A DNA stretch of 64,000 bases from Algoriphagus lutimaris (GTDB lineage: Bacteria; Bacteroidota; Bacteroidia; Cytophagales; Cyclobacteriaceae). The number at the start of each line of letters is the position of its first letter. The first letter of the stretch is position 1. Under the pieces are notes generated by a model. The model saw only the letters and a program-made list of their open reading frames with translations. It did no database searches and was not told the DNA's origin. The translations under genes were made by a program, and so were the position numbers. The stretch lies in the NCBI RefSeq assembly GCF_017051705.1, contig NZ_JAFIDJ010000003.1:225126-289125 (forward strand), read 5' to 3'. Shown here one piece after another: positions 1-64,000 of this stretch.

Positions 1-68
1 GAAATGAAAACAAATGATCGTGAAAAAAAGTAAACAAACTCTTTGCTTATTCATCTCTGTAATTTTAA

Positions 69-1490
69 TTATTTTCTATAATCTAAAGGCGCACTTCGTT
101 CTCCTGTTAGTGCCTCATATTTAAAATCAGCTCCTCTTCTTTGATCCAACTCAACCTTCGCTTTTTCAGCTATAGAAGGGTCTTTGAAAATATCAATCGC
201 AGTCAAGGTAAGTGTTTTTGCCGCTACCATCATTCCTTTCTTACCAATACTAGTTCCTCCTGCGGCTACAGCCTGCCAGGTATGTGCAGAAGTACCCGGA
301 ACCCAAGTTGCCGTTCCTAATCCTGCAGTGGGAACTAGCCAGCTTACATCCCCAACATCTGTTGATCCTCCTGAACCTTTTTCATTTACTTCGAAAGGAG
401 CAATCTTCTTGGCATCTTCCGGAGAAACTATCACACCAGCGGGATAAGTTTTAATGATATCTTCAGCAAACTTGGTTTCTTCGGCATTATATTCAACACC
501 TCCTACTGCCTCAAGGTTTTTATGCATCACAGAAGCTAGTGTTTCGTTAGGAAGTAAATTATAAACCCCATTGATAATTTCATATTCCATTTTGGTTTGA
601 GTACCTAAAGCAGCGCCTTCTGCAGCATCAATCATTTTAGCGAAAATTTCCTTTACTTTCATGGCATTAGGATGTCTTACATAATGATAAGACTCTGCAA
701 ATGCCGGCACCACATTAGGTGCTTCTCCTCCTCGAGTAATAACATAATGCATTCTGGTTTCCATTGGTACGTGTTCACGCATCAAATTCACCATAAAGTT
801 CATGGCCTCTACGGCATCCAAGGCTGATTTGCCGCGATCAGGAGCTGCAGCAGCATGAGAAGCTTCCCCATAGAATCTAAATTTGGTAGAAATATTAGCC
901 AAAGAGGAATTTGCACCTGCATTATTTGCAGAAGAAGGGTGCCAATGAAGCATGGCATCTACATCATCCATTATACCCGATTTTGCCATATATACTTTTC
1001 CCCCACCCCCTTCTTCAGCTGGAGTTCCATAAACTCTGATCGTACCTTGAATGTTATTTTCTATCATCCATTCTTTTGCAGCGATTCCTGCAGCCACGGA
1101 GGCAGTGCCAAATAAATGGTGTCCACAAGCATGACCTGCACCACCTTCTACAACTGGCTCACGGAAAGGAACTGCCTTTTGAGATACACCAGGCAAAGCA
1201 TCAAATTCTGCCATGATTCCTATTACAGGTTTCCCTGAACCGTATTCCGCAACAAAGGCAGTTGGGATCTCAGCTACTCCTGTGGTAACTTTAAATCCAG
1301 CATCAGATAGCGTTTTTTGTAATAAAGCAGAACTCTTTGTTTCCAAGTATCCCAATTCTGCATAATCCCAAATCTGCTGGGATACTTCAGAATAAAAAGA
1401 AGCCTTTTCATCCAGTTTTTTCAGTACATCTTCCTGAGCATTTGCTATAAAAGCTAGGAATAAAAAACATAGGGTAATTAAATTTTTCAT
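69..1490 (-). CDS. Secreted M20-family amidohydrolase (AbgB-like)
   Basis: Putative zinc amidohydrolase/aminoacylase that would cleave an amide-linked small substrate outside the cytoplasm. The first ~19 residues form a signal peptide ending in ANAQ. Family motifs in order: AEFDALPG at 94-101, the metal-binding AGHACGHH around 118-125 (Cys122, His124), PAEEGGGG around 158-164 with the catalytic Glu, LHWHP around 181-185, and a late SAHTW. The length (473 aa) is full for the M20D group, which includes p-aminobenzoyl-glutamate hydrolase AbgB and HmrA. It is a single gene, divergent from the cytochrome gene across a 237-bp AT-rich gap. The substrate is not evident; folate catabolites or N-acyl amino acids are family precedents only. 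Confidence 0.85.
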   Translation of the reverse strand: MKNLITLCFLFLAFIANAQEDVLKKLDEKASFYSEVSQQIWDYAELGYLETKSSALLQKTLSDAGFKVTTGVAEIPTAFVAEYGSGKPVIGIMAEFDALPGVSQKAVPFREPVVEGGAGHACGHHLFGTASVAAGIAAKEWMIENNIQGTIRVYGTPAEEGGGGKVYMAKSGIMDDVDAMLHWHPSSANNAGANSSLANISTKFRFYGEASHAAAAPDRGKSALDAVEAMNFMVNLMREHVPMETRMHYVITRGGEAPNVVPAFAESYHYVRHPNAMKVKEIFAKMIDAAEGAALGTQTKMEYEIINGVYNLLPNETLASVMHKNLEAVGGVEYNAEETKFAEDIIKTYPAGVIVSPEDAKKIAPFEVNEKGSGGSTDVGDVSWLVPTAGLGTATWVPGTSAHTWQAVAAGGTSIGKKGMMVAAKTLTLTAIDIFKDPSIAEKAKVELDQRRGADFKYEALTGERSAPLDYRK

Positions 1491-1727
1491 TTCTTAAGGG
1501 TTGTGGTTGATTTGATTCCGAAAATACGTATTGAATAGTAGAATAGTATGAAGGAACTACAGAAAGTGAAATTTCATTTTACCTCAATAAGTTGCTCTCT
1601 GCCGTTTCAGTACCTATCAATGAGGTTTTTAAACATTTCAAATGTATAAAAACGCTTTTCATGTTGTTGTTTTTTGTAAAAATTATTTTTTACATAATTT
1701 AATAATTACCAACCTTAAGCACTTTTT
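1491..1727. other. Divergent intergenic region, M20 hydrolase / cytochrome c
   Basis: AT-rich 237-bp gap that must hold both divergent promoters. An imperfect inverted repeat, GTAAAAA at 1676-1682 facing TTTTTAC at 1687-1693, lies about 35 bp before the cytochrome start and could be an operator or just A/T-rich sequence. I see no convincing TAnnTTTG box and no small gene. Confidence 0.4.
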
Positions 1728-2717
1728 ATGAAAAAACTATTTAAAATCATTGGATACCTCTTTGGTATCATTGTCATCTTTGTAATCGGGACTCTTGCAT
1801 ACCTTCAAATAGCATTTCCAAGCGTGGCCGAACCTGCAGAATTAAATTTAGAATACAGTCAGAATCGAATCGAACGAGGAGCCTACCTAGCAAACCATGT
1901 GACAGTCTGCATGGATTGTCACTCTACCAGAGATTTCTCACTATTCTCAGGACCTCCTGCAGACGGAACCATTGGGAAAGGAGGGGATAAATTTGATCAT
2001 AGCATGGGATTCCCCGGCGTATTCTATGCTAAAAACATCACACCTACAGGCATTTCTGATTATACCGACGGAGAACTATACCGTGTGATCACTACAGGGG
2101 TTACCAATGATGGTAGGCCAATGTTTCCACTAATGCCCTATCTATATTATGGAAAAATGGATCCAGAGGATATTTATTCCATCATTGCGTATATCAGATC
2201 TTTAGACCCAATAGATTACCAGGTTCCAGATTCAAAGGCAGACTTTCCTGTCAATCTAATTTTGAGGACCATCCCAACAGAAGCTACTCCTGAAAAAATC
2301 CCAGATCCAAGTGATCAAGTAGCCTACGGAGCTTACTTGACCAATGCTGCTGGCTGTATTGAATGCCATACTCCAGTGACGCCTCAAGGTCAAATCATTC
2401 CAGAAATGGCATTTTCGGGAGGAAGAGAATTTGGCAATCCTGATGGATCTGTCTTAAGATCATCTAATATTACTCCAGATCTTTCCGGTTTGGCATCCTG
2501 GGATGAAACAAGATTTGTAAGGCAATTTAAACAATACCAAGACTCCGGATATGTTATCCCTAAAATTCAACCTGGAGAATTTAACACCATTATGCCTTGG
2601 ACCATGTATTCAGGTATGGAAGAAGAAGATTTGAAAGCGATTTATGCCTACTTAAAAACTATAAAGCCAATTGCCAATCAAGTAGTGAAATTCACTCCAG
2701 CAATGGCTTCAGAATAA
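1728..2717 (+). CDS. Membrane-anchored diheme cytochrome c
   Basis: Electron-transfer protein facing the periplasm. Residues ~5-28 form one uncleaved N-terminal membrane anchor without a lipobox. Two c-type heme sites are visible, CMDCH at residues 61-65 and CIECH at 210-214, each starting a similar ~140-residue domain (GAYLANH... and GAYLTNA...), so the protein looks like an internal duplication. Met residues in GRPMFPLMP (~130-138) and near MPWTM (~290) are likely distal heme ligands. The layout resembles cytochrome subunits of alcohol/aldehyde dehydrogenases, but no dehydrogenase subunit is adjacent. The gene stands alone and is followed by a strong terminator at 2738-2770. Confidence 0.88.
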   Translation: MKKLFKIIGYLFGIIVIFVIGTLAYLQIAFPSVAEPAELNLEYSQNRIERGAYLANHVTVCMDCHSTRDFSLFSGPPADGTIGKGGDKFDHSMGFPGVFYAKNITPTGISDYTDGELYRVITTGVTNDGRPMFPLMPYLYYGKMDPEDIYSIIAYIRSLDPIDYQVPDSKADFPVNLILRTIPTEATPEKIPDPSDQVAYGAYLTNAAGCIECHTPVTPQGQIIPEMAFSGGREFGNPDGSVLRSSNITPDLSGLASWDETRFVRQFKQYQDSGYVIPKIQPGEFNTIMPWTMYSGMEEEDLKAIYAYLKTIKPIANQVVKFTPAMASE

Positions 2718-2737
2718 ATTTTATGGAACTCATATTT

Positions 2738-2770
2738 AAGCTTCTGAAGATCTCTTCAGAAGCTTTTTTT
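2738..2770 (+). terminator. Rho-independent terminator after the cytochrome gene
   Basis: Perfect 12-bp stem (AAGCTTCTGAAG at 2738-2749 pairing with 2754-2765), 4-nt loop, then a T run to 2770. Confidence 0.9.
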
Positions 2771-2791
2771 ACTAAAGTTAAATTTAAAAGG

Positions 2792-3530
2792 TCAGAAGGC
2801 ATCCAAAAGTTGGTCCGAAGGATCCAACTCAGTAACAGTAGACATATCGGATGCTTTGTATTTTTGTACTGAATGTAATTTGTCAAAAACAGAAAGAATG
2901 ACCCTCTTTTTTGCTGCACGTATCATGGCTTGTTTCACTTGAATAACCTCCCAATCAAATTCTATCATCCCATATTCGGCATCCAAATAACCAGTACCTA
3001 AAATACATTGGTCTACTCTGAGTTAAGACAAGGAATTCACCACCATGCCTCCCACTGCAAATTTGGCATCATGTAATAACTTCCCTCCTAAAAAAATCAT
3101 TTCTACTACTGGATGCTCCAAAAACTCCATGGCCACATGAAGACTGGGAGTAAAAACAGTAAGCGGAAGTTTCTTTGGAATCATTTTCGCCACTTCCATG
3201 TAAGTGGTACCTCCACTTATTAAAATCACTTGACCTTCGGACAACAGGGAAACAGTCTTCTCTGCAATGGCTATTTTTTTGATTGTAAGTATACATTTCC
3301 TTCTTCCTTACGGAAATTCATAAATCCAAAAGAAGTGGCTCCACCATGGACTTTCTTTAATTTCCGATCCTTAGCCAGTTCCTTCACATCCCTTCTAATG
3401 GAAACATTAAGCATTCTGATAAATCCACCAACAATACCCGCTGATGAAGATTTACTTGATCTAAGATGAACTTTTACCTTTCCTCTTTTAGCATATTCTT
3501 TTTGGATTGAGGTCTTAAACTAGCTAGAGC
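2792..3530 (-). pseudogene. Decayed DeoR-family transcriptional regulator
   Basis: Three pieces of one DeoR-type regulator lie in order on the minus strand but in different frames. Piece 1 (~3530-3271) has the end of the helix-turn-helix, SIRRDVKELA followed by LKKVHGGAT, the usual DeoR linker. A frame change near the T/A run at ~3271-3280 leads to piece 2 (to ~3023), with KIAIAEKTVSLL, SEGQVILISGGTT and VVEMIFLGGKL, typical of the DeoRC sugar-phosphate sensor domain. It stops at NSLS. Piece 3 (~2995-2792), in another frame, has the C-terminal MIEFDWEVIQVKQAMIRAA segment. The HTH start is also eroded. Intact relatives are ~250 aa. Several independent lesions argue against sequencing error. 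Its former target genes are not evident. Confidence 0.8.
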
Positions 3531-3718
3531 TGCAAGACCATGCAAGATTATCAGGAATCTGAAAAATACAGCAAATAATTGCGCCTCAATACCCTGATTA
3601 CCCTAATTTCCTACTAGTTTAGCTTACATATTTCGGCGATCAGCAATCATCCTTAAATTCATGTCAGAAATCCCGGTTCTTTAAGCAATATCTAATCCTA
3701 ATTTCAAGTTTGATTATT

Positions 3719-4384
3719 ATGAGACTTTTGAAGCAATTACCATTTTGTATACTCCTCATCGCCTCAATTTCCTGTAGCTCTAAATCTACTTTTCGAATCT
3801 TTGAAAAACCAATTACTTGGAATCAGGAGCGCGAAGAGCTTTCACTCAACTACTTGAAAGAAAGGCATGGCTTGGATCAAACAGAAGCCACTATCAATCC
3901 CACCATGGTGGTCGTTCATTGGACTGCTGTCAATTCCATTGAATCTACCTTTGATGTGTTTGATTCTCCTACCTTAGGAGGAAGAGCAGATCTTACCGGA
4001 GCAAGCAATCTGAATGTTTCGAGTCAATTTTTAATTGATCGGGATGGCACAATTTTTAGACTTTTACCAGAAACCACTTTTGCAAGGCATACCATTGGTC
4101 TAAATTACACCGCCATTGGAATAGAAAATATTGGTGGTCCAAATGACCCATTAACAAAGGAACAACTGAAAGCCAATGAAATGCTCATCCGGCATTTGAG
4201 AAAAAAGTATGAAATCGAGTATGTTATAGGTCATTATGAATATCAAAATTTCCAAGAAACTGACTTATGGAAAGAATATGACCCTGATTATAGAACTGTG
4301 AAAACAGACCCGGGAGTTGAGTTTATGGAAAAGCTTCGAAAAAACCTCTCTGACTTGAATTTGAAACCTATACCTTCGCTTTGA
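3719..4384 (+). CDS. N-acetylmuramoyl-L-alanine amidase, lipoprotein (Amidase_2/PGRP fold)
   Basis: Predicted zinc amidase that removes the peptide stem from muramic acid in the periplasm. With the ATG at 3719 the protein has 221 aa, a short hydrophobic signal and a lipobox ending at Cys19 (ASISC). An in-frame TTG at 3710 is a less likely start. Amidase_2 features are VVVHWTA with zinc ligand His67, SSQFLIDRDGTIFRL around 101-115, ARHTIGLNYTAIGIENIGG around 122-140 (second His), and the late KTDPG motif that supplies the third ligand in this family. It is the first of five co-directional genes (GHL10 hydrolase, GNAT, AmpG-like permease, GH3) that together look like peptidoglycan-fragment recycling. 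Family assignment is firm; the recycling role is inferred from context. Confidence 0.86.
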   Translation: MRLLKQLPFCILLIASISCSSKSTFRIFEKPITWNQEREELSLNYLKERHGLDQTEATINPTMVVVHWTAVNSIESTFDVFDSPTLGGRADLTGASNLNVSSQFLIDRDGTIFRLLPETTFARHTIGLNYTAIGIENIGGPNDPLTKEQLKANEMLIRHLRKKYEIEYVIGHYEYQNFQETDLWKEYDPDYRTVKTDPGVEFMEKLRKNLSDLNLKPIPSL

Positions 4385-4401
4385 TTACCTCGCGATTATT
4401 T

Positions 4402-6027
4402 ATGCGGAACACCCATTATTTTCTTTACATTTTACTGATTTCCATCTTTGCTTTTGCTAGCTGTAAATCAAAAAAAATTGGGACTGATACTACTAAGAAA
4501 GAGTTACCCCGAACTTCAACCCCAAGCCCCAAAGACCAATTCCCAGAAAAGAAAACCTCTCCGATAGCAGTTCATTTGCAACCATTGAATTATCAATTAC
4601 CGGAGATCCCTAGGGAATTTAGAGGAGTCTGGATCGCTACTGTGGCTAACATCGATTGGCCTACATCACCGTCAGATTCTTTTGCAAAGCAAAAAATTGA
4701 CTTTCTAAAACTTCTAGACTACTACAAGTCCTTAAATTTCAATGCAGTCATTGTCCAGGTTCGCGCTGCAGGAGATGCTTTCTACCCAAGTAATCTCGCT
4801 CCATGGTCCAAATATCTAACCGGGAAAGAAGGAAAAGCCCCTGAAACTTCGGAAAATCCATTGACTTGGATGATTAAAGAAGCACATGCTCGAGGTATGG
4901 AGTTTCATGCCTGGCTGAACCCCTACCGCGCCACCTTTGATTTGAAAACAGAATTACTAAGTCCCTCGCATGATTATAATCTCCATCGGGATTGGATGCT
5001 GAAATACGGGACCAAATACTATTACAATCCGGGACTTCCTGAGGTCAAATCTCATTTAACTTCTGTCATCAAGGAATTGGTTACCAATTACGATTTAGAT
5101 GCCGTTCACTTCGATGATTATTTTTATCCTTACAAAGTGGAAAATCAGTATTTTCCAGATATCAGTACGTTCAATCAATTTAAATCTCCAGGTCAAACTT
5201 TAGAAGATTGGAGAAGACAAAATATCAATGATTTAATTTTTGCTGTTCATAAGACTATTGAGGCTACTAAACCCTGGGTTCAATTTGGAATCTCCCCTTT
5301 TGGGGTTTGGAGAAATCAAGATAAAGACCCTAAGGGTTCCCCTACCAGGGCAGGGCAAACTAATTATGACGATCTTTTTGCGGACCCAATCACTTGGATG
5401 AAAAATGGGTGGATAGACTACTTGATCCCACAAGTCTATTGGAGCATGGACTATGAATTGGCTAGCTATAGAAAATTGAATGATTGGTGGTCAAACAATA
5501 GCCATCAAACGAATATTTATATAGGAAATGGTCCTTATAAAATCCGGGACAATGCAGATAAAGCTTGGGACAACCCTAGAGAGATTCCTGATCAAATTTC
5601 TTATACTAGAACCATTCCCAATGTACAGGGAAATGCCTTCTTCTCAGCCAAATCACTTTTGATCAAAAATCAGGACGTGGCTCAAACTCTAAAAAATGAG
5701 CTCTATCAAGAAACCACATTACCGCCAGCTTTCCAACCCAAAACTCCAGCCATTATTGACATCCCTTTGGTATTGGACATTACAGCAGATCAATTGTTGA
5801 CAAAAATCCATCTGGAGAAGCCTTTGGACCCTGCGATACGCTATGCCTTAGTACAAGGAGCAAATGAGTTAGTCCAGCTTGCTGATTCAGAAATACACCC
5901 TGTTTGGGTAGGAGGAATGAGAGCAAGAGCATTAGAAGTTTCCAGTTTAAATACAAAGTATCTTGCCATAAGGTGGATAGATCATTACGGTAGAATAGTT
6001 CAAACGCAAGTCTACCAGGTACCTTAA
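4402..6027 (+). CDS. GHL10 (DUF187) family glycoside hydrolase, lipoprotein
   Basis: Putative TIM-barrel glycosidase of the glycosyl-hydrolase-like 10 group (YngK type). From ATG 4402 it has 541 aa, a signal peptide and lipobox Cys21 (FAFASC). A TTG at 4381 overlapping the previous stop is possible but would put a charged extension before the signal. The barrel begins with PREFRGVWIATVANIDWP and continues with VIVQVRAAGDAFY, the WLNPYRA strand and DAVHFDDYFYPY, whose acidic residues are candidate catalytic groups. A ~90-residue beta-rich C-terminal tail follows. Relatives have been linked to peptidoglycan or other amino-sugar polymers, which suits the amidase 17 nt upstream and the permease/GH3 downstream. 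No exact substrate can be read from sequence. Confidence 0.83.
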   Translation: MRNTHYFLYILLISIFAFASCKSKKIGTDTTKKELPRTSTPSPKDQFPEKKTSPIAVHLQPLNYQLPEIPREFRGVWIATVANIDWPTSPSDSFAKQKIDFLKLLDYYKSLNFNAVIVQVRAAGDAFYPSNLAPWSKYLTGKEGKAPETSENPLTWMIKEAHARGMEFHAWLNPYRATFDLKTELLSPSHDYNLHRDWMLKYGTKYYYNPGLPEVKSHLTSVIKELVTNYDLDAVHFDDYFYPYKVENQYFPDISTFNQFKSPGQTLEDWRRQNINDLIFAVHKTIEATKPWVQFGISPFGVWRNQDKDPKGSPTRAGQTNYDDLFADPITWMKNGWIDYLIPQVYWSMDYELASYRKLNDWWSNNSHQTNIYIGNGPYKIRDNADKAWDNPREIPDQISYTRTIPNVQGNAFFSAKSLLIKNQDVAQTLKNELYQETTLPPAFQPKTPAIIDIPLVLDITADQLLTKIHLEKPLDPAIRYALVQGANELVQLADSEIHPVWVGGMRARALEVSSLNTKYLAIRWIDHYGRIVQTQVYQVP

Positions 6028-6038
6028 AAAATTCTGCG

Positions 6039-6527
6039 ATGAAAGATATGCTTGTCAGATTGATTGGATTACCGGATTGTTCCGATTTAGAAAAACAACT
6101 TGCCAAAAAGGAAAACATTGTCTTTCGTAGAGCCATCGCTCCGGAAAAGCATTTTGTCACTTCTTGGGTTTTAGATCATTTTAAAGCCTATTGGAAGTCA
6201 GAAGTAGAGGTTTCATTTTCCAGGCAACCAGTGAGTTGTTATCTAGCCCAAAGAGAAAATGAAATCCTGGGCTTTGCCTGTTATGAGGCTACAGCAAAAA
6301 ACTTTTTTGGCCCAACAGGTACCAAAGAATCAGAAAGAGGAAAAGGAATAGGCAAAATACTTTTGATCAAATCTTTAGAGTCTCTTCGGGAAATGGGGTA
6401 CATCTATGGAATAATTGGAGGAGTAGGGCCTGAAGATTTTTACCAAAAAACGGTGGGAGCCAAAGTAATAGATGGTTCAGAAATCAGTGTATATGAAAAT
6501 TTGATTCGCAATAATGACACAAAATAA
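6039..6527 (+). CDS. GNAT-family N-acetyltransferase
   Basis: Small cytoplasmic acetyl-CoA-dependent acyltransferase, 162 aa. The acetyl-CoA-binding motif A is clear (ERGKGIGKILL around residues 103-113), followed by a motif B-like end (GPEDFYQKTVGAKVIDGSE). It starts 11 nt after the GHL10 gene and overlaps the permease gene by 14 nt, so translational coupling is likely. In this setting an amino sugar or muropeptide-derived amine is a reasonable acceptor, but GNAT substrates cannot be assigned from motifs. Confidence 0.8.
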   Translation: MKDMLVRLIGLPDCSDLEKQLAKKENIVFRRAIAPEKHFVTSWVLDHFKAYWKSEVEVSFSRQPVSCYLAQRENEILGFACYEATAKNFFGPTGTKESERGKGIGKILLIKSLESLREMGYIYGIIGGVGPEDFYQKTVGAKVIDGSEISVYENLIRNNDTK

Positions 6528-7779
6528 ACCCAAAAACCCATGGCTTTGGATTCCTTCCCTTTATATGACCGAAGGGATACCCTACATTGTGATCATTGTA
6601 GTCTCCGTGATTATGTATAAAAAGCTTGGGGTTTCCAATAGTGACATCGGGTTGTACACCAGTCTATTGTATTTACCTTGGGTAATCAAGCCCATTTGGA
6701 GCCCTATCATTGATTTAATAGGTACCAAAAGAAAATGGTTTTTATACATGCAATTGGTATTGGCCTTGGTGTTCATCGGGGTAGGGCTCAATACATCTGG
6801 TACTTCGTTTTTCTTCATCTCTCTTGCTTTTTTCTGGATGGGGGCATTCGCATCCGCCACTAATGATATCGCTTCAGATGGGATGTATTTGATTGCCCTT
6901 AAACCCGATCAACAAAGCTTCTTTGTGGGACTGAGAGGGACATTCTATAGAATAGGTATGATCACCGGACAAGGCTTGATCGTCATTATTGCTGGGTATC
7001 TGGAGACAAGTTTGGGGGATAATAGTAAGGCTTGGTCCTACACCATGATTATAGTCGGGGGATTAATGTTGCTACTTACCGCCGTTAATTTTTTAACTAC
7101 TCCAAGAGTAGAAGAGGAATCCAAGGATAAGATTAAAAAAGAAGCGAGTTTTGCCATGGTTTTCAGTACGTTTTTTACAAAAAAGAATATTGGAATTTCA
7201 TTAGCCTTTGTCTTGCTGTATCGGTTGGGAGAATCTCAATTGGTAAAAATGGCCTCCCCATTTTTATTGGAAGGTCGACAAACAGGTGGATTGGGATTAA
7301 GCACTTCCGAGGTAGGTTTTCTTTATGGAACCATCGGGGTGATTGCATTATTATTAGGAGGGATCTTAGGAGGTATTGCTATTTCGAAAAATGGATTGGG
7401 AAAATGGATGATCCCTATGGCACTGTCTCTAAACCTTCCCAATTTACTTTACATCGCTTTGGCCCACTTTCAACCAGAAAACATCGTATTTGCTGGAACA
7501 GTCGTCGTCATAGAACAATTTGGATATGGATTTGGCTTTGCGGCTTATATGATCTTTTTGATTTATTTGGCGGAGGGGCTTTTTAAAACTTCTCATTACG
7601 CTTTAGCCACTGGATTTATGGCAATGGGAATGATGTTTCCTGGTATGGTTTCAGGATATATTCAGGAATGGTTAGGATACACAGGATTCTTTATTTGGGT
7701 TGGAATTGCGATGATTCCGGCCATAATCATGGCAAAATCCGTAAAATACCCTAAAGAGTTTGGGAAGAAAACGGAATAA
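6514..7779 (+). CDS. MFS permease, AmpG-like
   Basis: Polytopic inner-membrane transporter, 421 aa, with about 12 predicted membrane segments. The N-terminus (NPWLWIPSLYMTEGIPYIV) and the loop after TM2 (PWVIKPIWSPIIDLIGTKRKW) are typical of the AmpG/SLC33-like branch of the major facilitator superfamily, whose best-known members import anhydromuropeptides by proton symport. It overlaps the GNAT gene by 14 nt and precedes a GH3 gene without signal peptide. That fits import of disaccharide-peptides or free disaccharides after amidase action, followed by cytoplasmic hydrolysis. Specificity is inferred; other amino-sugar substrates are possible. Confidence 0.82.
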   Translation: MTQNKPKNPWLWIPSLYMTEGIPYIVIIVVSVIMYKKLGVSNSDIGLYTSLLYLPWVIKPIWSPIIDLIGTKRKWFLYMQLVLALVFIGVGLNTSGTSFFFISLAFFWMGAFASATNDIASDGMYLIALKPDQQSFFVGLRGTFYRIGMITGQGLIVIIAGYLETSLGDNSKAWSYTMIIVGGLMLLLTAVNFLTTPRVEEESKDKIKKEASFAMVFSTFFTKKNIGISLAFVLLYRLGESQLVKMASPFLLEGRQTGGLGLSTSEVGFLYGTIGVIALLLGGILGGIAISKNGLGKWMIPMALSLNLPNLLYIALAHFQPENIVFAGTVVVIEQFGYGFGFAAYMIFLIYLAEGLFKTSHYALATGFMAMGMMFPGMVSGYIQEWLGYTGFFIWVGIAMIPAIIMAKSVKYPKEFGKKTE

Positions 7780-7867
7780 AACTTTCTCCCAAACTTTCAA
7801 CTAAAACCGGTAGATTTGAAATAAGCGGCTATCGAGTAAAAAAAGCACATAAACCTGAAATTGACGA

Positions 7868-9430
7868 ATGAACCCCACGCTAACCAATAGGCAAAAAATA
7901 GCCCAGATTTTCTTCCCTGCGGCATTTATTCATGATACGGAAGAAAATCACCAAGCCTTGGAGAATCTGATCCGAAAGGAAGAAATAGGTGGATTGACCT
8001 TTTTTCATAGTCGTATTTCAGCTGCTGCCAACTTTGAGAAAAGACAGGAAGTTTTAAACGTTTCAGGTACTTTAGAAAAATTGGTAGAGCTCATCAACCG
8101 ATATCAGGAGGCTTCCAACATCCCTTTAATCATATCCATTGATGGTGAATTTGGTTTGGCAATGCGGATCGAACAGACGCCTGCATACCCATTTGCCATC
8201 TCCTTGGGCGGAATTAGTCAAGAGGGGGAAAAGCAAGTAGAAGAGGTCCATTACAAAATGGGGCTTGATCTAAAAAGCGCAGGTATTCATCTTAATTTAG
8301 CTCCCTGCGCAGATGTCAACACCAATCCTTCCAACCCTGTCATAGGCTATAGGTCTTTTGGTTCTGACCCTAATTCCGTAGCTCGACTTGCCTTAGCTGC
8401 TTACAAAGGATTGAAAAAAGCAGGTATCGGGGCTTGCTTAAAACACTTTCCAGGTCACGGTGACACCCATGTGGATTCTCATTTAGGATTGCCTGTGGTA
8501 AATAAAACGAAACAGGAATTAGTAGCCGAAGAATTATACCCCTTTCAATATGGAATCGACCATGATGTGGAAATGATTATGGTAGGACATCTGGCAGTTC
8601 CAGCACTAAGTGGAAATATTGAAATTTCAGCTAGCATCAGTCGGGATATTATTACTGATCTGCTGAAAAACGAAATGGGATTTAAGGGATTGGTAATCTC
8701 TGATGCATTAAACATGAAGGCAGTAGCCAATCTTTTCCCCAATCCAGGTCAATTAGAATGGGAAGCTTTTCAGGCAGGAAACGATATTTTATGCTTTTCT
8801 GATCATGTCAAAGAAGGAATTCAATTTATTTTAGAAAGAGGCAAAAAAGAAGATATTGAAAGTGCCTATCAAAAAATCCAGGACCTGAAACAGCAATTGG
8901 GAGTGTTGGAACGAAAAACCATTGAGGTTCCCAATTTCAATTGGGAAAATCATGACAAGTTCATGGAGAAGCTTTCAAAAGAATTCCTTTGTCAACTAGA
9001 AGGAGAAATCAACCCCATTAAAATCAGAGATTTGGGGGAATCAGGTAATTTAGGGCTTCGTTCCTTCCCATCTGGTCCTACTACGACTTTTGAAACTTTA
9101 TTACATGAAGCTTTCGGCAGAAATCTTGCGGAAATCTCCGATAAAAAATCTGAGCTCTTGATTATCCCTGTTTTTGTTCCATCTGCTAAACCAATGAACC
9201 ATTTTGGGCTGGATAAAAATGATCTGGAGGAAATTCAGCAATTGGCACATGAAAAACCGAGTATTTTGTACCTCTTTGGAAACCCCTTGGCATTACGGCA
9301 ATTTGGAGATCTATCTATCTACTCAAGCGTAATCCTAGCCTACCAATCCTTCGATGCCACCCAACGAGTCGCGGTAAAGCATTTAATGGGAGAATGGAAA
9401 GCAATCGGAAGACTCAGTGTAGACCTTTAA
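7868..9430 (+). CDS. GH3 beta-N-acetylhexosaminidase, NagZ-like
   Basis: Predicted to release GlcNAc from GlcNAc-MurNAc fragments. The 520-aa protein has no signal peptide, so it should work in the cytoplasm. The GH3 N-acetylglucosaminidase signature is intact: KHFPGHGDT around residues 192-200 followed by D203-S-H205, the Asp/His acid-base dyad known from Bacillus NagZ, and ISDALNMKA with the nucleophile Asp279. Beyond ~350 there is a second GH3_C-like domain, as in longer Bacillus/Bacteroidota enzymes and unlike the ~340-aa E. coli NagZ. It is the last gene of the recycling cluster and ends at a terminator (9455-9490). NagB-like and ROK genes for the released amino sugar lie 6-9 kb further on. 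Confidence 0.86.
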   Translation: MNPTLTNRQKIAQIFFPAAFIHDTEENHQALENLIRKEEIGGLTFFHSRISAAANFEKRQEVLNVSGTLEKLVELINRYQEASNIPLIISIDGEFGLAMRIEQTPAYPFAISLGGISQEGEKQVEEVHYKMGLDLKSAGIHLNLAPCADVNTNPSNPVIGYRSFGSDPNSVARLALAAYKGLKKAGIGACLKHFPGHGDTHVDSHLGLPVVNKTKQELVAEELYPFQYGIDHDVEMIMVGHLAVPALSGNIEISASISRDIITDLLKNEMGFKGLVISDALNMKAVANLFPNPGQLEWEAFQAGNDILCFSDHVKEGIQFILERGKKEDIESAYQKIQDLKQQLGVLERKTIEVPNFNWENHDKFMEKLSKEFLCQLEGEINPIKIRDLGESGNLGLRSFPSGPTTTFETLLHEAFGRNLAEISDKKSELLIIPVFVPSAKPMNHFGLDKNDLEEIQQLAHEKPSILYLFGNPLALRQFGDLSIYSSVILAYQSFDATQRVAVKHLMGEWKAIGRLSVDL

Positions 9431-9454
9431 CAAAATCTAATTGTAAAGAAGAAT

Positions 9455-9490
9455 AAAGGTCCTCAAAAACTTTCTGAGGACCTTTTTTAA
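9455..9490. terminator. Terminator between the GH3 and DUF4142 genes
   Basis: 11-bp stem AAAGGTCCTCA (9455-9465) with its complement at 9475-9485, then a T run. It lies between convergent genes; the minus-strand T tract is weaker, so it serves mainly the plus strand. Confidence 0.85.
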
Positions 9491-9508
9491 TTGTTAAGGA
9501 AGCTAATT

Positions 9509-10084
9509 TTACAATCCTTCCAGACCAATTTCAGCTTTTACCAAAATGGCTTCCGCTTTATGATCTTTGACTATTGCCAGGTTTTTTTCGGCATAACCTG
9601 AAATGGTGAAATTCTCTCCATTATCAATTTGATTTTTATACATGGACATGGAGTTATTTAATAAATCGATTTGAAAATTGATAAACTCCTTATCAAATTC
9701 CTCTCCTTGGAGCGCAGCCAATTCGTCATATCTTGCTTGCATTTCAGAAGTAATTCCATCTGAAATTTCCACTTTCTTGCCATCTGCTAAGGCTTCCAAC
9801 TCTGCTTTACTATTTGTATTCGAATCTGCAATCAGTTGAGCATATTCCAATACAGAATCATCTTCCCCATTTTCCAAGGCCAATTGCCCAAAACTGATTT
9901 GTGCATTAGCCTGCTGAGATGCTGAAATAGCAAAGTTCATATCCTGCTGACTGACGGTATCCACAATTGGTTCATCATCCTCATTATTGCAGGATGACAA
10001 TCCTCCAATAGTAAATGCGGCCATCAATACGGCTCCTGACACTCTTAGCCTGTTCACTGTAGTTTTTTGAAAATTGATTTTCAT
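9509..10084 (-). CDS. DUF4142 lipoprotein (ferritin-like four-helix bundle)
   Basis: 191-aa secreted lipoprotein of unknown function. The signal peptide ends in GLSSC with Cys32 as lipid anchor, followed by an acidic linker (NNEDDEP). The rest is almost entirely helical and matches DUF4142: QQDMNFAISASQQANAQI, QLALENGEDDSVLEYAQLIADSN, then a helix with MQARYDELAALQGEEFDKEFI and a final AEKNLAIVKDHKAEA. The family has a ferritin-like fold, but the metal ligands of true ferritins are not obvious here. It is a single gene with its own promoter, upstream of a decayed gene region. Confidence 0.8.
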   Translation of the reverse strand: MKINFQKTTVNRLRVSGAVLMAAFTIGGLSSCNNEDDEPIVDTVSQQDMNFAISASQQANAQISFGQLALENGEDDSVLEYAQLIADSNTNSKAELEALADGKKVEISDGITSEMQARYDELAALQGEEFDKEFINFQIDLLNNSMSMYKNQIDNGENFTISGYAEKNLAIVKDHKAEAILVKAEIGLEGL

Positions 10085-10189
10085 AGTTAGTATAGTTGGT
10101 TATTTGTTACCCATTCTACTTACAATACCTATACCTAACCCCTAATTGCCATTTACAGGCGATAATCAATTTTTGTCATGGGTATTAAT

Positions 10190-10860
10190 TGTTCATAATG
10201 TAGAAACAATTGCGCTATTCATCCATTTCTCCAACTCAGCCCTCCATGATTTCCCAAATCTCAAAAGCAATATCATCCAGTTCCTCTTCTCCTTCACTTA
10301 CTTTGACCAAAATTCTATTGTTTGGCTAAGCAATTTGAATTATAACTGAAGGCGATTTCTTTTCAACTTTCCCTTGAAACACTCCTCTTTCTAACAAAGG
10401 GATAAACCGTTCATTTGGCCCGGAGTAAACCACTGTGGTAACTTTTGGCTTATATAGAATTCTCTTGATCAAATTAAATTCCCGGTCATTTTTCAGAAGC
10501 AGCAAATAAGTCTGACCTCAAATATTCCCATCTGCTCCGAGTCCCATCGTCAAAGCAGAGGAAGAATAATCATTGGATCCTTCTCCTCTTCTGACTTTAC
10601 TGATAATAATTTTACCCTGGGCATCAAAAATTGCCAACCCCACACCATCGGAGCCTTTATCGACATAGCCAAGACAAACATCTTTGACAGGATCATAATC
10701 TCGAATACCAACAGGTACCAGGATCTCAATTTCCAAATCAGCAACTTTTTTTAATTGGATTTTTTTGGGCTAATCCGGATAGAGGTAAAAAAATAGCATC
10801 CATGACAAATGCTAGTAGTGTTCGCTTGTTTTTAAATGGGGTATTGTTTTACCCATTAAA
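10190..10860 (-). pseudogene. Remnant of a secreted protein gene, family not recognised
   Basis: The 800-bp gap between 10084 and 10887 holds no intact gene but shows decayed coding sequence on the minus strand. At ~10840-10760 there is a signal-peptide-like stretch (KRTLLAFV... SGLAQ). After a frame change comes EIEILVPVGIRDYDPVKDVCLGY, GLAIFDAQGKIIISKVRRG and MGLGADGNI, which stops at 10518. The same frame resumes after the stop with TYLLLLKNDREFNLIKRI and VTTVVYSGPNERFIPLL before further stops. The GADGN and IFDAQGK phrases recall beta-propeller proteins, but I cannot name the family. At least one frameshift and two stops are needed to link the parts. Confidence 0.5.
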
Positions 10861-10886
10861 CTTACTAAAAACCTCTAAACCATCAA

Positions 10887-12047
10887 CTAATTTTTTGCTT
10901 GCTCTTTGACTTCAAACCGGTACACAATTTCGTGAACATACTTTTCCCCAGGAGCCAAGGAAGCAGTAGGAAAGCTGGGTTTATTAGGGCTGTCAGGCCA
11001 AGTTTGTGGCTCTAGGCAAAATGCCCAAAATGGTTGATACACTTTTCCATCAGCCCCCTTAAAATCCCGCATTCCATTGGCCGTATAAAATTGAACACCA
11101 GGTGCCGTGCTAAATACTTCCATCACTCGACCGGTCTCCGGATGCTTTACTTTTGCAATTCCTATCAAATCCGAAGAGTTTTCTTTTTTGGTCACAAAAT
11201 TATGATCATATCCACCTCCATTCAATTCCATTTGGTCCCCTAGATTTTTTGGGGTTTGAAAATCCAAAGGAGTATTTTCCACATTCAGTAAATTTCCTGT
11301 AGGAATCAATTGATCATCTGTCTCTGTATAAGATTGTGCAAAAATCTGTATTTCATGATCCCTCACGTCCCTTGTGATCCCTCCTAGATTGAAATAACTA
11401 TGATTGGTCAAATTCACGACTGTTTTTTGATCGGTAGTAGACTCAAACCTGACTTTTAATTCATTATCAGCGGTCAATTCCATGTACAACCAAGTATCTA
11501 GATTTCCGGGATAACCTTCTTCTCCATCTTTGCTTAGATAATACATCTTGACACCAATCGATTGATCGGTATCATAGGATTCAGCATCCCATACTTGTAC
11601 CCCAAAACCTTTTCTTCCGCCATGCAAATGATTTTCTCCAAGGTTTTTGGTGATCTCATAAGTCACTCCATCCAGATCAAATGAGGCCCCTCCGATTCTA
11701 TTGGCATAACGTCCGACTGCCGCACCTAAATAAGGCCCATTTCCTGTAAAATATTGCGGAATGCTATCCAATGCCAATACTATATTTTCTAAATTCCCAT
11801 CCTTATCAGGAACAAGTATCCTTGAGATAATTCCTCCAAAATTGGTCATTTGAACCTGCATGAATCCATTATCCAAATCGTACTTGAAAACACCCTTGCC
11901 TTCCCATTCCCCAACTTTTTCCACTTTCATTTCAAAGTTTATATTTTTAGCCTCCTCCATTTCAGTTTGGTCTGTGGGTTTATTGTGACAGGCAATTATC
12001 AATACAAATACTACCAGCCAGTAGAATTTATTTATTATTCGATGCAT
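10887..12047 (-). CDS. galM: Aldose 1-epimerase (mutarotase), lipoprotein
   Basis: Interconverts alpha and beta anomers of aldoses such as galactose or glucose. It is 386 aa with a signal peptide and lipobox Cys20 (LIIAC), so it acts in the periplasm or on the cell surface, as many Bacteroidota mutarotases do. Conserved features are GRYANRIGGA, GENHLHGGRKGFG with the first active-site His, LTNHSYFNLGG with the catalytic His, GGYDHNF, and APGVQFYTAN leading to the C-terminal FCLEPQ Glu region. It lies 39 nt downstream of the amidohydrolase gene, probably in one transcript. galK at 35.9 kb is not linked to it. Confidence 0.9.
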   Translation of the reverse strand: MHRIINKFYWLVVFVLIIACHNKPTDQTEMEEAKNINFEMKVEKVGEWEGKGVFKYDLDNGFMQVQMTNFGGIISRILVPDKDGNLENIVLALDSIPQYFTGNGPYLGAAVGRYANRIGGASFDLDGVTYEITKNLGENHLHGGRKGFGVQVWDAESYDTDQSIGVKMYYLSKDGEEGYPGNLDTWLYMELTADNELKVRFESTTDQKTVVNLTNHSYFNLGGITRDVRDHEIQIFAQSYTETDDQLIPTGNLLNVENTPLDFQTPKNLGDQMELNGGGYDHNFVTKKENSSDLIGIAKVKHPETGRVMEVFSTAPGVQFYTANGMRDFKGADGKVYQPFWAFCLEPQTWPDSPNKPSFPTASLAPGEKYVHEIVYRFEVKEQAKN

Positions 12048-12086
12048 GGATTTTGTTGGGTTTGGGTAAATAGGAACTATTTGAAT

Positions 12087-13451
12087 TTATCGTTGATGGT
12101 TAGACTCGATTTTGGCCAACTCCTGATCTAACCTGTTTCTATCATAATACGCTCCTTTCATCATCACCCCGATGGGCATTTTCAAGGTTTCTAAATCTTC
12201 CAATGGGTTCCCCTTTACCATCACAAAATCTGCTGAGGCTCCTTTTTTGATCACTCCCCATTGGCCTTCCTCCTCGAAATACAATGCAGGATTGACGGAG
12301 CCAGATTTTAGAATTTCATAATTTGACATGCCTGCTTTTGACATCAACTCGATTTCATGATGTATGGAAAATCCAGGGACATTGAAAACCTGTGGGGAAT
12401 CTGAAGTCATTAAAATTGGAACTCCAGCTTGATGCAAAATCATCAATAATTTGTTTCGAAAATCCAGATAAGGTTGCACATTTTCCTTAGTCAAAATTCC
12501 AGCTTCCTCATAGGGAATTTTTGCATTGATCCAGTTCTGCACTTGGGCGGCAGACATGTATTTCATTTCAGGAATATTTCTGTATTCTTCCGCGGGCTTT
12601 GATCCAAAATACCGATCAAATAAGGTCAAAGTAGGTGCTATCCAAACCTTATGGTCCAAGCTCAATTGAACAAGTTCAGGAAGTTTACCCATATCAGCTT
12701 CTCCTACCAACAGCATGGTAAAAGGACCAGCCTTCTTAGAATCAAAAACTTTAGAATAGTCAGGCAATAAGGCTTCCACATACCCATCCATATGCTCAAT
12801 GGATTTATATCCATTTTCCAAACTGGCTTTAAGCCCAACATCTAAGGAAACATGCCCTCCAAATGGAATATCCAATTCCTTCGCAGTTTTTGCGATGGCC
12901 AAAAATTCATCCATCTCTAATCCTGGATGGAGTTTCAGATGATCATATCCTGCTGCTTTTTCATCTCTGACCATTTGTGCAGCTTGTTCCGGAGATGAAA
13001 CAGAACCTCCGCTAAATGAGGGGCCTGAAAGAAATAATCGAGGGCCTGGTAAAGTTCCTTCTTCAATCCTAGCCTTTAAAGGCAAGTGTGAAGCATGCCC
13101 GATCATTCCTCGAACTCTTAATACCCCATTTGCCAGATAAAGCCACATAGCTTCCTCTTGTAATTGCGTATTTCCATTTTGAGCCACTGGAATATGGGAA
13201 TGAAACTCTGCAAGTCCTGGATATACGTATGCTCCATTTCCTTCAATTACTTTTTCAATGGGACGTTTAGACACTTCAATCATAGGAATAACATCCACAA
13301 TTTTCCCATTCTCTACTAGAATCGCCTGATTTTCCAAGATGGAATCATCTTCCATCCTAAGCACATGGACATTTTGAATGACCTGAACTTGAGCGGTGGT
13401 GTACGTAAGGGGTAAAAGACAGATTGCAAGAAATAAAGCAAGATGTTTCAT
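12087..13451 (-). CDS. Secreted metal-dependent amidohydrolase (imidazolonepropionase-like)
   Basis: Amidohydrolase-superfamily enzyme, 454 aa, exported by a signal peptide of ~20 residues ending in TTAQ. The beta-sandwich plus TIM-barrel metal site is readable: GAYVYPGLAEFHSH (first HxH pair), DHLKLHPGL with a possible bridging Lys, GGHVSL and SIEHMDGY with two His ligands, and LMTSDSPQ with the catalytic Asp. The C-terminus has the usual KGASADFVMVKGNPLEDL return to the sandwich. Such secreted members are often annotated as prolidase- or imidazolonepropionase-like, and their substrates are mostly unknown. The aldose epimerase follows after 39 nt. Confidence 0.83.
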   Translation of the reverse strand: MKHLALFLAICLLPLTYTTAQVQVIQNVHVLRMEDDSILENQAILVENGKIVDVIPMIEVSKRPIEKVIEGNGAYVYPGLAEFHSHIPVAQNGNTQLQEEAMWLYLANGVLRVRGMIGHASHLPLKARIEEGTLPGPRLFLSGPSFSGGSVSSPEQAAQMVRDEKAAGYDHLKLHPGLEMDEFLAIAKTAKELDIPFGGHVSLDVGLKASLENGYKSIEHMDGYVEALLPDYSKVFDSKKAGPFTMLLVGEADMGKLPELVQLSLDHKVWIAPTLTLFDRYFGSKPAEEYRNIPEMKYMSAAQVQNWINAKIPYEEAGILTKENVQPYLDFRNKLLMILHQAGVPILMTSDSPQVFNVPGFSIHHEIELMSKAGMSNYEILKSGSVNPALYFEEEGQWGVIKKGASADFVMVKGNPLEDLETLKMPIGVMMKGAYYDRNRLDQELAKIESNHQR

Positions 13452-13537
13452 AGCAGGTTAGATTGGATTCACAATTAAGTTCGTGTATTCAAAAATTGTA
13501 TGCAACTCTTTTTATTCCATTGAGACCAACGGCTTTT

Positions 13538-14017
13538 CTAATCATGAATGTAAGCGATTGCTTCTTCAATCATTTTTTCTGGGGTATTGGCAATGGACAA
13601 TTTGAGCCCAAAATCTGGTTCTTCCCAGGTAGCAATCTGAGAATCTAGCATACTTGCTTTCATGTAATGGTTTTTCCTGGCCAACATCCGTTCCCAAATC
13701 AAATCCCTATCCCCTTCCAGATGTATCCATTTTACCTGATCATTCACCTGTAAAATATCCCGGTAGGATTGCTTCAAAGCAGAGCAAGCCAAAACAGCTC
13801 CTCCAGATTTTTCAGATTCTTCTAATTGATTTGCCAAAGCTTGAAGCCAAGGTAATCGGTCCTCATCATCCAGAGGAAAGCCATTACTCATTTTTTCTAT
13901 ATTCTCAAGAGGATGGAAGTGATCTGCATCAAAAAATGGTAAATTGAAATGATTTGAAAGGCCTTTTCCAATGGTAGTTTTACCTGTACCTGAAACTCCT
14001 GTAACGATAATTAGCAT
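13538..14017 (-). CDS. gntK: Gluconokinase, GntK family
   Basis: Phosphorylates D-gluconate to 6-phosphogluconate in the cytoplasm. The 159-aa length is normal. A P-loop opens the protein (VTGVSGTGKTTIG around 5-17). The substrate region FFDADHFHP...IEKMSNGFPLDDEDRLPWL is the GntK signature, and VLACSALKQSYRDIL follows around 75-89. No gluconate permease or Entner-Doudoroff genes are nearby, so gluconate may come from sugar oxidation in the periplasm. It is divergent from the CBS/DUF294 gene with only 52 bp between starts, and 86 bp before the amidohydrolase start. Confidence 0.9.
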   Translation of the reverse strand: MLIIVTGVSGTGKTTIGKGLSNHFNLPFFDADHFHPLENIEKMSNGFPLDDEDRLPWLQALANQLEESEKSGGAVLACSALKQSYRDILQVNDQVKWIHLEGDRDLIWERMLARKNHYMKASMLDSQIATWEEPDFGLKLSIANTPEKMIEEAIAYIHD

Positions 14018-14069
14018 AAACCCAAGTTAGGAAAATTAATTATTTTCAAACCTTCAAAATTTTTACAAA

Positions 14070-15524
14070 ATGGATTTTTCCGCTCCTGTTGTCACTGACC
14101 ATTTTTACTCAAAAAAAGTAAGTGATCTTCACTTTCGAAACTTAAGGTTGGCCTCACCAGAAACTCCTGTTTTTGAATGTGCAGCCAAAATGGCCAAGGA
14201 AAAAGTGAGTTGCTTGTTTATAGGAACATCCCCAGACCAGATCGTAGGATATGTTACAGATATTACATTAAGAGACCAATTACTTGCAAAGCAACTGTCC
14301 GCAACCATTCCTGTTTCAGAAATTATGGAGTCTGATATGGTAACGATCAGCCCAAAGGAATATTTGGTAGAAGCCTTGATGTTGATGTTCCGAACCAAGT
14401 CCCGCTATTTATTGGTGGAAGAGAAGGGGAATTATGTGGGTTGGATCAGTAGAACAAAAATACTGACCGAACAATCCCAAGGTCCTTTCATGTTTATCCA
14501 ATCTGTAAAAGAGGCAAGACAAATTCCGGAACTTGCAGAAAAATGGAACCGAATGCCTGAAATTATTCACCTCCTTTTGTCCAGAGGAATGAAAGCAGGG
14601 ATCGTCAATCAAATCATCACTACGGTAGTAGACACCATTGCCCAGAGAGTTATTGAGCGGGTATTTAAGGAAATTGGTCCTGCTCCAGCAAAATTCGTGT
14701 TCTTTGTTTTGGGCAGTGAAGGTCGAGGAGAATTGACTTTGAAGACCGATCAGGATAATGCGATTATATATGAAGATAAAGCCAACGAACACCGGGAAGA
14801 GGTCAGGACATATTTTTTGGATTTTGCTACCCGGGTTTCTACGGCATTGAATGAAATCGGAATCGTCTTCTGTGAAGGAGAACTGATGGCCATGAATCCT
14901 AAATGGACACACTCCCTCTCCCATTGGAAAAGAAATTATGAAAGTTGGATTCAGGATGCCTCCCAAGAAACAGCGATGAATTACGCTACTTTTTTTGATT
15001 GCAGAGCGATCTATGGAGAAAATTCATTGCTGGAAAACCTCAAAGAATACATGGATTTCCAACTTCAACAAGCCCCTGAGAAATTTTACATCAACTTAGG
15101 GTACAATGCTCTCCAATACGAACCTCCCATTACTTTTTTCAGAAAAATTAAAACCGAAACCATTGATGGAGAAAGGCAGGTAAATTTAAAACAGATCATG
15201 CGCCCTATAGTAGACTTGGCTAGAGTCTATGCCTTAAAATATCGAGTTTTTGAAACAAACACCAATCGAAGGATTGAGCTCCTTAGAGATAAAGGAGTTT
15301 TCTCAGATAAAGAGGCCCAAGAATTAATTCATGCATTTGATTATTTGATGGCACTTCGATTAGAAAATCAATCTCACTTGATCCTAGAAAAGAAGGAAAA
15401 ACCAAAAAACTTTTTAATTATCGATCAAATCACAAAAGTTCAGTCCGTCACTCTTTTGGAAATTTTTAAGGTAATCGAAGAATTCCAAGCCAGAATCAAA
15501 TTGGCTTTTACTAGGTCTTTGTAG
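14070..15524 (+). CDS. CBS-domain / DUF294 putative nucleotidyltransferase
   Basis: Cytoplasmic protein of 484 aa related to the nucleotidyltransferase part of GlnD. Two CBS motifs occupy ~20-140 (VSCLFIGTSPDQIVGYVTD, then VSEIMESDMVTISP...LLVEEKGNYVGWI) and probably bind an adenine nucleotide. The NTase core GSEGRGE at 215-221 and the DQDN at 227-230 give the metal-binding acids of the pol-beta fold. Residues ~340-480 match the DUF294 C-terminal helical region. Relatives often lack the cyclic-nucleotide domain, as here. The nucleotidylated target is unknown. Confidence 0.85.
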   Translation: MDFSAPVVTDHFYSKKVSDLHFRNLRLASPETPVFECAAKMAKEKVSCLFIGTSPDQIVGYVTDITLRDQLLAKQLSATIPVSEIMESDMVTISPKEYLVEALMLMFRTKSRYLLVEEKGNYVGWISRTKILTEQSQGPFMFIQSVKEARQIPELAEKWNRMPEIIHLLLSRGMKAGIVNQIITTVVDTIAQRVIERVFKEIGPAPAKFVFFVLGSEGRGELTLKTDQDNAIIYEDKANEHREEVRTYFLDFATRVSTALNEIGIVFCEGELMAMNPKWTHSLSHWKRNYESWIQDASQETAMNYATFFDCRAIYGENSLLENLKEYMDFQLQQAPEKFYINLGYNALQYEPPITFFRKIKTETIDGERQVNLKQIMRPIVDLARVYALKYRVFETNTNRRIELLRDKGVFSDKEAQELIHAFDYLMALRLENQSHLILEKKEKPKNFLIIDQITKVQSVTLLEIFKVIEEFQARIKLAFTRSL

Positions 15525-15584
15525 AGAAACACGAATACTTTTATAAAATTTTTATTAAAGTGCTTTTTATTCAAAAACTTTTTT

Positions 15585-15592
15585 TAAATTTG
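15585..15592 (+). promoter_or_regulatory. Candidate -7 box for the NagB/PIG-L gene
   Basis: TAAATTTG fits the Bacteroidota -7 consensus TAnnTTTG exactly and lies ~170 bp before the start, implying a long AT-rich leader. The -33 element is not clear. Confidence 0.4.
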
Positions 15593-15760
15593 TTTAGTAA
15601 GAGATTGAATAATCCAATCTACTACACACCAAATTTTATTTTTAAATAATAAGTCAAATCAAAGTTATCACGATTCACACTTACGTTTAACTGAATATTA
15701 TTTGGATTTAAATGAATATAATTTTATTATTCCCAACTATACCTAACCTGTTCTAATAGC

Positions 15761-18088
15761 ATGCTAAGTAAGTACCCACTTTCAGAAGTAGAAAAAAGTT
15801 TTCTAAAGGAATCCGGGATTGAGAAAATCAGCACTCTTATTCCCTATTTAACCGTTGATAATTTCCCGAAACTTGGTTTGCTAACTGCATGCCGTTTTCT
15901 AGAATGGGTTTCTGAAAACCCAAAAGGAGTTATCAGCTTACCCACTGGTAAATCACCAGAATTCTTTATCAAATGGACTCAATTCTTATTGGACAATTGG
16001 GATAACAAAAAAGGTAAAGATGTTCGAGAGAAGTATGGATTAGGAAACTGCAAAAAGCCAGTTTTAAAGGATTTGACATTTGTCCAAATTGATGAGTTTT
16101 ATCCAATCTCTTCTGAGCAACAAAATAGTTTCTATCACTATGTAAATAAATTTTACATAGAGGGATTCGGTTTAGCAAAAGAAAACGCAATATTGATCAA
16201 CTCTGATGAGATTCCTTTGGCGAAAGGATTAACCTATAAAGAGGTATTCCCAGACTTGAAAGTAGATTTATCTCTTAGATTCAGAGATCCAGAAAATGAT
16301 CTAGAAAAACTTCAACAAGAATCGATCTATTTAATCGATAAATGGTGTGGAGATTATGAGCAAAAAATCAGAGATAAAGGAGGTATAGGTTTCTTCCTAG
16401 GAGGAATTGGTCCTGATGGACACATTGCTTTTAATACCAGAGGTTCCCATATTTTCTCTGTCACTAGATTGACAGAAACCAACTTTGAAACTCAGGCAGT
16501 AGCTGCGGGCGACTTGGGAGGTATCGAAATATCTGCTAACAGACTGGTTATCACCATTGGTTTGGACACCATTGTGTACAACCCAGAAGCAGTGGCGATT
16601 ATTATTGCTGCAGGTGAAGCAAAAGCAGGAATTGTAAAAGATTCACTAGAAACCCCATTGGACAACGTTTTCCCTGGAACAGTTCTTCAAAAGCTTAAAA
16701 ACGGAAGGTTCTATCTAACCAAAGGAGCTGCCGTCAAATTAACTGACTCCGTAGATGCTTATTATGAAAAAGGAGAATGGACTTGGGAGAAGACTGAAAG
16801 AGCGGTAATTGACCTATGTAAGAAAATTGGAAAATACGGACATCGAGTGAAGCTTTCTGACCTGAAAGCTGACAAATACACTCGAATGATCCCTGAACTT
16901 TCTGAAGATACAGTAAACCAGGTCATGAAAAGTACGGAGGCGAAGTTAGCCAAAGGTCTGGAACAAGAGACAGACGAAGTATTACTTCATACCGGTCCTC
17001 ACCATGACGATATCTCATTAGGGATCTTACCACATATCACGAATCAGCTTCATGAGCCGACTAATGAAGCCCATTTCTCAGTATTGACTTCAGGTTTTAC
17101 TGCTGTAACCAACACCTTTGTAATAGACACCTTACAGCAAACCAAAAAATTATTGGATGAAAATAGGATCCAGATGGTTAATTTCGAAGACTTCTTTGAA
17201 ATTGGGTATAGTCTAAAAACAGATAAAGATGTCTATCATTTCTTAACCAATGTGGCATCAGAAAGAGCTGATGAAAGAGTACGAGGTCTATGCCACAGAG
17301 TGGTTAGAGCATTGGTGATTGTATTTGGAGTAAAAAACACCACGCAGTTAAGAGAAACCATCAATGAAGTAATTAGCATTTTGAAAAACAGCTATGATGG
17401 AGAGAAAAACCCATCTAAGATTCAAAAGCTAAAAGGAATGATCCGTGAGTTTGAAGAGGAATTAGTATGGGCCCACTTTGGGGTTCAAGTTAAAAATGTG
17501 CATCACTTAAGACTTGGATTCTACACTGGGGATATTTTCACAGAACAACCGGACAAAAAGCGAGACGTAGAACCGATCGTGGAAATGTTCCGAAAAATCA
17601 ATCCAACAAAGATTAGTTTAACACTCGATCCTGAAGGTTCTGGTCCTGACACCCACTATAAAGTATTACAAGCGACTGCAGAAGCTGTTCGCCAATGGGG
17701 AGAAGAAAAAGATATCAGTAACTTGAGGATTATTGGTTACAGAAACGTTTGGTTTAAATTTGAACCTCATGAGGCTAATGTAATCGTACCAGTTTCACTT
17801 GGAGACATGTCCGTCATGGAAGATTCCTTTGCAAACTGTTACTTAAGCCAAGTAAACGCTTCGTTCCCAAGCTATTCTCACAATGGGAAATTCAGTACAG
17901 TCGCCAAAAGAACCTGGGTTAACCAACTGAATGACATACAGTTGCTATTGGGTAAAAATTACTTCTATCAGCATGAAAGAGCTAAAGTTAGATCTAGTCA
18001 TGGTTTGATTTTCTTTAGAGACATGAACGTAGAAGAATTCCTTGCAACTGCAAGAGAGCTTGAAAAATCAATCGAAGGCATGCTTTAA
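15761..18088 (+). CDS. NagB-like glucosamine-6-phosphate deaminase domain fused to PIG-L (LmbE) domain
   Basis: 775-aa cytoplasmic two-domain protein. Residues ~35-340 match glucosamine-6-phosphate deaminase: SLPTGKSPEFF at 59-69, IDEFYP at 110-115 (the catalytic Asp-Glu pair) and GIGPDGHIAFN at 215-225. In E. coli NagB the residue after this FN is the catalytic Glu148; here it is Thr226, so the Asp-His-Glu triad is incomplete. Residues ~400-660 form a PIG-L/LmbE-type zinc deacetylase domain, opening with TGPHHDDISLG at 411-420. The family fold suggests N-deacetylation plus deamination of an amino-sugar phosphate in one chain. Two-domain NagB-like proteins of this kind occur in other Bacteroidota. 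It is followed by a terminator and the ROK gene. Confidence 0.82.
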   Translation: MLSKYPLSEVEKSFLKESGIEKISTLIPYLTVDNFPKLGLLTACRFLEWVSENPKGVISLPTGKSPEFFIKWTQFLLDNWDNKKGKDVREKYGLGNCKKPVLKDLTFVQIDEFYPISSEQQNSFYHYVNKFYIEGFGLAKENAILINSDEIPLAKGLTYKEVFPDLKVDLSLRFRDPENDLEKLQQESIYLIDKWCGDYEQKIRDKGGIGFFLGGIGPDGHIAFNTRGSHIFSVTRLTETNFETQAVAAGDLGGIEISANRLVITIGLDTIVYNPEAVAIIIAAGEAKAGIVKDSLETPLDNVFPGTVLQKLKNGRFYLTKGAAVKLTDSVDAYYEKGEWTWEKTERAVIDLCKKIGKYGHRVKLSDLKADKYTRMIPELSEDTVNQVMKSTEAKLAKGLEQETDEVLLHTGPHHDDISLGILPHITNQLHEPTNEAHFSVLTSGFTAVTNTFVIDTLQQTKKLLDENRIQMVNFEDFFEIGYSLKTDKDVYHFLTNVASERADERVRGLCHRVVRALVIVFGVKNTTQLRETINEVISILKNSYDGEKNPSKIQKLKGMIREFEEELVWAHFGVQVKNVHHLRLGFYTGDIFTEQPDKKRDVEPIVEMFRKINPTKISLTLDPEGSGPDTHYKVLQATAEAVRQWGEEKDISNLRIIGYRNVWFKFEPHEANVIVPVSLGDMSVMEDSFANCYLSQVNASFPSYSHNGKFSTVAKRTWVNQLNDIQLLLGKNYFYQHERAKVRSSHGLIFFRDMNVEEFLATARELEKSIEGML

Positions 18089-18116
18089 TTAGCCCTGCCT
18101 TTAAACTTAAAGCCAT

Positions 18117-18154
18117 AAGGAATGTTACTGATGCATCAATAACATTCCTTTTAT
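18117..18154 (+). terminator. Hairpin between NagB/PIG-L and ROK genes
   Basis: AAGGAATGTTA (18117-18127) pairs with TAACATTCCTT (18140-18150), and the interior TGATGCATCA is itself palindromic. The T tract is short, so it may be only a partial terminator. Confidence 0.65.
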
Positions 18155-18187
18155 CAAACCTTAAACCAAAACAGTAAACCAAATCGA

Positions 18188-19048
18188 ATGGAAAAGGCCA
18201 TTTTGGGATTGGACATCGGAGGCACAGGCATAAAAGGTGGTGTATTGATCAAAGGACATCTAGAAGATATTCGGTCAATACCAACCCCTGCTGATCAAGA
18301 TAAAGATCATATATTAGAAACCATTGCCATGTTTATCGAATCCTATTTACATCATGATATTGAAGGTATTGGCATAGGAATCCCTGGTTTGGTAAATGTT
18401 GATGAAGGAATTGTACTCGGTCTTGCAAACATCCCGGCATTTCAGCATGTAGAATTGAGAAAATTTGTTTTCCAAAAATTCGGAAAACCTGTTTTCATAA
18501 ATAATGACGCAAATTGCTTTGCCCTGGGAGTTCATAAGTATGGTGTTGGAAAGAAGTTTAAAAATCTGGTTGGCATTACACTAGGTACAGGCGTAGGTGG
18601 AGGTATCGTGATCAACGGACAACTTTACAGTGGAGTCACTTCTGCTGCTGGGGAATGGTGCAGCGCTCCTTACTTAGATAATAATTATGAATTTTATTGC
18701 AGTGGCAAATTCTTTCATAATTTCTATCACCAGAAACCCAAAGCCCTTGCAAAGCTAGCCATGGCAGGAGACAAGAACGCCATCAAAGCCTTTGAAGAAT
18801 ATGGACATCATTTAGGAGAGCTCATCAAGCATATATTATATGCATTAGCCCCTGAAGCCATCGTACTTGGCGGATCAATCAGAAAATCATATCCTTTGTT
18901 TAAGGATTCTTTATATAAAACATTATCCACATTCTTGTACCCTACTGTACTTGAAAATTTACAGATTCTTCTTTCAGAACTAGACGAAACAGCCATTCAT
19001 GGTGCTGTTGCACTAGTAGATGTAGAGCCTGAAGTGGTAAATAGTTAG
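18188..19048 (+). CDS. ROK-family sugar kinase, zinc motif missing
   Basis: Cytoplasmic ROK-fold protein, 286 aa, predicted to phosphorylate glucose or an amino sugar. The ATP site GLDIGGTGIKGG is at 7-18, the catalytic Asp107 lies in INNDANCFALG, and the second phosphate loop is TLGTGVGGGI around 131-140. The usual ROK zinc module (GH followed by a CxCGxxGC cluster) is absent: the sequence reads AAGEWCSAPYLDNNYEFYC (~153-171), with Glu in place of the His. This resembles polyphosphate/ATP glucokinases of the ROK family more than NagK or Mlc, but is not proof. It follows the NagB/PIG-L gene by 99 bp and has its own terminator. Confidence 0.82.
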   Translation: MEKAILGLDIGGTGIKGGVLIKGHLEDIRSIPTPADQDKDHILETIAMFIESYLHHDIEGIGIGIPGLVNVDEGIVLGLANIPAFQHVELRKFVFQKFGKPVFINNDANCFALGVHKYGVGKKFKNLVGITLGTGVGGGIVINGQLYSGVTSAAGEWCSAPYLDNNYEFYCSGKFFHNFYHQKPKALAKLAMAGDKNAIKAFEEYGHHLGELIKHILYALAPEAIVLGGSIRKSYPLFKDSLYKTLSTFLYPTVLENLQILLSELDETAIHGAVALVDVEPEVVNS

Positions 19049-19077
19049 TTAATAAGTTGGTTTAGATAGATAAAAAT

Positions 19078-19104
19078 GCGGCCCAAAAATGGGTCGCTTT
19101 TTTT
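19078..19104 (+). terminator. Terminator after the ROK gene
   Basis: GCGGCCCA (19078-19085) pairs with TGGGTCGC (19090-19097) with one G-U pair, followed by seven T. Confidence 0.85.
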
Positions 19105-19166
19105 GTTTTGATCAATTTCAATGTATTTAAATTGCTATTCTATTAATTTCATGCAAACACTTTCAC

Positions 19167-20120
19167 ATGAAAAATTCTTTGACAGTAGCCTTGGCACAAA
19201 TTGCCCCTGTTTGGTTGGATAAACATAAAACCTTAGAAAAAGTAAAGTCAGCAATCCTAGAAGCTGCAGAGAATAAATGTGAATTAGTCATTTTTGGAGA
19301 GGGACTTGTTCCAGGATATCCATTTTGGTTATCCATCACCAACGGATCAGCTTGGGATAACCAAACCCAAAAAGAAATTCATGCTCATTACTTGCGAAAT
19401 GCAGTTCAGATAGAATCAGGAGACCTTATTGAGATCCAAGAACTTGCAAAAACATATGGAATAGCTGTCTATCTAGGAATTATCGAAAGACCAACCGACC
19501 GCGGAGGACACAGTATCTATTGTAGTTTGGTTTATATCGACCAATACGGTGAAATCAAATCGGTACACCGAAAACTTCAACCCACCTATGAAGAAAGATT
19601 GACTTGGGCTCCAGGAGATGGCAATGGTCTTCAGGTACACTCTTTAAAAGAGTTTACAGTGGGAGGACTTAATTGCTGGGAAAACTGGATGCCTTTAGCT
19701 AGAACAGCACTTTACGGATTGGGAGAAAACCTTCACATTGCAGTTTGGCCGGGGGCTGTAAGAAATACAGAAAATATTACCAGAATGATCGCCCAGGAAA
19801 GTAGATCTTTTGTTATTTCAGTATCCAGCTTGATGAGATCAACAGACTTTCCAAAAGAAACCCCACACCTGGAAACCATATTAGAAAATTCCCCAGAAAT
19901 CTTGGCAGACGGAGGTTCTTGTATTGCAGGTCCAGATGGGAAATGGATACTTGAACCGGTTCCCCTTCAAGAAGGCCTCTTGATTGAAACATTGGACTTT
20001 AACCGAGTATTGGAAGAAAGACAAAACTTTGATCCGGTTGGACACTATTCCAGACCTGATGTTTTACAATTAGAAGTAAATAGGAAAAGACAGAGTTCAG
20101 TCAATTACAAGAAGGAATAG
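19167..20120 (+). CDS. Carbon-nitrogen hydrolase, nitrilase branch
   Basis: Thiol hydrolase of the nitrilase superfamily, 317 aa, cytoplasmic. The catalytic triad is readable: Glu45 in VIFGEGLVPGYP, Lys136 in SVHRKLQPTYEE and Cys170 in GGLNCWENWMPL. The CWENWMPL context and the YPFW after the Glu are those of true nitrilases (arylaceto/aliphatic nitrile to acid) rather than of amidases or the Nit/Omega-amidase branch, so nitrile hydrolysis is the best guess. It starts at the ATG 19167, 62 bp after the ROK terminator, and has no evident partner genes. Confidence 0.87.
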   Translation: MKNSLTVALAQIAPVWLDKHKTLEKVKSAILEAAENKCELVIFGEGLVPGYPFWLSITNGSAWDNQTQKEIHAHYLRNAVQIESGDLIEIQELAKTYGIAVYLGIIERPTDRGGHSIYCSLVYIDQYGEIKSVHRKLQPTYEERLTWAPGDGNGLQVHSLKEFTVGGLNCWENWMPLARTALYGLGENLHIAVWPGAVRNTENITRMIAQESRSFVISVSSLMRSTDFPKETPHLETILENSPEILADGGSCIAGPDGKWILEPVPLQEGLLIETLDFNRVLEERQNFDPVGHYSRPDVLQLEVNRKRQSSVNYKKE

Positions 20121-20281
20121 CCTCCTTATCCTCAACCCTTGTCTGAGAAAAGACTGAGCTTAAAGCCTCATACATAGAAACTTAACTGACAATAAATCTG
20201 AAATTTAAAAACCTTAAAAATTTCGGAACCGTTTTCTTAGTATTCCTCTAGTAAATAGTGAGTTAATGAACTGAATTAAAC

Positions 20282-20289
20282 TATTTTTG
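20282..20289 (+). promoter_or_regulatory. Candidate -7 box very close to the UbiA gene start
   Basis: TATTTTTG matches TAnnTTTG but ends 4 nt before the first ATG (20294). If it is used, transcription would begin at about that ATG, and the in-frame ATG at 20309 would be the more natural start. Confidence 0.35.
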
Positions 20290-20293
20290 GAGT

Positions 20294-21166
20294 ATGGATG
20301 CAATAAGCATGGACCGGACCATTTCATTCGGAGGTTTATTTCGAATAAGCAGGCCTATCAACCTGCTCATGGTTGCTTTTGCCCAAATTATGACGGCCTA
20401 TTTTTTGGTAAATACTTCCCATTCAGGTCTCCCGGTACTGAGGGATTACCATTTATATTTAATGGTATTTTCTACGGTTATTATTGCAGCTGCTGGGTAC
20501 ATGATCAATGATTATTATGATGTGAAAATTGACTATGTCAACCGCCCAAATGAAGTGGTTGTGGGAAAAGGTATTAAAAGAAGGGTGGTAATATTCCTAC
20601 ACACCATTCTTAACTTTACAGGAATCGGATTAGGGTTTTTAGTCTCCCCTTCCATTGGCTTGGTGAATTTCTTTGCAGCATTTCTACTTTGGCTTTATAG
20701 TAACAGATTGAAAAGAGAACCTTTTATTGGGAATCTTTCAGTTGCTTTCTTGACTGGAGTCACGATTTATATGATTGCCATCTACTATCAAAAATCGGAA
20801 TTGCTCATTTTAACCTATGCGATTTTTGCCTTCTTTTTAAACTTGATTAGGGAAATCCTTAAAGATATTGAAGATCGACCAGGAGATCGAAAACATGGCT
20901 GCAGGACTTTACCCATTGTCATTGGCTTTCATAATACCAAAAAAGTGATTTTTGCCATTGCTTTGTCTTTTGTCATCTCCATCCTAGTCGTAGCCATTAA
21001 AATCAACTCGCCAAACTTATTCTATTACTTTGGAGTGATGGGAATGTTCTTTGGTTTATTTATGTATCGCATTTATCATGCAGACAGAAAATCCCAATTT
21101 ACCCAGCTCAGTGCATTTGCAAAAGTCCTGATGCTAGTCGGAACCTTAAGTATGGGATTGCTTTAG
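20294..21166 (+). CDS. UbiA-family prenyltransferase, geranylgeranylglycerol-phosphate type
   Basis: Integral membrane prenyltransferase, 290 aa, ~8-9 membrane segments. The first Asp-rich motif is NDYYDVKIDYVNRPNEVV (~75-92) and the second is KDIEDRPGDRKHGCRTLP (~192-209), both binding the prenyl diphosphate through magnesium. Bacteroidota homologues with this second motif are commonly annotated as geranylgeranylglycerol-phosphate geranylgeranyltransferases; a role in quinone or terpenoid lipid synthesis is an alternative. ATG 20294 and 20309 are both possible starts, and the -7 box position favours 20309. It is monocistronic, 170 bp before proB. Confidence 0.83.
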   Translation: MDAISMDRTISFGGLFRISRPINLLMVAFAQIMTAYFLVNTSHSGLPVLRDYHLYLMVFSTVIIAAAGYMINDYYDVKIDYVNRPNEVVVGKGIKRRVVIFLHTILNFTGIGLGFLVSPSIGLVNFFAAFLLWLYSNRLKREPFIGNLSVAFLTGVTIYMIAIYYQKSELLILTYAIFAFFLNLIREILKDIEDRPGDRKHGCRTLPIVIGFHNTKKVIFAIALSFVISILVVAIKINSPNLFYYFGVMGMFFGLFMYRIYHADRKSQFTQLSAFAKVLMLVGTLSMGLL

Positions 21167-21336
21167 TCAGTCAAAGTGCTCTAGATTATTTTGCGGCTTA
21201 TTGCACTCATCCCAATCATTTTATATGGTTTTTAATTCAAATACTTCCTTCTAATACTACAATTCAAAAAATCTCCATTCATTAATTTTTAGCAATTCCC
21301 TTTCAACTTCCCTATTTTCGGGCAAATTTTTAGATT

Positions 21337-22419
21337 ATGCTGAACAGCAAACTTCTGGTAATCAAAATAGGCTCTAATGTATTAACTCAGGAAAACGGAC
21401 TTCCTGATTTGATACGGATGGAGGAATTGGTGAATCAAATTCATCGACTCATCAAATCTGGCAAAAAGGTAGTACTGGTGAGTTCCGGTGCAGTAGCGTT
21501 TGGAAGACAGGCCATCCCACTTTCCAAAAAATTAAACCCGGTTTTTAAAAAACAAATTTGGTCTTCCACTGGTCAGGTAAGACTGATCAATCAATACCAG
21601 AATCTGTTCGAAAAACATGGTCAAGAGGTGGCACAGATCCTCGTAACAAAAGAGGATTTCCGGGACAGGAAGCATTTTCTAAATATGAAAAACTGTATTC
21701 AGGCATTGCTCTCTCAAGGGATTCTCCCCATTATCAACGAAAATGACACCGTAACCATCACAGAATTGATGTTTACTGATAATGATGAACTGGCAAGCTT
21801 AGCAGCAGCTATGATCAATGCCGATTCACTGCTACTGTTAACCAATGTAGACGGCATATTTACAGGAAACCCTTCAGACCCATCCTCTAAACTTATTGAA
21901 AAAGTCTCTTCCACCTTACCGGAAGTAAGTAAGTATATTTCCGCAACCAAATCCTCTTTTGGGAGGGGTGGTATGCTCACCAAATACGCCATGGCAAAAA
22001 AATCTGCCAATTTGGGAATTCAGGTAATCATTGCGAATGGCAAAAAAGACGGGGTGTTAGACGAATTTGCCTCCCAAAAACTCCGTTGTACTTGGTTCGA
22101 ACCAAAGAGAGCTAAACAAGGAGTAAAAAAGTGGTTGGCACATGGAACTGAATATTACAAAGGAGAACTTATAGTGAATGAAGGGGCCAAAAACTCACTC
22201 CATTCGGAAGTGATTCGAAGCCTACTGCCCATAGGGATCACCCAAGTAATAGGAGAATTTTCCAAAGGTGACATCTTAGTGATCAAAGATGAAAAAGGGG
22301 GAAAAATAGGGCTGGGAAGAGCCGAATATTCCAGCAAATTAGCGTTGGAAAGAATAGGCCAAAAAAATCAAAAAGCATTGATACATTACGATTACCTCTA
22401 TATTTTCGATTATGACTGA
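21337..22419 (+). CDS. proB: Glutamate 5-kinase
   Basis: First step of proline synthesis: ATP-dependent phosphorylation of glutamate. The 360-aa protein has the amino-acid-kinase domain ([10 protein letters not shown] at 7-16, [12 protein letters not shown] around 44-55, [12 protein letters not shown]...FTDNDELA near 135-155) and a C-terminal PUA domain (~275-355), the full E. coli-type architecture. It overlaps proA by 8 nt, so the two enzymes, which channel the labile glutamyl phosphate, are translationally coupled. A TATTTTCG box at ~21313, one step off the -7 consensus, lies ~20 bp upstream of the start. Confidence 0.95.
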
Positions 22420-23653
22420 GTACCAACACATCTTTGAAGAAGTCAAAATGGGAGCAAGAAAACTGACTGGCATCACGAATGATCAAGTCAATTTTGTACT
22501 TCATAATTTAGCTGTTCTAGCAGTGGAAAATGCTCCTTTTCTTTTAGAAGAAAACGAGAAAGATCTTCAAAGAATGGACCCCGAAAACCCCATGTATGAT
22601 CGTCTGTTGTTGACAGAAGAACGTATCGCAGGGATTGCAGGTGAACTGGTACAAGTCAGCGCATTACCTAGTCCATTGCATCAGGTGTTGGAAAGCAAAA
22701 CCCTTGAAAATGGATTGGACTTACAGAAAATAACAGTTCCACTTGGTGTGATAGGAATCATTTATGAGGCCAGACCCAATGTGACCTTTGATGTTTTTTC
22801 GTTGGCCCTCAAATCTGGAAATGGTTTAGTATTAAAAGGAGGTTCTGATGCGGATCATTCCAACAGGGCAATTATGAGCCTTATTCATCAGGTACTTGAA
22901 AATCATGGTTTGCCTGTATCTGCATTTCAGCTTTTGCCGCCGGAAAGAGCTTCTACCAAGGCCTTATTGGAAGCAATAGACTTTGTGGACGTCATTATAC
23001 CTAGAGGATCTCAGGGTCTGATCAATTTTGTTAGAGAAAATGCAAAAGTACCCGTCATAGAAACTGGGGCAGGAATTGTTCACACTTATGTCGACGAATC
23101 AGCGGATTTAGACAAAGCTGCGGCAATCATTCTAAACAGTAAAACCAGAAGGCCAAGTGTTTGTAATTCGTTGGATTGCCTGATTGTCCATGAGTCTATT
23201 CTTCCAAATCTCAATGATTTGATAGCGCCTCTTCTTCAAAAAGGAGTTCAAGTATTTGCAGATCCAAAATCCTTGGAGGCACTAAATAAAAATGAACTCA
23301 TTTCTTTAGCAGAAGAGTCCCATTTTGGAACGGAGTTTCTCAGTTTAAAAATAGCAATTAAAACAGTGTCGAATTTAGATGAGGCCTTGGACCATATCGC
23401 AACTTATTCTTCCAAACATTCGGAAGCCATCGTATCGAATACTCAAGAAAACATCGATCGTTTCCTTTTGGAAGTAGATGCCGCAGCCGTTTATGAAAAC
23501 ACCTCCACTGCATTTACAGATGGAGCTCAATTTGGCTTAGGAGCTGAGATTGGCATCAGCACCCAAAAACTACATGCTAGAGGGCCAATGGCTTTAAAAG
23601 AACTTTGTAGCTATAAATGGGTCATCCGTGGTAATGGACAAGTGAGGGATTAG
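22412..23653 (+). CDS. proA: Glutamate-5-semialdehyde dehydrogenase (gamma-glutamyl phosphate reductase)
   Basis: Reduces glutamyl-5-phosphate to glutamate semialdehyde with NADPH, the second step of proline synthesis. The 413 aa match the family length. Diagnostic parts are [18 protein letters not shown] (~109-126), [12 protein letters not shown], and the active-site Cys in [13 protein letters not shown] (~250). The usual neighbours of this Cys are slightly altered (RRPSVCNS rather than RTGVCNA), which should not matter for function. The end [19 protein letters not shown] is canonical. proC is not in the window. Confidence 0.95.
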
Positions 23654-23904
23654 TTTGGAGTTATCAATGAACAGCTTACAGTCTGTCACCTTTCAATTTT
23701 GTTTGTAGTAGACCGAAGAATCAAGCACTAAAAAGTATGAAAATTCAGACTGGAAACTAAATAGATACAATATTTATTTATAGTTAATCGCCATCAGAAG
23801 ATTTTTCATCATCATTCCATTTCTTTAAAAAAACACCTGGCCCCTTCGCTCCTTTCCGAGAGAATTCCATTATTTTCGCAGTATTCGATTAAAACCAAAA
23901 GCCC

Positions 23905-24462
23905 TTGAAACGTCTTGCCATATTAGCATCAGGAAGTGGTAGCAATGCCGAAAAAATCATGGAGCATTTTCAAAACTCTGATAAAGCAAAAGTAGTTTTG
24001 GTTGCATCCAACAAGGCCGATGCATATGTGTTAGAGCGCGCAAAAAAGTTTCAGGTCCCCACTTTCACCTTTACAAAAAAAGAAATGGAGGAGGGAGTAT
24101 TGTTGAAAAAACTGGAAGAAGAACAAATTGAGTGGGTGATTTTGGCAGGATTCCTACTAAAAATTCCAGATGCTCTTACCCGTGCATTCCCTAATCACAT
24201 GGTTAACATTCACCCGGCATTACTTCCAAAATTTGGAGGAAAAGGCATGTACGGTGCTCATGTTCATGAGGCTGTAAAAGCAGCTGGAGAGAAAGAAACC
24301 GGCATTACCATACATTTGGTTAATGAAAATTATGACGAAGGGAAAATAATTTTTCAGGCCCACACCGCTATTGATGAATTGGACACTCCCGACAGTATTG
24401 CTGCCAAAGTACATGAATTGGAACATAAATATTTTCCAAAAGTGATTGAAGGGTTACTTTGA
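23905..24462 (+). CDS. purN: Phosphoribosylglycinamide formyltransferase
   Basis: Folate-dependent GAR transformylase of purine synthesis, 185 aa. The start is a TTG at 23905, because the family N-terminus (LAILASGSGSNAEKIMEHF) begins directly after it and no ATG or GTG fits upstream. Key motifs are HPALLPKFGGKGMYGAHVHEAV (with the catalytic Asn-His-Asp set: Asn in MVNIHPA, His in IHPA, Asp in NENYDEG) and GITIHLVNENYDEGKII. It is a single gene, away from purH at 30.6 kb. Confidence 0.94.
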   Translation: MKRLAILASGSGSNAEKIMEHFQNSDKAKVVLVASNKADAYVLERAKKFQVPTFTFTKKEMEEGVLLKKLEEEQIEWVILAGFLLKIPDALTRAFPNHMVNIHPALLPKFGGKGMYGAHVHEAVKAAGEKETGITIHLVNENYDEGKIIFQAHTAIDELDTPDSIAAKVHELEHKYFPKVIEGLL

Positions 24463-24767
24463 ATTAATAGCCCAAGTAAAACGAAGCTCAAAAACCCAAA
24501 ATCATCCAATAAATTAAGTATATAATTAATCTTTTAATTACAATTCATTGTTTGAATAATTATATTTTCTACTTATTTTAAAAAATCAAAATTTATTGAT
24601 TAAGCAATCTTTTTCCCAATACCGAAAACTAACCACCTTTTCAAATAACTGCTTAATCAATTAGGAATCTGCACATTACAAGTAAACTTAAAATGATCCT
24701 CTGGTGAGTTATGAGGAGAACGTGTCTCAATTCCTATTCAGTTTAGTCACCAAAATATTTTGTGAGA
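24463..24767. other. Non-coding gap with a 12-bp inverted repeat
   Basis: About 300 bp without a supported gene. ATTGATTAAGCA at 24595-24606 and its exact complement TGCTTAATCAAT at 24650-24661 bound a 67-bp segment. There is no T run after the second arm. It could be an operator pair, an RNA hairpin or a small mobile-element remnant. Confidence 0.6.
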
Positions 24768-25499
24768 ATGGAAAAATATAAAAGTTTGCATAAGTGGATG
24801 ATTATCCCTTTGGTATTAATGCAGTTGGGGATTTTCAGAGACTATTGGGGAGATTTTACTGAAAACGCATGGTCTGTCCATATTCATTACATCACTGGAA
24901 CCATTTGGTATATCTACCTCATCATCCAACCCTACTACGCAACCCATGGCATGCTGGAAAAACACCGCACCAATGGCATTATTGGAATGTTCCTAGCAGG
25001 TGGGGTAGGGATTACTGCCTTTAGCATGATGTATAGAGACATTAGAACTACTCAATTATCCATGGCAGAACCAGAGAGGTTTGGACCTTTTGAACCTTGG
25101 TTTTTCTTTGGCGTGGCATCTGTTGAAATCATCATGATCCTGGCGTTTATTTATGCTGTCATAAAAAGTATCCTCACTCGAAAATCCTTGGAAGATCATG
25201 CTTGGTGGCTAACTTCTACCGTATTTTTAATCATGATGCCTGCGCTAGGACGTGGAATTCAAAATTTACATATAGGAATTATGATTGATGATTGGCCAAA
25301 CATTCCAATAATGCCATCCATATATCTGACACAAGCAATCATTATAGGTATTTTGTTACTTGCGGCCTGGAAGTTTAACAAACTAAAGCATCCCGCTACC
25401 TATTTGGCAGTATCTATCAACCTTATTATTTGCTTATTAGAACCACTAGGTAGGTCAGAAGCAATACAATCATTCTTGACTACCATTATTAAAGGATAA
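24768..25499 (+). CDS. Multi-pass membrane protein of unknown function
   Basis: 243-aa inner-membrane protein from ATG 24768 (a GTG 6 nt upstream is the alternative). About seven hydrophobic segments alternate with short loops. Polar and His-rich positions occur within or next to helices (WSVHIHYITGTIW, QPYYATHGMLEKHRTNG, DHAWWLTSTVFL, GRGIQNLHIG). This layout recalls DUF2306-type or heme-handling membrane proteins, but I do not recognise the family with confidence. There is no retinal-type Lys in the last helix. It ends 18 bp from the convergent SDR gene. Confidence 0.7.
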   Translation: MEKYKSLHKWMIIPLVLMQLGIFRDYWGDFTENAWSVHIHYITGTIWYIYLIIQPYYATHGMLEKHRTNGIIGMFLAGGVGITAFSMMYRDIRTTQLSMAEPERFGPFEPWFFFGVASVEIIMILAFIYAVIKSILTRKSLEDHAWWLTSTVFLIMMPALGRGIQNLHIGIMIDDWPNIPIMPSIYLTQAIIIGILLLAAWKFNKLKHPATYLAVSINLIICLLEPLGRSEAIQSFLTTIIKG

Positions 25500-25517
25500 T
25501 CTAAATAGACAGTCCAT

Positions 25518-26276
25518 TTAATAGGCAGTCCATCCACCATCTGCAGTCAAGACTTCTCCATTTACAAAGGATGAATCCTCAGTAGCTAGAAATAAGGCAA
25601 TTTTAGCTATCTCCTCGGGTTCTCCCATTCTTGGCATGGAGCCAGCTCCCGAACTGCAAAGCTTGGCCCCTTCCTCATCGGGTGAAGCATCCTGCATGAT
25701 ATTGGTATTGACTCCTCCGGGCGCTATGACGTTGCTTCTAATGCCTTTTTTTGCATACATAAACCCAATATTTCTGCTCATTCCAATAAGGGCATGCTTC
25801 GAAGTTGTATAAGCTAAACCAGCTCTTGCCCCATGGGTTCCACCTATTGAGGAAATATGGATCATCAGCCCTTTTCCCTGTTTTAGCATGGGATTGATTA
25901 CTTCCCTAGCAACATAAAAAGGGCCGTTGATATTGACTCCCATTACTTTCTCCCAGCGTTCATTTGTCACCTTATCCAATGGGGTAAAATCATCCATAAT
26001 TCCTGCATTATTGACAAGAATATCAATGGAACCAAATTCCAACTGGGCTGCATGAATCATTTTTTTGACCTGACTTTCATTGGATACATCACATTTTAAT
26101 CCAATGGCATGACCACCTTCCATCCGGATCATTTCTGCAGTATCCATAGCATCATCAGGATTTAAGTCCACCACCACTACTTTTGCTCCATTTAAGGCAA
26201 AAAGTCTAGCAATTGCTTTTCCCATTCCAGAAGCTGCTCCTGTGACAACCGCCGTTTTATTTTCCAACTTTTTCAT
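25518..26276 (-). CDS. SDR-family oxidoreductase
   Basis: Classical short-chain dehydrogenase, 252 aa, NAD(P)-dependent. The cofactor loop TGAASGMGKAIA is at 12-23 with Asp37 after beta-2 (VVVVDLN), which favours NAD. NNAG is at 89-92, Asn116 in GVNINGPF, catalytic Ser in HISSIGG (~142) and Y156-TTS-K160. The C-terminal GEVLTADGGWTAY is typical of FabG/glucose-dehydrogenase-like members. Its start overlaps the end of ppsA by 20 nt, so it is the second gene of a two-gene operon. The substrate cannot be assigned; FabG annotation would be too specific. Confidence 0.88.
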   Translation of the reverse strand: MKKLENKTAVVTGAASGMGKAIARLFALNGAKVVVVDLNPDDAMDTAEMIRMEGGHAIGLKCDVSNESQVKKMIHAAQLEFGSIDILVNNAGIMDDFTPLDKVTNERWEKVMGVNINGPFYVAREVINPMLKQGKGLMIHISSIGGTHGARAGLAYTTSKHALIGMSRNIGFMYAKKGIRSNVIAPGGVNTNIMQDASPDEEGAKLCSSGAGSMPRMGEPEEIAKIALFLATEDSSFVNGEVLTADGGWTAY

Positions 26277-28656
26277 TTTTATGAGTTTTATTTTGGGTTT
26301 CTGCTTGAATCATATTCTCAATGCCTTTCAGTAATGCATCGGGATTAAAAGAAATACTATCTATTCCTTGAGCTATTAAAAATTGTGCAAAAGCTGGATT
26401 GTCGCTAGGAGCCTGTCCACATAATCCAATTTTTTTTCCTTCCGCTCTTGCCACACGAATTACTTCTGAAATCATCCATTTGACAGCTGGGTTCTGCTCT
26501 TCAAAAAGTTCACTCAATACCTCTGAATCCCTATCCACTCCCAAAGTGAGTTGCGTTAAATCATTGGATCCAATAGAAAATCCATCAAAAATCTCCGCAA
26601 ATTCATGTGCCAAAATCACATTAGAAGGGATCTCCGCCATCACATAAACTTCCAATCCATTTTCTCCCTGCCTGATCCCCTCTTCTTGAAGTATTTGGAC
26701 CACTTTTCTCCCTTCCTCTGGAGTTCTGCAAAAAGGGATCATCACTTTTAAATTTTCTAAACCCATCTTGTCCCTCACCCTTTTTACCGCAGCACATTCC
26801 AATGCAAACCCCTCCCGGTAGCGCTCATGGTAATATCGGGAAGCTCCCCGAAATCCAATCATTGGGTTCTCCTCATCAAATTCAAATTGGTGTCCCCCTA
26901 TTAAATTGGCATATTCATTTGACTTAAAATCGCTCATTCTTAAAATCACATCTTTTGGATAAAATGCAGCGGAAATAGTCCCAATAGCTTGGGATAGTTT
27001 ATCAATGAAATATTCTTTTTTATCAGTGTATCCTTCACACAATTCCTCAATCAGTGCTTGCTCTTTTTTATCCTTCAATTGATCAAAATTCACCAATGCC
27101 ATTGGATGGATCCGAATGCTATTATTTACTACAAATTCCATTCGCATTAGGCCTACTCCTTGGTTTGGGAAAAAAGAAAGATTAAATGCTTTATCAGGAT
27201 CAGCTAAAATAAACATGGGTTTTGTTTTTGGGAGAGTCAATCCATGAAAGTCATGTTCTGTAGTCTTCCATTTCAATTTTCCTTCATACACTTTCCCGAT
27301 TTTCCCAGATGAATTATCCAAGGTTACCATATCACCATTACTAAGCGTTTCCATAGCTCCTTCAGCTCCAACAATTGCCAAAGCCCCCACTTCTCTGGCC
27401 ACAATCGCGGCATGACTGGTCCTCCCCCCTTTTGTTGTTATGATTGCTCCTGCTTTTTTCATAACAGGGTCCCAATCTGGGTTGGTGATTTCAGTGACTA
27501 AAATGTCACCTTCCTCCAATTTCTCAGCCTCAGTAGGCGAAAGAATGATTTTTACTTTGCCCGAGGTAATACCTCCTCCAATTGCATATCCCGAACAAAG
27601 CAATTCCCCTTTTTCTACAAGAGAATATTCCTTCAGCAGATAAGGATCTTTTTCAGCATGCACTGTTTCCGGTCTAGCTTGTACAATAAATAAGTCACCC
27701 GAAAAACCATCCTTCGCCCATTCAATATCCATAGGCATCCCGTAATGATTTTCAATCTTGATCGCCCATTGACCTAATATTTCAACTTCCTCATCATTCA
27801 ATACAAAAGCTTTTTGCTTTTCCTTACTGGTATCCAAATTGACTACTCCTCCATCCTCAGAATAAATCATGGTTTTGGTCTTTGAACCTACCTTCTTGGA
27901 AAGAATAGCTCTTTTACCTTTTTCAAGACTTGGCTTAAATACCAAAAACTCATCAGGAATGACTGCTCCTTGTACGATATTTTCCCCTAACCCCCAACAA
28001 CCCGTAATCAAAACCGACTGGGTGAAGCCTGATTCAGGATCTATGGAAAAACAAACTCCACTACTGGCCTTATCGGCTCGGACCATCAATTGAACTCCCA
28101 CAGAGAGCGCAATTTCCAGATGATCAAACCCTTTGTCATGCCGATACTTGATAGCCCTGCCATTATATAAAGAAGCAAAACAGGAACGGACCGCTTTCAA
28201 TAATTCCTGCTTCCCATTGATATTCAAAAAAGACTCGTGTAATCCTGCAAAACTAGCTCCAGGAAGATCTTCCGCAGTCGCACTACTTCTCACAGCTACA
28301 TCTGGATCTGTACGATTTGGTCCTCCTATATTTTGGTAAGAGTGAACAATTTCTTTAGCTAGACTATCTGGAATCTTCCCTTGCAAAATCAAGGACTTTA
28401 TTTCCTCTGAAACTTCACGGAGATTGGAAAAATTATCTAGATCCAATTTGGAAAGCTTTTCCTGAATGGATTGATTGAGCTTATTTTCTTTTAAAAAAAG
28501 TCTATATCCCACCGCTGTCACTGCAAATCCATTGGGGATACGAATTCCTAATGGAGTAAGCTTTTGATACATCTCACCAAGAGAAGCATTTTTCCCTCCT
28601 ACTTTAGAAATATCTCCAATCCCTATTGTTTCAAAAGAAATCACTAAATCATTCAT
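26257..28656 (-). CDS. ppsA: Phosphoenolpyruvate synthase
   Basis: Converts pyruvate and ATP to PEP, AMP and phosphate, the entry to gluconeogenesis. The length (799 aa) agrees with E. coli PpsA (~790). Three domains are visible: an N-terminal ATP-grasp part (GKNASLGEMYQKL, AVRSSATAEDLPGASFAGLHES), the swivelling phosphohistidine domain with His415 in KGGRTSHAAIVARE, and the C-terminal PEP/pyruvate barrel (MRMEFVVNNSIRIHP, FRGASRYY, GSNDLTQLTLGVDRDS, GLCGQAPSDNP with the active-site Cys ~740). No PpsR-type regulator is adjacent. The downstream SDR overlaps by 20 nt. Confidence 0.95.
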   Translation of the reverse strand: MNDLVISFETIGIGDISKVGGKNASLGEMYQKLTPLGIRIPNGFAVTAVGYRLFLKENKLNQSIQEKLSKLDLDNFSNLREVSEEIKSLILQGKIPDSLAKEIVHSYQNIGGPNRTDPDVAVRSSATAEDLPGASFAGLHESFLNINGKQELLKAVRSCFASLYNGRAIKYRHDKGFDHLEIALSVGVQLMVRADKASSGVCFSIDPESGFTQSVLITGCWGLGENIVQGAVIPDEFLVFKPSLEKGKRAILSKKVGSKTKTMIYSEDGGVVNLDTSKEKQKAFVLNDEEVEILGQWAIKIENHYGMPMDIEWAKDGFSGDLFIVQARPETVHAEKDPYLLKEYSLVEKGELLCSGYAIGGGITSGKVKIILSPTEAEKLEEGDILVTEITNPDWDPVMKKAGAIITTKGGRTSHAAIVAREVGALAIVGAEGAMETLSNGDMVTLDNSSGKIGKVYEGKLKWKTTEHDFHGLTLPKTKPMFILADPDKAFNLSFFPNQGVGLMRMEFVVNNSIRIHPMALVNFDQLKDKKEQALIEELCEGYTDKKEYFIDKLSQAIGTISAAFYPKDVILRMSDFKSNEYANLIGGHQFEFDEENPMIGFRGASRYYHERYREGFALECAAVKRVRDKMGLENLKVMIPFCRTPEEGRKVVQILQEEGIRQGENGLEVYVMAEIPSNVILAHEFAEIFDGFSIGSNDLTQLTLGVDRDSEVLSELFEEQNPAVKWMISEVIRVARAEGKKIGLCGQAPSDNPAFAQFLIAQGIDSISFNPDALLKGIENMIQAETQNKTHKNEKVGK

Positions 28657-29008
28657 AATCCACGTTATCTAAACCAAATGAATGATACAATTTACCCATT
28701 TTAAGGCCATGGGTTCATGATGCAAAAGGGGTCAATTCATGATATTAATCAGCTAATTAAATGAATACGCTAGATTCCTATTCAAGATTTCTTTTAACCC
28801 CTATCTGGATCTAGTCTTATGAATTAGATAGAGAAACAGGTCCTTTCAAACCCTCTCAGCATAAGGCACCTATGCTCAATTAACTTTCTGAAACAATAAA
28901 TTCTAGCCAATACTGACATCTTTTTCCCACTTCATTATTAAAAAAGAATTTAATTTAAGTAATTGCTACTTAATAAAAATTATTAATTAAGTATAAAACT
29001 TGACCACA
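28657..29008. other. Divergent intergenic region, ppsA / GH18
   Basis: About 350 bp of AT-rich DNA carrying both promoters. Next to the GH18 start there are three TTAAGTA/TACTTAA elements (28955-28961, 28967-28973, and a partial at ~28987-28993). The first two form a perfect inverted repeat with a 5-nt spacer, so they are operator candidates. No coding sequence is supported. Confidence 0.5.
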
Positions 29009-30223
29009 TTGAAAACCACTTACTTCTCTTTTATTTTTCTCTTGACACTTATCTTGAGTTGTTCAGCGCCCACCGAAAATGAACAGGAAACATCACAAAA
29101 CGCAGCGACACTTACTTCTGATCCTGTAATTATGGCCTATTATGTCGCAGAACGTAATTATCAACCTGAAAAAATTCCTGTTGAAAAGCTGACCCATATC
29201 ATTTATTCATTTACCAATGTCATAGATGGTGAAATGAAATTTAGAAATGAAGAAGCAGCAGGACCTAAATTAGAAGCATTGGTCAAACAAAAAGCGCGCA
29301 ATCCTAATCTGAAAGTCATGATTGCATGCGGAGGCTGGGGAGCTGATGGATTCTCTGATATGGCCTTGACTGAAGAAAGCCGAACTAAATTCATCAAGAG
29401 TGCCTCAGAATTTATTGCAAAATACAATCTTGATGGAATGGACATGGACTGGGAATACCCGGGAATATCAGGTGCGGGAACCATGGCTAGACCAGAGGAT
29501 ACAAAGAATTTCACAGCCTTGATGAAAGGATTGAGGGAAATGCTGGATCAATTCGAAACCCCGAAAATTTTAACATTTGCATCCGCAGGGTGGAAACGCT
29601 ATTTCGACTTCATTGAAGTAAATGAAGTCATGAAATATGCAGACTACACCAATGTCATGACTTATGATCAGGTTTCAGGAGTATCAATTTATACGGGACA
29701 CCATACTCCTCTTGGTGATGTAAAAAAGGGAGATATTGAAGGAACTCCTTTTCAGACACACTTGGACAGTTTATATGAAAATGGCAACAAGCTTGATCCT
29801 GACCCTAGATCAGCTGAAAAAATAGTGGACTTCCTTATTGAAGAAGGTGTGAATCCTAAACAGATTGTTATTGGAAGTGCATTTTATGGAAGAGTTTGGA
29901 AAGGTGTTCCACCAGTAAACAATGGGCTTTATCAGTTGAGCGGTGGCTTACAAATAGGTTGGATGGCTTATCATCAAATCAGGGAAAAATATGAACCCGA
30001 TGGAAAATTCAAACGCTATTGGGATGAAAAAGCCAAAGCCCCATACATGTATAATGATGAGGATAGCTTGTTTGTTTCCTATGACGACACGGTTTCTGTT
30101 GCCTTAAAAACTGAATATACCATGGAAAAGGGACTGGGTGGCATTATGTTCTGGGAACTTGGAAATGACACCAAAGAAGCAGGAAGCTTACTAGATGCAA
30201 TTTATAAATCTGCCAACGATTAA
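29009..30223 (+). CDS. GH18 chitinase-like lipoprotein
   Basis: Predicted endo-acting or exo-acting chitinase, anchored to a membrane by a lipobox Cys18 (LTLILSC) after a short signal. Only TTG starts are available: 29009 gives a normal signal peptide (404 aa), 29000 adds three residues. The barrel begins IMAYYVAERNY. Strand 3 is KVMIACGGWG, and the GH18 catalytic motif DGMDMDWE is complete at 142-149 with acid Glu149. Later YTNVMTYDQVSG and GGIMFWELGNDT complete the (beta/alpha)8 pattern, with an insertion (~230-330) typical of chitinases A. It is monocistronic with a very strong terminator. Released chito-oligomers could feed the NagB/ROK genes at 15.7-19 kb. Confidence 0.88.
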   Translation: MKTTYFSFIFLLTLILSCSAPTENEQETSQNAATLTSDPVIMAYYVAERNYQPEKIPVEKLTHIIYSFTNVIDGEMKFRNEEAAGPKLEALVKQKARNPNLKVMIACGGWGADGFSDMALTEESRTKFIKSASEFIAKYNLDGMDMDWEYPGISGAGTMARPEDTKNFTALMKGLREMLDQFETPKILTFASAGWKRYFDFIEVNEVMKYADYTNVMTYDQVSGVSIYTGHHTPLGDVKKGDIEGTPFQTHLDSLYENGNKLDPDPRSAEKIVDFLIEEGVNPKQIVIGSAFYGRVWKGVPPVNNGLYQLSGGLQIGWMAYHQIREKYEPDGKFKRYWDEKAKAPYMYNDEDSLFVSYDDTVSVALKTEYTMEKGLGGIMFWELGNDTKEAGSLLDAIYKSAND

Positions 30224-30247
30224 ATTTGCGCCGATTAAAAATCGAAA

Positions 30248-30287
30248 AGGTGCAGCTTCCAACACGTTGGAAACTGCACCTTTTTTT
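30248..30287 (+). terminator. Terminator after the GH18 gene
   Basis: Long stem: AGGTGCAG then TTCCAAC, pairing across a 2-nt loop with GTTGGAA then CTGCACCT, interrupted by one C/A mismatch, followed by seven T. Confidence 0.92.
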
Positions 30288-30613
30288 CGTTGCTAACACA
30301 GATTTTTTAAATGATGGTCATCTTTCTAACCTATAGAGCAATCATTATTCAAAAATATATTTCATTTGGCAAGCTAAGAAAAATGAGAAACCATGGATTA
30401 GAGTCACGTAAAGGATGTATTAGAATACTCTATATCGGCTACTCCCCAACTTGAATATTTTTTTTTCAATAGAAAAACTCCATCCTTTTTCCTTTTTCGA
30501 GTTTGCTCCAAATTATATTTTATTTACTCCTCCTTTAGGTCTTTTTTCCTACCTTTGCATTCCGCTTTGGCGGACAAGGTTATCCTTTAGAAATCAAACA
30601 AATCCATTCCCAA
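30288..30613. promoter_or_regulatory. purH leader with candidate promoter
   Basis: No gene is visible in this ~325-bp stretch. TACCTTTG at 30550-30557 is a textbook -7 box (TAnnTTTG). Just downstream, CCGCTTTGGCGG (~30562-30573) can form a small hairpin in the 5' leader, ~40 nt before the purH start. I see no known purine riboswitch core. Confidence 0.55.
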
Positions 30614-32140
30614 ATGGCAACAAAGAAAATTCAATCTGCCCTCATCTCTGTCTTCTATAAAGACAATCTCGAACCTATCATTGCCCTATTAAAAAAACAC
30701 GGTGTAACCATCTATTCCACTGGTGGCACCCAAAAGTTTATTGAAGAGCAAGGCGCAGCAGTTGTTCCTGTTGAAGAATTGACCAGCTATCCATCTATCT
30801 TCGGCGGAAGAGTAAAAACCCTTCACCCAAAAATCTTTGGTGGTATTCTATATAGAAGAGATAATGAAGGAGATCTTTCCCAAGCCGCAGAATACGATAT
30901 TCCTGCCATAGATTTGGTGATTGTTGATTTATATCCTTTTGAAGAAACTGTAGCATCTGGTGCTTCTGAGGCTGACATCATTGAAAAGATTGACATTGGT
31001 GGTATTTCCTTGATCCGTGCAGCGGCCAAAAACTTTAAGGATGTAACCATAATAGCCTCCAAAGATCAATACCAAGAGTTGGAGCAAAGATTAACAGATC
31101 AAGATGGGGCAACCACCTTAGAAGACCGTCGTTATTTTGCTGCCCAGGCTTTCCAAGTTTCTTCCAATTACGATACACATATCTTTAATTACTTCAACAG
31201 AGCTGAAAACATCCCAGCTTTGAAAGTATCTGAAAACAAAGCAAAAGCGCTTCGTTATGGGGAAAACCCTCATCAAGCTGCTCATTTCTATGGAGACATG
31301 GAGGCACTTTTTGACCAATTGAATGGAAAAGAACTTTCTTATAACAATTTGGTGGACGTGGATGCAGCAGTGAATTTGATTGCTGAATTTAAAGGAGAAA
31401 CTGCTTTTGCGATCTTAAAACATACCAATGCTTGCGGAGTTGCTTTGGCACCAACTGTGAAAGAAGCCTACCAAAAAGCTTTCCAAGCAGATACTATTTC
31501 AGCTTTTGGGGGTGTTTTGGTTACGAATCAAACTGTAGACAAAGAAGCAGCTGAAGAAATGCATTCATTATTCTTCGAAGTATTGATTGCTCCTGAATTT
31601 ACTGAGGAAGCATTGGAAGTATTGATTTCAAAGAAAAACAGAATTTTACTTCGTCAGAAAATCGACCTTCCAGGTACAAAAATGATAAAAACACTTCTGA
31701 ACGGAGTGATTGAACAGGATAAAGATCTTGCTACTGAAACTAAGGAAGATTTTAAAGTAGTCACGCAGGAAGTTCCAACTGAAAAGGAAATGGATGCAAT
31801 GGTATTTGCAGCTAAAATCTGTAAACACACCAAATCCAACACCATTATCTTGAGCAACGACAATCAAATGTTTTCTTCAGGAGTTGGACAAACCTCACGT
31901 GTGGATGCATTAAAGCAAGCTATCACCAAAGCGCATGAATTTGGTTTTGAATTGAAAGGAGCTGTCATGGCATCTGATGCTTTCTTCCCATTCCCAGATT
32001 GCGTGGAGATTGCAGGAAAAGCTGGAATCACAGCGGTAGTTCAGCCAGGTGGGTCCATTAAGGATCAGTTGAGTATTGATTACTGTAACGAACATGGAAT
32101 GGCGATGGTCATGACAGGAGTTAGGCACTTTAAGCACTAA
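30614..32140 (+). CDS. purH: Bifunctional AICAR formyltransferase / IMP cyclohydrolase
   Basis: Catalyses the last two steps of IMP synthesis. The 508 aa are full length. The N-terminal MGS-like cyclohydrolase domain shows IQSALISVFYKDNLEPII, IYSTGGTQKFIEEQG, and FGGRVKTLHPKIFGGIL. The AICAR transformylase part has LRYGENPHQAAHFYG, AILKHTNACGVALA (with the catalytic Lys-His pair) and SDAFFPFPDCVEIAGKAGI...VQPGGSIKD at the end. A strong promoter box and a terminator bracket it, so it is monocistronic. Confidence 0.96.
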   Translation: MATKKIQSALISVFYKDNLEPIIALLKKHGVTIYSTGGTQKFIEEQGAAVVPVEELTSYPSIFGGRVKTLHPKIFGGILYRRDNEGDLSQAAEYDIPAIDLVIVDLYPFEETVASGASEADIIEKIDIGGISLIRAAAKNFKDVTIIASKDQYQELEQRLTDQDGATTLEDRRYFAAQAFQVSSNYDTHIFNYFNRAENIPALKVSENKAKALRYGENPHQAAHFYGDMEALFDQLNGKELSYNNLVDVDAAVNLIAEFKGETAFAILKHTNACGVALAPTVKEAYQKAFQADTISAFGGVLVTNQTVDKEAAEEMHSLFFEVLIAPEFTEEALEVLISKKNRILLRQKIDLPGTKMIKTLLNGVIEQDKDLATETKEDFKVVTQEVPTEKEMDAMVFAAKICKHTKSNTIILSNDNQMFSSGVGQTSRVDALKQAITKAHEFGFELKGAVMASDAFFPFPDCVEIAGKAGITAVVQPGGSIKDQLSIDYCNEHGMAMVMTGVRHFKH

Positions 32141-32174
32141 AAAGCATCAACTAATTAAATAATTATAAGTATCT

Positions 32175-32211
32175 AGACCTCCTGATTAGAATTAATCGGG
32201 AGGTCTTTTTA
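32175..32211 (+). terminator. Terminator after purH
   Basis: 14-bp stem AGACCTCCTGATTA (32175-32188) pairing with 32193-32206 through one wobble, 4-nt loop, then a T run. Confidence 0.9.
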
Positions 32212-32398
32212 TTCTTACATGATTCTTTAATCGAGTTCAAAAATTTCAAATGATTTGAGTAAATCCAGGACTTATCTATTTTAAAAAATACTTTATTTCC
32301 GATCCTAATATTCTATTTTGCAGCCCGATTCCGAACCGTATCAAACGGATCACGTTACCCAGTAATTATCGGATTCAAATTCGTACTTTTGAAGACTT

Positions 32399-33892
32399 AT
32401 GAAATCGCATCAATTAAAGCTATACAACACTCTTTCCCGCAAGAAAGAGAACTTCCAAGCAATTAACCCTCCATTTGTAGGCCTCTATGTCTGCGGACCG
32501 ACCGTCTACGGAGACGCACATTTGGGTCATGCACGTCCAGCGATCACCTTTGATACAGTCAATCGCTATTTAACTCATTTAGGGTATCGGGTACGATATG
32601 TCAGAAACATCACGGACGTAGGGCACTTACAAGGGGATGCAGACGAAGGAGAGGATAAAATCGCAAAAAAAGCCAAACTCGAGCAATTGGAGCCCATGGA
32701 AATTGCGCAGCAATACACGGATTCCTATCACAGAGACATGGCTTTATTGAATACATGGAAACCTAATATTGAACCCAGAGCGACAGGACATATTCCAGAG
32801 CAAATTGCCTTAGTGGAAGCAATTTTGAAGGAAGGATTAGCTTATGAAGTCAATGGCTCCGTCTATTTTGACACCTTGAAATACAATGAAAAAACTCCTT
32901 ATGGACGACTTTCAGGAAGAGTAATCGATGAATTAATGAGTGGGAGCCGTCAACTGGACGGGCAAAGTGAAAAGAGAAACCCTGTAGATTTTGCTTTATG
33001 GAAAAATGCAGCTCCTGAACATCTGATGAAATGGGATTCTCCTTGGGGAGTGGGCTTTCCAGGTTGGCACTTGGAGTGTACAGCCATGAGTTCAAAATAC
33101 CTAGGAACAACTTTCGATATCCATGGCGGTGGCATGGACTTGATGTTCCCTCACCATGAATGTGAGATCGCTCAAGGAAATGCCTGCAATCATAAGGATC
33201 CGGTAAATTATTGGATGCATAACAACATGATCACCATCAATGGTCAAAAAATGGGTAAATCTCTTGGAAACTTCATCACTCTTCAAGAACTATTCAACGG
33301 AGACCATGACTTATTAGAGCAGGCTTACAGCCCAATGACCATTCGCTATTTTATTCTGACTGCACATTATAGATCCACCTTGGACTTTTCTAACGAAGCC
33401 CTAAAGGCGGCGCAGAAGGGTTATAAAAAGCTAATCAATGGCTTGAGGATAGCGAAAATGTTAGAATACCAATTTGCAGAGGATACCTCCATCGATGAAA
33501 AGCAGGTGGGGCAAATTGAAAGCAGCATTAGTAGTGCTTACAGAGCGATGGATGATGACTTTAATACAGCACAGGCCATTGGTCATTTATTCAATTTATT
33601 GAAGAAGATTAATTCCATGTATACTGGCCAGTTGAAACCGGCTGCTTTGGGTGAGGAGGTATTCAATCAATTGATTCAAATATTTATCACCTTCGTGGAA
33701 GATATTTTAGGATTGCTTGAAGAAAAATCTGACACCCAACAACAGATGATTTCTTTGCTTCTCAACTTGTATACGGAAGCAAAAACTGCCCGTGATTATG
33801 CAAAAGTAGATGAAATAAGAGCGGGATTAAAAGAAATAGGTTTTGTGGTAAAGGACATGAAAAATAAAATTGACTGGGCATATGAAGAATAA
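32399..33892 (+). CDS. cysS: Cysteine-tRNA ligase
   Basis: Charges tRNA-Cys. It is a 497-aa class Ia synthetase with the HIGH-type motif HLGH at 41-44 in [15 protein letters not shown], the zinc-site region with Cys32 and the later GWHLECTAM plus [12 protein letters not shown], and KMGKSLGN near 284 (the KMSKS loop). The C-terminal DALR/anticodon-binding helical part is present. A TACTTTTG box at 32384-32391 sits only 7 nt before the ATG, so the real promoter is probably another box further upstream. Its end overlaps the M28 peptidase gene by 11 nt. Confidence 0.96.
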
Positions 33893-34862
33893 ATTGTGGC
33901 TCATAGCCCTATTAATTTTAGCTTGGTCCTGTAGTTCTCCGGAAAAGAAAACCGAAAACGTAGCTGAGGTCCTTGTAAAACCCTACCCAGGCTTTTCATC
34001 GGACTCTGCCTATGCATTTATCAAGAAGCAAGTAGATTTTGGCCCTAGGGTTCCAATGACCTCTGGCCACCGAGAAACCAAAGAATGGATCATTTCAAAA
34101 TTTGAAAGTTATGGAATGAGCGTTCAAACTCAGGATTTTGAAGCAAAGACTTACGACAATCTTACTTGGAATCTTAGTAATATCATTGCCTCCTATAATC
34201 CAGCTGCAACCAAAAGAATTATGCTATCTGCACATTGGGATAGTAGAAGAATTGCAGACAAGGATTCACAGAATATGGATCAACCTATTGATGGAGCAAA
34301 TGATGGGGCGAGTGGAGTTGGTGTGTTGCTGGAAATCGCCAGAAGCATCCATTCTCAAGATTTGAAACCGGATGTTGGAATTGACTTTATCCTTTTTGAT
34401 GGTGAAGATGATGGAGAGCCGGATCAAACCACTTACCGCAATCCTTCCCAAGATTTTTGGTGGTGTTTAGGTTCTCAGTATTGGTCTGGAAACAAGCATA
34501 TCCCAAATTATACCGCTTATTATGGTATTTTATTAGACATGGTAGGTGCCAAAGGAGCACATTTTTATAGAGAAGGCTATAGCAGAAAATTTGCAGCTGG
34601 AATCCTGAGAAAAGTTTGGGAAAATGCCGCCAAAATAGGACATGGGGATTTCTTTGTTAACAGAGATGCTGCTGAGATCTTGGATGATCACGTCTTTGTC
34701 AACACCAAAGCAGGAATTCCTATGATCGATATTTTGGACTTTTCTCCTGATTATGGCTTTGGACATTATCACCATACCCATAGCGATAATATGGAATTGA
34801 TTGACCGCAGAACCTTGCAAGCGGTGGGAGAAACCGTTTTATTTACGGTTTACCAAGAGTAA
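33882..34862 (+). CDS. M28-family zinc peptidase / glutaminyl-cyclase-like lipoprotein
   Basis: Periplasmic zinc aminopeptidase-fold protein, 326 aa. ATG 33882 gives a short signal and lipobox Cys17 (LILAWSC); a TTG at 33870 is less likely. Zinc ligands follow the M28 pattern: [12 protein letters not shown] (His), [13 protein letters not shown] (bridging Asp), FDGEDDGE (Glu), and [14 protein letters not shown] near the C-terminus. The compact single-domain layout and the [19 protein letters not shown] start resemble animal-type glutaminyl-peptide cyclotransferases as much as aminopeptidases. Coupling to cysS by an 11-nt overlap may be only economical packing. Confidence 0.85.
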
Positions 34863-34932
34863 AATGGTATCTTTCAAATTAATCTTTGTCTGAAATGCAT
34901 CTAGTTGCATTCATGCTAACCTAAATTTAATC

Positions 34933-35958
34933 ATGAAAAAAGGGCATCAGGTCACCATGAAGGAAATTGCCAAGAAATTGGGAGTTTCTGTTTCCACCAT
35001 TTCCCGTGCGCTAAAAGACTCTCCAGAATTACATCCGGAGACCAAGAGAAAGATTGTGGAAATGGCGAAAGAGATGAATTACCAACCCAATCTTTTGGCC
35101 CAAAGTTTAAGGATTAGCAGAACTAAGACTCTTGGTGTAATAGTACCTGAAATTACTTCCCACTTCTTTGCATCCTGTATCAGTGGTATTCAAGATCAAG
35201 CAAATGTACGGGGATACAACGTAATGATTTGTCAGTCCAATGAACATCTTGAGTTGGAAATTGCCAATATCAAAACTTTAGTAGCCAGCCAGGTCGATGC
35301 CCTTTTGATCTCATTGAGCAGGGAAACCAACCATTACGAACACCTTTTTGAACTCTATAATCGAGAGATTCCATTTGTGCTTTTTGACAGAGTACAAGAA
35401 GATATTCCTGTCTCCAAAGTCACATTTAACGATGTGGGAGGGGCTTATCAAGTAACCAAACATTTATTGGAAATGGGATGTAAACGGGTCATGTACATTT
35501 CTGGCCCTGAAGATTTATACATTAGTAAAAAAAGAAAAGAAGGATATTTGAAAGCCTTGACCGAATTTGGTGTTGCAGAAGATCCAAGTTTGATCAAAGT
35601 TACTGACTTGACCTCTGAAGGCAATATAGCTGTAGCAGAAGAAATCCTACAAATGGAGGAAAGACCTGATGGAGTCTTTTGCATGATTGATCCTGTAGCA
35701 GTGGAAGTATTAATCCATTGGAAAAGCAACGGAATAAAAATTCCCCAAGACATCGCATTGGCAGGATTCACAAACAACCCAACTTCGGCAGTAATTGAAC
35801 CCCCATTGACCACCGTTTCTCAACCAGGTTACGAAATGGGTAAATTGGCTGTAAGTCACCTTTTGGATCAATTGGATGGGATAGCCTCAGATGACCCCAT
35901 TTCAATCGTATTGGAAACCACTCTTATCCCAAGGCAATCCACGCAAATCAGTAAATAA
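34933..35958 (+). CDS. LacI-family transcriptional regulator
   Basis: 341-aa repressor/activator with an N-terminal LacI HTH (VTMKEIAKKLGVSVSTISRALKDS, residues ~7-30), the hinge helix region (NYQPNLLAQSLR) and a periplasmic-binding-protein-like sensor domain (TLGVIVPEITSHFFASCISGIQ onwards). Its stop codon is immediately followed by the galK ATG (35959), so the two are co-transcribed. A GalR-like role sensing galactose or a galactoside is the simplest guess. The 70-bp leader has short repeats (GCATCTAGTTGCATTCATGC) that might be an autoregulatory site. Confidence 0.9.
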   Translation: MKKGHQVTMKEIAKKLGVSVSTISRALKDSPELHPETKRKIVEMAKEMNYQPNLLAQSLRISRTKTLGVIVPEITSHFFASCISGIQDQANVRGYNVMICQSNEHLELEIANIKTLVASQVDALLISLSRETNHYEHLFELYNREIPFVLFDRVQEDIPVSKVTFNDVGGAYQVTKHLLEMGCKRVMYISGPEDLYISKKRKEGYLKALTEFGVAEDPSLIKVTDLTSEGNIAVAEEILQMEERPDGVFCMIDPVAVEVLIHWKSNGIKIPQDIALAGFTNNPTSAVIEPPLTTVSQPGYEMGKLAVSHLLDQLDGIASDDPISIVLETTLIPRQSTQISK

Positions 35959-37107
35959 ATGCGCGAAATTATAGCCAACTCCTTTGTTGAGATTTTCTCT
36001 CAAGAGCCTCTTCTTGCCTTTGCCCCTGGTAGAATTAACCTAATCGGTGAACATACAGATTATCAAGAAGGCTTTGTTTTCCCTGCTGCTGTAGCCCAAG
36101 GAATCCATTTCGCCATTCAAAAAAACAATAGTAAATCTGCGAGAATACATTCCCTTGATTTTAATGAAGATTTCGTATTTGACGTCAAATCTTTTTCTCC
36201 AAAAAAAGGTCATTGGGCGAATTATATCATGGGTATGGTCTCCCAATTCAAACAAGCAGGATATGAAGTTGCAGGATTTGATATGGTTTTTGGAGGAAAT
36301 ATTCCAGTTGGCTCGGGTTTATCCTCTTCAGCAGCTCTTTCTGTTGGAGTTGGAACTGCAATTTCCGGTTTATTCGATTTCAACATCCCCAAAAAATCTC
36401 TAGCCTTATACGCTCAAAAGTCAGAGCAGCTATTCGAAGGGTTGAATTGTGGAATCATGGACCCGTATGCATCTGCATTCGGTAAAGCAGATCACGCCTT
36501 GCTGCTGGACTGTAGAAGCAATTCACATGAAGAAGTCCCAATTTCACTTGGGCCATATTGTTTGCTATTAGTCAATACAAAAGTAAAACATAAACTAGCC
36601 GATTCTGCTTATAACAAAAGAAGATCTGCTTGTGAGGAAAGTGTTGAAATTTTATCTCATACATTTCCTGACATTAAAACCTTAAGAGATATTTCTGAAA
36701 CAGATCTTCCAAAGGTAAAATCCATCTTATCTATCGAGCTTTTCTCAAAAGCAAAGCATGTGATTTTGGAAGACGTCCGAGTTCATCAGGCAGGTGAAAG
36801 TTTAAGAAGGGGAGAATTGGTAAAGTTTGGAAAATTAATGAAAGCATCTCATGAAAGTCTAAGCAAAGATTATGAGGTGAGCTGCAAAGAGCTTGATTTC
36901 TTGGCAGAAGAATCCTGGAAAAAAAGTTATGTACTGGGTTCCAGAATGATGGGAGGAGGTTTTGGAGGTTGTACTATCAACTTACTGGAAAATGAATACA
37001 TCCCTGAATTCAAGGAATCTATCGCTAAAAGTTACTTTGATGCTTTCAACATTGAACCCGAGTTTATTGAGGTAAAACCTTCAGATGGAGCTAGAATAGT
37101 TAAATAA
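35959..37107 (+). CDS. galK: Galactokinase
   Basis: Phosphorylates galactose at C1 in the Leloir pathway. It is a 382-aa GHMP kinase with the galactokinase signature PGRINLIGEHTDYQEGFVFP at ~24-43, ATP loop VGSGLSSSAALSVG around 116-129, the NCGIMDPYASAFG region with the catalytic Asp, and the final MMGGGFGGCTINL. It abuts the LacI-type gene with no gap. No galT, galE or galactose transporter is adjacent, so the rest of the pathway must be elsewhere. Confidence 0.95.
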   Translation: MREIIANSFVEIFSQEPLLAFAPGRINLIGEHTDYQEGFVFPAAVAQGIHFAIQKNNSKSARIHSLDFNEDFVFDVKSFSPKKGHWANYIMGMVSQFKQAGYEVAGFDMVFGGNIPVGSGLSSSAALSVGVGTAISGLFDFNIPKKSLALYAQKSEQLFEGLNCGIMDPYASAFGKADHALLLDCRSNSHEEVPISLGPYCLLLVNTKVKHKLADSAYNKRRSACEESVEILSHTFPDIKTLRDISETDLPKVKSILSIELFSKAKHVILEDVRVHQAGESLRRGELVKFGKLMKASHESLSKDYEVSCKELDFLAEESWKKSYVLGSRMMGGGFGGCTINLLENEYIPEFKESIAKSYFDAFNIEPEFIEVKPSDGARIVK

Positions 37108-37245
37108 TTAAAAATCTCTGCCAATGGTAAGAATTCTATTGTTTCAAAAAGAAATAATTTGTAATTCAGCCCGATTTGTCATTTGATTTTCGGTTATTTA
37201 ATCCCGATTTATTGCAAATCCTCTAATTACAGAAAAATTGATATT

Positions 37246-40200
37246 ATGAATTTCCCAAAAAACCTACGTACCATTCTAGTCTTAGCGGTGCTTGTAAGTT
37301 TGGGTACATGGAGTTGTAAAAACAAACGCTCCGGTTCTCCAAAAGTGCTCGTATTCAGCAAGACAGCAGGTTATTATCACGAATCTATTCCCAATGGAAT
37401 TGCAGCCATACAAAAGCTTGGTTCCGAAAATGGCTTTGAAGTAGACACTACTACTCAGTCAGAAAAATTCAACGAAGAAAATTTAGCTCAATATTCCGCT
37501 GTCATATTTTTGAGCACAACTGGTGATGTATTAAATAGTTACCAGGAAGCTGACTTTGAAAGATATATTCAGGCAGGCGGAGGATATGTGGGTGTACACG
37601 CTGCTGCAGACACCGAATATGGTTGGGGCTGGTACGGTCGATTGGTAGGTGGATATTTTACTGATCACCCAGGAATAAACGATCCTAATCCTAACGTTCA
37701 ACCTGGAGAAATCACCGTAGTAGATGCTAATAACCCTGCTACTTCATTTTTACCAAGTCCTTGGGCAAGAACAGACGAATGGTATAGCTATAAAAACATG
37801 AACCCCGAGGTGAATGTACTTTTAGAATTAGACGAAAACTCCTACAAAGGTGGATTTGATATGGGAGAGCATCCCATTGCCTGGTATCATAATTATGATG
37901 GAGGAAGAGCTTTCTACACTGGAGGCGGACATACCAATGAGTCTTACACTGAAGAATTATACTTAAAACACCTTTTAGAAGGAATTAAGTATGCGATTGG
38001 AGACAATCTTGAATTGGATTATTCCAAAACAACAAGTAAGAGAGTACCAGAAGAAAACAGGTTTACTAAAACTCCTTTGGCTTATGGAGTCTTTACCGAG
38101 CCTACAGAGATGACCATCCTGCCAAATTTGGATATTCTTGTAGCACAAAGAAGAGGTGAAATACTCTTCTTCGACAATGAAACAGAAGAACTGAAAGAGG
38201 TAGCTAAACTGGATGTTTATTGGAAAACTGAGGTTAAAGGAGTCAATGCAGAAGAAGGGTTGATGGGAATCCAAAAAGATCCGAATTATGCTGAAAATGG
38301 ACACGTATTCGTTTACTACTCTCCTGCAGGTGATGAGGAGATCAACAGGCTTTCCAGATTTACTTTCAAGAATAATACTTGGGACATGAGCTCCGAAGTA
38401 GTGATTTTGGATATTCATTCTGATAGAGACATTTGCTGCCATACTGGAGGTTCCATTGCTTTTGACAAAGACGGAAATCTATTCCTATCATTGGGTGATA
38501 ATTCTACTCCATTCAATCAGGCTGATTCAAAATATAGAAACAATGGTTTCGCTCCATTAGACCAAAGGCCTGGATATGAACAATATGACGCTAGAAGATC
38601 TTCTGGAAATGCCAATGATTTAAGAGGGAAAATCCTTAGAATTAAAGTGAATGAAGACGGGTCTTATGACATTCCTGAGGGGAACCTATACCCAGTAGGA
38701 ACTGAGGGCACTAGACCTGAAATCTATGTGCAAGGGAATAGAAACCCTTATAGAATTTCAGTAGACCAGAAAAATGGTTTCTTGTATTGGGGAGAAGTGG
38801 GACCAGATTCCAATGCAGACAGCATGGCGACCCGAGGACCTCGAGGATATGATGAAGTAAACCAAGCCAGAAAAGCGGGGAACTTCGGATGGCCGTTTGC
38901 AGTAGGCAACAATTATCCTTATCATGAATATAATTATGAAACCGGAGAGTCAGGACCAGCATTTGATCCTAATGGACCGAAAAACACTTCTGTAAACAAT
39001 ACCGGAATCACTGAATTACCAGAACTTGCCCCGGCATTCATTTGGTATCCATATGGTGAATCCAAAGAATTTCCTCAAGTGGGATCAGGAGGCAGAAATG
39101 CCATGGCAGGTCCTGTGTATTATTCCGATATGTATACCGCAGACACTAAATTCCCGGATTATTTCGATGGAAAGGTCTTTATCTACGATTGGATTAGAGG
39201 GTGGGTCAAAGTGGTAACCATGAAAGAAAACGGCGACTTCGATAAGATGGAACCGTTTATGCCAAGCACTAAATTCAATGCCTTGATAGACATGGAAATG
39301 GGACCTGATGGCAGAATTTATATTTTGGAATATGGAAATGGATGGTTCTCCAAGAACCCAGATTCAGGACTTTCTAGAATAGATTTCAATGGTGGCAATA
39401 GAGCGCCTGTAGTTACCGATATTTCTGCAGATAAAACTTCCGGCACCAATCCACTGACCGTTACATTCACTGCTGCTTCTTCTGATCCTGAAAATGATCC
39501 TTTGACTTATACTTGGGATCTAGGAAACGGCGAAACCAAAACAACTGATGTCCCTACCCTTACCCATACATTCAATACCATAGGCGAATATGAGGTAAAA
39601 GTTACTGCTAAGGATCCTGATGGGTTAACTGGAACCAGTGGAATAGAAAGTGTTTACTCTGGAAATATCGCTCCTATTGTAACCATTTCAATAGATGGAA
39701 ATCAGTCTTTCTACTTCCCTGGAAAGAAAGTATCATACAGCGTATCTGTAGAAGATCCAGATAACCCTGAATCAGCCACAGATATGAGTACCCTTTATGT
39801 TTCTGCTGACTATATCGAAGGTCTGGATCAGGCAGAGTCTGATATGGGACACAAAGTGATGACTGAAGCCATGATGGGTAAATCCTTATTTACCACTTTG
39901 ACTTGTAAAACCTGTCACAAAGAAGCTGAAGCTTCAGTAGGACCATCTTATGTGGATGTAGCCAAGAAATATGGCCAAAGGGATATAGATTACCTAAAAA
40001 ACAAAATTAAAAATGGTGGCGGAGGAGTCTGGGGAGAAACAGCAATGCCTGCAAACCCGGATTTAAAGGATTCTGACCTAAATGCCTTAGTAGCCTATAT
40101 TCTTTCTTTGGATCAAGTAACCACTCCATCTTTACCAGCATCGGGAACAGTTGATGCGACAGCTGGAAAAACCCCGAGCCCTAATGGTGTATTAATGCTC

Positions 40201-40692
40201 AATGCATCCTATACAGATCAAGGAGGGGAAAATGTAAAACCTTTAACAGGCTCTACCACACGATTGCTAAAAAGCAACACTGTAGACATGGGGAATACAG
40301 GAGATTATGCTGGTGGGTATAGCAGTATGAGCTATGATGGAAATAACCTATTAATGGTCCCAAAAACTGAGGCTTCGTTCTCTATGGATGGAATTGATTT
40401 GACAGGGGTGGGTTCCGTAACTGCAATCGCTGTAACGATGGGAAGCCTTGGAGATGAGTTTGATTTCGAACTTAGATTAGATTCTCCAACTGGCGAATTG
40501 GTTGGGTCTTCTACATTTGTTCAAAAACCATCCAGCGGGCCTGAAGGAGCTCCAAACTTTGGTCCATTTACTATCCCAATTACAGGAAATGCAGATGGAC
40601 AGCTTCATAAGCTATTTGTAGTTACCAAACCTAAAAATGATGGAGGATCCGGTACTTTTGTAGTATCAGGAATGACCTTCAATGCCAAATAA
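37246..40692 (+). CDS. Giant lipoprotein: ThuA, sugar-dehydrogenase propeller, PKD, cytochrome c and beta-sandwich domains
   Basis: 1148-aa exported protein. The ATG at 37246 yields a signal peptide with lipobox Cys24 (SLGTWSC); an upstream in-frame ATG at 37183 would add a non-signal extension. Domains in order: ThuA-like (~30-255; VLVFSKTAGYYHES, GGGYVGVHAAADTEYGWGWYG), a GSDH/PQQ-sugar-dehydrogenase-type beta-propeller (~285-710; EEGLMGIQKDPNY, GNRNPYRISVD), a PKD domain (~725-800; NPLTVTFTAASSDPENDPLTYTWDLGNG), a cytochrome c domain with CKTCH at 887-891, and a C-terminal CBM6-like beta-sandwich (~950-1148). It may oxidise sugars and pass electrons to its own heme. Proteins of this architecture are common in Bacteroidota but poorly characterised. 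Confidence 0.88.
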   Translation: MNFPKNLRTILVLAVLVSLGTWSCKNKRSGSPKVLVFSKTAGYYHESIPNGIAAIQKLGSENGFEVDTTTQSEKFNEENLAQYSAVIFLSTTGDVLNSYQEADFERYIQAGGGYVGVHAAADTEYGWGWYGRLVGGYFTDHPGINDPNPNVQPGEITVVDANNPATSFLPSPWARTDEWYSYKNMNPEVNVLLELDENSYKGGFDMGEHPIAWYHNYDGGRAFYTGGGHTNESYTEELYLKHLLEGIKYAIGDNLELDYSKTTSKRVPEENRFTKTPLAYGVFTEPTEMTILPNLDILVAQRRGEILFFDNETEELKEVAKLDVYWKTEVKGVNAEEGLMGIQKDPNYAENGHVFVYYSPAGDEEINRLSRFTFKNNTWDMSSEVVILDIHSDRDICCHTGGSIAFDKDGNLFLSLGDNSTPFNQADSKYRNNGFAPLDQRPGYEQYDARRSSGNANDLRGKILRIKVNEDGSYDIPEGNLYPVGTEGTRPEIYVQGNRNPYRISVDQKNGFLYWGEVGPDSNADSMATRGPRGYDEVNQARKAGNFGWPFAVGNNYPYHEYNYETGESGPAFDPNGPKNTSVNNTGITELPELAPAFIWYPYGESKEFPQVGSGGRNAMAGPVYYSDMYTADTKFPDYFDGKVFIYDWIRGWVKVVTMKENGDFDKMEPFMPSTKFNALIDMEMGPDGRIYILEYGNGWFSKNPDSGLSRIDFNGGNRAPVVTDISADKTSGTNPLTVTFTAASSDPENDPLTYTWDLGNGETKTTDVPTLTHTFNTIGEYEVKVTAKDPDGLTGTSGIESVYSGNIAPIVTISIDGNQSFYFPGKKVSYSVSVEDPDNPESATDMSTLYVSADYIEGLDQAESDMGHKVMTEAMMGKSLFTTLTCKTCHKEAEASVGPSYVDVAKKYGQRDIDYLKNKIKNGGGGVWGETAMPANPDLKDSDLNALVAYILSLDQVTTPSLPASGTVDATAGKTPSPNGVLMLNASYTDQGGENVKPLTGSTTRLLKSNTVDMGNTGDYAGGYSSMSYDGNNLLMVPKTEASFSMDGIDLTGVGSVTAIAVTMGSLGDEFDFELRLDSPTGELVGSSTFVQKPSSGPEGAPNFGPFTIPITGNADGQLHKLFVVTKPKNDGGSGTFVVSGMTFNAK

Positions 40693-40713
40693 ACCAACCT
40701 TATAATCAACTAA

Positions 40714-40745
40714 AAAGCCATCCCCAAATGGGGATGGCTTTTTCT
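40714..40745. terminator. Bidirectional terminator between the ThuA lipoprotein gene and eboF
   Basis: 12-bp stem AAAGCCATCCCC (40714-40725) with its complement at 40730-40741, 4-nt loop, T run on the plus side and A run on the left that becomes a T run on the minus strand. Confidence 0.9.
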
Positions 40746-40797
40746 TTTCTTTGAATGTATTATTTACATATCAGATGTGTGAAATAGCTAATTTTGT

Positions 40798-42171
40798 TTA
40801 CTCAAAAATCTTTTTCATAATCAAGCCCTGAATATCTACAGGAGAAATATGGTTATCCTCAATTAAGGATTCATCCGTTGTAAAAAACACTGGGTGATCT
40901 AAACTATCCTCTGGAATTCTACCATGTGCACCCTTTACCAAAGTAGCATCCAAAGGAATCACATCCATCAAATACCGGAAGCCCAATTTCTTCTTCAAAA
41001 CTTTCAATCCCACTTTGACCATAGGTAGGGAGAATTCAGGATTTATAAATAATTCCACTGGGTCGTACCCTGGTTTTTGATGAATCGCTACACATCTGGC
41101 ATAATCAGGTGCTTTTGAATCATCCAACCAGAAGTAATAAGTGAACCAAGAGTCTTTATCCGCGACAACTACCAAATCTCCGGAACGCTCATGATCTAAA
41201 TGATACTTCTTCTTTCCTTCTTCATCTAAAATCAGATCTACACCTGGAGTCTCCTCCAAGAGCTTTTTAACTAAAGGAAGGTCAGCCTTATCTTTGACAT
41301 GAATATGCGCCAATTGGTGATCCACCACGGCAAATGCACGGCTTGTACCAGCATCTAATGTTTCCAAACCCAATTCATTTTTGACCTGGATAAGTCCCGC
41401 TTTTCTAAAAACCCGGTTGAGGTGGACAGGATTCGAAACCGAGGTGATTCCATATTCAGAAAGTAAAATCACTTCAGCTCCTTGATTTTCATAGTAAGTA
41501 ATCAAGTCTTCACAAACTGCATCTATCTCCCTTAAATCTTTAGAGATCTTGGAGAAATCTATTCCATATTTCTGAAGCCCATAATCCAAATGTGGAAGGT
41601 AGATTAAGGTGAGGGTAGGATTTTTCCATTCATCTACTTTCTTGGAAGCATTCGCAATCCATTGGGTAGACTCTATATTGGCGTTAGGACCCCAAAAAGA
41701 AAATAAAGGAAATTGCCCCAACTCTTCTTGAAGCCTATCTCTTAAATCCATAGGGTGAGAATGGCAGTCAGGTATTTTTCTACCATCAGAGGGGTACAAT
41801 GGCCTTGGAGTTACCTGGTAATCAGCGGTAGAATACATATTATACCACCAAAACATATTGGAAACGGTGAAATTAGGATCTTTCCCCTTAGCAATATCCC
41901 ATATGTTTTTTGCTTGAACCAGCTTATTGGATTGTCTCCAAAATTTGATCTCACACTCGTCTTGGAAATACCATCCATTACCTACAATCCCATGTTCGGT
42001 AGGCCACTTCCCGGTTAAGTAGGTAGTTTGAGCAGAGGTGGTAACTGCCGGAAGAACTGGATCAATAGAAGCTTGAAGTTTATCTGAAGTCCACTTTTTT
42101 AAGAATGGGGTATGTTCACCTATCAACCTTTTGGACAAGGCCACCACATCTATGACAACCGTTTTTTTCAT
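40798..42171 (-). CDS. eboF: EboF: alkaline-phosphatase-superfamily nucleotide pyrophosphatase/phosphodiesterase
   Basis: 457-aa metal-dependent phosphoesterase of the NPP type and the last gene of the ebo operon. The metal and nucleophile region is near the N-terminus (VVIDVVALS; LPAVTTSAQTTYLTGKWPTEHGIVGNGWY, with the Thr nucleophile in the TTSAQTT stretch). LIYLPHLDYGLQKYG supplies Asp/His ligands, and LLSEYGITSV takes the place of the usual DHG. No signal peptide is evident. The ebo cluster is linked to moving metabolite precursors to the periplasm; the phosphoesterase might process a phosphorylated or nucleotide-linked intermediate. Its start overlaps eboE by 4 nt. Confidence 0.85.
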   Translation of the reverse strand: MKKTVVIDVVALSKRLIGEHTPFLKKWTSDKLQASIDPVLPAVTTSAQTTYLTGKWPTEHGIVGNGWYFQDECEIKFWRQSNKLVQAKNIWDIAKGKDPNFTVSNMFWWYNMYSTADYQVTPRPLYPSDGRKIPDCHSHPMDLRDRLQEELGQFPLFSFWGPNANIESTQWIANASKKVDEWKNPTLTLIYLPHLDYGLQKYGIDFSKISKDLREIDAVCEDLITYYENQGAEVILLSEYGITSVSNPVHLNRVFRKAGLIQVKNELGLETLDAGTSRAFAVVDHQLAHIHVKDKADLPLVKKLLEETPGVDLILDEEGKKKYHLDHERSGDLVVVADKDSWFTYYFWLDDSKAPDYARCVAIHQKPGYDPVELFINPEFSLPMVKVGLKVLKKKLGFRYLMDVIPLDATLVKGAHGRIPEDSLDHPVFFTTDESLIEDNHISPVDIQGLIMKKIFE

Positions 42172-43385
42172 TTCTTCTTGATATTTTCAGTCACCCAGAG
42201 AAGTTCTCGAATGATAGAACTTTGAATATCTATGTTTATCCCCTCAGGTAATACATCCCATGTATAGGTTTCCACCTCGAGATGCTTTGAAACATCTTTT
42301 TCCTGAACCAATTCCAGTACTTCCAAAATATCAGATTGAGTAGATGATACCTGTCCATAATCCGATAAAAAAACAGGGACATGGAAGTGAATCCTCCATT
42401 CATTTTGAGTGGTTTCGGAAAGTAAATTCAACGCTTGATCTAAATCTCTATGGGATTCGATATGTCCGTTATGATCTCTTCCAATTACCTGATGTAAATA
42501 AGTGGACTCAGCAAATGGCGACAGCGTTTCTTTGATCAAGGATCTTCCAGATTCTGAATCCGGGATATTGATTTTCAATGCTGCTGAGACTTGAATCTTT
42601 CCAATCTTAATTCCCGCTGCTTCCATTGCCTTGAAAACATCAGCAGGCTTTTCATAAACCAAGGCAAAATGACAAACATCATAACATAATCTAATATGCT
42701 CTCTAATTGCCGATTCCGCATCTTGTTTGCTCATTTGAAGGGAGTCCATCAAATCTCTGGTCCCCATTGGGATCAACCAATCTTGAAAATAGGCGAGCAT
42801 TTCTGCTGTATTTTCTAAAATACCATCCGGTTCTGGCTCAATATCCAAATGAAAGACTTTTCCGGTCTTCTGCTTAATCTCAATCAATTTAGTTACTACC
42901 TGAACCAAATGGGTGGTGGACTTTGTAATCGCTCGATCTAAATCATGTTGGGTATTAAACCAAAATCGATAAGACAAAGGAGAAGTAGAAATACCTCCCT
43001 CCATTTGATCAGGAAGTAATTCTGCGAGTATTTCAAAAAGTCGAATGGTATAATCTCTTCTTTCTTTGGTAGTCCAATCCGGATAATGGACCTTGTCTTT
43101 TACCACTTGTCCATGAAAGCCACCGTAGGGAAACCCATTCATGGTAAAAACATAGCAGTCATTTTCTTCCAACCAAGATTTAAACTGATGTAGTTCTTCT
43201 TGTCTTTGTAAAACCAAACTAGCTTCATTGGAGAGCCTTAATCCAATCCCAAAAGGTTGAGCGGAAGAAAGTTCTTCCTTAATATTGGGGATGTATTTTT
43301 TAAGATTTTCGAAGGTTTCTTTCCAGCTTTCTCCAGGGTGAATATTGGTACAATAAGTCAGGTGAGTTCCTTCTTTTACAATCAT
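42168..43385 (-). CDS. eboE: EboE: TIM-barrel metabolite traffic protein
   Basis: 405-aa protein of the xylose-isomerase-like TIM-barrel superfamily and the ebo signature member. The N-terminus MIVKEGTHLTYCTNIHPGESW is highly typical of EboE. Barrel residues that could bind metal are visible in FHLDIEPEPDG (~200-210), RLCYDVCHFALVYE (~232-245) and WRIHFHVPVFL (~330-340). The reaction is unknown. It sits between eboD (34 bp away) and eboF (4-nt overlap). Confidence 0.87.
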   Translation of the reverse strand: MIVKEGTHLTYCTNIHPGESWKETFENLKKYIPNIKEELSSAQPFGIGLRLSNEASLVLQRQEELHQFKSWLEENDCYVFTMNGFPYGGFHGQVVKDKVHYPDWTTKERRDYTIRLFEILAELLPDQMEGGISTSPLSYRFWFNTQHDLDRAITKSTTHLVQVVTKLIEIKQKTGKVFHLDIEPEPDGILENTAEMLAYFQDWLIPMGTRDLMDSLQMSKQDAESAIREHIRLCYDVCHFALVYEKPADVFKAMEAAGIKIGKIQVSAALKINIPDSESGRSLIKETLSPFAESTYLHQVIGRDHNGHIESHRDLDQALNLLSETTQNEWRIHFHVPVFLSDYGQVSSTQSDILEVLELVQEKDVSKHLEVETYTWDVLPEGINIDIQSSIIRELLWVTENIKKK

Positions 43386-43419
43386 TATTTTTAAGAGTTT
43401 TCTGAAATAAAATGCAAAA

Positions 43420-44574
43420 TCAATTAGTAATCAACCGGTCCGCTTGAAAGGCTTTCAATTTTTCCACAGCCGCAATAATTAGCGTTTGATCCATTTCATG
43501 AACCTCTTCTCCTCGACCAAGCTTGGACAATAACATAATGGTTAATTCTCCACCTAAATGCTCTCTAAACTCTTCCAATCCCTTCAACAACATATCACCA
43601 GAAAGTACTTCATTGTATAGATGGAACCCTAATCTTGAAAGTACCGAGACAATCCTTTGAAGTTCTTCTTCAGTAATCATCCCCTTTAAGAAGGAATAGG
43701 TAGAATCCAATGCGATCCCCATCGCTACAGCCTCTCCATGTCGGATTTCATAACCCGAAAGGTGCTCCATTTTATGGGCGGCCCAGTGGCCAAAATCCAA
43801 TGGTCTGGAAGAACCCATTTCAAAAGGATCTTTTCCCGCAATATGATCTAAATGCATTTGGGCACATCTCACAATCAATTCTTGCATGGGTTCTATTTCT
43901 CTATTCGCTAGAGAAATTGCGTGATCCTCTATCCATTCAAAAAAATCCAAATCCTTAATCAATGCTACTTTGATCGCTTCGGAAATTCCGGATCTCCAAT
44001 CTCTTTCATCCAATGTTTCTAAGAAATTGAAATCGTTTAACACGGCAAAAGGAGGTGCAAAAGTGCCCAAGTAATTCTTTTTACCAAATGAATTAATTCC
44101 ATTTTTAACCCCCACTGCAGAGTCATTCTGTGAAAGGACGGTAGTAGGGATTCGGATTAACCTAATGCCTCTATGAGAGATGGCCGCAGCAAAACCAACC
44201 ATATCCAATACTGCCCCTCCCCCTATCGCAACGATGTAAGAATGTCGGTCAATACCATATAAATGGGTAGCCTCTACTATTTTTTCATAGTACTGAAGGT
44301 CATTTTTGGAAGCTTCACCCCCTGGAACAATCAGTGGTTCGGCACATAATTTAAACTGAGCAGTATGTGCATCGGCATATTCCTTGATTTGATCCACTAA
44401 GCTAGGATGAGCTTTAGCTACTCCACTATCAACCACAAAATAGGCTTTCCCTCCTTTGCCATTGTCTAGCAAACCAGCCAAGGTATCATCTCCCTCATCA
44501 AATATGTTTTGAGAGAAAATCACCGGATAGGTATAAGGTACCGCAAATGATTGTTCTATTATTCTTTTCATCAA
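43420..44574 (-). CDS. eboD: EboD: 3-dehydroquinate synthase-like sugar-phosphate cyclase
   Basis: 384-aa member of the dehydroquinate synthase superfamily. The NAD and metal-binding parts are intact: PGGEASKND (~83-91), AIGGGAVLDMVGFAA, the Lys/Glu region GISEAIKVALIKD, and HGEAVAMGI with a zinc His. The loop that reads S-x-GGKTGIN in classic AroB is DSAVGVKNGIN here, so this is not an ordinary AroB and may use another sugar phosphate. The catalytic family is clear; the substrate is not. The start may be at either of the first two Met codons. Confidence 0.86.
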   Translation of the reverse strand: MMKRIIEQSFAVPYTYPVIFSQNIFDEGDDTLAGLLDNGKGGKAYFVVDSGVAKAHPSLVDQIKEYADAHTAQFKLCAEPLIVPGGEASKNDLQYYEKIVEATHLYGIDRHSYIVAIGGGAVLDMVGFAAAISHRGIRLIRIPTTVLSQNDSAVGVKNGINSFGKKNYLGTFAPPFAVLNDFNFLETLDERDWRSGISEAIKVALIKDLDFFEWIEDHAISLANREIEPMQELIVRCAQMHLDHIAGKDPFEMGSSRPLDFGHWAAHKMEHLSGYEIRHGEAVAMGIALDSTYSFLKGMITEEELQRIVSVLSRLGFHLYNEVLSGDMLLKGLEEFREHLGGELTIMLLSKLGRGEEVHEMDQTLIIAAVEKLKAFQADRLITN

Positions 44575-44645
44575 TTACTCAATCTAAAACAGGGGCAAAA
44601 GGTTCTTTCGGCCTGCAATTTATTGCTTTAAGCATATTTTTTAGC

Positions 44646-45554
44646 TTAGGTCACTGCAAATTTTCTGGCCAGCCAAAGAGAAATTGGCAATAAGATTAAT
44701 ACCATTAAACCATATAACCATCCTGCAAATGCTGCAGACAGTGACGCATTTACTATTATCAATGAAATCACCGCGGCTTTGACTGCTTTCCCAATCAATT
44801 TTGGATCCTGTTTTTGAATGGCCTTTACCAAGGGTGGAAACACCATAAAAACAAATAGAACCACGAAAGGAATCACTTCCATAAGCTTCCCTCCAAAGCT
44901 ATGAGCCAACAGAAGGATACCCGCTACTATCGCGATATACATAAATAAGCCCCCAAATAAGGCTTTTTTATTTTTCCCATGAACTTCTCCTCTACTGATC
45001 ATGGTGATAGCCGATACAAATATCAATGGAATCAATCCTATAAAGGCATATTCAGAAACTAGTTCTGGAATCACGCTGATACCTAATAACAAGTTTCCTG
45101 CTCGGCACAGCCCCATATTGATAGGACCAAAAAAATGCTGATGCTTACCCCAATAATCATATAACACGGCACACAAGGCAACAGCAAATGCAATGATTGC
45201 TGAAGTCATACTGACCATTGCAGCGGCTAGTACTCCTATCACAAGAAGCAAAAATGCCATGGTAGCAGCACTTCTTATAGAGGCTCTTCCACTAGGGATG
45301 GGGCGCTCTGGTCTTTCTACTGCATCTAGATCGGCATCAAAAACGTCGTTAAAAGCTACCCCTCCTGCATAAAGTCCAATGGTAGACAACACCAACCAAG
45401 CTAATTCTATTAAATGACCACTTTCATTAGAAAAAGAAGTTAAATAAACGCCCATTCCAGCAATAGCAAAACCCGCCAAAATATCTGCTATGGCAGTGAC
45501 CACATTGGCTGGCCTGGTAAGCTGCAAATGAGCAAATACCTTCGATGTATTCAT
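44646..45554 (-). CDS. eboC: EboC: UbiA-like prenyltransferase
   Basis: 302-aa integral membrane protein with ~8-9 helices. LQLTRPANVVTAIADILAGF opens helix 1. The Asp-rich motif NDVFDADLDAVERPERPIPSG (~68-88) is the typical UbiA prenyl-diphosphate site. The second Asp-rich motif of UbiA enzymes is weak (the loop reads YDYWGKHQHFFGP), a point shared by other EboC proteins as far as I recall. It may prenylate or anchor a metabolite at the membrane. Only 3 nt separate it from eboB. Confidence 0.87.
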   Translation of the reverse strand: MNTSKVFAHLQLTRPANVVTAIADILAGFAIAGMGVYLTSFSNESGHLIELAWLVLSTIGLYAGGVAFNDVFDADLDAVERPERPIPSGRASIRSAATMAFLLLVIGVLAAAMVSMTSAIIAFAVALCAVLYDYWGKHQHFFGPINMGLCRAGNLLLGISVIPELVSEYAFIGLIPLIFVSAITMISRGEVHGKNKKALFGGLFMYIAIVAGILLLAHSFGGKLMEVIPFVVLFVFMVFPPLVKAIQKQDPKLIGKAVKAAVISLIIVNASLSAAFAGWLYGLMVLILLPISLWLARKFAVT

Positions 45555-45557
45555 GAA

Positions 45558-46469
45558 TTAATTCTCCACACGATCGGCAGGCCCATCTACTCGGGGAACT
45601 TGGCCTCCTCTCAACACTGAATTTCCTGACATTTTCTTGGTCTGGTCTATTGGTTCAGCATTCAACCAATCCAATTCATCCATTTGACCACTCTGGGAAT
45701 ATGCTGTCAAAGCATTTTGATAACAGGTCAATCGAATGTGTTCTTCCGGTACTCCCATTTTACGCATCAATGCAGCAGTTTTTGGAACTGCCAATGGATC
45801 TGATATTCCCCAGTCAGCGGCAGAATCTACAATAATCCGTTCTGGCCCATATTGTTTTACAATGTCCACCATTCGCTCGCTTCCCATTTTGGTGTGTGGG
45901 TAAATGGTAAATGCAGCCCAATAGCCACGATCTAATACTTCTTTTACGGTCTCTTCATTATTATGATCCACAATCACCATATTTGGAGCCAAACCATGTT
46001 CCTCACTGACATCCATGCTTTTTGTGGTTCCTTTTTTCTTGTCACGGTGTGGAGTATGAATCATCACTGGAAGATCCATTTCTTTGGCTAGTTCTAATTG
46101 CAGTCTATAAAACTTATCTTCTGCTGCAGTTTGATCATCATAACCGATCTCTCCAATTGCTACTACCCCTTGCTTGCCTGCATATAGTGGAAGTAGTTCC
46201 ATCACCTGTTCTGCCAAAGGCTCGTTATTGGCCTCTTTTGAATTTAAACCAATCGTACAGTAATGTACAATTCCAAATTGCTTGGCTCTGAAACGTTCCC
46301 ACCCAACTAAACTGCTGAAATAATCTTTAAAACTAGCAGCTTCGGTGCGGGGTTGACCTAACCAAAAGGCAGGCTCTATGATCGCCACAATGCCTGCTTT
46401 TCGCATTGCTTCGTAGTCATCAGTTGTTCTGGACGTAACGTGTATATGTGGATCAATAAACATTTCCAT
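45558..46469 (-). CDS. eboB: EboB: TatD-like metal-dependent hydrolase
   Basis: 303-aa TIM-barrel amidohydrolase-type protein. The N-terminal FIDPHIHVTSRTTDDYEAM has the first HxH metal pair, followed by the EboB-typical AIIEPAFWLGQPRT. VMIHTPHRDK (~135) and MVIVDHNNEETV (~165) give further ligands, and IIVDSAADWG the late Asp. True TatD DNases are usually ~260 aa and differ in these loops. It forms the ebo block with eboA 50 bp upstream and eboC 3 nt downstream. Confidence 0.87.
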   Translation of the reverse strand: MEMFIDPHIHVTSRTTDDYEAMRKAGIVAIIEPAFWLGQPRTEAASFKDYFSSLVGWERFRAKQFGIVHYCTIGLNSKEANNEPLAEQVMELLPLYAGKQGVVAIGEIGYDDQTAAEDKFYRLQLELAKEMDLPVMIHTPHRDKKKGTTKSMDVSEEHGLAPNMVIVDHNNEETVKEVLDRGYWAAFTIYPHTKMGSERMVDIVKQYGPERIIVDSAADWGISDPLAVPKTAALMRKMGVPEEHIRLTCYQNALTAYSQSGQMDELDWLNAEPIDQTKKMSGNSVLRGGQVPRVDGPADRVEN

Positions 46470-46519
46470 GTCTGGTAAATTTGGGGTTCTCTACTAATTT
46501 TTTATGCTTCTTAAAAGAT

Positions 46520-47416
46520 TTAAGCTAAAGCCATTGCTTCTTCGCCTATCCAATCCCAATTAAGCTTTCCTGATTCTATTTCGTTTTCAATTTCGCCATT
46601 CTTTTCCAAAAGGCTTTTAGCCTCAGGAAAATCCGACATACTACATGCCAATAAAGCCGCCCTTTTTTCTAATTCGCTGCCTTCTTCTACCACTTTCTTA
46701 AGGTCCTCAATATTTTTTGAATTAATAAAAGGACCTACAAACCTCCACAATTCAGGAATTACATTTCTCCCTGCAGACCATCTTTCATGAGCAAAATCGA
46801 TGATAATATCAGCCAGCTCTTGGTTAGCTCGTGCTTCTGCATGCTGGATTTTGAACAGAGGGCGTTGCATAAAAATGGCTTTCACAACCATTTGATTCCA
46901 GGCGCTCTCATCGAAGTAGGTAGATGGATAAGGATTATTTAATGCCACTGCATCAAACACGGAAGTGATATTGGTCCTCAAACCTTCCCTGGCTCTACCA
47001 ATCATTTCTTCTGCAAAAGGCATAATCGGCAATGCCGAGTACAAGGCCTCAATTTCAAGCATATCTCCTGTTTCAAATAGCTTTTGAAGGGTACTCTTCC
47101 AAGAAGCTGAATCAGCTGCTGGATATTGAAGTAGTAAATAAACTCTTGACGCCTGAAGTTGGCTCCATAAATCCATCCTTAGGCCCGCACATAAAGCTTG
47201 GGATTCGTGAAACTGATCCACGCTAAGTTTAAAAGGAATACTTTTAAAATATCTAGAAGCCTGACTAAAGGCCATAAAAAAATCCATTTCCTTTTCGGAC
47301 AATAGAATTTTCTCTCTTTTTTGAGCTAACCAAACAATCGATTTCTCAGCAACTTGGTCACTTAGAGCCGAAAGTATGATCGTGGCAATTGGGTTTACTT
47401 GATTTGAGATAGACAT
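46520..47416 (-). CDS. eboA: EboA family protein
   Basis: 298-aa soluble, mostly helical protein with no known catalytic motif and the first gene of the ebo operon. The C-terminal half has the family hallmark ALNNPYPSTYFDESAWNQMVVKAIF (in parts), RPLFKI, ELADIIIDFAHERWSAGR and PELWRFVGPF. No signal peptide or membrane segment is seen. Its promoter should lie in the 220-bp gap towards the sulfatase gene. A role as assembly or cargo-handling factor is only a guess. Confidence 0.87.
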   Translation of the reverse strand: MSISNQVNPIATIILSALSDQVAEKSIVWLAQKREKILLSEKEMDFFMAFSQASRYFKSIPFKLSVDQFHESQALCAGLRMDLWSQLQASRVYLLLQYPAADSASWKSTLQKLFETGDMLEIEALYSALPIMPFAEEMIGRAREGLRTNITSVFDAVALNNPYPSTYFDESAWNQMVVKAIFMQRPLFKIQHAEARANQELADIIIDFAHERWSAGRNVIPELWRFVGPFINSKNIEDLKKVVEEGSELEKRAALLACSMSDFPEAKSLLEKNGEIENEIESGKLNWDWIGEEAMALA

Positions 47417-47636
47417 ATCGAATGGTATATTTCGAACGGTTAATCGAGGTCATTAAAGGTAAGGCAATATTCTAATTTTTTGAGGAAGGAATAACACCAG
47501 CGGTCAAAAAAGGGCTGTTTTTCAAGGGAAAATGAGAAAAATCATATTTCTTAAAGCCACATTTTTCAATTGCATCACCTCCTCTTTTATATACTTTTCA
47601 ACGATATAAAAACTAGATCCTTTACAAAATAATTCA
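47417..47636. other. Gap upstream of eboA
   Basis: 220 bp between the sulfatase stop and eboA. It must hold the ebo promoter. No clear TAnnTTTG box or operator is visible, and no small gene. Confidence 0.4.
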
Positions 47637-49130
47637 TCATTCCTCAGAAGACTCCTTCTCACTTCTGTAAAAAGAAAATATAGGGTTTTGGATATGGGAT
47701 GAACTCATCAAGCTTTGTAACTCCTGAGCTTTTTCGGGAAACTCATTTGCGATGTTATTAGTTTCTCCAGGATCCTTACTTAAATCATATAATTCCAAAA
47801 TAGGCTGATCACTTTTAAATACTTCTAGTTTCACAGCTTTCCAGTTGCCTTGTCTAACTGCTTGTTTTCCTCCCTGCTCATGAAATTCCCAGTACAAATA
47901 CTCATGTTCTTGCTGCTCTCCTTCTCCCACCAAGGTAGGATAGAATGAAATCCCATCGATTACCGAAGATATCTTCGCCCCCGCTACCTCAGCAAAAGTG
48001 GGAAGCAAATCCCAAAATGCAGCCACATGGCCAGTGGTAGTTCCTGCTTTGATCTTGTTCGGCCACCAGGCAATCATTGGAGCCCGAACTCCCCCTTCAT
48101 ATAAATCTCTCTTAAAACCTCTGAATTGTCCATTACTATCAAAAAACTCAGGATCCGCTCCTCCCTCTCGATGCGCACCATTATCTGAACTGAAAATAAT
48201 TAGCGTATTATCTGAAAGACCATTCTCTTCCAACTTATCTATGACCTCACCCACATAACGATCAATCCTTTCTACCATTGCTGCAAAAGTTGCATGAGGA
48301 TAAGGTTGAGACTGGTACCCTGGAATACGCATATCAGGACCATAATCAGCACCTTTACCCCCTACATAAGGTTCTTCATTTGGAAACATCTTTTTGTATT
48401 TAGCCATTAACTCGTCATCAGGGGCAGCGAGTTCTGCATGAGGAGTTACAATAGGCATAAAAAGAAAAAACGGTTTCTCCGCATTTTGATCTATAAACTC
48501 CAGAGTCTTCTCCTGAATAATATCCGGTGCGTAATCCCCAGTAGTAGTCCAATCATTACCTGGCAAATCAATTTTTTGATCATTATGCCATAAATAAGCA
48601 GGGTAATAACGGTGCGCATATCGTTGGCAATTGTACCCAAAAAACTCATCAAACCCTTGGTTCACTGGCTCTCCTGTCGATCCTATAAATCCTAAGCCCC
48701 ATTTTCCAAAAGCACCAGTGACATAACCTGCTTGTTGCATGGCTTTACCAACCGTCATTACAGAATCGGGCATTGGAAACTGACCTTCAGGCTGCACCTC
48801 TGAATTACCTCTAATGGGGGTATGTCCTGTATGCAAACCAGTCAAAAAAGAAGATCTCGAAGGAGCACAAACTGTGGAACCTGAATAAAAATCAGTAAAG
48901 AACATTCCTTCTTTTGCCAGCCGGTCAATATTAGGGGTTTCAATGTATTGTTGCCCCAAGAACCCCAAGTCTCCATAACCTAAATCATCAGCAAGGATAA
49001 AAATGATATTGGTCTTTTTTTTAGCTACTGCTTCATCCTTATTCGTTGGAGACTCGCATCCGAAAAAAAGTAGGGAAGCAATCGGTAAAAAAAAAGCAAA
49101 TTTGGTGGTGAAAAAGAGTTTCTTTGTCAT
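47637..49130 (-). CDS. Sulfatase (S1 family, arylsulfatase-like), lipoprotein
   Basis: Formylglycine-dependent sulfate ester hydrolase, 497 aa from the ATG at 49130, which places a lipobox Cys25 (SLLFFGC) correctly; the longer reading has a 13-residue extension before the signal. Metal site ILADDLGYGD starts at ~45. The sulfatase signature CAPSRSS has the formylglycine Cys88, and GKWGLGF and SSDNGAHREGG follow. The Cys-type site needs a formylglycine-generating enzyme, not found in this window. It lies downstream of the Gfo/Idh gene but behind a hairpin terminator. It would desulfate a glycan taken up by the SusCD system or act earlier at the cell surface. Confidence 0.92.
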   Translation of the reverse strand: MTKKLFFTTKFAFFLPIASLLFFGCESPTNKDEAVAKKKTNIIFILADDLGYGDLGFLGQQYIETPNIDRLAKEGMFFTDFYSGSTVCAPSRSSFLTGLHTGHTPIRGNSEVQPEGQFPMPDSVMTVGKAMQQAGYVTGAFGKWGLGFIGSTGEPVNQGFDEFFGYNCQRYAHRYYPAYLWHNDQKIDLPGNDWTTTGDYAPDIIQEKTLEFIDQNAEKPFFLFMPIVTPHAELAAPDDELMAKYKKMFPNEEPYVGGKGADYGPDMRIPGYQSQPYPHATFAAMVERIDRYVGEVIDKLEENGLSDNTLIIFSSDNGAHREGGADPEFFDSNGQFRGFKRDLYEGGVRAPMIAWWPNKIKAGTTTGHVAAFWDLLPTFAEVAGAKISSVIDGISFYPTLVGEGEQQEHEYLYWEFHEQGGKQAVRQGNWKAVKLEVFKSDQPILELYDLSKDPGETNNIANEFPEKAQELQSLMSSSHIQNPIFSFYRSEKESSEE

Positions 49131-49151
49131 GTACGGGTTATTTAATTTTCT

Positions 49152-49186
49152 ATAAAAAAGCTCAACCAAGGATAACTTGATTGAGC
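49152..49186 (-). terminator. Minus-strand terminator between the Gfo/Idh and sulfatase genes
   Basis: GCTCAACCAAG (49160-49170) pairs with CTTGATTGAGC (49176-49186) with one mismatch; on the minus strand it is followed by six T. Confidence 0.85.
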
Positions 49187-49214
49187 CAATAGATTTGAAT
49201 CGAATTTAAGAAAA

Positions 49215-50378
49215 TTATTTTTCAGTCCATTCAACACCTGTGTCTTTCCATGCTTTCTCATTCGCAGAGTTTATCACTGCCTCACATACTTTTTGAGTCT
49301 CAAAAGCATCTTTAAAAGTAGGGTGGCATTCTGTACCCTCATCTAAGCTTTTAAAGAAGTCAGCTACTTGATGAATAAACGAATGCTCGTACCCAATGGA
49401 AGTTCCTGGAATCCACCATCTATCCATGTAAGGATGATCTCCATCCGTCACGTGAATTGACCTCCATCCTCTTACTTGTCCTTCATCATCGTGATCAAAA
49501 TACTCCAATCTTGTCAGATCATGAAGATCCCATCTGATGGAAGCATGCTCTCCATTGATTTCAAAAGTATAAAGCGCCTTGTGACCTCTTGCATATCGAG
49601 TAGCTTCAAAAAGTCCCAAAGATCCATTATCAAAATGGCAGTGGAAAATACAAGCATCATCAATGGTTACTTCTTTCTTCTCACCTGTACCTTGATGTAC
49701 CCGCTCTTTGATAAAGGTTTCTGTCATGGCAGAGACATCTTTGATTCCACCATTGATCCACATAGCTGTATCAACACAGTGTGCCAATAGATCACCGGTC
49801 ACACCCGAACCTGCAGCTTCTGCATCTAGTCTCCATAATGCATCTCCTCCCTGTGGTAAATCAGGGCTGATAGTCCAATCCTGAAGAAAGTTTGCTCTGT
49901 AATGGAAAATTTTTCCAAGCTTCCCTGAAGCAACAATCTGCTTTGCTAGGGTAACTGCAGGAATTCTTCTGTAATTATACCAAACCGTATTTTGAACTCC
50001 AGCTTCTTCTATAGCATCTACCATTTTCTTTGCTTCTTCCACTGTTCTTGCCAACGGCTTTTCACAAAGAATCATTTTTCCTGCTTTAGCAGCTGCAATG
50101 GCGATTTCGGCATGCATATCATTAGGAGTACAAATATCCACTGCATCGATATCGTCTCTTTCCAATAATTTTCTCCAATCGGTTTCTACCGACTTATAGC
50201 CCCACTGTTCTGCAAATGCTTCCACCTTTTCCTTTCTTCTGGAACAAGCAGCCTGCAAAACTGGTCTATGCTCATATTCTGGGAAGAAGTCTGCCAATCG
50301 TTTATAGCCGTTGGTATGGATTCGACCCATCAAACCTGTTCCGATTAATCCTATTCGTATATATTTTTTTTCGCTCAT
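49215..50378 (-). CDS. Gfo/Idh/MocA-family oxidoreductase
   Basis: 387-aa NAD(P)-dependent sugar or inositol oxidoreductase, cytoplasmic (no Tat or Sec signal). The Rossmann loop [17 protein letters not shown] starts at ~8. [13 protein letters not shown] and the family EKPLAR motif (~105-112) follow, and the substrate domain has [13 protein letters not shown] with the catalytic His. It ends the four-gene operon DUF4432-cupin-TIM isomerase-Gfo/Idh. With the DUF1080 hydrolase next door it is a good candidate for oxidising or reducing the C3 position of a hexose (3-keto-sugar step), but this is inferred from context. Confidence 0.9.
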
Positions 50379-50448
50379 TGTTTTTAAATCTATTATTGAA
50401 AATTGAAAAAGAGGGTGAACTACACCTCTTGATTATTGGCTTAATAAT

Positions 50449-51471
50449 TTATTCTGACCATCCGTGAGCCTCTCTCACTTTGATCATCGCCGCCAAAATA
50501 TCATTCCATGTCTGTTGATTTTCCATTACTGAATTCGGGAACATACAGCCATCCCAACAGATATGCTTAAAGGCTTTCGTTAAATTTCCATTTTCATCTC
50601 TCAACCAATATCCTGCATCATGGGTAATATCCAACAAACCATTTGGATCTGTAGCTTGGCAGTGGCGTCCTGTTTTATCATGTGATCCAGAACCGAAAAC
50701 ACTTCCATCATTTTGAGCCACATGGAAATCAATTGTCCAAGGTCTTAACGCATCGGTCACTGTTTTCAGAGCTGTCTCAATAGCACCTCTATCTTTCAAA
50801 TCTACATCCTTTGGTAAAATCCTATGTTCTGGAGCATTATACCCCAACGTGTAAAGGAAGGTATGGGACATATCAGCCTGGAAACCAATATTTGGTCTAT
50901 CCACCATTTCCATCAATTCTACCATATGTTTCCAGCTGTGCATGGCTCCCCAACAAATCTCTCCTTCTGCAGCAAGCTTCTCACCAAACCCAGCAGCAAT
51001 ATCACATGCTTCTCTAAAAGTATCTGCAATTTGCTTAGTATTTCCTGCAGGGTCTTTAGCCCAAGCCTCCACAGAAGAAGCTGAATCTATTCGGATCACC
51101 CCATACTTTCTGACCCCCAAGTCATTGAGCTCTTTTCCGAATTCGCAGGATTTGCGAACCATTTCTAAAAATGTTTTTCGCTGTTCTTCTGTCCCCATAG
51201 CTGCTCCAGCCCAAATCGGCGCCACCATCGAACCTATATTCAAATTATATTTTGATACTTTATCTGCAACTTTCTTTGCCTCATCAGGAGCATCTAAATT
51301 GATATGTGGCTCAAGTAAACCAATATCTACTCCGTCAAATTTCACCCCATTGACTTCAGCAGCAGCTGTCATCTCCAAAAGCGAATCAAAAGGAATTACA
51401 GGTTCGGAGTCTGGGCCCTTTCCTACTAATCCAGGCCACGTTGCATTATGTAATTTCGGGAAATTATTCAT
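50449..51471 (-). CDS. Sugar phosphate isomerase/epimerase-like TIM-barrel protein
   Basis: 340-aa xylose-isomerase-like (AP endonuclease 2 superfamily) protein. [24 protein letters not shown] opens the barrel. Likely metal ligands are in [12 protein letters not shown] (~45-56), [17 protein letters not shown] (~165-180), FQADMSHTF (~197-205), [11 protein letters not shown] (~252-262) and a final ICWDGCMFP. Such proteins work with Gfo/Idh oxidoreductases in inositol and 3-keto-sugar metabolism, and the Gfo/Idh gene is 70 bp downstream. The exact substrate is unknown. Confidence 0.86.
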
Positions 51472-51531
51472 AGTTAAAAGTGGGTTTTATGTTATTGCAC
51501 TTGTTTATTAAACTCGACCTATAAGTTAGGA

Positions 51532-52743
51532 TTACTCCACTACTTTAAGGTCAGGATTATCTGGTCCAAAATGTTTTAGCATGACGATCGGATCAGTCTT
51601 GGAATGGTTCGTAATTTTCACTCCTTCTTGAGCTGCCTTTTCTGAAACAAAATACTCATCATGGGTCAACTGCCCAAATCGAATCAATGCCGGAGTCTCA
51701 ATATCCCAATTATTCATCTTACCATATCCTTGCATCATGATCATTCCATAAGCCGCTGAGTCTTTAATGGTCACAGTTTGTCCGGGGAAAATGGTTAATT
51801 CTTTTGCTGAATAATCATGAGAGCGGTAACAAATCCATTTATCATCGTAGCCTTCGGCATTCATAGTGGCACGGTCCTTCACAGGTATAGGCTCCATGTA
51901 ATGGTTATCCATCAAATTAGGATTGACATTCAAATCCCAATCGATCATCTCCACTAAGAGGTCATAATCGCCCCATCTATCTTTTGGAGTGGCATTCCAT
52001 AACAACTCATCGGGTATAATGGCTTCATTTACCAGTGATTGGTACATCGCAAAAATATCCGAAGCTTTTTGAGGTTCGTAGGTACATAAACTTCCAGGTG
52101 CATGAAGCATTCCAGGAGGAACATTCCATCCAGTTCCCGGCTCTAACTTAAAAGCCTGAGAGTAATTCGTGATTTTATTATCTCCTTTATTGAAGTTCTT
52201 CAGACATTCTAAAATGGTCTCTTTGGAAGTTCCTGGAGCAATACCGAAAAATGTATAAGGAAAATCACCCCCATGGTTATTGACTTGGGGAGGAAAATAA
52301 TAAGCTTCTGGCTTACCATTTTGTCCAGTCAATTTCCCAAACTCATCACTCGGGTGTATATGGTGCGGTAAAGGCCCCATATTATCAAAAAACTTGGAAT
52401 ACATAGGCCAAGACTTGTACTTATCCCAAAGTCTTTCTCCTATGATCTGACCTCCTAATTCATTGATGGCATCTTTAAGCAAAAACAATTCTGTTTTTCC
52501 ATTTTCTTCAAAAGCAATATGACTCAACCCTTCATTTTTGCTTGTCAACGGTCCATTCTCTGCTGGAGTAGTAGACGAAAACCAACGCTCGTCTATACCC
52601 CCTCTGGCTCCACCTAAGGCATAATAATCATCTGGGTGCAATTTGATTCTTCTACCAGGCACACAAAATGATCTGGGAACCCAAGTGGGAGTCAATCTTA
52701 ATATTCCTTCTCCTTGTTCGAGCGCTTTCTTTGCTAAACTCAT
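51532..52743 (-). CDS. Class I mannose-6-phosphate isomerase-like cupin protein
   Basis: 403-aa cytoplasmic cupin. LPHHIHPSDEFGKLTG (~126-141) with the following GKPEAYYF resembles the zinc-binding QVHPNDEYA and KTECWY parts of ManA. GWNVPPGMLHAPGSLCTYEP (~207-226) is like the second ManA motif PAGTPHA. A C-terminal cupin-like repeat follows (ELTIFPGQTVTIKDSAAYGMIMMQG). It is larger than short bacterial M6P isomerases and lacks parts of their sequence, so an isomerase for another (keto-)sugar is possible. It is the second gene of the four-gene operon, 71 bp after DUF4432. Confidence 0.8.
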   Translation of the reverse strand: MSLAKKALEQGEGILRLTPTWVPRSFCVPGRRIKLHPDDYYALGGARGGIDERWFSSTTPAENGPLTSKNEGLSHIAFEENGKTELFLLKDAINELGGQIIGERLWDKYKSWPMYSKFFDNMGPLPHHIHPSDEFGKLTGQNGKPEAYYFPPQVNNHGGDFPYTFFGIAPGTSKETILECLKNFNKGDNKITNYSQAFKLEPGTGWNVPPGMLHAPGSLCTYEPQKASDIFAMYQSLVNEAIIPDELLWNATPKDRWGDYDLLVEMIDWDLNVNPNLMDNHYMEPIPVKDRATMNAEGYDDKWICYRSHDYSAKELTIFPGQTVTIKDSAAYGMIMMQGYGKMNNWDIETPALIRFGQLTHDEYFVSEKAAQEGVKITNHSKTDPIVMLKHFGPDNPDLKVVE

Positions 52744-52814
52744 TTTTATAATTGGTTAACGGGTTATTGAGTAATTATATGTTAAAAATAGGGTACTACC
52801 CCTATTTTAATCTC

Positions 52815-53906
52815 CTATTTAAAATCGTTTACATCCTTTCCTGTAATTGCCTCCAAGATCAAATCATAAGACTTATATTCTCCAGGCTGCAACATAATCA
52901 ATGTTTGATTTTTCTTTGCTTCAGCTTGACCTATAGGGGGATTGGTAGCAGGTTCCAAAGCTGTAACATATTCATTTTCTCCCCAATGTTGCCAATGGAT
53001 TAACCAAGGCAATTGCTTTTTTGAAAACGATATTTTCAACCCCAATTGAAGGGCATCATTTGCATATCCGCATACTACCTGATCTGATTCTCCATTGGAA
53101 GGATTAATAAAAGCTACATCTTCTCCAAAGCCATCATGTTCCTTTAAAGGTGGGGCACATCTAGTAAATTGATACTTTTTATTAAAGTCAGTATTATTTT
53201 CGTCGCTGGCTTTTGGGATTATTTCTCCTTGCCAAACAATCCTCGTTCCATCATCGATCAAAGGCCATCCACAATTAATATGATATAATACCATATGTGG
53301 GGCCGGAGTATTTCCTTTATTTAGCACTGTATCGCTGATCCGTATCGCGGCTGAGCCCAACTCACCTGAGATAGTCCTGGTCAATTCCAAACTGGGACCA
53401 AAAGTGCTGGTTTCTGTAATTTTTCCGACTATCTCAAAAGAAAGATCATTTCTATACAAATCTGGTTGTTTAATGGAAATCAACTCAGCAGGAATGTTAC
53501 TGAAGTTTCCATGTAAGCCTCTTTCACCAGTTTCATCTGAGTTGGGAGGCCCTGCATTAGACAATCCACATGTCGTCAATAATCCTCCACCAAAAGTCCG
53601 AAGCCAATCAATTCCCTTATTGGAAAAGGGTTGTGGCGAAACATGTCCTGAATGACTTATCCAGGCCAAACTACTCTCATTAAAAAAGCAGTCTAAAATA
53701 TCCAACCCTCGATCTAGGACAACCTTATACCGGAGTCCTGAACCTGTATTAATCCATGCAATTCTCACTCCCCTTCCAGAACCATTGTCCAACACAGAAG
53801 TTTCAATTCCTCCAAGTTGCTGAGAATTAGAAATTTTCCGCTTCCAGTTATCTATTTGAGCTATTTCGGGTGAGTTCATAGGATTATTTAACACCATAAT
53901 TTCCAT
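52815..53906 (-). CDS. DUF4432 aldose-epimerase-like protein
   Basis: 363-aa protein of the galactose-mutarotase-like superfamily, DUF4432 branch, without a signal peptide. Typical parts are GVRIAWINTGSGLRYKVVLDRGLDILDCFF (~48-77, in two stretches), PSNKGIDWLRTFGGGLLTTCGLSN-like text (~95-118), GERGLHGNFSNIPAE with a central His, and MVLYHINCGWPLIDDGTRI. It is the first gene of the operon with the cupin, TIM isomerase and Gfo/Idh genes. A degenerate copy of the locus operator lies ~20 bp upstream of its start, behind the DUF1080 terminator. Anomerisation of a keto-sugar is a plausible role. Confidence 0.83.
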   Translation of the reverse strand: MEIMVLNNPMNSPEIAQIDNWKRKISNSQQLGGIETSVLDNGSGRGVRIAWINTGSGLRYKVVLDRGLDILDCFFNESSLAWISHSGHVSPQPFSNKGIDWLRTFGGGLLTTCGLSNAGPPNSDETGERGLHGNFSNIPAELISIKQPDLYRNDLSFEIVGKITETSTFGPSLELTRTISGELGSAAIRISDTVLNKGNTPAPHMVLYHINCGWPLIDDGTRIVWQGEIIPKASDENNTDFNKKYQFTRCAPPLKEHDGFGEDVAFINPSNGESDQVVCGYANDALQLGLKISFSKKQLPWLIHWQHWGENEYVTALEPATNPPIGQAEAKKNQTLIMLQPGEYKSYDLILEAITGKDVNDFK

Positions 53907-53924
53907 TTCAAAGGCCTGTTTTCC

Positions 53925-53940
53925 ATCCTGTAGTGTCAGG
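53925..53940 (-). promoter_or_regulatory. Degenerate CAGGAY direct-repeat site upstream of the DUF4432 operon
   Basis: On the minus strand it reads CCTGACACTACAGGAT: one perfect half (CAGGAT) and, 10 bp before, a 4-of-6 half (CCTGAC). It agrees with three sites in the susC-rhaDE gap, including the A just before the second half. Confidence 0.35.
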
Positions 53941-54007
53941 TTTTAAAAGTTAATCGTATCCTTCAGGTATACCAAGAAGGGATTGATTAATGGTCAAATA
54001 CTTAGTT

Positions 54008-54053
54008 AAAAAAAAGGCACCGATCGGACGCTGTATTTCCAATCGGTGCTTTT
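54008..54053 (-). terminator. Minus-strand terminator after the DUF1080 gene
   Basis: GCACCGAT (54017-54024) pairs with ATCGGTGC (54042-54049); the minus strand then has about eight T (54008-54015). It separates the SusCD/DUF1080 transcript from the DUF4432 operon. Confidence 0.88.
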
Positions 54054-54084
54054 AACATTAACAATTAATCTATTCCCAACCCTA

Positions 54085-54867
54085 TTAATTCATTTTTATC
54101 ATCAAATCTTTGTACTGGACTTTCATCGGTGGCCCTACATGAACTTGTACTCCCAAGTATCCTTTCGCAGAAAAATTGGCAGGATCCTCATCATGTACCT
54201 CACTCATCAGCACACCATTGACATAATGCTTCAACACATTGCCTTTCGCAACAATATGAATATCATTCCAGTCATTCGCTTTGATTTTGGTCTTTAACTC
54301 ATCTCTATCCCCAATTTCCTCTATCACATTTAATCCTTTCCATGCATTTCTTTCCACATAATCTCTAAGATTTCCTGTTGGATTTTCTTGAGGAGTAATT
54401 TTAGTCTTTTGTCCACGATAAGCTAAAGTGGTTCTTTTTCTCTCTTCATAATTCTGACCAGTGTAATTAATCTTTCCATCAATATCGGCTTGATAACCTT
54501 TTAAAGCATAAGGAACATCAGGAACCATATCACTTCTGTAATTGATGCCCGAATTACCTGTTTCAGAAATTTTAAATTTAGCTTTCAACTCAAAGTCTCC
54601 CGGCTGACCATCTTTCCAAATCAAAAATGTATTAGCCTTAAGTAAGGTTTCGGGAGTAATTACCCCCGTAATGGCCCCATCTTCCACCTTCCAGTAAGTC
54701 GGGTCACCATCCCATCCATTTAAGGTTTTTCCATCAAAAATTGACTTAAACTCACTTTGAGACTCAGAAGAGATTGGTTCTAATTTATCTGCAGGAATCA
54801 TACTCAACAGTAGCCCTAAGGCCACTGCTGGTAATATTCCCATCACTAGATAATGTTTCTTTTTCAT
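54085..54867 (-). CDS. DUF1080 (3-keto-disaccharide hydrolase) family secreted protein
   Basis: 260-aa exported concanavalin-like beta-sandwich protein; residues ~1-24 form a signal or N-anchor (GILPAVALGLLLSM). The DUF1080 pattern is complete: FKSIFDGKTLNGWDGD, YWKVEDGAITG, FELKAKFKISETGNSGINYRSD, GYQADIDG, the NEWNDIHI-equivalent NDWNDIHIVAKGN with HYVNGVLMSEV, and a final GYLGVQVHVGP. Members of this family have been shown to hydrolyse 3-keto-glycosides formed by oxidoreductases. It starts 2 nt after the cytochrome lipoprotein gene, so the two are coupled. Confidence 0.88.
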   Translation of the reverse strand: MKKKHYLVMGILPAVALGLLLSMIPADKLEPISSESQSEFKSIFDGKTLNGWDGDPTYWKVEDGAITGVITPETLLKANTFLIWKDGQPGDFELKAKFKISETGNSGINYRSDMVPDVPYALKGYQADIDGKINYTGQNYEERKRTTLAYRGQKTKITPQENPTGNLRDYVERNAWKGLNVIEEIGDRDELKTKIKANDWNDIHIVAKGNVLKHYVNGVLMSEVHDEDPANFSAKGYLGVQVHVGPPMKVQYKDLMIKMN

Positions 54868-54869
54868 GA

Positions 54870-57545
54870 TTAATCAGTATTTGACGCGGTTTCAGACCCT
54901 TTAAAGACCTCATGATCAGGATTACCTCCAGAGATCAAATAAGCCATCAGATCCTTCAACTCCTCTTCATTTAATCTATTGATCATACCTGGAAGCATAA
55001 TAGATACCTCAGAAAGTTTGGTCTCTACCACAGTGGATTTAGGTACAGTTCGAATGCTTTCAGGAGCAAATGGATTTTGAGAAACATAGTAATTGTTCTC
55101 GTCTTCATTTGTCACCCTTCCTACTACAGAGTTTCCATCATTCAGAACTAATACAGTTGCTGCATATTGATCGGAAATCACATCACTAGGATTAATGGTT
55201 GAGTTCAATATATCCTTAGGAGAGAATCGAGTACCAAGCTGGGTAAGATCAGGACCAATAATTCCTCCTTCTCCCTGCATGGTATGACAAGATTGACATA
55301 GAGTAGCAGCATACATGGCTTTCCCTCTTACATAATCTCTTCCGGATAAATTTTCTACCAAAGGTTCTGCTTCCTCCAAAGTCCATCTTCTACCTGGACC
55401 TTCTGGTTGAACATCAGACTGAACAATATCATTTCCACTTCCAGTCAATAAAGCAGCTCCAGACATTTCATCATATTTCGCTTTTTCGGAAGAAGCGACA
55501 TGGGAAAGTGCCATTTTTCTAGCTCGATCGATGAAACCAACATAGCTTCTACCACCTTTGTAGTTAAAGGCATTTCTGATCCAGGTAAAATATTTGTCGC
55601 GTAATTCAGGAGTCCAGCCTTTCTCTGCTCCTCCAAGTACTACCGCCAAATACGTTTGTTGAGCAGGTGGTACATTGGCAAGCATATTTGCGATATCCAT
55701 ACCATATTGAGGGTTTCTCATGATCAAATCAGAAGAAGAAGTTAATGTCTTCTGAAAATTTTCATCATCCTTAGCAGTCTCTAAAACCGCCAAGGTCTTA
55801 CTTACAGCATCCTCTGCCCCAGTATACGTCAAAAGCTTGGCAAGCTCCCGGTCCAAATTATTATTTCCTGATGGATAGTGCGGATCTAAATAAGCAATCA
55901 CCTTAGGAAAAGAAGCTTTGGAAGAATTTTCAAATCTAAAAAGTGTAAGCTCAATGGCTCTTAACAAATTCTGTTTCCCAGTTTCCGACAAATCTGAGTA
56001 ATTGATACTGGTTAGTTTATCCAATAATGGAGTGGCCACACTTGGATTTCCGTGCCTCGCCAAAGCGATCGCCGCCTGAGTAGCGATAGTTGGATTTTCT
56101 TCTGCAAATACCATGGATTGCCATTCTGAAACGGGTTGATGTTCCACTGCGATTCTTGCTGCATATTGAATGAACCGATCTTCATGAGCTAAATAAGGCC
56201 ATGCCTCATCTACAGCTCCAGCTTTAGGACCACCAGCATGATAGGTTTCAAGTTTTCTTCTAATCTCGTGCTCTTCAGTTAAGGTCTGCTTGGTTGAAGA
56301 TCCTGGAGCTTCATCTCCATTATAATACACTCTGTACAGATCGGACTCTAACCTTCTACCACCTGTCAAAAAATACATCGCACCATCTGGACCAAATTCT
56401 CCATCAGTAAGCGGAAGTGGAGATCCAGAAATAAATTCTTCCCCTGTTGCAGCATAAGAAGCCCCTTCAGGAGTCAAAGTAGTCGCATAGATGATACCAA
56501 AACTCCAATCAAAAGTATATAATGCTTTTTTGTATTTATCAGGGAAATTGGAATTGGTACCAAACATGACATTGGTTGGAGATCCTTGTCCAATATTCAA
56601 AGCAGCTGGTAAATTATCCGGATAGTTTGGAGACCATTTTTGGTTTCCGGTTCTCCACCCAAACTCTGATCCACTAGGAACATAACAGATTCTGGTAGGT
56701 CTATACCAAGGCATTCCAAAATCCCATTCCATGTCTGAATCATAGGTAAACAAATCACCATTTTCGTTGAAAGCTATATCAAACTCATTTCTGAATCCGG
56801 CTGCAACCAACTCCCAGGATTTACCTTCTGGATCTGTTTTGGCAATCCATCCTCCTGGAGCCATTCTATCATTGGCATGTCCTCTTGGGTCTTTGATTTC
56901 AGGAAATAAATTATCTCTATCCCAAGCTTTGGGTAAGCGGTAAGAGTCCATTTCAGGAACATCCACATGGTTACCTGCTGAAATATAGATGGACTTTCCA
57001 TCAGGGGACAATATCATACTATGAGGACCATGCTCTCCTGGTGATCCTTCCATAAGCTTAATTAAGGAAACTGTTTCATAGCGGTCATCTCCATCTAGGT
57101 CCTGAATTCTATACATACCAGTAGTCCTTTCGAACTCATCATTACCTCGGTGATTTACCATCACATAGACAGAGTTAAAGGCGTATAGCAAACCTTGAGC
57201 ATACCCCATTCCCAGTTTTTGATCCGTTTGATCTCCAACTACCAATTTTTCAATTTTGGGTGCAAGAGAGTCTGAGCCTATTGCTGGGATTTCAAGCCGA
57301 TAAAGTGCACCATATTGATCCGCCGTAATCATTCTACCTTTATCATCAAAGGTCATTGCTACCCAAGATCCTTGATCATTTTCTCCAGGGCTATAAATAT
57401 GTTCCGCTACAAACCCTGCTGGTAGCTTTAATTTTGCGACCTTTGGGTGAACGGGCTTTTTTTCTTCTTTTTTCGCACAAGATATTGTCCCAAAAACAAT
57501 CAGGGAAAAGATCAAAATGCGAAATACATGTTTTTTGTGATTCAT
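54870..57545 (-). CDS. Propeller / HEAT / cytochrome c lipoprotein (PVC-type heme-binding domain)
   Basis: 891-aa exported lipoprotein with Cys23 in FGTISC. Residues ~35-410 form a sugar-dehydrogenase-like beta-propeller (LPAGFVAEHIYSP, MTFDDKGRMITADQYGALYRL, AAGFRNEFDIAFNENGDLFTYDSD). Residues ~430-700 are alpha-helical HEAT-like repeats (IATQAAIALARHG). A cytochrome c domain follows with CQSCH at 750-754 and GPDLTQLG, matching the putative heme-binding region described from Planctomycetes/Verrucomicrobia. It could oxidise a glycoside in the periplasm and supply the 3-keto substrate to the DUF1080 protein. That link is inferred from the 2-nt gene spacing. Confidence 0.87.
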   Translation of the reverse strand: MNHKKHVFRILIFSLIVFGTISCAKKEEKKPVHPKVAKLKLPAGFVAEHIYSPGENDQGSWVAMTFDDKGRMITADQYGALYRLEIPAIGSDSLAPKIEKLVVGDQTDQKLGMGYAQGLLYAFNSVYVMVNHRGNDEFERTTGMYRIQDLDGDDRYETVSLIKLMEGSPGEHGPHSMILSPDGKSIYISAGNHVDVPEMDSYRLPKAWDRDNLFPEIKDPRGHANDRMAPGGWIAKTDPEGKSWELVAAGFRNEFDIAFNENGDLFTYDSDMEWDFGMPWYRPTRICYVPSGSEFGWRTGNQKWSPNYPDNLPAALNIGQGSPTNVMFGTNSNFPDKYKKALYTFDWSFGIIYATTLTPEGASYAATGEEFISGSPLPLTDGEFGPDGAMYFLTGGRRLESDLYRVYYNGDEAPGSSTKQTLTEEHEIRRKLETYHAGGPKAGAVDEAWPYLAHEDRFIQYAARIAVEHQPVSEWQSMVFAEENPTIATQAAIALARHGNPSVATPLLDKLTSINYSDLSETGKQNLLRAIELTLFRFENSSKASFPKVIAYLDPHYPSGNNNLDRELAKLLTYTGAEDAVSKTLAVLETAKDDENFQKTLTSSSDLIMRNPQYGMDIANMLANVPPAQQTYLAVVLGGAEKGWTPELRDKYFTWIRNAFNYKGGRSYVGFIDRARKMALSHVASSEKAKYDEMSGAALLTGSGNDIVQSDVQPEGPGRRWTLEEAEPLVENLSGRDYVRGKAMYAATLCQSCHTMQGEGGIIGPDLTQLGTRFSPKDILNSTINPSDVISDQYAATVLVLNDGNSVVGRVTNEDENNYYVSQNPFAPESIRTVPKSTVVETKLSEVSIMLPGMINRLNEEELKDLMAYLISGGNPDHEVFKGSETASNTD

Positions 57546-57655
57546 AGGATATAAGGGAATATTTTTGATTACTGATGTTTACTGAACTAAACAATGAACA
57601 CAATTCCTAAGTATTTTGCACGAATAAATACAAGAGCGGCTAGATTTTAATTATA

Positions 57656-57691
57656 GCCCGCACAAAGCAAAATAAACTGCTTCATGCGGGC
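57656..57691 (-). terminator. Hairpin after susD
   Basis: GCCCGCA (57656-57662) pairs with TGCGGGC (57685-57691), and inside it AAGCA pairs with TGCTT. The T tract on the minus strand is poor, so it may attenuate or protect the susCD mRNA rather than stop transcription fully. Confidence 0.65.
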
Positions 57692-57716
57692 AATATTTCA
57701 ATATTATATTTTTTTT

Positions 57717-59228
57717 TTAGAAATAAGGACTCAAGTCAGATTCTGCAGCTGGATAAGCGTAGAATTTACTCAAATTAGTAAAGGCATTGGATCTAGGTAC
57801 AGCTCCTTCAATTGGTGGGTAATAATAATCCAATGGATTATTTATTATTCGCTGTCCATATGGTCTAATAATCTCTTCAATTCTGTCTGTCCGCTGGATA
57901 TCAAACCATCTTTTATTTTCAAAAGCCAATTCCACTCTTCTTTCTTTGAAGATAGCTTCTCGCATTTCAGCTTGGCCAGAAGCCGTGCTTGGATCTAACC
58001 CTGCTCTATCTCTTATTTGATCAAGGTAAATTTTAGCTTCTCCTGGCTTACCTTGTTCGTTGAGAATTTCAGCCATAAACAATAAGACCTCCGCATAGCG
58101 ATACACTACCCAGTTGGTTCCAGTATTATTATGTTGTGAATGCTGCTTAGCGTGCTTTTTGATATAAGGATATGTTTTGTCATCTCTAAAACTTCCAGAT
58201 AAAAATACATAACCAATAGATGCATCTTCTCTCAAATCACCCTCTTCATAGGCAGCAATGATATCTGGAGTTGGAATATTGTTTCCCTCACCATCGATAT
58301 TCTGAGGATTGCTTGTTCCCATGATCGGCTGCAATTCTGCCGCACTAATAGGTCTAGGCATAAACTGGTAAATAAAGTTACCGTTCAAACCTGCAGCTCC
58401 TTCCATAAATTGGACTTCAAATACAGATTCCGAATTGTTTTTATTTGATGAATTCCCAGGGAATGCCATCTCATAATCAGCCATTAAAGTGTATTCACCA
58501 CTTGTTACCACAGGAGTCAGGATTTGCTCTGCCTCAGACCATTTCTTTTGGTTGATATATACATTGGCCAACAAAGTTCTAGCAGCACCTTCTGTTGCTC
58601 TTCCTGGCTCTTGCGCAGATTTCTTAGGTAACAATGGAACTGCAGCTTGTAAATCTTGCTCTATCTGTGCATAAACAGCTGCTTCTGGGGAAAGATCCAA
58701 AGCTGCTTCCTCTCTAGTAGCTACTGGAGTTAGGTGTAATGGAACACTTCCAAAATACCTAGCCAATTCAAAATAAGCATATGCTCTTAGAAACAGCGCT
58801 TGTCCCTTCACATTGTCCTTGGCAGCTTGGTTAAATTCGACCTCATCTATTAAGGCAAGAATTTGGTTTGTTCTTGCAATGATCAGATAATCCTGTCTCC
58901 ATTGGTTCAATACATGGGTATTTGCCGAAGTCCCATTTGATTCAGGGATAGAGAAATCCGCAATATCCTCCTGATTATCCGTTGCTCCAAACAATATGTT
59001 TCTTGCATAATACGTGTTATCAGAGTGCATCTCCCCTAAAAGCCAAGCTCGATCATTAGTGATGGTTCTTAGCGGTACATAAGCTGCATTAATAGCCTGC
59101 TCAAAATCAGTTTGATTCTTAAAAAAGGTAGCCGAACTCAATTCTGTTTCAGGCACTACCGTTAGAAAATCTTCGCAGCCGGTCAATAAAATACATGCTA
59201 CTGCAAAGCCTAATATATGTTTTTTCAT
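57717..59228 (-). CDS. SusD/RagB-family surface glycan-binding lipoprotein
   Basis: 503-aa outer-membrane lipoprotein that forms the lid of the SusC channel. Lipobox Cys18 (ILLTGC), then the SusD start EDFLTVVPETELSSATFFKNQTDFEQAINAAY. TPR-like helices are present (KDNVKGQALFLRAYAYFELARYFGSVPLHL) as is the conserved C-terminal part (ERRVELAFENKRWFDIQRTDR). It is 40 bp downstream of susC. The substrate cannot be deduced from sequence; context suggests an oligosaccharide handled by oxidative genes and possibly a sulfatase. Confidence 0.95.
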   Translation of the reverse strand: MKKHILGFAVACILLTGCEDFLTVVPETELSSATFFKNQTDFEQAINAAYVPLRTITNDRAWLLGEMHSDNTYYARNILFGATDNQEDIADFSIPESNGTSANTHVLNQWRQDYLIIARTNQILALIDEVEFNQAAKDNVKGQALFLRAYAYFELARYFGSVPLHLTPVATREEAALDLSPEAAVYAQIEQDLQAAVPLLPKKSAQEPGRATEGAARTLLANVYINQKKWSEAEQILTPVVTSGEYTLMADYEMAFPGNSSNKNNSESVFEVQFMEGAAGLNGNFIYQFMPRPISAAELQPIMGTSNPQNIDGEGNNIPTPDIIAAYEEGDLREDASIGYVFLSGSFRDDKTYPYIKKHAKQHSQHNNTGTNWVVYRYAEVLLFMAEILNEQGKPGEAKIYLDQIRDRAGLDPSTASGQAEMREAIFKERRVELAFENKRWFDIQRTDRIEEIIRPYGQRIINNPLDYYYPPIEGAVPRSNAFTNLSKFYAYPAAESDLSPYF

Positions 59229-59268
59229 TTTTTCTACAGTTTGATTTTTACTAATGAGATGAGATCAA

Positions 59269-62200
59269 TCAAAAGGTGATGTTTACACCAAATGTGATTG
59301 TACGTGGAACAGGGTAACCTGCTAAGTCTACTCCTGGACTTAGGTTTCCACCATCTCCTTGACCATTGTTCTGCATACTAACCTCTGGGTTAGACCCTCC
59401 CCAATACTTGGTAAAAACCCACATATTTTGCCCGGAAGCATAAACACGTGCCGCCTTTATTGACTTAGGTAGATTTGTGAAGTTATATCCTACTGTGATG
59501 TTTCTAATGGTAAAGTAAGAAGCATCCCAAACGAAATTACTGTTTGGCCAGTCTCTCTCGATTCCTGTTACGTTACCACCACCGACAGTAGTTCCAAAAA
59601 TTCCTTCACCTGGATTTTCTGGAGATCTGAAACGATCTGCAACTTTAGCAACCATATTAAATACCCCATCCAAATTGGCTGTAGAATAAAGGTGTCTCAT
59701 GTACAACTGATTACCCTGAGAACCCGAAGCTACGATGCTAGCATCCCAATTTTTCCACTTGAAATTGTTGGTGAAACCATACACAAAATCAGGGAAAGGA
59801 TTACCGATAATAGTTCGATCATCGTTATCACCTCCAAACGTAATTACACCATCCCCATTGATATCTTCCAGTTTAATACTACCAACCGTTGATCTTCCTG
59901 GGATTACTGGTGAATTTGCTAAGTCCTCTGCGTTGGCATAATTACCTAGTTTATTTAATCCATAAAACTGTCCAAATGGCTGTCCCACTTGGGTGATATG
60001 TGCAAAACCATAAACTCGGTCAATTCCATCAGCTAATTCCAACACCTCATTTCTATTAACGGATAAGTTCGCATTAACACTCCATCTGAATGTTCCTGGG
60101 GCAATAACTGCGTTCACTGTAAATTCATGTCCCCAGAATTTAATTTCTCCAATATTATCGTTGAAGTTTCTGAAGCCAGATTCTTGAGGCACCTGAACTG
60201 CATACAATAGATTTGTAGTATTCTTGGTATAATAATCATATCCAAAAGTCACTCGGTCATCCCATAAACCTAAATCAAATCCAATATCTAATTGAGAAGT
60301 AGTTTCCCATCCCAAATTGGTATTGCTTAGCGATGTAACGGCCGCACCAGGGACTACATTACTACCAAAAGCAGCATTAATGGTATTATTCACCAAGGCA
60401 TACTGGGTATAATTACCAATATTATTATTACCTGTTACCCCATAACTTGCTCTCAATTTCAGAAAAGAGACGGATGAACTTGTGTTTAAAAACTCTTCGT
60501 CAGAAATCACCCAACCAACCGAAGTGGATGGGAATATACCCCAACGATTATCAGCCCCGAATCTTGAAGAACCATCACCTCTTACTGCTGCAGTAAACAG
60601 GTACTTACCTTTAAAATTATAGGTCAATCTTGAGAAAATAGAGGTCAACGTCCATTCGTCCACATCAGAAATTGTTCCACCTCTGTTGATATTGATGGCA
60701 CCTTGAATCGTAGGAAGTCGATCATCGGCATAGGTATCTGCTTGTATTCTTGTTCTGTCTCTTCTGAACTGTTGGTTAGAAAAACCAGCCAAAATCTCAA
60801 AATTATGATCTCCAATGTTATTAGCATAGGTCGCAATGTTTTCATTCAACCATGAAAAATCACGGAAATTATCCCTGATAGAAACTGCAACAGTTGGAAT
60901 AGAAACGTTGATTCTATTCGTCGCAGTGGAAGGATTAAAGAAGAAATAATTTGAATTTCTAATTTCAGTATTGAAAGTAGACTTCAAGGAAAGTCCTTTA
61001 ATCGGCCTCCATTCTGCATAAGTATTTGCCAAGATATTTACCCTCTTTGTCTGATTGGTAATCTCATCCGCAGAACGTAACCAGTTAGGATAAGCAAAGA
61101 TATTTCCTGTTTCGGAAGGGAATCTATTGAAGAAGGTCAAATCTCCATTCTCATCATAAATATCCATCACTGGCCAAGTATGCAAGGCATTAAACAAAAT
61201 ACCAGTACCTCTGGAACCATCTGTTTGAGGCGTATTATCTACGATATAGCTTGGAGCCACATTCAACCCTATGGAAACCTTATCAGAAACAGTATAATCC
61301 GTATTCATTCTTAAGGAATATCTTTCGTAATCTGTATTTCTTACTACTCCTTTTTGATCGAACACCCCTGCTACAATTGCAGTATTCACTCGTTCTTTAT
61401 TAGAGGTAATAGTTAAATTGTAATTAGTAATTGGAGCAGTTTCCAACATGGCTCCGTACCAATCATTAGTTTTACCTCTGAAATTAGATGGGTTTTGGAA
61501 AATAGCCGGTACAGGTTGACCTGCATCTTCGTAGTATTCCTTTTTGAACTGAGCAAACTCTTCAGCATTTAACATTTCAAGCCTGCCATTTTCAGGGACT
61601 TTCTGGAAACCTGTATAAACATTTAGGTTTACATTGGTTTGCCCTATTTTTCCTCTTTTAGTAGTTATCAATACCACCCCATTTGCTGCTCTAGATCCAT
61701 ATAACGAGGTTGAAGCCGCATCTTTCAAGATGGTAATATCCTGGATTTCATCAGGGTTAAGGGTGTTAATATCACCTGTAATTGGAAATCCATCCACTAC
61801 ATATAATGGATCGCTACCACCTGACACAGAAAGCTGACCACGGATCCTTACGTTCATCCCTTGGCCAGGCTTACCAGTTGTCTGGTTGATTTGGACCCCT
61901 GCTAATTTACCTTGTAACTTCTGTGCCGTAGTTGTAACCGGCATATCTTTCAATTCATCTTCACTGATAGTTTGAATAGCTCCAGTCACCTCTTTCTTGA
62001 TCTGACTACCATAACCCACTACCACCACTTCTGAAAGGTCAGACATGGAGGTATTTATAGTGATATCATAGTTTGTCCGTCCGGACTGAACAGTTACTTC
62101 TTCTGGTGTATAACCAATAAAGCTGATTACTAAAACATTCCCAGTAGCTGCCGAAATACTAAAATTTCCATTTAAGTCCGTGACTGTTCCGACTTGAGTA

Positions 62201-62361
62201 CCTTTGATCATAACGGTAGCTCCAGGCACGACTTCACCTGTTTCATCTTTCACGGTACCGGTCACATTTGTAGCCTGCGAATAGGCTGAAATGCTGGTTG
62301 AAAGAATAATAAAAAGAAGCAGTAAAAATCGCTTCTTTATTAATAAATAATTGTTTTTCAT
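59269..62361 (-). CDS. SusC/RagA-family TonB-dependent outer-membrane transporter
   Basis: 1030-aa receptor. A signal peptide (ends ~28, SAYSQ) precedes a carboxypeptidase-regulatory-like N-terminal domain (GTVKDETGEVVPGATVMIKGT, ~33-110), a TonB box-like DLSEVVVVGYG, and the plug (IRGQLSVSGGSDPLYVVDGFPI; ILKDAASTSLYGSRAANGVVLITTKRG). The remaining ~800 residues form the 22-stranded barrel, ending in an aromatic-rich FGVNITF. There is no extra anti-sigma-interaction (STN) domain, so it is not regulated by a FecI/FecR pair. No HTCS or SusR-like regulator occurs nearby. Confidence 0.95.
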   Translation of the reverse strand: MKNNYLLIKKRFLLLLFIILSTSISAYSQATNVTGTVKDETGEVVPGATVMIKGTQVGTVTDLNGNFSISAATGNVLVISFIGYTPEEVTVQSGRTNYDITINTSMSDLSEVVVVGYGSQIKKEVTGAIQTISEDELKDMPVTTTAQKLQGKLAGVQINQTTGKPGQGMNVRIRGQLSVSGGSDPLYVVDGFPITGDINTLNPDEIQDITILKDAASTSLYGSRAANGVVLITTKRGKIGQTNVNLNVYTGFQKVPENGRLEMLNAEEFAQFKKEYYEDAGQPVPAIFQNPSNFRGKTNDWYGAMLETAPITNYNLTITSNKERVNTAIVAGVFDQKGVVRNTDYERYSLRMNTDYTVSDKVSIGLNVAPSYIVDNTPQTDGSRGTGILFNALHTWPVMDIYDENGDLTFFNRFPSETGNIFAYPNWLRSADEITNQTKRVNILANTYAEWRPIKGLSLKSTFNTEIRNSNYFFFNPSTATNRINVSIPTVAVSIRDNFRDFSWLNENIATYANNIGDHNFEILAGFSNQQFRRDRTRIQADTYADDRLPTIQGAININRGGTISDVDEWTLTSIFSRLTYNFKGKYLFTAAVRGDGSSRFGADNRWGIFPSTSVGWVISDEEFLNTSSSVSFLKLRASYGVTGNNNIGNYTQYALVNNTINAAFGSNVVPGAAVTSLSNTNLGWETTSQLDIGFDLGLWDDRVTFGYDYYTKNTTNLLYAVQVPQESGFRNFNDNIGEIKFWGHEFTVNAVIAPGTFRWSVNANLSVNRNEVLELADGIDRVYGFAHITQVGQPFGQFYGLNKLGNYANAEDLANSPVIPGRSTVGSIKLEDINGDGVITFGGDNDDRTIIGNPFPDFVYGFTNNFKWKNWDASIVASGSQGNQLYMRHLYSTANLDGVFNMVAKVADRFRSPENPGEGIFGTTVGGGNVTGIERDWPNSNFVWDASYFTIRNITVGYNFTNLPKSIKAARVYASGQNMWVFTKYWGGSNPEVSMQNNGQGDGGNLSPGVDLAGYPVPRTITFGVNITF

Positions 62362-62420
62362 AGATATTGGGTTTTATGTTAACAAGCGGTAATTTCTACT
62401 AATTAACTTCTATTAACACC

Positions 62421-62428
62421 CAAACCTA
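62421..62428 (-). promoter_or_regulatory. Candidate -7 box for susC
   Basis: On the minus strand TAGGTTTG matches TAnnTTTG and lies ~60 bp before the susC start. The -33 element is not at the normal distance, and the CAGGAT repeat abuts it directly upstream. Confidence 0.4.
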
Positions 62429-62443
62429 TCCTGTCGCATCCTG
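62428..62443 (-). promoter_or_regulatory. CAGGAT-N4-CAGGAT direct repeat at the susC promoter
   Basis: Minus strand CAGGATGCGACAGGAT: two identical hexamers 10 bp apart, touching the -7 box of susC. Confidence 0.5.
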
Positions 62444-62474
62444 ATTAAAATAATTTATTACAATAAAATAAAGA

Positions 62475-62490
62475 CAGGACAGCACAGGAC
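62475..62490 (+). promoter_or_regulatory. CAGGAC-N4-CAGGAC direct repeat
   Basis: Plus strand CAGGACAGCACAGGAC; the perfect repeat extends to ACAGGACAG twice (62474-62482 and 62484-62492) with a 10-bp period. Confidence 0.5.
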
Positions 62491-62785
62491 AGAAATGAAA
62501 TAAAAACAATTTTATTATTAATTAATTTTTAACATTTTGTATTTAATAATAAACCAAACTATTCAATAAAAATATTATAAACAATCTTCAATTTAAGGAA
62601 TTAAAAACTTTACAACCTCCTGTTTTTCAGCACATAAATTTTATTTCTTAAATTTTTAGATAGTTTATAAATTAATTTTAAACACATTATCCCACTTCTA
62701 AACCCAAATAAGACAGGTTTAAGCCTTTTATAAAATAAAAATACCTTATATAATATTTTTTTACCCCTCTAAATACAGTATAGAA

Positions 62786-62801
62786 CAGGACAGCATACGA
62801 T
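62786..62801 (+). promoter_or_regulatory. CAGGAC-N4-TACGAT site upstream of the RhaDE-like gene
   Basis: Plus strand CAGGACAGCATACGAT: first half and spacer identical to the 62475 site, second half 4 of 6. It lies ~55 bp before the ATG. Confidence 0.45.
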
Positions 62802-62855
62802 ATATACCATATTAAATTGTTTTGCATGTTACATTATTGACAAAACCCAAAATAC

Positions 62856-64000
62856 ATGGCAACAAAAAAAAAATCATTTAAGTATGTCAGCTTTTTATGG
62901 GATGATAAAAAGGTTGCTGCTTTGGAAGGAAACGAAGTTGACCTATTAATCTATAGATCCAATATCCTGGGTGCAGACCTCCGTATCACCAACTACGGCG
63001 GGGGCAATACCAGCTGCAAAACTTTTGAAAAAGATCCGCTGACCAAGGAGTCCGTGGAAATCATGTGGGTCAAAGGATCCGGTGGGGATATCGGAACCCT
63101 CACCAAGGCCGGACTGGCAGGCCTTTATGTCGATAAACTCCGAGCATTGCAGGGTATCTACAGGGGTATTGAGTTTGAAGATGAAATGGTGGGGCTTTTC
63201 AACCACTGTATCTACGACCTGGACTCCAAAGCACCTTCCATCGACACCCCTTTGCATGCTTTTTTACCTTTCAAACACATTGATCACCTCCATCCTGATG
63301 CTGCAATTGCCATAGCCGCTTCCAAGGAAGGTGAGAAGATCACGCAGGAACTTTGGAACGGTCAGATCGCCTGGGTGCCTTGGCAGAAACCAGGATTCGA
63401 TCTGGGACTCCAGTTGCAGCAGACACTGGCGGACAATCCAGGAATCCGGGGAATCATGCTCGGTGGACACGGTCTCTTCACTTGGGGAGACACGTCTTTT
63501 GAATGTTATATCAACAGCCTGGAAGTCATCGAAACCGCTTCCGCTTACCTGGAGGCCAATTACGGTAAAGACAGGCCTGTATTCGGCGGACAGAAAGTCA
63601 CATCGCTTCCTGCAGAGCAACGTGCCTCACAGGCTGCCTTGCTGGCTCCCGTGCTGCGCGGACTGGCTTCATCCGAAAAGAAAATGGTCGGTACCTTCTC
63701 CGACACAGAGGTGGTACTGGAGTTCATCAATTCCAACGACCTGAACAAACTTGCCCCCATGGGCACCTCCTGTCCAGATCACTTCCTGCGTACCAAAATA
63801 TCCCCTTTGGTGCTCGACATCCCGGCTGATGTAGACCTTTCCCATCCTTCCTCACTGAAGGCTGAACTGGAAGTGGAATTCCAGAAGTACCGGGAGATGT
63901 ATGCCGATTACTATGAAAAACACAAGCATCCCAATTCCCCTGCCATGCGTGACCCCAATCCGGTCATCATCCTTTGGCCGGGTGTAGGTCTTTTCTCCTT
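62856..64000 (+). CDS. Bifunctional rhamnulose-1-phosphate aldolase / short-chain dehydrogenase (RhaD/RhaE-like), partial
   Basis: The open frame begins at ATG 62856 (MATKKKSFKYVSFLWDDKKV) and runs off the window end after ~381 codons. The N-terminal class II aldolase domain is recognisable: LRITNYGGGNTS (~42-53), WVKGSGGDIGTL, HIDHLHPDAAIAIAAS (~139-154) with zinc His residues, and GIMLGGHGLFTWGD (~198-211). Full-length relatives are ~700 aa and add an SDR domain that oxidises lactaldehyde; that half lies outside the window. It cleaves rhamnulose- or fuculose-1-phosphate to DHAP and lactaldehyde. Codons 1-36 are AT-rich, the rest GC-rich. Confidence 0.88.
   Translation, partial: MATKKKSFKYVSFLWDDKKVAALEGNEVDLLIYRSNILGADLRITNYGGGNTSCKTFEKDPLTKESVEIMWVKGSGGDIGTLTKAGLAGLYVDKLRALQGIYRGIEFEDEMVGLFNHCIYDLDSKAPSIDTPLHAFLPFKHIDHLHPDAAIAIAASKEGEKITQELWNGQIAWVPWQKPGFDLGLQLQQTLADNPGIRGIMLGGHGLFTWGDTSFECYINSLEVIETASAYLEANYGKDRPVFGGQKVTSLPAEQRASQAALLAPVLRGLASSEKKMVGTFSDTEVVLEFINSNDLNKLAPMGTSCPDHFLRTKISPLVLDIPADVDLSHPSSLKAELEVEFQKYREMYADYYEKHKHPNSPAMRDPNPVIILWPGVGLFS

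Follow-up and report, generated by a model that had tools for sequence, protein, structure and literature searches.

The window, by which we mean the whole 64,000-nucleotide stretch of DNA analysed, carries six intact open frames on its minus strand (40798-47416), eboA to eboF, and it is close to certain that they form a complete, intact ABCDEF-type ebo operon. The best explanation for this operon as a whole is a prenyl-cyclitol pathway with a role at the inner membrane, to which we give a probability of about one half. In related clusters from actinobacteria, Gemmatirosa and some haloarchaea, the slot of the cyclase EboD is filled by an enzyme unrelated to it, inositol-3-phosphate synthase (MIPS), and because the two enzymes alternate, the idea of a cyclitol ring gains support.

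The ebo operon of the window

The initial annotation had described six minus-strand genes in the canonical eboABCDEF order, with intergenic gaps of 50, 3, 71, 34 and -4 nt from A to F, and the open-frame list bore this out. The genes and their surroundings are as follows.

eboA, 46520..47416, minus strand, 298 aa: EboA_domain protein (NCBIfam), probable scaffold or partner protein
eboB, 45558..46469, minus strand, 303 aa: TatD/AF_1765-like metal-dependent hydrolase fold
eboC, 44646..45554, minus strand, 302 aa: UbiA-superfamily membrane prenyltransferase without the second Asp-rich motif
eboD, 43420..44574, minus strand, 384 aa, TTG start: sugar-phosphate cyclase distinct from the housekeeping AroB
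eboE, 42168..43385, minus strand, 405 aa: xylose-isomerase-like TIM barrel, the operon's most widely conserved marker
eboF, 40798..42171, minus strand, 457 aa: alkaline-phosphatase/NPP fold whose dizinc site is mostly replaced
Sulfatase gene, 47637..49169, minus strand: Pfam Sulfatase (214.8 bits), upstream of eboA and outside ebo
Five-gene run upstream of ebo, 49215..54867, minus strand: Pfam families and order shared with loci L055 and L061
ThuA / glucose-sorbosone dehydrogenase / PKD / cytochrome c protein, 37183..40692, plus strand: Pfam; convergent with eboF, marking the operon boundary

The genome most likely belongs to the Cyclobacteriaceae, and an ebo operon is ordinary in that family. 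Profile searches found EboA in 53, EboC above its cut-off in 51 and EboE in 53 of the 148 same-family genomes, with all three together in 51. The operon is of an already described type, since the ABCDEF order has been known in Bacteroidetes since 2016 (PMC5133447). Compared with the ABCDEF operons of Bacteroidetes, Cyanobacteria, Leptospira and eustigmatophyte plastids (Yurchenko et al., 2016, PMC5133447), the six genes, their order, strand and families are the same and nothing essential differs, the flanking sulfatase and sugar genes being local to this copy. The ebo cluster of Nostoc punctiforme (Klicki et al., 2018, PMC6282210) contains the same six families, but its eboD lies nearby on the other strand and the cluster goes with scytonemin genes, unlike the present operon, among whose scanned neighbours Pfam detected no scytonemin genes.

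Gene order was compared in 80 EboE-aligned loci, which are the best 80 of 576 relatives in a contig scan, so that the sample leans to ABCDEF types, and the orders rest on our own ORF calls. The one-strand ABCDEF order was found in 58 loci (57 plain, and one with eboA split into two frames), or in 50 of the 80 by a stricter count requiring a start codon near the expected place. A reversed eboD lies upstream of ABCEF in 11 loci, and the remaining 11 are incomplete or have a different arrangement, several lying on short contigs. The association of the ebo genes across loci is not due to chance. EboB, EboD and EboF were accepted as orthologs of those in other ebo operons, since 58 of the 80 loci have them beside EboE in this order and since EboD forms a single group in its tree (support 100/99); no dedicated EboB or EboF model is among the NCBIfam matches of the window proteins. 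Both tests proposed with the initial annotation, profile searches for assignment to unrelated families and synteny of the six genes, left it standing, with EboA (by the domain model), EboC and EboE passing their NCBIfam cut-offs.

The run at 49215..54867 encodes a Gfo/Idh oxidoreductase, a TIM-barrel protein, a 403-aa protein, a DUF4432 protein and a 3-keto-disaccharide hydrolase. The same five families precede eboA in the same order in the Cyclobacterium loci L055 and L061, where no sulfatase frame was found between the Gfo/Idh gene and eboA. As candidate members of the ebo pathway these genes were rejected: the full ordered run is present in 2 of the 80 loci, both Cyclobacterium, which makes it more likely that they are neighbours of ebo, probably serving sugar catabolism. 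Another candidate partner, the ferritin-like family PF12902, which adjoins ebo in Aureibacter and Mycetohabitans, was dropped for having no match in this genome.

The encoded proteins and their active sites

EboA scores 173.0 bits against the NCBIfam EboA_domain model (cut-off 50) and 239.4 bits against a narrower EboA-family model, below the cut-off of 320. A profile of 46 EboA rows gave no PDB match with an E value of 1 or below, and the scaffold role is a suggestion of PMC6282210. EboB matches Pfam TatD with 63.2 bits, and its best solved relative is AF_1765 (3guw, E 2.3e-26; next best 2.5e-05); H8, H10, E107, H138 and H169 are kept in 73 of 73 core rows, and an Ala stands at the position aligned with the last TatD Asp. 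EboE, whose fold has been described as a xylose-isomerase-like TIM barrel (PMC5133447), scores 518.9 bits against TIM_EboE (cut-off 250) and has the invariant motifs EPEP, C.D..H, H.HVP and E.ETYTW in a nine-row alignment across phyla; its profile found nothing useful among solved structures.

For EboC, the NCBIfam model prenyl_rel_EboC gives 418.1 bits (cut-off 250), and the closest solved relative is DGGGP synthase (6m31, E 2.9e-11), an enzyme that prenylates a glycerol derivative. The first Asp-rich motif, NDxxDxxxD, is present in all 77 rows. The second Asp-rich motif of UbiA prenyltransferases is DxxxD, and in the corresponding stretch it was found in none of 68 ABCDEF-type rows and in none of the remaining 21 EboC rows, but is present in the window's other UbiA protein (20270-21166). 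The lack of this motif in EboC is not reported in the literature searched. EboC enzymes (UbiA-297) from Maribacter, Zobellia and Algoriphagus transfer farnesyl to quinoline acids in vitro, 8-hydroxyquinoline-2-carboxylic acid included; 6 of 14 aromatic acceptors were farnesylated, and the Algoriphagus enzyme is an active farnesyltransferase (PMC9235831). The assays described there used membrane fractions and aromatic acceptors, and the available part of the paper mentions no cyclitol acceptor. The EboC of the window belongs to the same family and is 60-69% identical to the EboC of 12 Algoriphagus loci.

EboD passes the NCBIfam model PRK06203, named "3-dehydroquinate synthase" (568.9 bits, cut-off 333), but scores 240.7 bits on the AroB equivalog model, under the cut-off of 305. 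It was rejected as the housekeeping AroB on this score, on its active-site differences, on its place in the tree, and on the presence of a separate AroB in the same genome (contig C1, 346 bits, passing the AroB model), beside which lie frames that resemble DAHP synthase and AroA. In a tree with long branches, EboD forms one group (support 100/99) apart from AroB and from annotated sedoheptulose-7-phosphate cyclases. The residues aligned with the zinc and catalytic sites of AroB are kept in 81 or 82 of 82 rows. Asp replaces the AroB Asn, as in annotated sedoheptulose-7-phosphate cyclases, and FREH stands at the site of the AroB DKK motif.

EboF had been annotated as an NPP-type phosphoesterase. 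The fold assignment holds, with a match to Pfam PF01663 Phosphodiest of 194.8 bits over profile positions 1-342 of 342, but the activity is doubtful. The seven zinc ligands, listed for NPP3, are called strictly conserved in the NPP and alkaline phosphatase families (PMC6052110). By a weak alignment to solved NPPs (best E 1.2e-8), which might misplace the first ligand by two positions, three of the seven are kept in EboF (T44, D196, H416) and four are replaced, V10, Q200, E239 and Y240 aligning with ligands D, H, D and H; the bacterial EboF equivalents of NPP3 D168, H330, D373 and H374 are Val, Gln, Glu and Tyr. Of the 100 EboF rows in the alignment, nearly all show the four replacements. The EboF sequence alone retrieved nothing useful from solved structures. 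The replacement, which is not reported in the literature searched, calls the accepted phosphoesterase view into question. On account of these four ligands we regard it as rather unlikely that EboF works as a genuine phosphodiesterase or prenyl-diphosphate phosphatase by means of an unusual metal site, at a step before EboC or EboD. In favour of such a role are its proposal in 2016 (PMC5133447, section 3.7), the full-length Phosphodiest match, and a site that retains the nucleophile Thr together with one Asp and one His. A shift of two in the weak NPP alignment could also make residue 8 (Asp in 41 of 77 rows, Asn in 35) the first ligand.

EboD, MIPS and TMEM220 across genomes

Within 8 kb of EboE, 48 plasmid records gave EboD in 15, MIPS in 29, both in none and neither in four, where the best place was taken per record from the best 60 of 108 EboD and the best 60 of 136 MIPS records, and, with one place per record, a second cyclase with a weaker match could have gone unseen in unfetched loci. 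Profile scans of 20 fetched loci among those 48 gave EboD in 8, MIPS in 9, both in none and neither in 3. The MIPS-type loci are all from the plasmid collection, and as 19 of the 29 MIPS records are near-copies, the independent cases number about 10 plus the haloarchaea. MIPS makes inositol phosphate, and the MIPS of these clusters resembles that of Archaeoglobus (E 3.7e-67). Among the neither-cyclase records, two from Streptomyces (L123 and L124) keep only EboB, EboE and EboF by profile, with a frame just upstream of eboB in L124 that is presumably a transposase; L039 has EboE alone near polyketide genes, and the fourth has a partial EboE match at the record end.

In some loci MIPS adjoins an EboC-type prenyltransferase together with EboA, EboB, EboE and EboF. 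The Streptomyces clusters of SCO3242 type (L032, L033, L126, L127) have EboA, EboB, EboC-like, EboE and EboF proteins in common with the present operon. SCO3242 and SCO3243 (transferase and MIPS) are listed as genes of the CDA cluster in PMC3610822, the available part of which does not mention ebo. Three of the four fetched haloarchaeal loci with an EboC-like gene carry MIPS with relatives of EboB and EboF, L132 being without MIPS. The haloarchaeal MIPS-EboB-EboC-EboF clusters (L037, L133, L134) have the EboB, EboC-like and EboF families in common with the window but lack EboA and a standard EboE. Both the Streptomyces and the haloarchaeal clusters differ from the present operon in that MIPS replaces EboD and an extra sugar-isomerase TIM barrel is present. 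Profiles did not find EboA in the Deinococcus, Gemmatirosa and haloarchaeal loci. MIPS also occurs without ebo neighbours, in Halomarina (L135) and Hymenobacter (L145). In a tree of EboB plus EboF, in which 16 of 34 rows have unusual letter composition, Gemmatirosa (MIPS) groups with Deinococcus (EboD) with support 100/100, which implies at least two switches between EboD and MIPS. The alternation, as read from these sequences, is not reported in the literature searched.

TMEM220 is a small membrane protein, and its family includes a human Golgi protein linked to glycoprotein secretion. In Bacteroidota it tracks with ebo, which is likewise not reported in the literature searched. It is present in 51 of 53 genomes with EboE and in 33 of 95 without (P-value = 1.6e-14); with one genome per genus, which controls relatedness only partly, the median P-value is 1.9e-7 and the worst 1.0e-5. 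Chance was rejected as the source of this signal by comparison with one control membrane family, rhodopsin PF01036 (26 of 53 versus 26 of 95, P-value = 0.012). TMEM220 is absent from 2 of the 53 EboE genomes and, in a second set, from 7 of 28. In three genera (6, 16 and 31) members that lack ebo retain it, so that it is not restricted to ebo carriers. It lies away from ebo in this genome; TMEM220 and EboE share a contig in 29 of 51 genomes, one of which (G109, about 205 kb between the two) was left out by the distance script. TMEM220 was not found in cyanobacterial loci, each of up to about 20 kb.

Proposed product and role

The product of the operon is most likely a prenylated cyclitol, which might act as a lipid carrier taking small molecules across the inner membrane. 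EboD would cyclise a sugar phosphate, the probable substrate being a heptulose phosphate, and EboB and EboE would edit the resulting cyclitol ring. In the membrane, EboC would attach the prenyl chain, in keeping with its nearest solved relative, DGGGP synthase, and with the active Algoriphagus enzyme. EboA and EboF would have a supporting role, in binding or as scaffolds; we see EboF as an AP-fold protein with a largely dismantled dizinc site, not an ordinary phosphoesterase. The prenyl-cyclitol in the inner membrane would help an aromatic compound, or a small molecule of another kind, to reach the periplasm, as proposed for Nostoc, and TMEM220 would probably take part in Bacteroidota. We infer the product, the order of steps, the roles of EboA and EboF and the carrier role, whereas the gene identities, the conserved EboD active site, the EboD/MIPS alternation, the replaced EboF ligands, the lack of the second Asp motif in EboC and the TMEM220 association come directly from the comparisons. 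A cyclitol headgroup is the part supported by cluster comparison, whereas a carrier moving a metabolite to the periplasm may be read from published Nostoc mutants, in which each ebo mutant analysed, eboD not among them, keeps the scytonemin monomer in the cytoplasm (PMC6282210). The "prenylated or cyclitol-type compound" of the initial annotation coincides with an idea in print since 2016 (PMC5133447, section 3.7), which the EboD/MIPS alternation now supports. Its remark that the product is unknown in all cases holds for the pathway, but EboC enzymes are reported to farnesylate quinoline acids in vitro. Several points weigh against the cyclitol model: each of the two kinds of cyclase might lead to a product of its own, EboC prenylates aromatic quinoline acids in vitro (PMC9235831), and 4 of 48 records (best 60 of 108 EboD, best 60 of 136 MIPS) show neither cyclase near EboE. 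The haloarchaeal L132 without MIPS, the MIPS genes without ebo neighbours, the near-copies among the MIPS records, the lack of EboA matches in Deinococcus, Gemmatirosa and the haloarchaeal loci, and the gaps in the TMEM220 association count against it as well.

The same quinoline assays, the identity of the window EboC to those of Algoriphagus loci and the name of the model that EboD passes would also fit a prenylated aromatic product, for instance a farnesylated quinoline acid, with EboD feeding a shikimate-like precursor and no cyclitol lipid. We consider this unlikely, as it is at odds with an inositol phosphate-forming enzyme in the place of EboD and with an EboD that lacks the AroB DKK motif and Asn and fails the AroB cut-off, and the published assays used membrane fractions and aromatic acceptors. 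More improbable still is a transport or assembly complex of the six proteins that makes no small product, with the enzyme folds mostly reused as binding modules. The analysed Nostoc mutants accumulate the same intermediate and none is gene-specific (PMC6282210), and the loss of most zinc ligands from EboF is as expected of a binding protein; but EboB, EboD and EboE keep strongly conserved catalytic-type residues, EboC is active in vitro (PMC9235831), and a purely structural role would not explain why two unrelated cyclases alternate.

The ebo genes matter in that they occur in several phyla and in algal plastids. The alternation of EboD and MIPS narrows their product to something with a cyclitol ring, and it ties ebo to streptomycete and haloarchaeal clusters not connected with the inositol enzyme in the literature searched. 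TMEM220, from a family with a human member, is offered as a possible partner. The joint reading, a cross-domain prenyl-cyclitol pathway with a ring from EboD or MIPS, an EboC without the second Asp motif, a non-hydrolytic EboF and TMEM220 as seventh component, is tentative and, taken in all its parts at once, rather improbable; if true, TMEM220 in Bacteroidota would work with a prenyl-cyclitol lipid in export.

Identity and distribution of the ebo operon

The initial annotation had named six consecutive minus-strand genes eboA to eboF, and the open frames agreed with the NCBIfam and Pfam matches in supporting this. Two features of the window are referred to below:

40798-47416, minus strand: ebo operon, six open frames with gaps of 50, 3, 71, 34 and -4 nt
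20270-21166: another UbiA-family protein

EboE and EboC scored above the cut-offs of their NCBIfam models (518.9 and 418.1 bits), as did EboA on the NCBIfam EboA domain model (173.0 bits); on a narrower EboA-family model it scored 239.4 bits, below the cut-off of 320. Pfam identified EboD as a sugar-phosphate cyclase and assigned EboB and EboF to the TatD-type and NPP-type folds, respectively. No broken frames were found among the six genes, which lie in a genome of 4.7 Mb in 61 contigs. The finding is real and correctly named.

Yurchenko et al. (2016; PMC5133447) described the operon, including the ABCDEF arrangement of Bacteroidetes and Cyanobacteria, an endosymbiont copy is reported for Phycorickettsia (PMC6092422), and the Pseudomonas EDB cluster is recounted in PMC6282210. 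Among the 148 genomes of the family, EboC, EboE and EboA exceeded their cut-offs in 51, 53 and 53 genomes (all three in 51), and EboE was present in 28 of 335 sampled genomes of the phylum. In the best 80 of 576 relatives, picked with a cross-phylum EboE alignment, the one-strand ABCDEF order occurred in 58 loci (50 under a stricter count), so the expectation that the six genes are conserved together held; eboD was reversed upstream of ABCEF in 11 loci, and the remaining 11 were partial or rearranged. These counts indicate that the window carries the standard operon, which as an occurrence is ordinary.

Several neighbourhoods were recorded separately. Upstream of ebo in the window (49215-54867), genes for a Gfo/Idh protein, a TIM barrel, a 403-aa protein, DUF4432 and a 3-keto-disaccharide hydrolase are followed by a sulfatase gene before eboA, and the same five-gene order precedes ebo in two Cyclobacterium loci. 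On plasmids of Aureibacter (Bacteroidota, L036:2072-5090) and Mycetohabitans (Betaproteobacteria, L040:1064-4124), a large hypothetical gene and a PF12902 ferritin-like gene, possibly a natural-product pair, lie directly upstream of ebo. In Ketogulonicigenium (L035:4759-6805 and 13211-14122), ebo is flanked by genes for two Gfo/Idh oxidoreductases and a sugar isomerase, a hint that the ring may be edited by redox steps.

Conserved residues of the Ebo enzymes

EboD was aligned computationally with AroB (3-dehydroquinate synthase). All 82 rows share E198, K201, H262, H278 and K156, and 81 of them have D150. EboD has Asp in place of an AroB Asn, as do three proteins annotated as sedoheptulose-7-phosphate cyclases, and FREH in place of the AroB DKK motif, with Gln replacing Arg in 18 rows. 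In a long-branched tree EboD formed one group separate from two AroB and the three sedoheptulose-7-phosphate cyclases. EboD was rejected as the AroB of this genome, which encodes a separate one elsewhere (346 bits).

In EboC, whose closest solved structure is DGGGP synthase (6m31), the first Asp motif is invariant. At the place of the second, DxxxD was found in none of 68 ABCDEF-type rows and none of 21 others, and T...x.E occupied it in 68/68 and 17/21 rows; DxxxD is present in the window's other UbiA-family protein.

The zinc ligands of NPP3 (D168, T206, D326, H330, D373, H374, H483) are called "strictly conserved" in PMC6052110. By a weak alignment to solved NPPs (best E-value 1.2e-8), three of these seven places are unchanged in EboF (the Thr, one Asp and the final His), and the other four hold Val, Gln, Glu and Tyr. 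Among 77 ABCDEF-type and 23 other rows, the exceptions were Gly for Glu (1/77), Leu for Gln (three of four haloarchaeal rows) and gaps, which affect one row in the first blocks and one in the last. The residue two places ahead of the Val is Asp in 41/77 rows and Asn in 35/77. The initial description of EboF as an NPP-type phosphoesterase stands for the fold and is doubtful on the ligand set. EboB is closest to archaeal AF_1765 among solved structures (E-value 2.3e-26); all 73 core rows have the same five metal-type residues, and Ala aligns with the last TatD Asp. The search for solved relatives of EboA returned none.

Alternative cyclases and TMEM220 in ebo loci

An EboC search of a plasmid collection revealed Streptomyces records with an SCO3242-type prenyltransferase next to inositol-3-phosphate synthase (MIPS). 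The gene order annotated in these loci is MIPS, prenyltransferase, sugar isomerase, EboA, EboB, EboE, EboF, and no EboD was found in them. Within 8 kb of EboE, 15 of 48 plasmid records had EboD, 29 MIPS, none both and four neither (best place per record, among the matches listed for EboD, 60 of 108, and MIPS, 60 of 136); profile scans of 20 fetched loci from these gave 8, 9, 0 and 3. Near-copies of the query MIPS (94.9-100% identity) account for 19 of the 29 MIPS records; the other ten are from Streptomyces (six further records), Embleya (two), Nonomuraea and Gemmatirosa. A tree built from EboB plus EboF, with unusual letter make-up in 16 of 34 rows, placed Gemmatirosa (MIPS) and two Deinococcus (EboD) in one group (100/100), and its well-supported branches required no fewer than two changes of label. 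MIPS of these clusters resembles the Archaeoglobus enzyme (E-value 3.7e-67); with the mycothiol INO1 model it reached 43.6 bits, against a cut-off of 638.

Four haloarchaeal loci with an EboC-like gene were fetched, part of the haloarchaeal matches to the EboC search. In three (L037, L133, L134) MIPS is accompanied by relatives of EboB and EboF and by plain TIM barrels, and standard EboE was not found; MIPS was not found in the fourth (L132). A strict tie between MIPS and ebo is weakened by the presence of this type of MIPS, with no ebo genes beside it, in Halomarina (L135, 44.5% identity to Streptomyces MIPS) and, less alike, in Hymenobacter (L145, 40.3%). Though unrelated, the MIPS and EboD families both make six-membered carbocycles, and this shared chemistry is at present the strongest hint that the ebo product contains a cyclitol.

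Three further plasmid observations concern these lineages. ScyD/ScyE-annotated and multicopper oxidase genes flank two Streptomyces MIPS-type operons (L033:3002-4201 and 13130-14608; L127:3188-4390 and 13906-15414), recalling the periplasmic oxidation step of scytonemin. In another Streptomyces plasmid (L124:872-8964) ebo is reduced to EboB, EboE and EboF, and an open frame resembling a transposase lies directly upstream of eboB. On the Hymenobacter plasmid, the MIPS gene and its HD-domain, Gfo/Idh, YcaO-like and sugar isomerase neighbours form a run (L145:5779-12405) without ebo annotations, possibly a separate inositol-linked cluster.

Flank comparison detected a small membrane protein near ebo in 17 of 80 loci, one matching Pfam TMEM220 (88.3 bits, cut-off 27). 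A profile built from 18 flank sequences matched 21 of the 80 loci, none of them cyanobacterial according to the record titles. The gene may lie up- or downstream of ebo and on either strand. In the family set PF15071 was present in 51 of 53 EboE genomes versus 33 of 95 others (P-value = 1.6e-14), within 8 kb of eboE in 14 of the 53 (8 genera), and in the phylum set in 21/28 versus 23/307 (P-value = 1.3e-15). A rhodopsin control was also skewed (26/53 versus 26/95, P-value = 0.012), so part of this signal may be shared history. The homologue in the window's genome lies near a contig end, separate from ebo (G000:C41:1031-1324). Human TMEM220 was Golgi-located in a glycoprotein-secretion screen (PMC6979480).

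Proposed role of the ebo product

An isoprenoid-cyclitol product was already proposed in PMC5133447. In Nostoc ebo mutants the scytonemin monomer stays in the cytoplasm, and a lipid carrier role was suggested (Klicki et al., 2018; PMC6282210). SCO3242 (transferase) and SCO3243 (myo-inositol phosphate synthase) are described as CDA-cluster genes of Streptomyces coelicolor (PMC3610822). Neither "inositol" nor "TMEM220" appears in the main text of PMC5133447, PMC6282210 or PMC9235831, and no publication among those listed, which mostly exclude subscription papers and preprints, ties ebo to inositol-phosphate synthase or TMEM220.

The operon probably works as follows. EboD, or MIPS in other lineages, would make a ring, which EboB and EboE, with extra TIM barrels in some lineages, would edit; EboC would attach a prenyl chain within the membrane, EboA and EboF would bind and present, and the resulting lipid would aid passage of a cargo molecule across the membrane. 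The experimental basis of this scheme is the Nostoc export phenotype and EboC activity only, both from other organisms. The main evidence against it is that EboC enzymes accept aromatic quinoline acids in vitro, farnesylating them (PMC9235831). The comparative facts, namely the cyclase swap, the enzyme residues and TMEM220, are what make the finding worth keeping, and they give the search for the ebo product specific experiments to start from.
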